From positions 1-38,460 of the IMG/VR virus record IMGVR_UViG_3300008448_000249: a stretch of 38,460 nt of DNA. One strand, 5' to 3'. Below are positions 1 to 38,460 of this stretch, piece by piece. Positions within the stretch are counted from its first letter, which is position 1, and each line of letters opens with the position of its first letter. Source of the DNA: a virus. The notes below the pieces were generated by a model. The model was not told where the DNA came from. It saw only the letters and a list, made by a program, of their open reading frames with translations, and searched no databases. A program made the translations under genes and the position numbers.

Positions 1-1
1 T

Positions 2-241
2 ATCTATATGTCTAACCCAACATTATCAAAGATTACCTCATCACACTTCCATTCATGGGAGAAAGGTTTGAAAACTCTTTGTTATTATGTTAGAACAAAG
101 GCGATATCAACAGGAGCAAAACATTTGGCGATTGACATTTCTAAAATGGAGAAACCAAATAAGTCTGAAAAACCTACAGTTGATGTTATACCATCAAAAC
201 CAACTGATTCACAATTTGAATGTTTTGGTTGTTCGGCATAA
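2..241 (+). CDS. nrdA: Ribonucleoside-diphosphate reductase large subunit, C-terminal fragment (5' end outside window)
   Basis: This is the last 79 codons of a gene whose reading frame is open at the left edge. The segment SSHFHSWEKGLKTLCYYVRT matches the conserved class I RNR alpha-subunit ending, typically HFYGWKKGLKTGMYYLRT. Known family role: reduction of ribonucleotides to deoxyribonucleotides, supplying dNTPs for phage replication. After this core comes a Lys/Pro-rich flexible tail ending in ECFGCSA. Its CxxC pair fits the mobile redox-active cysteines that re-reduce the active site. An ATG at position 8 would give a 77-residue product, but the conserved sequence lies inside a larger domain, so it is internal. 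The catalytic barrel is not in the window. The gene is separated from the tail block by a terminator and so belongs to a different transcription unit. Confidence 0.85.
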   Translation: MYMSNPTLSKITSSHFHSWEKGLKTLCYYVRTKAISTGAKHLAIDISKMEKPNKSEKPTVDVIPSKPTDSQFECFGCSA

Positions 242-260
242 TTAAAAAACCGTAATATTT

Positions 261-295
261 AAAAACTCTCGGCAGTGTCGGGAGTTTTTTATTTT
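261..295 (+). terminator. Rho-independent terminator after nrdA
   Basis: AAAAACTC at 261-268 pairs with GAGTTTTT at 282-289. The stem extends inward through TCG/CGG, including a G-T wobble, around a 7-nt loop, and is followed by a T-rich tail to 295. It lies 20 nt after the nrdA stop codon and before the first baseplate gene. Confidence 0.8.
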
Positions 296-299
296 AAGG

Positions 300-307
300 T
301 ATTTATA
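300..307 (+). promoter_or_regulatory. TATTTATA motif, candidate late promoter element (first copy)
   Basis: TATTTATA lies between the nrdA terminator and the first baseplate gene, 37 nt upstream of the ATG at 337. The same heptamer TATTTAT recurs upstream of most non-overlapping gene starts in this window. Its promoter role is an inference. Confidence 0.4.
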
Positions 308-325
308 AGAAATAATCACAACATA

Positions 326-333
326 TATTTATT
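326..333 (+). promoter_or_regulatory. TATTTATT motif, candidate late promoter element (second copy)
   Basis: Second copy in the same intergenic region, beginning 11 nt before the ATG at 337. The surrounding ATATTTATTAATAT closely resembles the sequence upstream of the minus-strand gene starting at 23835. There is no Shine-Dalgarno sequence between it and the ATG. Confidence 0.35.
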
Positions 334-336
334 AAT

Positions 337-792
337 ATGGCAGATGGTATTACATATGGTTTAAATTTTCCTTTTAGAGATTCGTTTGATGGAAAGTATT
401 TGGATTTATCAGGGTATAATGATGAAGAAATTAGGAGTAATTTAGTTCATTTACTTTTAACTAGAAAAGGTACTCGTTATTATTTACCTGATTTTGGTAC
501 TAGATTGTATGAATACATTTTTGAACCTTTAGATGGTCCGACATTTTCAGATATTGAGTCTGAGATACGTGAAGCGGTGTCCGAGTATATTCCTGGGATA
601 ACAATAACGAATGTTTCAATAAACGCAGCATCTGAAGGTGAGGAAGATAAGGGTACTTATATTCAAAATGACGAGAGAGTATTTAGAGTCCCTGGGATTT
701 CAGAAAAAGAACATACTGCAAAGGTTAAAATTGACTATGTGATGAATGACACTGCGTTTAGTCAAAGTGACTTTGTAATAATTAATATATAA
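337..792 (+). CDS. Baseplate wedge protein, T4 gp25-like
   Basis: This 151-aa protein matches the GPW/gp25 family in length and pattern. The stretch EEIRSNLVHLLLTRKGTRYY followed by LPDFGTRLYEYIFEPLD corresponds to the conserved core, in which a multi-Arg helix precedes the P-x-(F/Y)-G-(S/T) turn. It continues into IREAVSEYIPGITITNVSI, the amphipathic helix and strand at the end of the family domain. gp25 is a central component of the contractile-tail baseplate wedge, next to the sheath and hub. This is the first gene of the structural block and sits 4 nt from the gp6-like gene, the usual neighbour in myoviruses. The C-terminal third, about residues 95-151, is more divergent. No Shine-Dalgarno sequence precedes the ATG. 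Confidence 0.85.
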   Translation: MADGITYGLNFPFRDSFDGKYLDLSGYNDEEIRSNLVHLLLTRKGTRYYLPDFGTRLYEYIFEPLDGPTFSDIESEIREAVSEYIPGITITNVSINAASEGEEDKGTYIQNDERVFRVPGISEKEHTAKVKIDYVMNDTAFSQSDFVIINI

Positions 793-796
793 TATT

Positions 797-2635
797 ATGG
801 CGAACAAAAAAATATCTTATACTACTAGAGATTTCCAATCGGTAAGAACTGAATTAGAAAATTTCACAAGAACTTATTACCCCGATGTTGTACAAAATTT
901 TAATGACGCATCTGTATTTTCAGTGTTGTTAGATTTGAACGCTGCGGTTACTGATAACTTATATTTTAACATAGATAGAAGTATTCAGGAAACGGTGTTA
1001 CAATATGCACAACAACCTTCATCAATATATAACATTGCTAGAACTTATGGATTAAAAATCCCAGGTCAAAGACCTTCTGTTGCTTTAGTTGATTTTTCGA
1101 TTACGGTACCCGCTTTTGGGGATAAAGAAGATTTAAGATATTGTGGTATTTTAAGAAGAGGTTCACAGGTAAATGGTGCGGGACAATCATTTGAAACGGT
1201 AAACGATATTGACTTTGCTTCACCAACAAATGCTGAAGGATTTCCAAATAGATTAAAAATACCTAACTTCGATTCGAATAATAAATTACTTAATTATACG
1301 ATAGTAAAACGAGAAACGGTTGTTAATGGACTTACAAAGGTATTCAAAAAAGTAGTAACACCAAATGAAGTTAGACCATTTTATGAAATGTTTTTACCTG
1401 ATAAGAATGTATTAGGTATAACAAGTGTTTTATTAAAAGACGGTACTCAATATACAAATGTACCAACACCACAAGAATTTTTGGGGTTGGATAACAGATG
1501 GTATGAAGTAAGTGCGTTGGCGGAAGACAGGGTTTTTATTGAAGACCCAACTAAAGTTTCAGACAGACCAGGTATTAAGGTAGGAAAATATATTCAGACA
1601 AGTAATAAATTCATTTCTGAGTTTACACCTGAAGGTTTCTTAAAAATGACATTCGGTGGAGGTAGTCAATCTGCGGATGAACAATTAAGAGAGTTTGCAA
1701 AAAACGGATTTAAATTAGATTTATATAAGTATTCAAATAACTTTGCGTTAGGTAGTACACTAAAAGGTAATTCAACACTATTCGTTCAGTATAGAGTTGG
1801 TGGTGGAACAGTTAGTAATATCGGTGTTAATGTTATAACACAAATTGGGACAGTATCTTTCTTTGTTAATGGTCCGTCAGAATCAATAAATACAACAGTT
1901 GTTAACTCGTTAAGTTGTAATAATGTGACTGCCGCTATAGGTGGGGCTAATTACCCTACAGTTGAAGAAGTGAGAAACTTAGTTGCGTTTAACTTCTCAG
2001 CACAAAAGAGAGCGGTAACTGTTAATGATTACGATTCACTAATTAGAACAATGCCTTCACAGTTTGGGGCACCTGCTAAGGTAGCAATAACTGAAGAAAA
2101 TAACAAAATTAAAATTCAGATTTTGGCTTATGACGAGTCAGGAACATTAACTGAAATTGTGTCAAATACATTAAAAAGTAATATTGCTAATTATTTATCA
2201 AATTATCGAATGATTAACGACTACATTTCAATCGAATCTGCGAATGTTATAGATTTAGGGTTTAATATTGATGTGGTGTTAGATAATAGTCAAACACAAG
2301 GTGCGGTTATTTCACAAATAGTTAATCTCGTGACAAATTTTATGAGTCCAAGTAATAGACAAATGGGTTCAAATGTTAACATATCTGAGTTGAGAAGAAT
2401 CATCCAAAGTGAAAATGGAGTTATTAGTTTATCCGATATTAAAATTTTCAATAAAGTTGGGGGACAATATTCATCATCACAAACATCACAACAATACGCT
2501 GATAATGAAACTAAAGAGATTAAATTAATTGATGATACAATATTTGCAGACCCAAATCAAACATACCAAGTTAGATTCCCTAATAAAGATATTAATGTTA
2601 GAGTCAAAAATTTAACTACGGTTGCTTACAGTTGA
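797..2635 (+). CDS. Baseplate wedge protein, gp6 / baseplate J-like
   Basis: A 612-aa protein of the baseplate-J/T4 gp6 class. It opens with YTTRDFQSVRTELENF, the typical start of phage gp6 proteins. A helical region follows (residues about 30-75) with NDASVFSVLLDLNAAVTDNL, then the conserved block NIARTYGLKIPGQRPSVA. Around residues 400-440 the segment KRAVTVNDYDSLIRTMPSQF is the diagnostic baseplate-J feature (A-R-A-V-T-x-x-D-Y). gp6 forms the inner ring of the baseplate that links the wedges. The gene begins 4 nt after the gp25-like stop, so the two are probably cotranscribed. The length is close to that of T4 gp6 (about 660 aa). Confidence 0.85.
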   Translation: MANKKISYTTRDFQSVRTELENFTRTYYPDVVQNFNDASVFSVLLDLNAAVTDNLYFNIDRSIQETVLQYAQQPSSIYNIARTYGLKIPGQRPSVALVDFSITVPAFGDKEDLRYCGILRRGSQVNGAGQSFETVNDIDFASPTNAEGFPNRLKIPNFDSNNKLLNYTIVKRETVVNGLTKVFKKVVTPNEVRPFYEMFLPDKNVLGITSVLLKDGTQYTNVPTPQEFLGLDNRWYEVSALAEDRVFIEDPTKVSDRPGIKVGKYIQTSNKFISEFTPEGFLKMTFGGGSQSADEQLREFAKNGFKLDLYKYSNNFALGSTLKGNSTLFVQYRVGGGTVSNIGVNVITQIGTVSFFVNGPSESINTTVVNSLSCNNVTAAIGGANYPTVEEVRNLVAFNFSAQKRAVTVNDYDSLIRTMPSQFGAPAKVAITEENNKIKIQILAYDESGTLTEIVSNTLKSNIANYLSNYRMINDYISIESANVIDLGFNIDVVLDNSQTQGAVISQIVNLVTNFMSPSNRQMGSNVNISELRRIIQSENGVISLSDIKIFNKVGGQYSSSQTSQQYADNETKEIKLIDDTIFADPNQTYQVRFPNKDINVRVKNLTTVAYS

Positions 2636-2659
2636 TAATTTATTTTTAATCATAATCAT

Positions 2660-2675
2660 CTATTTTTAAAAATAG
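2660..2675. repeat. Perfect 16-bp palindrome CTATTTTTAAAAATAG
   Basis: A perfect inverted repeat lies in the 70-bp gap between the gp6-like gene and the 1639-aa gene, 10 nt before a TATTTAT motif. It could be an operator, a weak transcription-stop hairpin or a chance product of AT-rich sequence. No second copy was noticed in the other intergenic gaps. Confidence 0.4.
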
Positions 2676-2684
2676 TATATAAAC

Positions 2685-2691
2685 TATTTAT
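2685..2691 (+). promoter_or_regulatory. TATTTAT motif upstream of the 1639-aa gene
   Basis: TATTTAT begins 21 nt before the ATG at 2706 and is followed by an A-rich run. It shares position and context with the other copies at transcription-unit starts. Confidence 0.4.
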
Positions 2692-2705
2692 CTAAAAAGA
2701 TTATT

Positions 2706-5700
2706 ATGTCAAATTCTTATAGAATAAGAACAACACCTGGAGTTAACAAAAATATAAATGTAACAATAGACCAAGAGTTTGATTTTATTGAGATATTATC
2801 GTTAAAGATACTTAAAGACCAATTATACACCAAACAATGTTCAGATTATGGTGTAATTATTGGTCGAATTAGTATTAATAATGGGTTAGGTATTCCTAAC
2901 GCTAAAGTATCTGTGTTTATCCCTTTAAGTGACGAGGATGAAACAAACCCTATTATTTCAGAAATCTATCCGTATAAAACAATTTCAAATCAAAATGAAG
3001 ATGGGTATCGTTATAATTTATTACCCTATATACCTTCATACGAAGGGCACATCCCTACAGGAACATTCTTTGATAGGGAAGATGTTTTAATCAATTCATC
3101 ATTAATTGAAGTTTATGACAAATATTATAAGTTCACCACAACAACAAATGATAGTGGTGATTATATGTTGTTTGGTGTACCTGTTGGTGCTCAAACAATT
3201 TTTGTAGATTTGGATTTATCGGATATTGGTGAATTTTCATTAACACCAAATGATTTAATTAAAATGGGGTTAGCGACTGATGCTATGGTTGATGGTAATA
3301 AATTTAAATCATCATCAAACTTAGACTCACTACCTCAAATAGTTTCGTTCACAAGAAATATTGAAATAGAACCATTGTGGGGTGAACCTGAATTATGTCG
3401 AATAGGTATTACTAGAACAGATTTTGATATAACTAAAGAATCTAACATTAGATTAGAACCAACCGCTATATTCATAGGTTCTATGTATTCCGATATTGAT
3501 GATTACGCCATTAAAAGTAACTGTAAAGTTAAAAAAGATATGGGTACTTTGTGTGAATTTATCACTTCTTCAGGTGAAATACAATCAATTAGACAAACGA
3601 CTGATACTGATGAGAAAGGTAGACCCGCTTTAGAAATTTTTAAATTAGAAAATGGTGGACAAGTAATTGACGATGACGGTACTTGGATGGTTGATGTACC
3701 AATGAATTTAGATTATGTAATCACCAACGAATTTGGTGAAAAAGTAATATCTCCTGACCCATCAGTTGGTGTTCCAACCAAAGGTAAATATCGTTTTAAA
3801 GTTAAATGGAATCAAGCCCCATCACTTAGTGTCCCAATTAAAAGAGGGTATTATTTGGTACCTAATGTTAGGGAATATGGGTGGAATGGCTCAAGTTTTA
3901 ACGACCCTCTTAACGCTAAAAGGTCATATAGTTTTTCTGTTAATTGGGATGATTATGGGGATGACACAACGACTTTTGGTCAAAAAATGATTAATGATGC
4001 AATTAATTGTGAGGATAAATTTTATTTGATGGGATATAATAAAGTTTATACTGTTTCTCAATTAATTAGTGAATATAGAAAAGGTTCGAATAAAAAACGT
4101 TTTGTGGGTATTAAACGTATTATTGATAGTGATTGTAGTGGTGAAATAACTAAATTTCCAATTAATGATGCCCAACATGACCCTGATTTAATATATACAT
4201 TGTATATGATTATGATGATAATCATGTTACCTATTATTTATGTTTTATTATTAGTTGCTCATATCGTTAAATTAATTGTTGCAACAATTTTATTTATTAT
4301 TTCAATAATTTTTGACATCATTGGTGGTATTTTAATTGTTATAGGTACGGTAATTGGTTGGTTACCTGGTAAACCTGGTAAGTATGGTGACAAAATTAAA
4401 GACGCGGGTAAGAGTATGTTAGGAACTGCGAAGACAATGAGACAGGCTAACAAACAAATACGTTTCCCTTTATGTCTTATGACATACCCTGATTGTGAAA
4501 ATTGTGATGCTGATTTAAAACCTGCAGAAGATGATGTGCCAAATAGTGATGACCCACAATTACAAGCATTAATAGAACAACAACGTGAACAAGGTACTTC
4601 AGGTGCGTTAAATCAATTTATCACAAGTTCTAATTATGCGTGTGTTAGTGAAGATTATCAAGATTTTTTAGCGGGTGATTTTGATAGTAAAATACCTCCT
4701 GGTTTTTACCAAAGACCCGACCTTAGTCCTGATAGATATATTATAAGTACAAGTTTAACATTAAACAACAGAATGAACTTGTTTAACACCAAAGCTAAGT
4801 ACTTCAATAACGGGGCTAATAACCCAGGTGGGGGTGTTAATCAGATTAAAGTGACATTTAATAGTACGGTTAATCAATATACGACTAAATGGCATTTAGA
4901 CAATGTTATATGTTTAATTGTTAATGATACGAATGCTAGTAATTACCCTAAAGGTCAATTAATAACATTTGTTGACCCTTTATTAAGTCAAGATATTAAT
5001 TTGACAGGTGCGACATTAAACGACTTTAGTACTAATTCAATTACAGGTGATACTGAAGGGTCTTTATTACCTAACACTAACATATATTCTTACAATAAAA
5101 CGGTTTCATATGCTAACCCAACGGGGGGTGGTAATATACCACAAGCTGGGGGTTCTTATTCATTAACAGGGTCATCTGAAGATAGTAGTTATGCTAGATA
5201 TCCAATGGATATCGAGTACTTTCAAGTCATACATACTGAAACTGTTGCGGATTATAATTCTAAGGCTAATAACTCATTACAAAATTCATTATATCAAAGA
5301 TATATTAAAGGTGTTTCGTATTTTGCCGAAAAAATAGGGTTTAGTGTTCAACCATTCGGTAGTTTTTATTGTTCAATTTCAGCAGGACCTGTTGGAACGT
5401 TTGATAATTGTTACCAAGAATACGATAAACATACTATTGTGTTTTTAGTTAGAGGTGTTGACCCTAATACAACTAAGACAAAATGTAGATATGATTTAAG
5501 TAAACTATATGGATATACAACTTTTAACGCTAACCCAAATGTTATTGTTGAAGATGATTTCCATTTAAATATTCCAATACAAGGTTCATTTAAAAACGTA
5601 AAACATACCATAACGAATAATACGGATACTGACACATATTCAAGTAATAAATTATATCATGAATCATACCAATTTAAACCAAGTGTTTCACAGTTCACAG

Positions 5701-7625
5701 GGTTCACTTCTGGGTTATTAAGATATTATTCAAGAATTGATAGTGATAGTTCTAATAATCAATTTTTGAACCCAGGACCAAATGGGTTAAAGGTTAATTC
5801 AGGTAATTACTTTGCGTATGAATTTAATAGTTTTTCAGATGCGTCAGGAGCATTACCACCTAATTGTGACAAAGTGACCATAACTCAAAATTCTGTAAAC
5901 CAAAGTAGAGGTTATATTCCTGATGAAATTATTGAAGGTGCGTCAGGTTTGGCGTCAGTTTTTAGTAATATTGACAGTATAATAAATGCTGGTTCGGCTT
6001 CTGTTGCAATATTATCAAACATATACCCAACATTGACCACTAATTTTAATTTAGGTAGTAATAATCGACAAATTGTGATGAGGACTGATAGATTACCATC
6101 ATCAAGTTCGGTTTTAACTAATGGTGCTAATGAATTTGTTTTATATGAAAATAGTAGTATTGCTGCTTTTGGTATAGACGCTACAGGTCAAAGTCAAGGG
6201 TTTTCGGTTGGTACAGGTTTTGCAAATAATGAAAAAGAGGATTTTGAAATATCAGGTAATTCTGCGGTATTAGATTCGTTAATGTGTCCTGATATGGTTC
6301 CTTTAGCGTGTTATACAACTGACAGTAGTAATAAAATACAAGTTGGTGGTGTTAAGGATGATTGTAATAAATACTTTATTGGTAAAAGACAAATTATCAG
6401 TGGTGGTTGTTATAATTTAGTTAATATACCATTGATAACTTATTTTGCTGAGGTTGGGTATGTAACCGAATGGTTCGCTAGAAATACAACAACATTTGGT
6501 GTTTGTAGAGGTGTGTTTTCATTTTTATTCACTAACAATTGGGTTAATGGTAGTTTATACGCTTTCCCATTCAAATCTAATCTTTTCTTTGATTCTGGTG
6601 GTGACCCATATTCCGTACAATGTACTGATTTGTTTTATTTTGATGACCGTAATAATAACTATTACTACAGAAGTTCACCTTATAATACTGATGGTAAATT
6701 TATAGGTGATAAGGCACCTAAGCAAAAACAAGGTAATGAACGTAATTTGTTGTTTCCAACTACCATGATGGATTTAGGACCTAAACAGGAGTACTTGGGT
6801 CAAGTAAGTATTACGGGTGAGTTTGATGGGTATGTTTTTGATAAATTAACGTCAACATCATATAATGATGTGAGTGAACTATTGTCGTTTTTTGTTGTAA
6901 TGAGACTTGTTGACGGTTTTAGTATTGGTGGTGTAAAGGCGTTTTTTAATTCTAGAAAGTATAATCAAAAAGTTGATGGTGATTTAGCTCAAATGTTATC
7001 AATAAATTCAGAAGTAGGTGTTTATCCATTTGAAGCTGGATATTATTCTAATAATGATTTGTATTCGTATTCAGAACAAAAAGGTCCAAACGTTATCGGA
7101 ATATTCTATAAGTCAGATATGCAATTACGTGACTTTATTACACCTAAACGAACTATACTAACAGGTGAAGGAACTGCTGCTAAAAAAGATTGTGCGTTTG
7201 ATGATATTAATATTTTCACTCAAGAAGTACCGTTATATCAATGGTGGATAAAGGCTAAAGAAAAGAAAGGTGTGGACACTATTTTTGGACAACAAACTAA
7301 TGAATGGGTAACTAAAGATGTGACTATGGGTGGTTTTGTTAAACATAGATACCAAAAATTAGATAGACTTGAGGCGGCATCAAGATATATGAGAACAACC
7401 AATAATTCTAAAACAAAATTTTTTAAAGGTTTCATATATGCGGTTGATGGTAGTGGTAATACAAGTGCCGAACAACAATATTGGAATAAAACTAGTGGAG
7501 GTGAAGATGGTAGACAAATAACTGTTGGTGCACCATTTCATTTCTTCTTCGGAGCTAAAGAAGGTAAAACGGCATATAATAAATTTGGTCAAAAATGGAT
7601 TGACTACGATAATATAACATTTTAA
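2706..7625 (+). CDS. Very large virion structural protein with internal hydrophobic segment
   Basis: A 1639-aa protein not recognised as a named family; its place in the baseplate block implies a tail or baseplate role. Residues about 50-170 resemble a carboxypeptidase-regulatory-like beta-sandwich: IGRISINNGLGIPNAKVSV, then TTNDSGDYMLFGVPVGAQT. Residues 495-552 (4188-4361) form an almost unbroken hydrophobic stretch rich in Ile, Leu and Met, long enough for two or three membrane-spanning helices. A basic Lys/Gly segment (PGKPGKYGDKIKDAGK) follows, then a Cys cluster, CLMTYPDCENC. The rest is Asn/Ser/Tyr-rich and probably beta-structured. The stop overlaps the next start as TAATG, so it is probably translationally coupled to the 604-aa gene. 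A tail-tip protein that enters the host membrane is possible but unproven. Confidence 0.6.
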   Translation: MSNSYRIRTTPGVNKNINVTIDQEFDFIEILSLKILKDQLYTKQCSDYGVIIGRISINNGLGIPNAKVSVFIPLSDEDETNPIISEIYPYKTISNQNEDGYRYNLLPYIPSYEGHIPTGTFFDREDVLINSSLIEVYDKYYKFTTTTNDSGDYMLFGVPVGAQTIFVDLDLSDIGEFSLTPNDLIKMGLATDAMVDGNKFKSSSNLDSLPQIVSFTRNIEIEPLWGEPELCRIGITRTDFDITKESNIRLEPTAIFIGSMYSDIDDYAIKSNCKVKKDMGTLCEFITSSGEIQSIRQTTDTDEKGRPALEIFKLENGGQVIDDDGTWMVDVPMNLDYVITNEFGEKVISPDPSVGVPTKGKYRFKVKWNQAPSLSVPIKRGYYLVPNVREYGWNGSSFNDPLNAKRSYSFSVNWDDYGDDTTTFGQKMINDAINCEDKFYLMGYNKVYTVSQLISEYRKGSNKKRFVGIKRIIDSDCSGEITKFPINDAQHDPDLIYTLYMIMMIIMLPIIYVLLLVAHIVKLIVATILFIISIIFDIIGGILIVIGTVIGWLPGKPGKYGDKIKDAGKSMLGTAKTMRQANKQIRFPLCLMTYPDCENCDADLKPAEDDVPNSDDPQLQALIEQQREQGTSGALNQFITSSNYACVSEDYQDFLAGDFDSKIPPGFYQRPDLSPDRYIISTSLTLNNRMNLFNTKAKYFNNGANNPGGGVNQIKVTFNSTVNQYTTKWHLDNVICLIVNDTNASNYPKGQLITFVDPLLSQDINLTGATLNDFSTNSITGDTEGSLLPNTNIYSYNKTVSYANPTGGGNIPQAGGSYSLTGSSEDSSYARYPMDIEYFQVIHTETVADYNSKANNSLQNSLYQRYIKGVSYFAEKIGFSVQPFGSFYCSISAGPVGTFDNCYQEYDKHTIVFLVRGVDPNTTKTKCRYDLSKLYGYTTFNANPNVIVEDDFHLNIPIQGSFKNVKHTITNNTDTDTYSSNKLYHESYQFKPSVSQFTGFTSGLLRYYSRIDSDSSNNQFLNPGPNGLKVNSGNYFAYEFNSFSDASGALPPNCDKVTITQNSVNQSRGYIPDEIIEGASGLASVFSNIDSIINAGSASVAILSNIYPTLTTNFNLGSNNRQIVMRTDRLPSSSSVLTNGANEFVLYENSSIAAFGIDATGQSQGFSVGTGFANNEKEDFEISGNSAVLDSLMCPDMVPLACYTTDSSNKIQVGGVKDDCNKYFIGKRQIISGGCYNLVNIPLITYFAEVGYVTEWFARNTTTFGVCRGVFSFLFTNNWVNGSLYAFPFKSNLFFDSGGDPYSVQCTDLFYFDDRNNNYYYRSSPYNTDGKFIGDKAPKQKQGNERNLLFPTTMMDLGPKQEYLGQVSITGEFDGYVFDKLTSTSYNDVSELLSFFVVMRLVDGFSIGGVKAFFNSRKYNQKVDGDLAQMLSINSEVGVYPFEAGYYSNNDLYSYSEQKGPNVIGIFYKSDMQLRDFITPKRTILTGEGTAAKKDCAFDDINIFTQEVPLYQWWIKAKEKKGVDTIFGQQTNEWVTKDVTMGGFVKHRYQKLDRLEAASRYMRTTNNSKTKFFKGFIYAVDGSGNTSAEQQYWNKTSGGEDGRQITVGAPFHFFFGAKEGKTAYNKFGQKWIDYDNITF

Positions 7626-9439
7626 TGGGTAGTAGAATAGAAAATAGGGTTGTTTTAGGGTCGTTAAGATATAAATCGGCTTCAGACACGAACTTATTAT
7701 TTCAAGTTCCGTTAGTTCAAACCGCAAAAGAAATAATTGAGTTTGATAGAAATATTAGTATTGATTTACAACAACTTTATGATGATGAAAGACAAAAATC
7801 AACATTGTTTAGACCGATATCAAAAATATCATTATTATTTGAAAATTTATATGTTGGGACCAGTCAGTATTATCCATACCAATCGGCGTTGTACTATACG
7901 AATATTAATGAGTTAGCTAGACAAAAATGTACAATTGACCCAAAGAATATTTTATATAGTGGTTATCCACAATATTATGAATTTGATTTTATACGATATG
8001 ATAACGACATATCGGGGTATACAACACCTGATTCAGCAAGTACTGTTCACAGAAATTTTGTTAACAAAAGTGCTACAACATATAATTGGTCAATTAATAT
8101 TAGTTACCCGTATGAAAATGTTTATAATAAACAAATGTCGGCAATTGACCCTGAAACTAAAACTGTTATGAATTGGGTGGCATCTGATGGTTTACCATTT
8201 GTTGTTAATAGAGTTATGGACCAAAATCAAACTGTTATAAGTTTTACTTGTCCTGTACCTCATGGATTGTCAGTTGGTGAATACGTTAAACTAAATTTTG
8301 ATTATTTAGGTACGGACACTTTTCAAGTTTATTCGTTAGGGACGCCGTTTTTTGGTACTGAAGAATATACGTTCAATATTTACGATGTTGGGTATACAGG
8401 AACAACATTTGATAGTGGGGTGACAGGTACATTCAAAAGAATTATAGATATAAATAATAGTGGTGAAACTATGTCTGAGTATTATGTTAGAAAACACAAA
8501 GTATTAACCGAATTTGATGATTGTGTAATAACTAAAACAGGTTTTGAACAACTAATATTTAACAAAGTTAAAGAATTTTTTAAATCACCAATTACCGCCA
8601 ATAATCAAAAACGTGTTGGAGTAAAAGAGGGTAATAGTGTATATAATTTAACATTTAATGAAGATATTAATATCGAAGGTATTGTTGATAATCAAAAGAG
8701 ACCTTTAACTAAATTGTATTATACTATAGTTTGGAAAGGTTTTATGGGTTGGACACTTGGTTTGAAAAAACCTGGTGGTGGTTTTTATGGTTTAAAACAA
8801 GGTTGGGATTTTAATGTTCCACCTTTAACCGCAAACACTAGTTCACCTAATAGTTGGTGGAACAACAGTAATCAAAAATCGGATACTAATTTTACGATTG
8901 TTAGTTATACAACCCCAACAGGTAATCCAACAAATCCGTTTACATATGTTAAACAATTAAGTAAAGGTGACACTTTAGATGGTGATTATTGTGAATGGAA
9001 CAATTCGGAACAAACTGAACGAGTTATATCGGAAATTTACCATAAGTTTAGATTTAATCCGTTTTATTTTAATGTTGGTAAAACATTGAGTTTTACACCA
9101 TTTGGTGATGCTGGTAAAGGGTATTATTATAAACCATTACACCCAATTACTATCAGAACTTTTTCTGATTACCTTGAAGAAGGTAATCCTCAAAATGTTG
9201 TTGGTATACCTGATTACGCATATTTTAGTAATTCAAATAATACTTTTATATGGAAAGATTTATATCCGTATGGGTTTATTGATAGTAATGGGATTGGTGT
9301 TGATTATCCATTTTTAAATGGTGGTCATTATCCTTATGAGAATATTTTCTTTAGATTATTTGGGGAAGGAAGTACTTATAGTTATGGACAAATAAACAAT
9401 TCCGTGGTTGCGGAACCAACAATAGATAATTGTGAATAA
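7625..9439 (+). CDS. Putative tail/baseplate structural protein (604 aa)
   Basis: Unrecognised. The ATG overlaps the previous stop (TAATG). The N-terminal 100 residues are mixed alpha/beta (LRYKSASDTNLLFQVPLVQT). Around residues 195-270 there is a small beta domain with CPVPHGLSVGEYVKLNF, a pattern often seen in phage tail and fibre beta-barrel modules. The C-terminal third is rich in aromatic residues, Gly and Asn (PYGFIDSNGIG and surroundings), as in beta-rich virion proteins. No catalytic motif was seen. Its position between the 1639-aa protein and two further small structural genes suggests an adaptor or peripheral baseplate component, which is inference from context only. Confidence 0.5.
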   Translation: MGSRIENRVVLGSLRYKSASDTNLLFQVPLVQTAKEIIEFDRNISIDLQQLYDDERQKSTLFRPISKISLLFENLYVGTSQYYPYQSALYYTNINELARQKCTIDPKNILYSGYPQYYEFDFIRYDNDISGYTTPDSASTVHRNFVNKSATTYNWSINISYPYENVYNKQMSAIDPETKTVMNWVASDGLPFVVNRVMDQNQTVISFTCPVPHGLSVGEYVKLNFDYLGTDTFQVYSLGTPFFGTEEYTFNIYDVGYTGTTFDSGVTGTFKRIIDINNSGETMSEYYVRKHKVLTEFDDCVITKTGFEQLIFNKVKEFFKSPITANNQKRVGVKEGNSVYNLTFNEDINIEGIVDNQKRPLTKLYYTIVWKGFMGWTLGLKKPGGGFYGLKQGWDFNVPPLTANTSSPNSWWNNSNQKSDTNFTIVSYTTPTGNPTNPFTYVKQLSKGDTLDGDYCEWNNSEQTERVISEIYHKFRFNPFYFNVGKTLSFTPFGDAGKGYYYKPLHPITIRTFSDYLEEGNPQNVVGIPDYAYFSNSNNTFIWKDLYPYGFIDSNGIGVDYPFLNGGHYPYENIFFRLFGEGSTYSYGQINNSVVAEPTIDNCE

Positions 9440-10247
9440 TAAATACAAATTTACCGTACCTGGTGTTAATCAAACTTTAACCATACCGATAGAAATGAAT
9501 TGGGATTTCTACGGTCGAGATGATAGTATTGAGGTATATCAAGATGAGGTTATTAAAGTTATTGCAGGTATACCTGAAGATTTTGAAGTAATTAGATTTG
9601 GTCACGAAAGTTATGGAAATAATGAAAAAACCGAACTAAAATATGATTTTTATTTCTACTCAGGGGTACCCACAAATGTGACCTCTTCAACAGTAAATAA
9701 TTGGGTCGTTGATTATATACCTGAAGGGTTTACATCACTTGATTTATTCTATAGGACTAAACCATTTGTAAAATCATTTTTTAAATTAGATTTTTATAAT
9801 TCACCAAATGGTGTTAATCAAACAAACTCATTCACGGTAATTTTACCTGTTTATAAATGTAATACGATTGTTACGGATATATCATCAACAATTCAAGATG
9901 TTAAGATTAATATTCCAAGATATACTATGGATTATATAAGTTCATCAACAACGTCATCAACTAATGAAGGGTTTTTTCTTTATTGGTTAAAGTCTAGAAC
10001 ATTTGTTAATCTTGATACTTTTTATATGTCTGTTAAGTTTTTTGACGCAAAACAAGGAATATACGTTAGGATGATGACGGTACCACAATCATCACTACCT
10101 AATAAGTTCGTATTTGATAATGAGAATTTTTTCTATAATAAAGTTGTTTTAGATTACACAAATAAAACCTATAAAATATTTGATTATTTGGGTAATAGGT
10201 TGGGGGTTAATACTCCCATAAAATGGTATGAATATGTTAACCCATAA
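9432..10247 (+). CDS. Putative structural protein (271 aa), GTG start
   Basis: Unrecognised. The start is GTG at 9432, overlapping the end of the preceding gene by 8 nt. No ATG lies at the beginning of the frame, and the good N-terminal sequence (NNKYKFTVPGVNQTLTIPIE) begins immediately after the GTG. The protein is acidic and rich in beta-prone and aromatic residues, with WDFYGRDDSIEVYQDEVIKV near the N-terminus. Its stop overlaps the next ATG as TAATG. The gene is embedded in a tightly coupled run of tail genes, so a virion structural role is likely, but no specific family can be named. Confidence 0.5.
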   Translation: MNNKYKFTVPGVNQTLTIPIEMNWDFYGRDDSIEVYQDEVIKVIAGIPEDFEVIRFGHESYGNNEKTELKYDFYFYSGVPTNVTSSTVNNWVVDYIPEGFTSLDLFYRTKPFVKSFFKLDFYNSPNGVNQTNSFTVILPVYKCNTIVTDISSTIQDVKINIPRYTMDYISSSTTSSTNEGFFLYWLKSRTFVNLDTFYMSVKFFDAKQGIYVRMMTVPQSSLPNKFVFDNENFFYNKVVLDYTNKTYKIFDYLGNRLGVNTPIKWYEYVNP

Positions 10248-11425
10248 TGGATGATAGAATATATAACATAAGAATATCTCCAGAAGTAATTAAGGGGGAT
10301 ATATTTAAAGTCGATTACACAGGGGCCTCGTATAATGACGAGTTTCAAGTTGAGGTTTGTTGTGATATTATTACAAGTGCGGTAACAAAATATTACACAG
10401 GTCAAACCTATGTTTATTCATCAATGACTCAGGTTTTATCAGGTGGTACTAATGGTACTTCATTGTTAACAGGGTTAACTATACCAATTCTATTAACAGA
10501 AACTTGTACAGATATTGGTTACTATTCGGCATTTGATGGCGCGGTTTTACAAAAAGATGTTGTAAATAATTTCATATTTTCATCTTCGACACTAAACCCG
10601 TATCAATATTATTTTTATAATACATCTGATTATAAAAATTTAGGGTACTTACAGTTTTCGACGTATCATGTAGATTGGGGGGACGGTATTACTGAAAATG
10701 TAACTAGTTTTGCACCTAATTATAATACACATACTTATCCCCAAAATGGTAAATATACCATAACGGTTTCGGGTGTTACACCATGGGGTAACAATATAAT
10801 CAAAAAAGAAATATCTGTACCATATACTGATATAACAATAGATGACCCAAACGGTACTGCTTACTTTGTACCTGCGGGTGGTAATTGGTCGGCAACACCA
10901 ATTAGCTATGATTACATTTATAGTGGGGACTCAAATTGTGATTTGGATATTTATAATTTTTCAGGTTCACCTAATATAATATCAGGGTATACTACTTCAA
11001 ATGTAACTGCTTTACAAGTTTATGGTCCTACAAGTGGTTTATTTGCAGGGTCTTACTTAAAAGGTGTCCCTGTTACAGGTACTTCAGGTACTATTGGAAC
11101 ATTTTGGGGAACGGGTCAAACCACTCCTAATGTTATTTATACTGCGTATACCATAAATGACATTGATTATTATGATTATAATAATGGGACTACAGTTTTT
11201 GTTGTTGAATCTTCAGGAATCACATCTGAAAATATTGTTTGTTCGGCATTAACTAAAAACGAAGTTTTATTAAATGTTATTGATGAGGCTGAGGTACAGA
11301 GTAATGTGTTTATTGATAGAGGTAAACTTAGTGCTTATGAACGTGTATTAAGATTAAACGAAGTTAACACTATAGGTGAATTGGAAAGATATGGTTATGG
11401 ATTCTTTAATGTAATTAATGACTAA
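10247..11425 (+). CDS. Putative tail protein with PKD-like domain (392 aa)
   Basis: Translation is probably coupled to the upstream gene through a TAATG overlap. The recognisable part is residues about 135-190: VDWGDGITENVT, then HTYPQNGKYTITVSG. This is the signature of PKD (polycystic kidney disease) domains, WGDG followed by H-x-Y-x-x-x-G-x-Y-x-(I/V). PKD domains are immunoglobulin-like modules common in secreted and adhesive proteins and in phage tails, usually binding carbohydrate or acting as spacers. The flanking sequence is beta-rich with no assigned family. The C-terminal 70 residues contain a helical segment (LSAYERVLRLNEVNTIGELE). A receptor-contact or spacer role is inference. Confidence 0.6.
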   Translation: MDDRIYNIRISPEVIKGDIFKVDYTGASYNDEFQVEVCCDIITSAVTKYYTGQTYVYSSMTQVLSGGTNGTSLLTGLTIPILLTETCTDIGYYSAFDGAVLQKDVVNNFIFSSSTLNPYQYYFYNTSDYKNLGYLQFSTYHVDWGDGITENVTSFAPNYNTHTYPQNGKYTITVSGVTPWGNNIIKKEISVPYTDITIDDPNGTAYFVPAGGNWSATPISYDYIYSGDSNCDLDIYNFSGSPNIISGYTTSNVTALQVYGPTSGLFAGSYLKGVPVTGTSGTIGTFWGTGQTTPNVIYTAYTINDIDYYDYNNGTTVFVVESSGITSENIVCSALTKNEVLLNVIDEAEVQSNVFIDRGKLSAYERVLRLNEVNTIGELERYGYGFFNVIND

Positions 11426-11443
11426 ATAAAAACTTAAAATTGA

Positions 11444-11450
11444 TATTTAT
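11444..11450 (+). promoter_or_regulatory. TATTTAT motif upstream of the 304-aa gene
   Basis: TATTTAT begins 20 nt before the ATG at 11464 in the 38-bp gap after the PKD-like gene. The context GATATTTATTAAA is nearly the same as upstream of the minus-strand gene at 23835. Confidence 0.4.
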
Positions 11451-11463
11451 TAAATAAAGAAAT

Positions 11464-12378
11464 ATGGCAACAGGAACATATGGTACAATAAGACCCGCTG
11501 ACGTTTCACCTGAAGATGTTGAAATAATTTTAAATTATACACCATCTAGAGATGAAACGGATAATTTTGTTTTAACTAAATTAGACGCTCAAACAGTATT
11601 AAGACCTTATTTTAACAATTCATCAACTGCGAATGTTAATAACCCCAATGTTGAGATACTTGGTGGTTTATATAATCTAACACTACCTTCTGATGTGTTT
11701 AATAAAATAGGTATTTACACATTATATATTAGACCTGCATTAATAAGAACAACGATACTTGATTGTGGTGTGTTATCTGCATTACCTAATGTTAAAGGAA
11801 TTGTGATTGATTTAAATGCGGTTCCAAATCAATATAGAAACAAATTTGTTAACCAAGGGTTAGTTGGGTTTAGAATCGAGTATTTAAACTCTGATGGAAC
11901 CAAAATACCTAATTTTTTTAGATTAATTACCTCATCTTTCTTTTGTGAACCTGTTGTTCAAAATTTAACAAATACGTCTCAAAAGGCTATACGATATAGA
12001 TATACTGATACAAATACTAATTTAATATTTTGTACATTATCACCATCATCGGCACCGACTAACAAACCTAACTCAACACCGTTTATTGGACAACCTGACC
12101 AAGATATTATTATAACTAACACATTTTTTAACCCAATTACTTTAGACATTGAATTAGCGGAACACGACTTCTCAACATTGGCGATTGCTCTTTATGGTAA
12201 CCAAAGTAAATCTATGGATGATGGTATTTACACACTTTATGACAACAACAATAACATCTACAAACAATACAACCTTTATGAGATTAGAGACCAATTTAAT
12301 AACCTACTTTATGAAATTAGAGAGGATAGAGGTGATAATATTGATTTCAGTAAAAACTTTACAAACATAACACAATAA
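11464..12378 (+). CDS. Putative structural protein (304 aa)
   Basis: Unrecognised. It opens MATGTYGTIRPADVSPEDVE and appears mostly beta-structured, with segments such as VEILGGLYNLTLPSDVF and IYTLYIRPALI that resemble strands of an Ig-like sandwich. The C-terminal 60 residues contain repeated Tyr/Asn/Glu segments (YNLYEIRDQFNNLLYEIRED), probably a helix or coiled region. The stop overlaps the next start as TAATG. It begins after a short intergenic gap with its own promoter-like motif, so it may start a sub-operon together with the tail-protein-I-like gene. A tail or baseplate role is inferred from context only. Confidence 0.5.
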   Translation: MATGTYGTIRPADVSPEDVEIILNYTPSRDETDNFVLTKLDAQTVLRPYFNNSSTANVNNPNVEILGGLYNLTLPSDVFNKIGIYTLYIRPALIRTTILDCGVLSALPNVKGIVIDLNAVPNQYRNKFVNQGLVGFRIEYLNSDGTKIPNFFRLITSSFFCEPVVQNLTNTSQKAIRYRYTDTNTNLIFCTLSPSSAPTNKPNSTPFIGQPDQDIIITNTFFNPITLDIELAEHDFSTLAIALYGNQSKSMDDGIYTLYDNNNNIYKQYNLYEIRDQFNNLLYEIREDRGDNIDFSKNFTNITQ

Positions 12379-15300
12379 TGGCGATTAAAAAATATACTTG
12401 TCCACCACAAACCGCAACGGGCGGAGGAACATTTTCTGATGACTTAGTTGGATTCCAATTAGTTCAGGGGGGTGGGTTAACGCAAGGTAATTTTGAGTTT
12501 ACTCAGTCAGTAACTGAAAAAACTAACAGGACCTATTCAACAGGTGTGTTTTCAAACCCAATCAATCTTGATGGTTTGGGTGTTGGTAGTGTTGACCAAT
12601 CTAAAATAATTTTTCAAAATAATTTTAAGGTATACCCTAATTTTGATTTATCACAAATCACTAATTTTACGTTATACGGGTCAATGGTTAAAAGAATTTC
12701 GACTTCGGTTGAAAAGATAATTAATTATTTTCCTGGAGGTCTTGAATCAACATCTTTTGCTCCTGATTATACTACAGGTGTAACCGCTGATAATATTGTA
12801 TATGATAAAGTATCAAATACTACATCATTAGACTTAAATCTATCACGATTAAGAAATCCATTTGGAATTGATTTTACAGTGAATTCCACAAGAAACCTTC
12901 AGTTAAGAGAAATACCAGTATCTAAACTTAGAAATTTTACAATAGAGTATCATAATTATTCGTTATATATTAATGAAAACGGTTACACCGTTAATAGGGT
13001 TGTACCTACAGAATCTTTGGTGAGTGGTACATTAACTATTGTAGTTGATGGTGACCCATTTTCGGGTAATTCTTTTTCTTATACATCGTTTGTAGTTAGA
13101 CCAAACGATAGGGAAGTAAATAAGGTTTTTAACGAAGACTTTGATGAGGTTGAAAACTTTTTATTAAATAGAAATGTATCACCAAAATATAGTGCTACGT
13201 TTAAAGTACCACAAATGGGTGAAGATGGTACGTATTATATTGAATCTAAAATTGTTACTTGGCCTAAGACAACATTATGGAATATTGATATTATTACTCC
13301 AAATTTCACTAAATACTTGGTAACATTAAATGAAATTAGTGAGAGTTTTGACGGATATAAAACTAATTTAATTTCAAGGTTTTTAACTACAGGCGCATTA
13401 AATGAGTTTGATACGATTGACCATAAAGTTGAAAAGGTTTTACAAATATATGGTAGAAGTTTCGATGAAACTAAAAAATTCATTGATGCGTTAGCATATA
13501 TGAACTCGGTTAATTATAATGTGGGTAATGATATACCATCTCAATTATTAAAAAACTTGGCTCAAACATTAGGGTGGAGAACAAATATGTCACCAATATC
13601 TAATGAAGAGTTATTAAATTCAGTTTTTGGTCAGAAAAACGCCGAAAAATCAGCATTTAGTGGTGTTGATAATGTTTTAACGCCTGACGAACTAAATTAT
13701 CAATTTTATAGAAATGTGGTATTAAATTCAGCTTATTTATTTAAGTCAAAAGGTACTAGAAAATCAATTGAAACGTTAATGGCGTTGATTGGGGCACCTC
13801 AAGCTTTAGTTGAATTTAATGAACATGTTTATTTAGCAGACCAAAAAATAAATTTAGGTCAATTTGAATCTAAATTCGCCTCAATATCTGGTGGTACATA
13901 TTTGGTTGATACCCCTGTTTTAGACCCAACATATACGTTTACTATAATGGGTGTAACATATACGGGTTATACAACACAAAATACCATTTTAGATGTTAAT
14001 GTTAACCGAGAGGACTACCCTATGGATGAATTGGGTTATCCTTCGGCACCACCTGATACTGAAGACTATTACTTCCAAAAAGGTAGTGGGTGGTTTGAAC
14101 AAACACCTGACCACAGAGCCTTAGAACAAATTAAATTAACAGGTAGTGTTTTTACAGGTGCTAACACTAATGTACAAACAAGTTTAGAACCGTATTCATA
14201 TGGACAAGTTTATTTAGATAGATTCCGTAAATTTCCGTTTATGGATTTAGGTTATAAACTAAAAATTTCAGTTGATAATAATAAGAGTTGGACTGACAAC
14301 GAGGTTGGAGTTAGAACTAATCTTGATGGTAAATATAATGCAAAATATTATACAACTAATGATAAATTAGTGTTAAATGTCAAAAACATTGATTTATTCT
14401 TAAATCCTGGACAAGGTATTGCTTATGATATTTGGTATATGTCAAGAGAATATAATTATCCGATACCAAATCAAGGTATGAATTATATTCCACCAACAAC
14501 ATTAACATTTAATTTAAATGCCACTTATGAATCAGGTTCAGTCGTTGCGACTTACGATGCGGTTATTAACGTACCTAGTACATTTGAGGTTAAAATAGAC
14601 TTCAAAAACACATTAGGTGTTAATGTTGGTAATAGTATTGAAATTGTTGACACTATAGTGATTCCTTCAGGTTCTACATCAGGTAGTACTCAAGTTACTT
14701 TACCTGATACGTTTACCAACCTTAATTTAACGAGTACGTTTAGTGATATTAAAATAACACCTGATAATATCACGTATGGTGTTGCTGCTAATCCCGTGTT
14801 TAAAACAACACCAACAGAGACGGTATTACCGACACAATTTTACAATATAATACCTAAAGACATCTATCCAAGTAAAGGTGGGGTTGATTGGACTGAAATT
14901 AACCCACAACCAAAAAGTCAAACGTTTTTTGAATTTGCTCAGAATTTTTGGCTGAATATGATTAATGTTAGAGACAGACAGTTTGGTGGTAGTAAAAATG
15001 TTGGATACCCTACATTAAGTTCAATATTCTTCAAATACCTTGAATCTCAAAAAAATATTGGGGTTGAGAATTCTAATTTCTCATACGATAAGATGATTGA
15101 GTATGTTAATGGTATGGGTAGTTATTGGATTAGATTGGTTGAACAGATGATACCTGCGTCAACAATATGGAACACAGGTGTTAAGTATGAAAACTCAATA
15201 TTCCACAGACAAAAATTCTCATGGAGAAGACAAAGAGGTTGTGAGTTTGTTCCTGTACCATGTAGACCTTGTACTTTAAATACTAATATTTTCCCAATAG

Positions 15301-15737
15301 ATTGTCCAACACAATCAACCGAATGTCCAATATACCCTTGGGATACAAATCCTAAAATACAAGATTATAGTGGTATTTTGGGGTACTTATTAAATCAATA
15401 TTTAACATCTAACGGATATACTTTAAACGATTGTTTACTTAATACTTTAAATACCGAATGGTTTATTGATATTAGACGTGATGATGTTATGATTATAAAA
15501 ACATCTTTCTTTACGGGTGTTGGTCTAACAACTCCTAATTTTAGTTACCCAACAACTAACACACCTTGGTTATCGGTATTAAATACATCGTTAGAAAAGT
15601 TGAAGGAGTATGGGTATGATTATACATTAACGGAAGATGATACGGTTGTTATTTACAACAGTATCTGTTCTGAAAATGATGAAGGTGTGAATATAAAGAT
15701 TAATGTCGGAATAAATTTCAATATTTTATGTAATTAA
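12378..15737 (+). CDS. Large tail protein with P2-I / TIGR02242-like module (1119 aa)
   Basis: Residues about 350-480 follow the order of the tail-protein-I family: a helical segment (DETKKFIDALAYMNSVNYNV), then LLKNLAQTLGWR, then RNVVLNSAYLFKSKGTRKSI leading into a short IETLMALIGAP. In that family the 'L-x-x-L-A-x-x-L-G-W' and 'a-x-L-(Y/F)-x-x-K-G-T' motifs mark a baseplate component at the sheath-baseplate junction. Here the module sits inside a much larger protein. It has about 350 N-terminal residues of unknown fold, a middle beta domain (about 700-800), and a C-terminal part with an aromatic helix (GSYWIRLVEQMIPASTIW) and a Cys-rich segment (CRPCTLNTNIFPIDC). It starts within a TAATG overlap and ends in another. 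Confidence 0.65.
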   Translation: MAIKKYTCPPQTATGGGTFSDDLVGFQLVQGGGLTQGNFEFTQSVTEKTNRTYSTGVFSNPINLDGLGVGSVDQSKIIFQNNFKVYPNFDLSQITNFTLYGSMVKRISTSVEKIINYFPGGLESTSFAPDYTTGVTADNIVYDKVSNTTSLDLNLSRLRNPFGIDFTVNSTRNLQLREIPVSKLRNFTIEYHNYSLYINENGYTVNRVVPTESLVSGTLTIVVDGDPFSGNSFSYTSFVVRPNDREVNKVFNEDFDEVENFLLNRNVSPKYSATFKVPQMGEDGTYYIESKIVTWPKTTLWNIDIITPNFTKYLVTLNEISESFDGYKTNLISRFLTTGALNEFDTIDHKVEKVLQIYGRSFDETKKFIDALAYMNSVNYNVGNDIPSQLLKNLAQTLGWRTNMSPISNEELLNSVFGQKNAEKSAFSGVDNVLTPDELNYQFYRNVVLNSAYLFKSKGTRKSIETLMALIGAPQALVEFNEHVYLADQKINLGQFESKFASISGGTYLVDTPVLDPTYTFTIMGVTYTGYTTQNTILDVNVNREDYPMDELGYPSAPPDTEDYYFQKGSGWFEQTPDHRALEQIKLTGSVFTGANTNVQTSLEPYSYGQVYLDRFRKFPFMDLGYKLKISVDNNKSWTDNEVGVRTNLDGKYNAKYYTTNDKLVLNVKNIDLFLNPGQGIAYDIWYMSREYNYPIPNQGMNYIPPTTLTFNLNATYESGSVVATYDAVINVPSTFEVKIDFKNTLGVNVGNSIEIVDTIVIPSGSTSGSTQVTLPDTFTNLNLTSTFSDIKITPDNITYGVAANPVFKTTPTETVLPTQFYNIIPKDIYPSKGGVDWTEINPQPKSQTFFEFAQNFWLNMINVRDRQFGGSKNVGYPTLSSIFFKYLESQKNIGVENSNFSYDKMIEYVNGMGSYWIRLVEQMIPASTIWNTGVKYENSIFHRQKFSWRRQRGCEFVPVPCRPCTLNTNIFPIDCPTQSTECPIYPWDTNPKIQDYSGILGYLLNQYLTSNGYTLNDCLLNTLNTEWFIDIRRDDVMIIKTSFFTGVGLTTPNFSYPTTNTPWLSVLNTSLEKLKEYGYDYTLTEDDTVVIYNSICSENDEGVNIKINVGINFNILCN

Positions 15738-17878
15738 TGGCTTGTAATTTATCATATAGTTTAGCGGTCACAGGTGATTGTGGTAATCAAAATATAGGTG
15801 CGTTTAATTTGGATATCTTTGGAGATTCTCCTGATTTTGCAATACAATGGATTGACCCCGCGTCTTTTGGTTCTATAAGTTTGGACCCAGGGGTTACAGA
15901 CTATGGACTTACAAATTTAAGTGCGGGTACCTACACATTTGATTTAATTGATAGTTGTGTACCTGTAAACACCATACAAACAATAAACGTTACAATTTCA
16001 AGTGGGACATGTGTTTCCATTACAGGATATCAACGAACACTTTGTGGTGAAAATAATGGTTCTATTACTGCGACCACAAACAATTATTACGACGTTTCGT
16101 CATTTGAATTGTACGATATTGAGACAGGATATATAACATCAGGAACAAGTTTTGATGGTAGTTATGTCTTTAATAATTTAAGCGCTAGTACTTATTATGT
16201 TATTTCTGATGATGGTGGAGGTTGTGAGGGTCAAAGTGAAAGTGTTATAATTTATTCATCAGAAACTATTGATTATGGTTTTTTAATTGTAAATGACGCA
16301 GGTTGTACGGTTAATTCAGGTAAGGTATTCATAACAGGATTGACGGGTAATCCACCTTATACATACTTATGGACTAATGGTCAAACAACTAGTAGTATCA
16401 CAGGTTTAACTGCTGGATTTTATACAGTGACTGTAACGGATAGTACGGGTTGTCAGATTAGTAAAGATGCGTATGTTGCGACAGTATATCCTGTTGGAAT
16501 TGCGTCCATAATAACTAAAGACCCTAGTTGTTATAGTTCTGATGGTGAATTTACTGTGTATATTACAGGCGGTACTGCACCATACAACTATTCAGCTTCT
16601 ACTTTAGGTAATAACTTTTCATTTGATGATAGTTTCACATTTACAAATGTTTCAAGTGGCAATTACAATATCGCTATTACCGATGCAGGTCTTTGTACTG
16701 CGTTAGGGTCAATTACGTTAACAACACCTGGAGGTTTAAATGTTTCATCGTTAAGTTATTCACCTTCAGTCTGTGGAGCGTCAGGATTTGTTAATTTTAC
16801 ATTAAATGGTGGTTCACCACCCTATGTTTACACTTTAACTAAAACAGGGGGTGCGACAACGGTACAAAATACTAATAGCCCAAGTTGGGCGTTTAATAAT
16901 TTATTATTTGGTGAATATACATTAAATATCAAAGATAACGGTCCTTGTGAATATACTGAGACATTTACTATAGAAAATGATAATTCGTTTTCATTAAGTG
17001 CTAGTACTACAGGAACAACTTGTGGTTTAGAGAATGGTGTTGTTGAATTAAACGTGTCAGGAGGTAGTCCATCTTATACTTACACATTAGATGAGACCAT
17101 TATAGATATAAGTCCACTAAGTTCAATAACGGTTAATAATTTAACATCAGGATTTCATCAATTTACAGTTACGGATAACAATAATTGTGTACAGGAACTT
17201 TTATTTGAAATAGACCCTTCAGAGGGTGTTGATTTCTTATTAACATCGACTGACTCGACAAATGGTAGTAATGGTACTGTTAACGCATATGTAACAAGTG
17301 GTGAACCCCCATTTACATTAGAATGGTCAACAAATGTTAATGGTCAAACAGGATACTCTATGACTAATTTATCTGCGGGGACTTATACCTTGAAAATAAC
17401 GGATGACACGGGTTGTGAAAAAATTAGGTCTGTCGTGGTTGACGGTATTGTAGTTCAAACGTCATACCAAGTTTATAGTGTTTGTGATTCTGATTTAACT
17501 AATTCAGGGTTATTATTAACTAAAGGACCTAAACAAATGTTATTGGAAGGTTTCTATGAGTTGAATGTTGGTAATACAAATTGTGTATTAAATGAGGCTA
17601 TTTTTGAAGCGTCGGTAACCGTTAGTGGGGAGACTAAAACTGAGGATTTTTACACAGGTAACACATTAAGTGAATATCCAACGATTGAGGAGTGGTCTAA
17701 CGTGATAGAATCCTTATTACTAAGTTATGAAGGTATCGGAAGTGTTACGTTTGACATTGAAAATAACTCAATGTCTGTTAGTACTGATTGTAATTCCGAA
17801 GTTTCATTTAATGATGCTGGTATTGTAATTAATATGATTATTTATTACGATATATCATGTGTTGCTTGTGACATTTAA
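15737..17878 (+). CDS. SprB-repeat-like adhesin / tail protein (713 aa)
   Basis: The protein consists of about seven modules of 75-90 residues. Each has the SprB-repeat pattern: a Cys near the start, a G-x-(V/I) strand, a GG(T/S)xPPYxY turn, an N-(L/V)-(T/S)-x-G-x-Y strand and a VTDxxxC ending. Clear examples are GNPPYTYLWTNGQTTSSITG with AGFYTVTVTDSTGC, and GGTAPYNYSAS, GGSPPYVYTL and GGSPSYTYTL. SprB repeats are known from the mobile gliding adhesin of Flavobacterium and other Bacteroidetes surface proteins. The last 150 residues (from about 565) form a different Cys-containing domain. There is no signal peptide, consistent with a virion protein made in the cytoplasm. The gene starts by a TAATG overlap with the tail-I-like gene, so it is probably mounted on the tail as a receptor-binding or decoration protein. 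Confidence 0.75.
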   Translation: MACNLSYSLAVTGDCGNQNIGAFNLDIFGDSPDFAIQWIDPASFGSISLDPGVTDYGLTNLSAGTYTFDLIDSCVPVNTIQTINVTISSGTCVSITGYQRTLCGENNGSITATTNNYYDVSSFELYDIETGYITSGTSFDGSYVFNNLSASTYYVISDDGGGCEGQSESVIIYSSETIDYGFLIVNDAGCTVNSGKVFITGLTGNPPYTYLWTNGQTTSSITGLTAGFYTVTVTDSTGCQISKDAYVATVYPVGIASIITKDPSCYSSDGEFTVYITGGTAPYNYSASTLGNNFSFDDSFTFTNVSSGNYNIAITDAGLCTALGSITLTTPGGLNVSSLSYSPSVCGASGFVNFTLNGGSPPYVYTLTKTGGATTVQNTNSPSWAFNNLLFGEYTLNIKDNGPCEYTETFTIENDNSFSLSASTTGTTCGLENGVVELNVSGGSPSYTYTLDETIIDISPLSSITVNNLTSGFHQFTVTDNNNCVQELLFEIDPSEGVDFLLTSTDSTNGSNGTVNAYVTSGEPPFTLEWSTNVNGQTGYSMTNLSAGTYTLKITDDTGCEKIRSVVVDGIVVQTSYQVYSVCDSDLTNSGLLLTKGPKQMLLEGFYELNVGNTNCVLNEAIFEASVTVSGETKTEDFYTGNTLSEYPTIEEWSNVIESLLLSYEGIGSVTFDIENNSMSVSTDCNSEVSFNDAGIVINMIIYYDISCVACDI

Positions 17879-17925
17879 TATTCAAATCTTTATTATACAA
17901 TTCGTTAAATTATACTTATTATGAT

Positions 17926-18909
17926 ATGGATAATTTAGTTTTTGTTACCGCACAACCTGATGTGGCTTATTTTCATTGGCAAGTTGAGATATATGTTCAC
18001 AATTTTATTGAGAAAGGTATTAACCCAAATGATATACATGTGATTTTCGCCATGGTTCATGGTAAAAAAAATCCTAGTGATGAATCATTAAAATTAAGAG
18101 ATTATGGTATAAATGTACACCATTATTCTGATGACAGAACAAGTAAACATTATATACCAAATATTAAACCATTTCTAATATATAAATGGTTGGAACAATA
18201 TCCTGAATTTGGAAAGGCGTTTTTCTTACACGACGCTGATATTATATTTAGAGAACTACCTGATTTTAAAAAGTTAATGAAAGATGATGTCACATATCTT
18301 TCCGATACAATAGGGTATATTGGATATAGATATATAATGGACTGTTGTGAACGATATGAGAAACAACACCTTAATTCTGAGAAAGGTCAATTATTACAAG
18401 AAATGGCCGATGTTGTTGGGGTTGACGTTGAAACAATTAAATCTAATCAAGAAAATTCAGGGGGTGGACAATATATTATTAAGAATACTAACTCAGAAAT
18501 TTGGGAAAAAATTTACAATGATTGTACACCACTATATGACCAAATGTTAGATTATCAAAAACGTTTCCCAATAAACCCAGGACAGATACAATTTTGGACG
18601 GCAGAAATGTGGTCGGTATTATGGAACCTGTGGTACTTCAACAAAGAAACTAAAATCACTGACGAACTTAATTTTTCTTGGGCTACTGATAAAATTAGTG
18701 TTTATGAAACTAAACCAATTTTACATATGGCTGGTGTCACCCAAGATTTAAAAAATACTAAATTTTTCAAAGGAGATTACATACAATCTAACCCATTAAT
18801 AAAGTTGGAACAGAACCCTAATTTCTTTGATTACATTGAGAAAGATAGTTCGACAATAAAATATATTGAAGTTATGAAGTCATTACTAAATAAAAAACTA
18901 AATAACTGA
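17926..18909 (+). CDS. GT-A-type glycosyltransferase-like protein
   Basis: A 327-aa soluble protein. It begins with a strand (NLVFVTAQPD) followed by HWQVEIYVHNF. Near residues 98-108 it has AFFLHDADIIF, an aspartate pair (D103-A-D105) after a hydrophobic strand, as in the metal- and nucleotide-sugar-binding DxD motif of GT-A glycosyltransferases. Further blocks are SGGGQYIIKN (about 183-192) and PILHMAGVT (about 262). The overall pattern recalls the hydroxyproline/serine O-glycosyltransferase (HPAT/SGT) type, but that is recognition by eye. It is the only apparent enzyme inside the structural block, placed between two SprB-like adhesin genes, and has no signal peptide or membrane anchor. Possible substrates are the Thr/Pro-rich virion proteins encoded nearby; a host glycan or DNA base cannot be excluded. 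Confidence 0.6.
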   Translation: MDNLVFVTAQPDVAYFHWQVEIYVHNFIEKGINPNDIHVIFAMVHGKKNPSDESLKLRDYGINVHHYSDDRTSKHYIPNIKPFLIYKWLEQYPEFGKAFFLHDADIIFRELPDFKKLMKDDVTYLSDTIGYIGYRYIMDCCERYEKQHLNSEKGQLLQEMADVVGVDVETIKSNQENSGGGQYIIKNTNSEIWEKIYNDCTPLYDQMLDYQKRFPINPGQIQFWTAEMWSVLWNLWYFNKETKITDELNFSWATDKISVYETKPILHMAGVTQDLKNTKFFKGDYIQSNPLIKLEQNPNFFDYIEKDSSTIKYIEVMKSLLNKKLNN

Positions 18910-18910
18910 T

Positions 18911-18917
18911 TATTTAT
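18911..18917 (+). promoter_or_regulatory. TATTTAT motif upstream of the 497-aa gene
   Basis: TATTTAT immediately follows the glycosyltransferase stop codon, begins 23 nt before the ATG at 18934, and is followed by ATAAAAAA. Confidence 0.4.
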
Positions 18918-18933
18918 ATAAAAAACGAATATA

Positions 18934-20427
18934 ATGCCTGAATATAACGAGTGTGAACCTATAGTGATTTATCCACTTGGGGTGACGTGTCAATCAACGA
19001 ACCCTAGTAGTGTGACGGCATCGGATGGTGTTGCATCATTAATTATTACGGGAGGCACACCACCTTATAGTATTTTGTGGGGTAATGGTAGTAAAACTAA
19101 TAGTATATCGAATCTATCTGTTGGTTCGTATCCTGTTACTGTAACTGATTATTTTGGTGATTTTACTGCGAATACAACTTGTGTATTAACAGTTGTTGAA
19201 CCTACTTTACCACCTGAACCTACACCGACACCACCACCTGTGATAACTTATGATTTATGTATGGTTATAAATTATTTTAACCCAACAACGGGGATTAATG
19301 TTCTTGAAAGTGTACATTTTAACCCTAATGGCGTTGTAAATAATAAACAAAGTTGGATATCGGATGATGAGAATTATACCATTACTTGGAACTCATCACA
19401 AAATTTATGGCAAGTTAATGACTATGGTCAAGTGATAGTCAATTCAAATCCTGCGTATCCACCAATTAATAATTGGAATATATTGGGTAAAAAAGGTAGT
19501 GTAACTGTTAGTGAAGGTGAATGTGAAAATGTTGATAACCTTTCATTAAATGTTAGTTACAATGCGACAACATGTACGAGTTGTGATGGTACTATAACTT
19601 TAGTTGGTGTTGGAGGAACACCACCGTATCAGTATTCGATTAATGGTGGATTAACATGGTCAACAAATGGGATATTCCAAGGGTTATGTCCTGATATTAC
19701 ATATTCAATAAAAGTAAAAGATTCAACTGATACTATATATACACCAAATGTTAATAATACAATATTATTCCCTAGTGTCCCTACAACAACTTATACGGTT
19801 ACATTAAATAATACTTATATTAACTTATCAAGTACGTCATATCAAATTAATTATACGATTAATGTTACACCACCATTACCTGCTGGTGTAACGCTAAATT
19901 TTGATTTGGAATTACAAGACATGTTCCAAAGAACTCCGTATATTAATTCGGCGAATGCTACGTACACAACATCGGTTATTAAAAATGGTGTTCCAATTAC
20001 AACATATATTAATGATGTTAACGATACAACGGTACCTAATGTTAGTGTAGGTTGTACTAATTATCTATTATATAGAAGTTACTATAAACATACTTACGAA
20101 TCATTAACGTTAACTTCGACGGATAGTTATGTTATAACTGCTATTAGTTCTTATCAAAAAACTTGTAATAATACACCACCATCAATGGAGATAAATTATA
20201 ATAATACACCTGAACCAACACCAACACCTGTTTATGTCGGTGAGGTAGAAGAATATAACGGAGGTCCTGGACCTATGGCTTATGGCACGTCCACAGGGGT
20301 TGGAATTCAAGGGTCAACCTGTTGTACCGCAGGATTTAATCAAAGAAGTGGGGCACTTACTAAAACAACATTAAGTGGATGTCAATGTTGTAATGTAACT
20401 GGTGAATATTTTATCAACAGAACTTAA
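18934..20427 (+). CDS. SprB-like adhesin / tail protein with Thr-Pro linkers (497 aa)
   Basis: The first 85 residues form one SprB-like module (CQSTNPSSVTASDGVASLII, then GGTPPYSILWGNGSKTNSIS and VGSYPVTVTDYFG). Then comes a Pro/Thr linker, PEPTPTPPP. A second SprB-like module follows at about residues 205-265 (CTSCDGTITLVGVGGTPPYQ and YSIKVKDS). After a beta-rich domain there is another linker, PEPTPTP, and a Gly/Cys-rich C-terminal region (GPGPMAYGTSTGVGIQGS, then CC and CQCC). Together with the 713-aa protein this makes two SprB-type genes flanking the glycosyltransferase. Probably a virion adhesin or fibre; the receptor is unknown. Confidence 0.65.
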   Translation: MPEYNECEPIVIYPLGVTCQSTNPSSVTASDGVASLIITGGTPPYSILWGNGSKTNSISNLSVGSYPVTVTDYFGDFTANTTCVLTVVEPTLPPEPTPTPPPVITYDLCMVINYFNPTTGINVLESVHFNPNGVVNNKQSWISDDENYTITWNSSQNLWQVNDYGQVIVNSNPAYPPINNWNILGKKGSVTVSEGECENVDNLSLNVSYNATTCTSCDGTITLVGVGGTPPYQYSINGGLTWSTNGIFQGLCPDITYSIKVKDSTDTIYTPNVNNTILFPSVPTTTYTVTLNNTYINLSSTSYQINYTINVTPPLPAGVTLNFDLELQDMFQRTPYINSANATYTTSVIKNGVPITTYINDVNDTTVPNVSVGCTNYLLYRSYYKHTYESLTLTSTDSYVITAISSYQKTCNNTPPSMEINYNNTPEPTPTPVYVGEVEEYNGGPGPMAYGTSTGVGIQGSTCCTAGFNQRSGALTKTTLSGCQCCNVTGEYFINRT

Positions 20428-20464
20428 TTAAAAAGAAATTTTATAAAAAAGAAAACAACATAAA

Positions 20465-22918
20465 ATGAGTTATATATTAAAAAATACATCGGCATTAATT
20501 AACAGTAGATTAACTGATACTGGTAGAGAAAAACTATCACAAGGTAATTTTAATATTTCATATTTCCAAATCGGAGATAGTGAAGTATCTTACAATGTTT
20601 TACCCGCATCGTATAATCAATCTAATACCATGATATTAGAACCATCATTTAATGCGCAAAACTCAAGTGGTGTCCCACAGTCAAACAAACAAAACGTAAA
20701 ATATCCTTATTATGTCGATACCGTTTCAGGTAACACGTATGGTATTCCATTTATGGATTCAATTGACACTGCGGTGTTTAACAGAGCGGCACCAAGAGGG
20801 TTTTTTACAGGTGTAACTATTAATGATTTTACGTATTGGAGTGCTTTTACTGACAACAAACATGTTATTAATTCTAACTATATGGTTGATATGTCAACTG
20901 TTACAGGTGGTACTGTGATTGATGTTGTCTATTCGGGGTGTAACACATCTATAGCGAGACTACCACAAATTGGAGATTTTATTACGATTTATTATGACGG
21001 TAGAGCTAAAGATGATTGTAATTGTGGTACGGTAACACCGACACCAACACCTACCCCCACTGAGACACCAACTGAAACCCCAACACCTACGGAGACATTA
21101 CCATGTGAAACTCCAACCGCAACACCGACACCTACATTCCCAACGCCGACACCAACTGTTCCTGAGACCGTTTGTCTTATGGAAATGTTTAGTTGTTATC
21201 CAATTTTAACCTATAGGATTTTGGATGTTTGTAATGGACAAATAACATTAGATAGACCAACACCTGATTTCTCATATTTAATGGGGCCGTGTTTTGCAAG
21301 AACATTAGTTTACCCACCTAACATGACTGGGTTATTTGATAGTATAACACCTTTAAGTCACTACAACACCGATGTTATTAATTTTGAATCGTTATGTAAT
21401 AGTGATGAGATTGATGTTAAGATATGGAATATGAATATTCCTTGGTCTGAAGATTTGGCGGGATTAGATAATAATACTTATAAAGGATTTTCAGGTTTTG
21501 GTTCAACACATTATATTGGAACAAAAGAATATTTAGGATATCAATCAAGTTCAGGTCAAACGTTCTTTTTGGATAATTCATTAAGTGCTGAAACTACTGA
21601 TACGTATTATTATAATTCTTTTGGTGAAGTTGTTAAAGTTGAACCTGAAGAACAAAAGGCTATCGCAATAATTCATTATACTAATCAAACCATTGATTTC
21701 TATTACGGTGAAAAATTCGCATTAGAACCATTAGACGATACATTACCTGAAGACACGTTAGGACAAGCGAGAAACTTTAAAATTAGTTTACCTACTTTAA
21801 TGTGGCATAAAAACCCTGACTGTTGTCAAGGTCAAACATTTTGGGTTGACCCACCTGGGTTTGAAGAATTTAATTTATTTGATGTTAAATACCTTCAATC
21901 AACTAAAAATCAAGATATGAACTCACCTGGTATTAGGTATTATCATTTATGGGATAATAACCCTAATCCAACATTAAATGGTGTGCCAAATAGAGTTGGT
22001 AAAGTATTCCCTGACCATAAAATTGTTATCTTTGATGATGAGGAGATAGTTGCAGCTTTATCTTATAAATCAAATCGAAATTGGACGTTACCTGCACCTA
22101 AATTAGCGTTATCCACACCAAACACTTGTGGACCATTAAATCAATCAACAGAGGGTGTTTTAACGGGGGCTAATGAGTATATGTACGTTACTTATAGATT
22201 TAGTAATGATTTAAGTTTCACTAATTCATTACACTGTAATTATTATGGTAAAATTGAAGGTCCTAATGTTAGTTGTGTTGATATCGGTTCTCAAAACGTT
22301 TCAGTAAGATTTGGTGGTGATTTAGGTTGCTTGAATTTTTTAAGTGAAAGTCCTGTAGTAACAACTACAACAACAATATGTCCTGATTTATGTGATATTA
22401 CAACGGGTTATTTTGGTGAGAGATTTGAAATTATCTGTCAAAAAGTAACAGGTAATGGTAGACCTGAACCTACTGAATGGAAAATAATTGACTATACGGA
22501 TGAATTATCTGCATCAACAATTAACGGTAACATTACAAATAGTGGTATGACAGGTACGACTTTTGTAATAACTAAAAATTTATATGATTCGGCACCTTAT
22601 TATGATTTAAGTGATTATATTGATTTAACTAGTAATGGTGACACGGGACAACAACTTAATTTTGGTGATGAATTTTATTTCTATGGTGTGGTTGAAACTG
22701 ATATTCAGGCAACAATCTATGAAATGAGATATAAGGTTAACTTAGGAGATGCTGAATTCCAAAAAAGTTCAAACCCTGGGTGGTCTTTAGGTGTCCCACC
22801 ATATATTACGGAAATTGGTCTTTACGATTCAAATAAAGACCTTATGATTATATCAAAACTGCAGTCACCTGTTCCAAGACAGGGTATACAACAGTTTTTG
22901 ATAAAATTTGATTTCTAA
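20465..22918 (+). CDS. Tail/baseplate protein with internal Thr-Pro-Glu linker (817 aa)
   Basis: The N-terminus, LKNTSALINSRLTDTGREKL followed by SQGNFNISYFQIGDSEV, looks like a conserved attachment domain, with the small-protein pattern 'T-D-x-G-R-x-x-L-s-x-G' seen in phage tail proteins. Residues about 191-234 (21035-21166) are a Thr-Pro-rich linker ([18 protein letters not shown]) of the same kind as in the giant minus-strand protein. A large beta domain follows, with CCQGQTFWVDPPGFEEF and a poly-Thr run (VVTTTTTIC). No enzymatic motif was seen. This is the last structural gene of the plus-strand block. Its end overlaps the frame of the RuvC-like gene by a few codons, but that gene most likely starts 5 nt later. 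Confidence 0.6.
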   Translation: MSYILKNTSALINSRLTDTGREKLSQGNFNISYFQIGDSEVSYNVLPASYNQSNTMILEPSFNAQNSSGVPQSNKQNVKYPYYVDTVSGNTYGIPFMDSIDTAVFNRAAPRGFFTGVTINDFTYWSAFTDNKHVINSNYMVDMSTVTGGTVIDVVYSGCNTSIARLPQIGDFITIYYDGRAKDDCNCGTVTPTPTPTPTETPTETPTPTETLPCETPTATPTPTFPTPTPTVPETVCLMEMFSCYPILTYRILDVCNGQITLDRPTPDFSYLMGPCFARTLVYPPNMTGLFDSITPLSHYNTDVINFESLCNSDEIDVKIWNMNIPWSEDLAGLDNNTYKGFSGFGSTHYIGTKEYLGYQSSSGQTFFLDNSLSAETTDTYYYNSFGEVVKVEPEEQKAIAIIHYTNQTIDFYYGEKFALEPLDDTLPEDTLGQARNFKISLPTLMWHKNPDCCQGQTFWVDPPGFEEFNLFDVKYLQSTKNQDMNSPGIRYYHLWDNNPNPTLNGVPNRVGKVFPDHKIVIFDDEEIVAALSYKSNRNWTLPAPKLALSTPNTCGPLNQSTEGVLTGANEYMYVTYRFSNDLSFTNSLHCNYYGKIEGPNVSCVDIGSQNVSVRFGGDLGCLNFLSESPVVTTTTTICPDLCDITTGYFGERFEIICQKVTGNGRPEPTEWKIIDYTDELSASTINGNITNSGMTGTTFVITKNLYDSAPYYDLSDYIDLTSNGDTGQQLNFGDEFYFYGVVETDIQATIYEMRYKVNLGDAEFQKSSNPGWSLGVPPYITEIGLYDSNKDLMIISKLQSPVPRQGIQQFLIKFDF

Positions 22919-22922
22919 ACAT

Positions 22923-23531
22923 ATGAGTAGAACTTTAAAAGAAAGTCCAAAAGTACTTGGACTTGACGTTTCAACAAGAACTATCGGATGGGCACTTTTT
23001 GATATACAAAGTAAGGAATTATTGGAATTAACACATATTTCACCAAGACCTAAGACTAAAGAAAACCCTGAAGAGAGTAAAATTAAAGAACTATTACTTA
23101 AAGCTGATATTTTTAAAACTAAACTCAATGAGTATAAAAATTTAGGTATTGTTAGGGTTATTATAGAAGAACCTCTTTTGAACTCTAACAATATCAATAC
23201 AGTACAAACGTTGATGAGGTTTAATAGTTTTATCTGTAAAGAAATTTATCAAATATTGGGTATAGTACCCGAATTCATTTCAACATATAATTCAAGAAAA
23301 TTTGCTTTTCCTGAATTGGTTCAAAAAAACGATAAAGGTAAGTTTGTTTTATTTGGTGGTTTACCGAAAGATATTGATAAAAAGATGATTATTTGGGAAA
23401 AAGTCGCTAAAAGGGAACCACAGATTCAGTGGTTATATACAAAAAATAACACACTTAAAAAAGAAAATTTTGACCAAACAGATGCTTATTGTTGTGTTCT
23501 TGGTTTTATGAACCAACTTGAAATTTGGTAA
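22923..23531 (+). CDS. RuvC-like Holliday junction resolvase / RNase H-fold nuclease
   Basis: A 202-aa protein with the RuvC/RNase H-fold active site. KVLGLDVSTRTIGWALFD (Asp15) is the first beta-strand with the metal-binding Asp. VIIEEPLL (Glu82/Glu83) is the second acidic position. FDQTDAYCCVLG (Asp184/Asp187) is the C-terminal Asp on a helix. RuvC-class enzymes cut four-way DNA junctions; in phages they resolve branched replication intermediates before packaging. I chose ATG at 22923; an in-frame TTG at 22908 would add five residues with no recognisable content and overlap the previous gene. It is the last gene before the convergent terminator and follows tail genes rather than replication genes. 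Confidence 0.8.
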   Translation: MSRTLKESPKVLGLDVSTRTIGWALFDIQSKELLELTHISPRPKTKENPEESKIKELLLKADIFKTKLNEYKNLGIVRVIIEEPLLNSNNINTVQTLMRFNSFICKEIYQILGIVPEFISTYNSRKFAFPELVQKNDKGKFVLFGGLPKDIDKKMIIWEKVAKREPQIQWLYTKNNTLKKENFDQTDAYCCVLGFMNQLEIW

Positions 23532-23557
23532 TATCGTTCAAATAACCGATAATTTTG

Positions 23558-23588
23558 AATATCGTCTTTTTAGACGATATTTTTTTTT
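23558..23588 (+). terminator. Strong terminator between convergent gene blocks
   Basis: A perfect 10-bp stem, AATATCGTCT (23558-23567) with AGACGATATT (23572-23581), encloses a TTTT loop and is followed by a run of T to 23588. It ends transcription from the plus-strand block after the RuvC-like gene. The T-run overlaps the stop codon of the minus-strand 82-aa gene. The minus side lacks a U-tract, so it is mainly one-directional. Confidence 0.85.
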
Positions 23589-23835
23589 ATATACTCTCTT
23601 GGGTCCATTCAGGTGTTGATAAGACTTCGATAATTTCACTATGAGTGTATGGTCCTTCTTTAGTGTTTAATTTATCGTAAAATGATGGGGTGGTAGTATT
23701 ATCCCATTTTAATAATAATTTAGTTCCGTTAACTGAACATCTAAGTTCAGAATATGAGTTAAATAGTATCTCGTCAAAATTAACAAACGAGATTTCAACA
23801 TTCGATATTATTAGATATGTTCTATTATTATACAT
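23587..23835 (-). CDS. Small protein of unknown function downstream of giant fibre gene (82 aa)
   Basis: An 82-aa soluble, acidic protein with no named family. It has an N-terminal beta segment (RTYLIISNVEISFVNFDEIL), then VNGTKLLLKWD, and ends with YTHSEIIEVLSTPEWTQE. Short proteins with a 'YTHxExxxxLxTPEW' ending occur downstream of phage fibre genes, as I recall them, without known function. It starts 16 nt after the stop codon of the 3005-aa gene and has its own TATTTAT motif. A fibre accessory or chaperone role would fit the position but is speculative. Confidence 0.55.
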   Translation of the reverse strand: MYNNRTYLIISNVEISFVNFDEILFNSYSELRCSVNGTKLLLKWDNTTTPSFYDKLNTKEGPYTHSEIIEVLSTPEWTQESI

Positions 23836-23841
23836 ATATTA

Positions 23842-23848
23842 ATAAATA
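23842..23848 (-). promoter_or_regulatory. TATTTAT motif (minus strand) upstream of the 82-aa gene
   Basis: On the minus strand TATTTAT begins 13 nt before the ATG at 23835, in the 16-bp gap after the giant gene. The context GATATTTATTAATAT matches the copies at 326 and 11444. Confidence 0.35.
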
Positions 23849-23851
23849 TCA

Positions 23852-26800
23852 TTATAGACCAAATCTACCTCTATTGAAATTAAAGTTTTGTACGACCTCT
23901 GTTGCCGTTAATTCTGTATTATAAATTCTTAGAATACTTAAACCACCTTGATAAAATTCTGATGGGTTACCTCCTGTAGAATATCTACCAAAAGCAAGTC
24001 CATCATTTAATGGTGGTGATTGATTTAAACCTGACCCTGAGGCTGATTGAACTTGAAGCACACCATTAATATAAATTTTAACTGATGTTGATGTATGTAC
24101 GGTAACAATTTGATACCATGCGTTATCAATAATTGAGGTTGTGGTGTTAATACCGACAGTGGAAGTACCATTCCAATATAATGCTTGAATTTGTCCTCCT
24201 ACTAAAATTCTTTGTCTAAAACCTTGGTTATTTGATTTATTTACCAATTGTTTATTTGACCCACCATTAACGTTAGTTGGTTTAACCCAAACCTCACAAC
24301 TTACAGTGTTAGTTATTGCTGATAATGCTGAGTTTTGTATTGAAAGTGAGTATTCGCTTGCCCCATCAAAATCCATAACACCAAACGGGGATGCGGTGAA
24401 TATTGGTGTACCCACTAACGTAGATGTGATATTATCATTAGTTATGTCATTAACTAATGTTCCTGTTCCAGAGTATGATGATGTGTTATTGTAATCATAA
24501 TAAATTAATAAATTCCTAGTTACTAATGTAGGTGTAGGTGTAGGAGTTTTTGTTGGTGTTTGACTTGGTGTTAAACTTCTTGTTGGTGTTGGGGTAGGTG
24601 TTGGACACACACCGCCAATACAGCTACTACCACGAGTTGCGGTAAAGTTGTTAGCTGGGTCACTATTAATATATGATGATGAACATATTTTTGTTGTCCC
24701 AGGTGTTATACCTGTATTAACTAAAGTACCACTACAGTTATAGTAATTATAAAAATAAATGTCAAACCCATTGTTAACAATATCCCAACAGTAACAATTA
24801 CCACAGTATAAACACGAACCGTTTGGGGTCACTTCACCAAAACCTGATGTTATAACAGGAAAAGTTGTTGAACACACTTGGGTTTCTGATATTCCAAAAA
24901 AACCTGAATTTAACGTAACAGGTGATGTGTTAATATTTGTACAACAAGGTGTAAATGTATATGTTGATGGACCATCAAATGGGTCACCTGTATTGGTTAA
25001 TGTGTAACTTATACAATTACTTGTTGGTGTTGGTGTTAATGTTGGTGTTAATGTTTGAGTAGGTGTTTGAGTAGGTGTTGGTGTAGGACATACACCACCA
25101 ATACATGAACCTAATCTATTAAATCCACCATCAACTGATGCGATAGTACTTGATGAACAAACTTTAACATTTGAAGAAGGGGTGCTAACGGTTTGTGTGT
25201 TTCCTGAACAGTCGATATATGTGTAATAATATTCTATAAATGGAGACCCTATTAATTCAAAACAATAACATTGACCACAATATTCACAACTACCTGCGGC
25301 AGTAACACTAGCGGCCCCCGCACCTGAATTTGTAACAACAGGAACTGTAGATGAACATACTTGGTATATACCTGTATCAAACCAAGCTAAATTTAATGGT
25401 GATGTGTTAACATTTGTACAACAAGGTGTAAATGATACACTTGAACTACCAATTCTACCACCTGTGTAATCAATATTGTAAGTAATACAAGTACTTGTTG
25501 GTGTAGGTGTTTTAGTCGGTGTCATTGTAGGTGTCATTGTAGGGGTCTTTGTTTGGGTAGGCGTTTGATTTGGTGTAGGACAAATACTTGATGTGCTTAC
25601 CGAACCAAATCCCATATACTGCCAATTTTGACCATTTAAATCACCTCTCCAAACTTGACTTGTATATGATGATAATTGAGAAACATCAGATGCGTTATAA
25701 GGACCAACACGACCTCTCAGTGTTGCGGTTGGTTTAGTTACCACTTCTAACCATTGGTATGTGTTATCTCTATAGAAATTACCAATCCATGAAGTTGGTA
25801 CTGAAATCGCGTTAAATGTCCCACCATATACTAAAATTTTTGCATAATATCTATTAAATCCGTCGGTTCCTGTTTGATAATATAAGTTTTGAATATCACC
25901 ATCCGAGTTAGTAGCACCACCTGGGTTTAACCAATTGTCACCAGGGTTAGCACACATAAGTGCTGGGTTTGCCAAATCTGATGGTTGACTATATATTTCT
26001 GTTCTACCTGTTGTTATAGTGAAATAACCATTTGTTGAAACGTATAATAAATTTGATAATTGTCCGTTTGTTGCGAATGTTGTTGGTAGAGTTATTGGGG
26101 TTGTCGTATACCCATCGTCAAAAGTTGGAGAACCATTAATATCAATAAACCCACCACTATATAGAGTATATCCCACAGTTGTTGATGGCCAAATTAAACC
26201 AACATTTGGACAAAATGAGTAATTTGCAACAGTTTGAGTTGGTGTTTGTGTTTGAGTTGGTGTTTGAGTCGGTGTTGGTGTTTTTGTAGGTGTTACAGTT
26301 TTAGTTGGTGTGTTTGTTGGCGTTAAAGTATTAGTTGCGGTTCTTGTTGGTGTTAAAGTATTGGTTGGCGTTTTTGTGTTTGTTGGTGTATTGGATGGTG
26401 TTTTTGTGTTTGTTGGTGTATTGGTTGGTGTTTTTGTTGGTGTATTGGTTGGTGTTAACGTTTTTGTTGGAGTGTTAGTTGGAGTGTTAGTTGGAGTGTT
26501 AGTTGGAGTGTTAGTATTTGTTGGTGTTTGTGTTGGTGTTTGGGTGTTACTTGGTGTTACAACAGGTCCACAAGTATTTACTGTTATTGGTTCATTAATT
26601 TGTGTTGGTCCAGCATAAATTAAATCACCGTTACTACGTTTAACTCTAACAAATAACACATTAGAGTGACAACCACCATCAAATAGGTCATAACAAGTAC
26701 AGTTAACATCGTTTGCACAATAATTGGTGATACCACATTGAGGTGCGAATGTTATAATTGGACTACCAACTGTTGAGGCTAATTGAGCAGCTTGTGATTG

Positions 26801-29800
26801 ACTTATAGTTATTTTACTATAACGTGAAAAACTACTACCTGCCCAAACACCACCTGTTAATGGTGCTGGGGTGTTATCATAGTCACCACAAACGAATGTT
26901 CCCGACGTTGTTGTAATACCATTTAATGTACCATCATTATTGTTTAATACGGCTTCACCTAATAAAATAGTTGTTCCTGTAACATAATACTCAAAAAGGG
27001 CTGAGTTACATTGGTGATAACTAACAAATCCTTCTAAACCTAAATTTTGCCAATCTGAAGGTAATAACGCAACATCAGAAACATCTCTTAAATATAAAGA
27101 TTCAATAGTTAAACCTTGGAAACAATATGAGGTACTTGTTGGTGTTGGGGTTAAAGTATTTGTCGGTGTTTTTGTTGGGGTTAAAGTATTTGTCGGTGTT
27201 TTTGTTGCGGTATTTGTAGGTGTATTAGTTGGTGTGCTTGTTAATGTTCTTGTTGGTGTAACAGTTTTTGTTGGTGTGCTTGTAGGTGTTTTTGTTGGCG
27301 TTTGGGTTGCGGTGTTAGTTGGTGTTGGTGTTGGTGTTGCGGTACTATCGGTACAAATAATTAAACTAAAACTTGTTATAGAACCACCACCACCTGGTGA
27401 GAAATCCTCAATATATAATTTCCAAACACCATTAGTTTGAGGTGGTTGGTAACCATCAAATACAGTGAATTCAGGTGAATTACCTGTAGTAAACTGAGGT
27501 AATGGACATGGAGGATTAAATAACATTGTATTACCAACAATTGAATTGTTTTTATAGAATCCACTTGAGAAACCATCCCATTCAATAGGACCATAACTTG
27601 TTAAAGATACATTAATATTATTGGCGTCATTAATACCCCCAATTCTACCTGCGATAAATGTGTAGTTAGTATTATTAGGGTCTAATAAAACCATCCCAAC
27701 GTCACCTGCATCAATTATCGTGTAACCATTAATTAGGAATTTAACATCGGTTATTGGTGTGTTAATACCTGACACTGTAAATGTGACAGGGTAAACTGAT
27801 GCTTGGTTATTATCATTAATTATGATATTTGTTTGGTCTGAATTAAATGTATAACAATTTTGATTTGGGGTTGGTGTTTGTGTTGGCGTAGGTGTTTTTG
27901 TGTTTGTTGCGGTGTTAGTTGGTGTTTTTGTGTTTGTTGCGGTGTTAGTTGGTGTTTTTGTTATTGTGTTAGTTGGTGTTGGTGTTTGGGTTGGTGTTTG
28001 AGTCGGTGTTGGTGTTGGAGGTATATTAAAGTGAGTATTTAAACAACTTGGTACTTGAGATGCGCCATACACTGAATATCCTGTACTACCTGTTAAAGTT
28101 ATTACGTATGGGTAATCTTTATTAATGTGGAAAACATTATTAATGTTATTCCCGTCCATAATATAAATCTGATTGTTGTCTTGAAAAACACCCCATGGTG
28201 CACTAATTGTAGGACTTATTAAAATATCGACTTCAACGGAACCTGTAATATAATCATATTGTGTAATATATCTACCACTTGGACCATTATTTGTAATTAA
28301 TACCTTATTCGTTGTCGTTAGTAAGATATCACCAGCGACTGACCTACCTGATAACATATTAAATTTATACGTTGAAACCGCAGGTGATGATGTTATGTCC
28401 AAAGTAACGACTGAATTAGGTGATGTTGTTGAATTAACGGCGATTAAAGTTGTGTCATTTATCGCTCCTAATCCAGGACCTATACTGTGTGGTAATGTTA
28501 TTGTTCTATTTAATGTTGCACTAAATGGTGTTAAGGTTATATTCCATTCTGTTAATGAAGTACCACCACCTAACCACAATTTATTAGTAGTATGAGCGAT
28601 ATCTGATGCTGAATATGAACTTGGAACATTTAATGGTGTTGTGATATTAGTTAAAACATCATAAAAGAACACATAAGGAGTGTCAGGTGAATTAAATAAT
28701 ACTGAACAAGTAGGTACTATTGGTGCGGATGTTGGGGTTATTGTTTGCGTTGGTGTTTGTGTTATTGTTTGCGTTGGTGTTTTTGTTGGGGTTAGTGTTC
28801 GTGTTGGCGTGTTAGTCGGTGTTTGTGTTTTTGTTGGGGTTTTAGTTGGCGTGTTAGTCGGTGTTTGTGTATTAGTTAGTGTATTAGTTGGTGTATTAGT
28901 TGGTGTGTTAGTCGGTGTTACAGTGTTAGTTGGCGTATTAGTTGGTGTCTGAGTACTGGTACTTGTATTTGTTGGTGTATTTGTAGGTGTTTTTGTTGGT
29001 GTTAAAGTTTTAGTTATGGTATTAGTTGGTGTATTTGTCTGTGTATTTGTAGGGGTTTGAGTATTAGTAGGTGTGTTAGTAGGTGTTTGAGTATTAGTAA
29101 GTGTGTTAGTCGGTGTATTGGTTGGTGTATTAGTTGAAGTTTTAGTTGGTGTAGGTGTTTTAGTCGGAGTGTTAGTTGAGGTATTAGTTGGTGTGTTAGT
29201 TGGGGTTAAAGTATTTGTAGGTGTGTTAGTTGGGGTTAAAGTGTTGGTTGGGGTATTCGTAGGAGTATTCGTAGGGGTAATTGTTTGTGTTTTTGTTGGT
29301 GTTGGAGTAGGAAAACCAAATGGGGTTTTTGTCGGTGTGACAGTTTTTGTTGGTGTATTTGTTGGTGTGACAGTTTTTGTTGGTGTATTTGTTGGTGTAT
29401 TTGTTGGTGTGACAGTTTTTGTTGGAGTATTGGTTATGGTGTTAGTTGGGGTTGAAGTATTAGTTGGGGTATTTGTTGATGTATTGGTCGGTGTGTTAGT
29501 AGGAGTTTGAGTGATTGTTTGAGTATTAGTTACGGTGTTAGTAGGTGTGTTGGTTAGGGTATTAGTCGGGGTGTTAGTTGGGGTTATAGTATTTGTGTTT
29601 GTTGGTGTTAAGGTATTAGTAGGGGTGTTAGTAATTGTATTAGTAGGGGTGTTAGTTGGGGTTGAAGTATTAGTCGGAGTGTTAGTAGGCGTTTGAGTAC
29701 TTGTATTAGTTGGTGTTGGGGTATTGGTTGGAGTATTAGTTGGCGTTTTAGTTGGTGTAACTGTTTTAGTTGGGGTGTTAGTCGGAGTGTTGGTTGGTGT

Positions 29801-32800
29801 TTGAGTACTTGTTTGTGTTGGTGTCATTGTGTTAGTCGGAGTGTTGGTTGGTGTTTGAGTACTTGTTTGTGTCGGAGTTACAGTGTTTGTTATTGTATTA
29901 GTAGGTGTTTGAGTAACTGTATTAGTAGGAGTGTTAGTAGGTGTTTGAGTACTTGTTTGTGTTGGTGTTACTGTGTTAGTAGGTGTTTGAGTACTTGTTT
30001 GTGTTGGCGTTACTGTGTTAGTCGGTGTTTGAGTACTTGTTTGTGTTGGTGTTACAGTATTAGTTATAGTGTTAGTCGGTGTATTTGTAGGGGTGTTAGT
30101 TGGCGTTAAGGTGTTAGTTGGTGTATTAGTAGGTGTGTTCGTAGGTGTTTGAGTACTTGTTTGTGTTGGTGTTACTGTGTTAGTCGGTGTTTGAGTTATT
30201 GTATTAGTTGGTGTTAAGGTGTTAGTTGGTGTATTAGTAGGTGTGTTCGTAGGTGTCTGAGTACTTGTTTGTGTTGGTGTTATTGTGTTAGTTGGTGTTT
30301 GAGTAATTGTATTAGTTGGTGTTGCGGTATTAGTTATAGTGTTCGTAGGTGTTTGAGTTATTGTGTTAGTTGGTGTTAAGGTATTAGTTGGTGTGTTAGT
30401 TGGTGTGTTAGTTGGTGTTAAGGTATTAGTTGGCGTATTAGTTGGTGTATTAGTCTGTGTGTTAGTCGGTGTTAAGGTATTAGTCGGAGTTTTTGTTGGT
30501 GTGTTAGTATTTGTTGGTGTATTAGTTGGCGTATTCGTGGTTGTATTAGTTGGTGTATTTGTAGGTGTTTGAGTAACAGTATTAGTTGGGGTATTTGTTG
30601 GTGTTTGGGTGATAGTTGACGTGTTAGTGGGTGTATTCGTAGGTGTATTCGTAGGTGTTTGAGTTGATGTGTTAGTAGGGGTATTTGTTTGGGTATTCGT
30701 AGGTGTTTGAGTAATAGTGTTAGTAGGGGTGATGGTATTAGTCGGGGTATTAGTTAACGTATTAGTAGGAGTGTTCGTAGGTGTTTGAGTAACGGTGTTA
30801 GTTGGCGTATTTGTAGGTGTTTGAGTAACAGTGTTAGTTGGTGTATTTGTAGGTGTTTGAGTTACGGTATTTGTCGGTGTGGAAGTATTAGTTGGTGTAT
30901 TTGTGGGTGTTTGAGTAACGGTGTTTGTCGGTGTGGAAGTGTTAGTTGGTGTGTTAGTTTGTGTTTGTGTTGGGGTTATGGTATTTGTTGGTGTTTGAGT
31001 TGCGGTATTTGTTGGAGTTTGAGTCACAGTGTTTGTTGGTGTTTGTGTTATAGTATTTGTTGGAGTATTCGTTAAGGTGTTAGTCGGTGTATTCGTTAAG
31101 GTGTTAGTTGGAGTATTCGTTGGGGTGTTAGTTAAAGTATTAGTCGGTGTTAAAGTATTTGTTGGTGTATTTGTTACGGTATTAGTTATTGTGTTTGTTG
31201 GTGTGTTAGTTGGGGTTTCAGTGTTTGTTGGCGTGATTGTATTTGTTGGGGTTTGTGTCGGAGTTTCTGTATTTGTTGGTGTTGGGGTTTGTGTCGGAGT
31301 TTCTGTATTTGTTGGTGTTGGGGTTTGTGTCGGAGTTTCTGTATTTGTTGGTGTTGGAGTTTGAGTCGGAGTTTCTGTATTAGTTGACGTTATTGTGTTT
31401 GTAGGTGTTTGGGTAGGTGTTTCTGTATTAGTTGACGTTATTGTGTTTGTAGGTGTTTGGGTAGGGGTCTCAGTATTTGTAGGTGTTGGAGTTTGAGTGG
31501 GTGTTTCAGTTGGAGTATTAGTTGGCGTTTCAGTTGGAGTATTAGTTGGCGTTTCAGTTGGAGTATTTGTTGGAGTTTCAGTTTGAGTATTAGTCGGAGT
31601 ATTGGTAGGTGTTTCAGTTGGAGTATTGGTAGGCGTTTCAGTTGGAGTATTAGTCGGAGTATTGGTAGGTGTTTCAGTTTGAGTATTAGTCGGAGTATTG
31701 GTTGGCGTTTCAGTTGGAGTATTGGTAGGCGTTTCAGTTGGAGTATTTGTTGGAGTTTCAGTTTGAGTATTAGTCGGAGTATTGGTTGGAGTTTCAGTTG
31801 GAGTATTTGTTGGAGTTTCAGTTTGAGTATTAGTCGGAGTATTGGTAGGTGTTTCAGTTGGGGTATTAGTTGGAGTTTCAGTTGGAGTTTCAGTCGGTGT
31901 CGGAGTGTTAGTTGGGGTTTCAGTTGGAGTATTTGTTGGGGTTTCAGTTACAGTTGGTGTTGGAGTATTAGTTGGTGTTTCAGTTGGAGTATTAGTTGGC
32001 GTTTCAGTTACAGTTGGTGTTGGAGTATTAGTTGGCGTTTCAGTCGGAGTATTAGTTGGAGTTTCAGTTGGAGTTTCAGTCGGTGTCTGTGTATTAGTTG
32101 AAGTTACTGTTGGAGTTGGTGTTGGACAAAAGATTGATTCTGAATTAGCACATTCATTACAATCAACGTAATTTGTTGATGTAATATATAGTCCTGAAAC
32201 ATTAAAAGATGTGGTTTCAATTGCTTGAGTACAACCTGTGAACACATCTGTTGCAATATAATAATAATTGTTAAATGTTATTGGTACTGTGATGTTACCT
32301 ATTTTATAAATGGTATTATCACAACAATTTTTAAAATAATGGATGGTTGGTGGTAATGGTGTTAATGTTGGTGTTGGTGTTTGAGTATTTGTTTGAGTGT
32401 TAGTGTTGGTTGGAGTGTTGGTTGGTGTTTGAGTGTTAGTTGGGGTGTTAGTGTTAGTGTTGGTTGGTGTTTGAGTGTTGGTTGGGGTATTAGTATTAGT
32501 TGGTGTATTAGTATTAGTCGGAGTATTTGTTGACGTTCTTGTTATTGTTGGTGTGTTAGTTGGTGTTTTTGTAGGTGTTGAAGTATATGTCGGTGTTGGT
32601 GTCGGTGTTGGTGTCGGTGTTGGTGTAGGTGTAGGTGGTAATGAGTTACAAGTGAAAATTTCAAATCGTTCACAACCATCTGAAGACAGTATTTTTACAC
32701 CAACCGCAGGTGCATTATCAAACTGACTAGGTAATAGTAAACTATTATTAGGGGGTACTGACGTACTTATTGTTGCGATTAGTACACATTGGTTACCAAA

Positions 32801-32869
32801 GACATCACAAACATATATTTGATACGGGGGATTTACCCCCGTTATATTTGAAATTTCAATTGAAGTCAT
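23852..32869 (-). CDS. Giant modular fibre/adhesin with Thr-X stalks (3005 aa)
   Basis: Architecture read from the translation: 1-75, a small beta module ([14 protein letters not shown]) like the 71-aa protein upstream; 79-173, a Thr-Pro/Asn linker; 173-248, a Cys-containing module ([13 protein letters not shown]); 249-1381, an enormous Thr-X tract with Thr at nearly every second residue; 1381-1616, a propeller-like domain ([25 protein letters not shown]); 1669-1843, a domain like the proprotein-convertase P domain ([20 protein letters not shown] then FSLIIC); 1914-2105 and 2212-2430, unknown beta domains; 2460-2596 and 2618-2756, two paralogous Cys-rich modules (FTPCCTN, YCGQCYC / YCGNCYC); 2784-3005, a C-terminal LamG/concanavalin-like domain ([18 protein letters not shown]-type strands, [20 protein letters not shown]). 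Short Thr-Pro linkers separate the modules. There is no signal peptide. The layout suggests a long flexible virion fibre carrying several binding domains. Confidence 0.7.
30111..30326 (-). repeat. Two tandem copies of a 108-nt unit in the Thr-X tract
   Basis: 30111-30218 and 30219-30326 are nearly identical over 108 nt (36 codons), with only a handful of substitutions. This is a large in-frame duplication inside the tract. Confidence 0.8.
31251..31358 (-). repeat. Three tandem copies of a 36-nt unit in the Thr-X tract
   Basis: Units at 31251-31286, 31287-31322 and 31323-31358 are identical except for the last base of the third. A degenerate partial fourth copy follows. The unit encodes 12 residues, so copy changes keep the frame. 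Confidence 0.85.
31372..31467 (-). repeat. Two tandem copies of a 48-nt unit in the Thr-X tract
   Basis: 31372-31419 and 31420-31467 are identical over 48 nt, equal to 16 codons. This is a recent in-frame duplication next to the 36-nt array. Confidence 0.85.
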
Positions 32870-32877
32870 TATATTAC

Positions 32878-32884
32878 ATAAATA
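32878..32884 (-). promoter_or_regulatory. TATTTAT motif (minus strand) upstream of the giant fibre gene
   Basis: On the minus strand TATTTAT begins 15 nt before the ATG at 32869, in the 57-bp gap between the 733-aa and 3005-aa genes. No terminator hairpin was seen in that gap. Confidence 0.4.
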
Positions 32885-32926
32885 CTACTACATGATGTTA
32901 TTTTTTAAATAGGTTATTAAGTTTTT

Positions 32927-35128
32927 TTATACAAAATAATCGGGGTCAATTATTGTATCAATACCACCAACTCTTGTAAAAATAAGTTTCAAACCTGAAC
33001 TAAAAGGATTAGTAATCTGACCTGTTATATCTATAGGGTAAGCGTAAATTTCAAAATCAAGTGGGTCTGATGGGTTTGTTAATTTAGTAAGATAACGTGT
33101 CAAATATTTATAGTAACCGACATTACCGTTCACAAACATATTATTATTGATTGTTGAACATGTTTCACCCGTTAATGAAGGTATAAGTGTTGTTGTAACA
33201 CCTGACCCTGGGTAAGTGAAATTACTTGTCCGACTTAAACTATAAGCGTTTGATGTAACCCCACTTGTTCTTATTTCGTTATTAAAACTGAGTACCAAAG
33301 TACTTGAAAATAAAGTATTGTATATTGACCCAACTGTTGATGTCCCTAAATAATTTGAAGTCGTACCTGTTGCTGCGGTATTAACCTCATTTACAATACT
33401 ACTAATATAACTATTACAATATATTTGACAACTTGTAAATGACATACCTGAAACGATAGTTGGTTGTGTTAATGACATATAATAATCACTACCTGTTTGA
33501 CCTGTTGTTACTATTGATGAAACATGGAAATATGATGATTTAGTACCTGTCCCATCACCACATGGTGTAGTACCTGTTGTGGTTGGCCATGTTAGTTGCA
33601 TATATCTGTAGTACTCAATATTCGAACTAGTACCTGAATTAGGTGTTATCCAAGATGACCTAACATTTAGATAGTTATTATATTGTGTACTAATAACTGA
33701 TGGGTTATTACTGGTTAATGTAAACAACCCAACTGTTTTTTCATATGTGATATTAGTACCTGAACCGTAATTTAAACAAGTTGGGGTATTACCATAACCA
33801 CTTTGTGAACAACTTTCTCGTGTAAACCATAAGTCAATATTGTTAGAACTAACAGGACTTTGTGAGATACCACTACCATTCATATACAAATATTCGGTAC
33901 TTCCTGTCCACGCCGAGTATGGACATTCGTTTTTATTGTAATATCCGTATCTATATGTACCACAAGCATCTAACGCATATGCTGTTATTGTAGACGCACT
34001 TATTCTATATTGATAACTTGTACCACCTGTATAGTTAGTTGCCGTTGGTGGAACACAATTAAAACAATTAGTTTCGTTTAAACAACCACAATACAGTGTC
34101 CAACTTGTTTGTGTGTTTGCGGTTGACGGTGAAACTTCAATTAATACGTTATCACCTTCATTAATCGTAAATGCCGTTAATGAAATAATTTTACTAAAAA
34201 AATTTGTGGTATCAGCAGATTTTGGGTATTTTGTTGGTGTACTATTACTATCAGGAAGGTCACCCACCTCCCAATAATCAAGAATAATTGGTTGGTCATT
34301 GTATGCGCTACCAACTAAAGTAAATTTGATTTTATCAGGTACATTAACCCCTTGGAAACTCCATGGAAAGTATTGAGTACCTGCCGATAATTCAAAAGTG
34401 GTACTTAGAGGTTCAGGTGTTTTACCTCCTGTACCAGCGTCATATGCAAATCTATGTTCATATTGAGCTAAATTGGAACTACCGCCACCATTATTACAAT
34501 TTAATGCGGAAACAATAATAGGGTTATCAGAAACCAATGATGGTAGACAATCTAAATCGGCTAAAACTGTCCCCGTACCACCTGTTCTTGAAAAAACAAC
34601 ACCATTAAGTTCAATTTTTTCTAATCTTGCGTCATAAGTACCTGACGGTGCTAAAACTGATGTTATACCTGTTAATGGGTGTACTTTATCATATGGAGTA
34701 AACATTGAACCTTTACCTGAACTGAGATAAAAAACAGGATTTAAAGGGTCACTAACATCGTACCAATTAATTAAATAGTTAGACACACTCGCGTCACAAG
34801 TACCTGTAATATCACCCGCAACTATGTTACCAACCGATACTGGTGAGTAATAATCAAACGCCAAATCACAAGTTGTACACATATTATTATCATCAATTGG
34901 AACATCACAATAACAACCACTAACTGGGTCAGAAATTCTTATTGAAGTTGTTCCATCAGGTAACTCCAAAGTATAAGGACAATTACCTCCTGTAATATCT
35001 TCCGTTGGTACATTTGTTACATAAGTACCTGGTGATGTTGGTGATTCAGGGTTACTATAAATGTTTAAAGTTGGACCTAAAGTTGCGGTCCCCGTATTAC
35101 TTAAACAAGTTGAAGCTGAAAATGACAT
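32927..35128 (-). CDS. Cys-containing putative fibre/adhesin protein (733 aa)
   Basis: Unrecognised. It is rich in Ser, Thr, Asn, Gly and Tyr, with many scattered Cys, often paired or closely spaced (GCYCDVP, CTTCDLAF, YCGCLNETNCFNC). The N-terminal 100 residues contain an Ig-like pattern (NCPYTLELPDGTTSIRISDP) comparable with the small 'ITG...PY' modules of its neighbours. The sequence looks beta-structured throughout, without membrane segment, signal peptide or catalytic motif, and lacks the long Thr-Pro linkers of the adjacent genes. It lies between the 431-aa and 3005-aa genes in the minus-strand fibre block, so a tail-fibre or receptor-binding role is likely by context only. Confidence 0.5.
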   Translation of the reverse strand: MSFSASTCLSNTGTATLGPTLNIYSNPESPTSPGTYVTNVPTEDITGGNCPYTLELPDGTTSIRISDPVSGCYCDVPIDDNNMCTTCDLAFDYYSPVSVGNIVAGDITGTCDASVSNYLINWYDVSDPLNPVFYLSSGKGSMFTPYDKVHPLTGITSVLAPSGTYDARLEKIELNGVVFSRTGGTGTVLADLDCLPSLVSDNPIIVSALNCNNGGGSSNLAQYEHRFAYDAGTGGKTPEPLSTTFELSAGTQYFPWSFQGVNVPDKIKFTLVGSAYNDQPIILDYWEVGDLPDSNSTPTKYPKSADTTNFFSKIISLTAFTINEGDNVLIEVSPSTANTQTSWTLYCGCLNETNCFNCVPPTATNYTGGTSYQYRISASTITAYALDACGTYRYGYYNKNECPYSAWTGSTEYLYMNGSGISQSPVSSNNIDLWFTRESCSQSGYGNTPTCLNYGSGTNITYEKTVGLFTLTSNNPSVISTQYNNYLNVRSSWITPNSGTSSNIEYYRYMQLTWPTTTGTTPCGDGTGTKSSYFHVSSIVTTGQTGSDYYMSLTQPTIVSGMSFTSCQIYCNSYISSIVNEVNTAATGTTSNYLGTSTVGSIYNTLFSSTLVLSFNNEIRTSGVTSNAYSLSRTSNFTYPGSGVTTTLIPSLTGETCSTINNNMFVNGNVGYYKYLTRYLTKLTNPSDPLDFEIYAYPIDITGQITNPFSSGLKLIFTRVGGIDTIIDPDYFV

Positions 35129-35153
35129 ATGTTTTTATTTTTTAATTTTATTT

Positions 35154-36449
35154 TTAGTTTATATCATAAGTATATCCTGACATATCACAAAGTATTGGAT
35201 TGACAGGTGGGGTTGACGATGGTGTCATTGTCATGGTGATTGTTGGTGTGATGGTTGGTGTTGGTGTTGGCATTGGAATACAAGACGAACAACCATTTAA
35301 ATTTGAAAAACCATAAGGTCCTGAATTTAGTATAATTTTGTTAACACCTGAAACTGTTGGTGTTATACCGACATATGAAATACATTTTGTTAATCCATCA
35401 ACCGTTGCGTTGAAAACCATAAATTCAGTAATAGCACCCCCTGATGGGTTAGTTACATTACTTGTTGTATAATACATTGTACCATTGTAACAATCTTGGA
35501 ATTGTTTACTAACAGGGCAATTGATTTCGTCATTTACTGTATTAAACGTAACATCACCGTAAAATTGGCAAGGTCTATCTGTAAAACTTGTTGGTGTTGG
35601 TGTCATGGTCATAGTTGGTGTAGGTGTCGGAGTCAACGAATTTATTGAAACCTCAACCGCAATAACACATTGACTATTCGATGATGGGGTCATTGTTGGG
35701 GTTGGTGTGTGAGTTGGAGTTGGAGTTGGAGTTGGTGTGGTAACATCACAATCAAATAATACGTCAAAATCAAAAGTATCACATGGTGGTGCAATTGTTG
35801 TTGTTGTGGTACAAACACCTTCGCTAAAGAATTCTGACAATAAATCAGGACACAAACTAGTACATGGTGATTTACCAAACAATAAACAAGGACCATCTAA
35901 TTCGGAAGATAAACACCATTGTGTTGTGTCTATTGAATAATAAATGTACAATCCGTTTACATCCCCAACCCAATAAGGTTTGTCATTATGTAAACCACTT
36001 TCGGTGTAGTTATCGTTGTAATCAGGGTTATTTGTATATGAAATACAATAATCACCCACATTACAAACAGTACAACATTCATTATCGTCAGTACATTCAC
36101 TATCACTATTGTAATAAGAACTATACACTGCGGAAGTTTGAACATCGTCAACGTAATAGTATATATTTGGGGTAATATCGGCACCAACGGTAAATGGTGT
36201 TGGTGAATATAATAATTCGGGTTCGCTTGATATGTTGTAACTATATCCTGACATGTCACATAGTATAGGTTCAACACCTCTTGCACAATAACAATAATAA
36301 CCCTTTACCGTGATAGGTGAGTTAATCGGTTCGTCATAACAATTATTAAAATTGGTAATATATACGGTATTATTATCGTGTAAGGTGTTACCTGTTGCGG
36401 CGTTAATATCCCTTTGGTCGATTCTGATTAATAAACAATTACAACTCAT
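35154..36449 (-). CDS. Cys-rich fibre protein with Thr-Pro-Met linkers (431 aa)
   Basis: Starts in a TAATG overlap with the 71-aa gene. The N-terminal half is very Cys-rich (CNCLLIRIDQRD, YYCYCARG, ECCTVCNVGDYC). A poly-Thr run (CTTTTTIAPPC) precedes the first Thr-Pro linker ([18 protein letters not shown], about 35687-35740). Two further linkers, including TPTPTMTMTPTPT, separate small beta modules (PCQFYGDVTFNTV and CSSCIPMP). The motif PILCDMSGYSYNIS near residue 60 is repeated as PILCDMSGYTYDIN at the extreme C-terminus, where the protein stops abruptly. Such linkers suggest an elongated surface protein. No family is recognised. Confidence 0.55.
   Translation of the reverse strand: MSCNCLLIRIDQRDINAATGNTLHDNNTVYITNFNNCYDEPINSPITVKGYYCYCARGVEPILCDMSGYSYNISSEPELLYSPTPFTVGADITPNIYYYVDDVQTSAVYSSYYNSDSECTDDNECCTVCNVGDYCISYTNNPDYNDNYTESGLHNDKPYWVGDVNGLYIYYSIDTTQWCLSSELDGPCLLFGKSPCTSLCPDLLSEFFSEGVCTTTTTIAPPCDTFDFDVLFDCDVTTPTPTPTPTHTPTPTMTPSSNSQCVIAVEVSINSLTPTPTPTMTMTPTPTSFTDRPCQFYGDVTFNTVNDEINCPVSKQFQDCYNGTMYYTTSNVTNPSGGAITEFMVFNATVDGLTKCISYVGITPTVSGVNKIILNSGPYGFSNLNGCSSCIPMPTPTPTITPTITMTMTPSSTPPVNPILCDMSGYTYDIN
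35171..35198 (-). repeat. Direct repeat copy at 3' end of the 431-aa gene
   Basis: A 28-nt segment matching 36242-36269 with three mismatches. Both encode the ILCDMSGY motif, here just before the stop codon. Confidence 0.75.
36242..36269 (-). repeat. Direct repeat copy near 5' end of the 431-aa gene
   Basis: Partner of 35171-35198, encoding PILCDMSGY at about residues 60-69. The two copies are about 1.07 kb apart in the same gene and orientation. Confidence 0.75.
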
Positions 36450-36664
36450 TATATACTTAAATTTTCAAAAACCACACAACCGACATTATCTACTACTTTT
36501 AATGTGTATGATAACTGACCGTCTAGTAGTGGCGGAATATTAAATGAATATGGGACACTTGAAATTGTGTCTACATATAAACATGTTACCACAGGGTCGT
36601 CACATATGTATATATCATATGGTTGAGCACCCGTTATAGCGGTTATGGTTATTTCTGCAGGCAT
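36449..36664 (-). CDS. Small beta-module protein, paralogue of the giant fibre N-terminus (71 aa)
   Basis: A 71-aa protein consisting of one domain: EITITAITGAQPYDIYICDD, then a Cys, a middle PPLLDGQLSYTLKVVD and NVGCVVFENL. It aligns along its length with residues 1-73 of the 3005-aa protein ([19 protein letters not shown] ... GCERFEIF). Both also resemble the PPY turn of SprB-type modules. It is the first gene of the minus-strand fibre block and overlaps the 431-aa gene as TAATG. It could be a stand-alone attachment or capping subunit that occupies the same socket as the fibre's N-terminus (inference). Confidence 0.6.
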   Translation of the reverse strand: MPAEITITAITGAQPYDIYICDDPVVTCLYVDTISSVPYSFNIPPLLDGQLSYTLKVVDNVGCVVFENLSI

Positions 36665-36681
36665 TTATTTTCTTTTTTTTT

Positions 36682-36688
36682 ATAAATA
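36682..36688 (-). promoter_or_regulatory. TATTTAT motif (minus strand), start of the minus-strand fibre block
   Basis: On the minus strand TATATTTATAAAAAA precedes the 71-aa gene. The heptamer begins 24 nt before the ATG at 36664. It lies in the 87-bp divergent gap shared with the primase. Confidence 0.45.
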
Positions 36689-36705
36689 TAAAGGTGGGTT
36701 AAAAC

Positions 36706-36733
36706 TTGTGAAGGTTGATTCATATAATATTTG
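36706..36733 (+). promoter_or_regulatory. Candidate Bacteroidetes-type promoter for the primase operon
   Basis: TTG at 36706 and AATATTTG at 36726-36733 are 20 nt apart, start to start. This resembles the Bacteroidetes primary-sigma consensus (TTG in the -33 region and TAnnTTTG in the -7 region), with one mismatch. It would give a very short leader before the ATG at 36752. Recognition is by eye only. Confidence 0.35.
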
Positions 36734-36751
36734 GCCTTATTTTTAGTGGTA

Positions 36752-37651
36752 ATGTCAGATGATAACGAAATATTGGTAGAATTGTTGAGAGAAGTCCTTG
36801 GTGACGAGAAACTCCATTATGAGCATAAGGGTCAAATTTCCTTTAATTGTCCTGTTTGTGATGAGGATAGAAACAAAGGAAATCTTGAGGTTAATTACTT
36901 TTCACACGTTTATAAATGTTGGTCATGTGGGGATAGTGAAGGTACACACGGACCTTTGGGTAAATTGTTTGACAAATATGGAAATCGAAAACAAAAGAAA
37001 GTTTATAACATTCTTCAACCTGAAGATAATAAACCTGTTGAAAAGAAAAAACCAAAATTAAGATTACCTGAACATTTTACATTATTTAGAGATTCTAATC
37101 CAAGATACCCAATATATAGACAAGCATATAACTATCTTAAAAGTCGAGGTATTAATGATGAAATAATTGAAAAATACGGAATAGGTTTTTGTGATAAAGG
37201 TAGTCATTTTGGTAGGATTGTTATACCATCTTACAATAAAGATGGTGAGTTAAATTATTATATTGCTAGAAGTTGGGACCCCCACACTAAAGCGAAATAT
37301 AAAAATCCTGAAGCTGAGAAAGACAAGATAATCTTCAATGAGAATTTAATTGATTGGGAAAATGATATCTATTTGGTGGAAGGTGCGTTTGATTCGGTAT
37401 TTTTACCTAATAGTATACCAATGTTAGGTAAACATATGTCAGATTTGTTGTTTGAGAATATATATGAAAAATCTAAAGGTAACATAATAATTTGTTTGGA
37501 TAGTGATGCTTGGTCAGATGCCGTTAAATTATACCACAACTTAAATGGTGGTAGTTTATATGGTAGAGTTAAGATAATTAAACTGACGGGGGATTCAGAT
37601 GTTGCCGATTTGAGAGGGGAAATAAACGAGTACTATTATGATATGAGATGA
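36752..37651 (+). CDS. DNA primase, CHC2-type zinc finger plus Toprim
   Basis: A 299-aa primase without a helicase domain. Residues 33-59 form a zinc ribbon (CPVC ... CWSC; Cys33, 36, 56, 59). Residues about 100-190 match the primase N-terminal catalytic region (YLKSRGINDEIIEKYGIGFC then RIVIPSYNKDGELNYYIAR). The Toprim domain follows: VEGAFDS (Glu210) and CLDSDAWSD (Asp250, Asp252), the metal-binding acidic residues. Known role: RNA primers for lagging-strand synthesis. I start at ATG 36752; an upstream in-frame TTG at 36731 lies inside the candidate promoter. The stop overlaps the next ATG (ATGA), so it is coupled to the nuclease gene. It is divergent from the fibre block. Confidence 0.85.
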   Translation: MSDDNEILVELLREVLGDEKLHYEHKGQISFNCPVCDEDRNKGNLEVNYFSHVYKCWSCGDSEGTHGPLGKLFDKYGNRKQKKVYNILQPEDNKPVEKKKPKLRLPEHFTLFRDSNPRYPIYRQAYNYLKSRGINDEIIEKYGIGFCDKGSHFGRIVIPSYNKDGELNYYIARSWDPHTKAKYKNPEAEKDKIIFNENLIDWENDIYLVEGAFDSVFLPNSIPMLGKHMSDLLFENIYEKSKGNIIICLDSDAWSDAVKLYHNLNGGSLYGRVKIIKLTGDSDVADLRGEINEYYYDMR

Positions 37652-38460
37652 ATTTGTATGAGATTAGGGATGAGATAAACGAAATCATCCGAAAAAAACA
37701 AGAGGAGTTAGGGTTAGTCTTTTTTGAAGATACACATACCTATACCATGTTGGATACCGATGGTAAACCAAGGTCGAATTGGCCTTCAGTTTCAAAGGTA
37801 ATGAAATTATTTTATGATGAGTTCCCTGCGGATGAAATTGCTGAAAAGAAAGCAAAAGGTGACCCTGAAGAAAAAGCGAGATTACTTAAAGAGTGGGCGG
37901 ATGCTGGTACGTATTCCACAAATATGGGGTCAAGAGTTCACTATTTGTTGGAAAAGAAATCTGTTGAAATGTTTGATTTAAATAAAGAGGTTAGGGAGCC
38001 AATATTTGAGGTTGATTTTACTCAAATATTAAAAGGTGACTCTATGGTTTCTGCTGGTGGTAGATATCTTGAATTAATGAAAGAACGTGAAGGGGTATTA
38101 CTTGATACGGAGATTGTACTAGGTAGTAATGAATTGGGTTACGTTGGACAACCCGATAAAAAATGGTTATTTTTTAATAAAGAAAAAACTGAGATTGGTA
38201 TTGTTGTGACGGATTGGAAAACAAATAAAAAGAAAAATTTTGAATCCAATCACTTTACAAAGAAAATGAAACCACCTTTTAGTCATCTTGATGATACCGC
38301 ATTAGGTCACTATTTTACACAGTTACCATTGTATGGGAAATTATTGTTGAATATGTTAAAAGGTAGTAAATACGAAAATCTTAAAATATTCGGATGTATT
38401 GTGGTTCATTTAAGTGACGAAGGTGAATATGAAGAGTACAGAGTACCAAAAGGTATCATA
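37648..38460 (+). CDS. RecB/Cas4-like PD-(D/E)XK nuclease, partial (3' end outside window)
   Basis: 271 codons are visible and the frame stays open to the right edge. The start ATG overlaps the primase stop. The motif order fits the RecB-family nuclease fold: MGSRVHYLLE (His98, helix motif), then TEIVLG (Glu155), GQPDKKW (Asp170, the PD-equivalent aspartate), VTDWKTNK (Asp189-Trp-Lys191, the D-x-K catalytic pair) and QLPLYGKLL (the QxxxY motif, Gln225 to Tyr229). Such nucleases are single-strand or end-processing exonucleases in recombination and replication. The link to a primase suggests a replication or recombination role. No Fe-S cysteine cluster is visible so far, so a Cas4 identity is not supported. 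Confidence 0.8.
   Translation, partial: MNLYEIRDEINEIIRKKQEELGLVFFEDTHTYTMLDTDGKPRSNWPSVSKVMKLFYDEFPADEIAEKKAKGDPEEKARLLKEWADAGTYSTNMGSRVHYLLEKKSVEMFDLNKEVREPIFEVDFTQILKGDSMVSAGGRYLELMKEREGVLLDTEIVLGSNELGYVGQPDKKWLFFNKEKTEIGIVVTDWKTNKKKNFESNHFTKKMKPPFSHLDDTALGHYFTQLPLYGKLLLNMLKGSKYENLKIFGCIVVHLSDEGEYEEYRVPKGII

Follow-up and report, generated by a model that had tools for sequence, protein, structure and literature searches.

A putative virus-encoded O-glycosyltransferase associated with Thr-rich virion tails

Results

The locus and its gene neighbourhood

The window (the whole 38,460-nucleotide stretch that was analysed, positions 1 to 38,460 of IMG/VR virus record IMGVR_UViG_3300008448_000249) contains, at 17926-18909 on the plus strand, an intact open reading frame with an ATG start. 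Its 327-residue product, referred to here as the GT protein, matches the PHROGs v4 profile phrog_4417 with an E-value of 5.6e-75 over 314 residues (6-319). The family is labelled as of unknown function in PHROGs v4, and in some records it appears as “prophage pi2 protein 34”; searches with the GT sequence against Pfam, NCBIfam and the sequences of the PDB gave no match. An HDAD motif occupies residues 102-105, giving a DxD pair at D103 and D105, and the protein has a C-terminal HxxG motif (H267, G270) which we take to resemble that of GT8.

The gene is real and conserved, and is not a chance reading frame. Relatives are encoded by at least 207 stretches in IMG/VR, the best 80 of which are 67-87% identical, and an alignment of 52 GT sequences has about 110 invariant columns, within which lie the motifs HDxD, SDT, SGGGQY, QFWTAEMW, SWATD and LHMAGV. 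When the comparison is extended to 42 members reaching down to 25% identity, D103, D105, S126, G180, Q222, W224, M228, H267, G270 and K282 are conserved in 100% of them; the invariance of the DxD, H267, G270, Q222, W224, M228 and K282 is the pattern expected of an active enzyme. The gene is carried by 74 INPHARED records, mostly within the head-tail operon, from phages of Lactobacillus, Enterococcus, Staphylococcus, Lactococcus, Arcanobacterium and Chryseobacterium. A scan of genome contigs returned a single match, at 27% identity, at 1643-2584 of the Geobacter MAG contig DIUB01000007.1, where the relative directly follows an open reading frame with a poly-Thr tract; this contig is probably a phage or prophage fragment.

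Upstream of the GT gene lies a plus-strand gene for an SprB-repeat adhesin-like protein (15737-17878; Pfam SprB E 1.7e-14, and synteny), homologues of which bear Thr-Pro tracts in other genomes. Directly downstream is an SprB-like protein on the same strand (18934-20427), a candidate acceptor by synteny whose Pfam SprB match (E 8e-6) falls just under the cut-off. Its homologues contain poly-Thr, and at the site of its short Pro/Thr linker PTLPPEPTPTPPP (19200-19238) close relatives have poly-Thr, for example PTTTTTTTTSP in the relative L007. There follows, again on the plus strand, a virion protein with a central Thr-Pro tract (20465-22918), another candidate acceptor by tract scan and synteny, whose Thr-Pro/Thr-Glu tract at 21029-21139 corresponds to poly-Thr at the same site in close relatives. 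The conserved end of this GT cassette is a plus-strand gene for a RuvC-like Holliday-junction resolvase (22908-23531; PHROG E 1.3e-5, and synteny), which is probably outside the mechanism considered below.

Two further Thr-bearing genes lie on the minus strand. The protein encoded at 23852-32869 has 3005 residues, of which 31% are Thr, and is the candidate main acceptor; its main stalk (28727-32122) is an almost continuous alternating Thr-X tract in three runs of 527, 406 and 194 residues, and a weak laminin-G-like domain at its C-terminus (Pfam E 0.0054) suggests that the very long stalk may be tipped by a head that binds a receptor. The virion protein at 35154-36449 has three short Thr-Pro tracts (35220-35267, 35586-35633 and 35685-35738). 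In the four window proteins scanned, strictly alternating T-x tracts comprise 1589 residues, with 795 Thr and no Asp. These counts bear out two statements of an earlier, sequence-only reading of the window, namely that it encodes hundreds of regularly spaced Thr residues and that the tracts contain no Asp and hence no Bacteroidetes glycosylation sequon. That reading also called the GT gene the sole gene of enzyme-like character in 22 kb, which is correct as far as 22.9 kb, the point at which the RuvC-like gene is reached, and of the two flanking SprB-like adhesins which it proposed, the upstream one stands while the downstream one is more weakly matched.

Predicted fold and enzyme class

An AlphaFold2 model of the GT protein, computed from the alignment, has a pLDDT of 93.5 and a pTM of 0.92. 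The matches listed when the model was compared with the PDB by Foldseek are all GT-A enzymes (E 1e-7 to 1e-5) and include UGGT catalytic domains, glycogenin, xyloside xylosyltransferase and LgtC. VIA-align places glycogenin first (Z 16.0, rmsd 3.4, 227 residues, 10% identity), and the top solved structural matches are all GT-A enzymes with Z of 13-16; the nearest solved folds are those of glycogenin/GT8, UGGT and LgtC, with GlyE also among the GT8-like neighbours. The DxD directly follows the strand formed by residues 98-101 of the model. The protein is, as modelled, a probable GT-A-fold glycosyltransferase. The sequence-only reading had proposed a soluble GT-A-like protein with a DAD motif, to be examined by structure prediction, and both the position of the HDAD motif and the fold obtained by these three methods are in accord with it.

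The Pfam Glyco_transf_8 model gave no match up to E 10 with any of nine phrog_4417 members, and since no Pfam family, GT8 included, is recognized from sequence, the fold is described here as GT8-type while the protein is not filed as GT8. What it shares with glycogenin and CAZy GT8, and with UGGT (GT24), LgtC and GlyE, is the GT-A fold and the DxD. The identity to glycogenin, an enzyme which glucosylates its own Tyr, is only about 10%. GT-A enzymes that act on extended Pro-rich glycoproteins are known from plants and algae (HPAT and peptidyl-Ser galactosyltransferase, GT95/GT96); these families gave no Pfam match to the GT protein, and none is among the PDB structural matches listed. The sequence-only reading had likened the fold to this hydroxyproline/serine O-glycosyltransferase type in particular, a resemblance which these searches did not confirm.

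Co-occurrence of the gene with Thr tails

Thr-rich tails or tracts are present on neighbouring virion proteins in all 18 of the annotated phage regions with the GT gene that were examined, which come from Enterococcus, Lactobacillus, Lactococcus, Staphylococcus, Arcanobacterium and Chryseobacterium phages and extend down to 25% GT identity. The carriers are major capsid proteins (MCPs) in 4995_1 (GTTTTTTKPTTTTTTTQA) and R3.3, major tail proteins (MTPs) in phiFL1A, nattely, VPE25, 1706 and bIL285, and small decoration-like proteins in iLp84, Bacchae and the Staphylococcus phages. The most divergent members are accompanied by periodic tails, TTVAPTTVKP in SAC12B and TTTETQTQTQ in LP65; in the latter, whose GT is 25% identical, the annotation of one tailed neighbour describes it as a virion structural protein by mass spectrometry. 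Throughout the complete genomes of phiFL1A and iLp84, poly-Thr tracts are confined to proteins of the capsid, tail and decoration types.

Four GT-positive records have no tract near the gene (L326-L328 and L338), but each contains poly-Thr runs at other places in its sequence. These distant runs are in frame in all three of the records checked, where we read the open reading frames concerned as virion- or fibre-like. The co-occurrence in relatives which the sequence-only reading had named as a check is found in all 18 annotated regions. Its proposal that the Thr-rich stalks may be modified is supported as far as the Thr tracts are concerned, and must be widened as to the carriers, since in most relatives the candidate acceptors are the C-termini of capsid and tail-tube proteins as much as adhesin stalks.

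A search of the first 50 kb of Lactococcus phage 1706 revealed an additional poly-Thr run in orf3 (L324, 964-1365), a gene annotated as a holin, which is unexpected if the acceptors are virion proteins only.

Joint gain and loss of the gene and the tails

In order to compare closely related phages, IMG/VR was searched with capsid or tail queries trimmed of their Thr tails, and the GT gene and the tail were scored independently. The cleanest case of co-variation is that of the Lactococcus phages CHPC836 and bIL286, whose MCPs are 93% and MTPs 89% identical: the GT gene is present in CHPC836 and absent from bIL286, and poly-Thr ends are found on the MCP and MTP of CHPC836 only. The homologues of the phiFL1A MTP at 100% and 84% identity have the GT gene and tails on both MTP and MCP, and those at 88, 84, 82, 68, 67 and 65% have neither, so that in this phiFL1-type series presence and absence alternate (both at 100%, neither at 88%, both at 84%, neither at 82%), with the same result for the MCPs of these loci. 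Likewise, for the 4995_1 MCP, the GT-positive cluster has the tail and the homologues at 85-86% and 55% have neither.

With homologues clustered at 95% identity and contigs ending right after the capsid gene left out, there are nine clusters with both gene and tail, ten with neither, and none in either discordant class. Fisher's exact probability for this distribution, calculated by hand, is about 1e-5, a figure to be read in the knowledge that related clusters are not independent; many of the counted loci are close kin, and the independent co-variation events amount to about four matched pairs. Neither the GT gene nor Thr tracts are found in phiFL3A, phiFL4A and A2, and bIL286 and bIL309, which are without the gene, have weak scattered Thr-rich stretches only. 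A scan of 14 GT-negative homologue records revealed no poly-Thr runs.

In one Lactobacillus-type locus (L188, about 10000-11900) the capsid gene and the GT gene both look frameshifted, which may mean that the two have decayed together or may stem from errors in the sequence.

Tract exchange in the lineage of the window

Among non-redundant IMG/VR relatives of the window the gene order is GT, 18934-20427 homologue, 20465-22918 homologue and RuvC-like gene unless the contig ends first, and the position of the RuvC-like gene is kept in nearly all of them. Thr tracts surround the GT gene in 50 of the 51 loci of this lineage, the exception being a contig that ends early. Of the GT relatives examined, a truncated one (L040) has no tract, and another (L340) has only a weak one.

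At two fixed protein sites in this lineage, poly-Thr and Thr-Pro tracts interchange. In the 18934-20427 protein the window has VEPTLPPEPTPTPPPVITYDLCMVI where L007 has PVVPTTTTTTTTSPIITYDFCMVI, and in the 20465-22918 protein a 20-residue segment of the window corresponds to TTSTTTTTTTTLSPTTTTSTT in L007. This interchange ties the stalks of the window, with their 795 Thr, to the poly-Thr tails of other phages; as most of the window's tracts alternate Thr with another residue and are not poly-Thr, the putative acceptor in the window is assigned by homology and position.

Thr tracts in phages that lack the gene

The association does not run in both directions. The family is lacking from 73 of 80 IMG/VR loci with the pattern TTTTxPTTTT (L190-L269) and present in the other seven, and it is found in three of 41 larger records. 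The proposition that a Thr tract implies a phrog_4417 GT was rejected on these counts. Poly-Thr tracts are thus commoner than the gene and do not require it, and since most TTTTxPTTTT loci are without it, Thr tracts must also be served by different enzymes or have different roles; other glycosyltransferases may be paired with Thr tracts in the phages that lack this one.

Discussion

Proposed function

Taken together, the sequence comparisons and the model make it highly probable that the gene encodes a putative O-glycosyltransferase which serves the Thr-rich tails of the virus's own virion. The GT-A fold, the co-occurrence with Thr tracts and the matched pairs all favour the self-encoded virion glycosylation suggested by the sequence-only reading. 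The enzyme would be a soluble, cytoplasmic, metal-dependent GT-A protein, active inside the infected cell, with the virion proteins of the same phage as its substrates. The donor is expected to be a host nucleotide-sugar, probably a UDP-sugar, and we infer that the sugar would be O-linked to the hydroxyls of Thr, and probably also of Ser, in disordered Thr-rich tails and linkers. The acceptor tracts would be poly-Thr, Thr-Pro, TTVxP or TTTETQTQTQ repeats, and in the window the proteins likely to be modified are those with Thr-Pro/Thr-Asn stalks at 23852-32869, 35154-36449 and 20465-22918.

Recognition would depend on the low-complexity tract and not on the fold of the protein that carries it, so that one enzyme could serve capsid, tail-tube, Ig-like decoration, fibre or adhesin proteins. 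Such a tract-directed enzyme fits the observations that unrelated carriers share only the tract, that several carriers, some of them not adjacent, accompany a single enzyme, and that the tracts are lost from the carriers where the enzyme is absent. The particle would thereby acquire tails that are mucin-like, stiffer and resistant to proteases, and the phage might benefit through protease resistance, stiffening of the tail or stalk, shielding of the particle or surface binding. It seems rather likely, on a broader view, that Thr-rich tails are a portable glycosylation tag recognized by phrog_4417 whatever the carrier, that enzyme and tag have spread together among phages of Bacillota, Bacteroidota and other groups, and that they are probably the basis of mucin-like coats on virions, the 1,000-residue stalk described here among them.

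Alternative explanations

Phage glycosyltransferases are known that change the serotype of the host (according to a passage in PMC12619734), and LgtC and GlyE are among the GT8-like fold neighbours, so the GT protein might modify the host surface (teichoic acid, LPS or capsule, or a host adhesin) against superinfection, its place in the virion operon being incidental. This is very improbable, because the gene sits in head-tail operons right after capsid and tail-tube genes in phages of unrelated hosts with different envelopes, because it covaries with tails on two virion proteins, and because host modification offers no reason for poly-Thr tails. The same location and co-variation point to virion proteins rather than to phage DNA, whose modified bases many phage glycosyltransferases act upon (Pyle 2024, as cited in a passage of PMC12619734); the complete 38-39 kb genomes of phiFL1A and iLp84 have no annotated base-hypermodification genes, and this substrate appears extremely unlikely.

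Other explanations keep the enzyme on the virion and change its target residues. The gene and the poly-Thr tails could be a co-moving module in which the tails are spacers or assembly handles and the enzyme acts on other virion residues, in keeping with the many phages that have Thr tracts without a phrog_4417 GT and with acceptor sites which are so far predicted only. We give this little credence, since the tails covary on proteins that are not adjacent to the gene (the MTP in CHPC836 and the MCP in phiFL1), the carriers have unrelated folds and the Thr tails as their sole common feature, and the three GT-positive relatives checked in other genomes have tracts away from the gene. Within the lineage of the window, the enzyme might instead modify the adjacent Ig-like SprB folds and not the Thr-rich stalks, as it is encoded directly upstream of the 18934-20427 SprB-like homologue throughout the relatives; this is unlikely, in that the SprB-like neighbours themselves carry poly-Thr or Thr-Pro linkers at fixed sites and the common feature in Gram-positive phages is the Thr tail, not the SprB fold.

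Relation to known systems and implications

General protein O-glycosylation in Bacteroidetes, the likely host bacteria, also modifies Thr and Ser, and it requires a D-(S/T)-(A/I/L/V/M/T) sequon, which the Asp-free window tracts (1589 residues) lack. Phage-encoded enzymes that modify the virion are described for the mycobacteriophages Che8 (gp108-110), Corndog (gp38) and Myrna in passages of PMC12363180 and PMC12619734 (reporting Freeman 2023), which place the glycosylation sites at the C-termini of capsid and tail-tube subunits. The likeness to the present case lies in phage-encoded glycosyltransferases for capsid and tail-tube subunits. The Che8 enzymes, however, belong to other families (GT2-like with a methyltransferase, and GT25-like), and Thr tails are absent from the capsid and tail proteins of Che8, so that the phrog_4417 system would be one in which the enzyme differs and the acceptor is a simple Thr tract. 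Homology of the GT protein to Che8 gp108-110 was considered and rejected (hmmsearch E of 0.5 or worse, hhalign probability below 1%).

No prior report pairing phrog_4417 with polythreonine or glycosylated tails was found in the literature searched, in which subscription papers were mostly not included, and a family formerly without a function is now provided with a fold and an acceptor hypothesis. If the proposal is true, a family that is widespread in phages and annotated as hypothetical gains a function, the poly-Thr ends seen on many capsid and tail proteins of phages are explained, and virion glycosylation arose beyond the mycobacteriophages as well, through a different enzyme and an acceptor that is simple and transferable. 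An O-glycosyltransferase that is directed to tracts and works as a single enzyme would, in addition, be of practical use in the production of mucin-like proteins. The existence of lactococcal laboratory phages that differ in the gene and the tails makes the prediction testable now.

Inversion of the GT cassette

The segment from the GT gene to the RuvC-like gene (equivalent to 17926-23531 of the window) has the opposite orientation to its flanks in 11 of the 51 non-redundant relatives (for example L059, L061, L070, L075 and L078), and the GT tree requires at least four independent flips. The orientation follows clades, and inverted repeats dedicated to the cassette were not observed, which speaks against phase-variable inversion. 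Of the longer inverted repeats that span the cassette in the window, most consist of Thr-Pro codon tracts lying on opposite strands, and these tracts may themselves drive the inversions.
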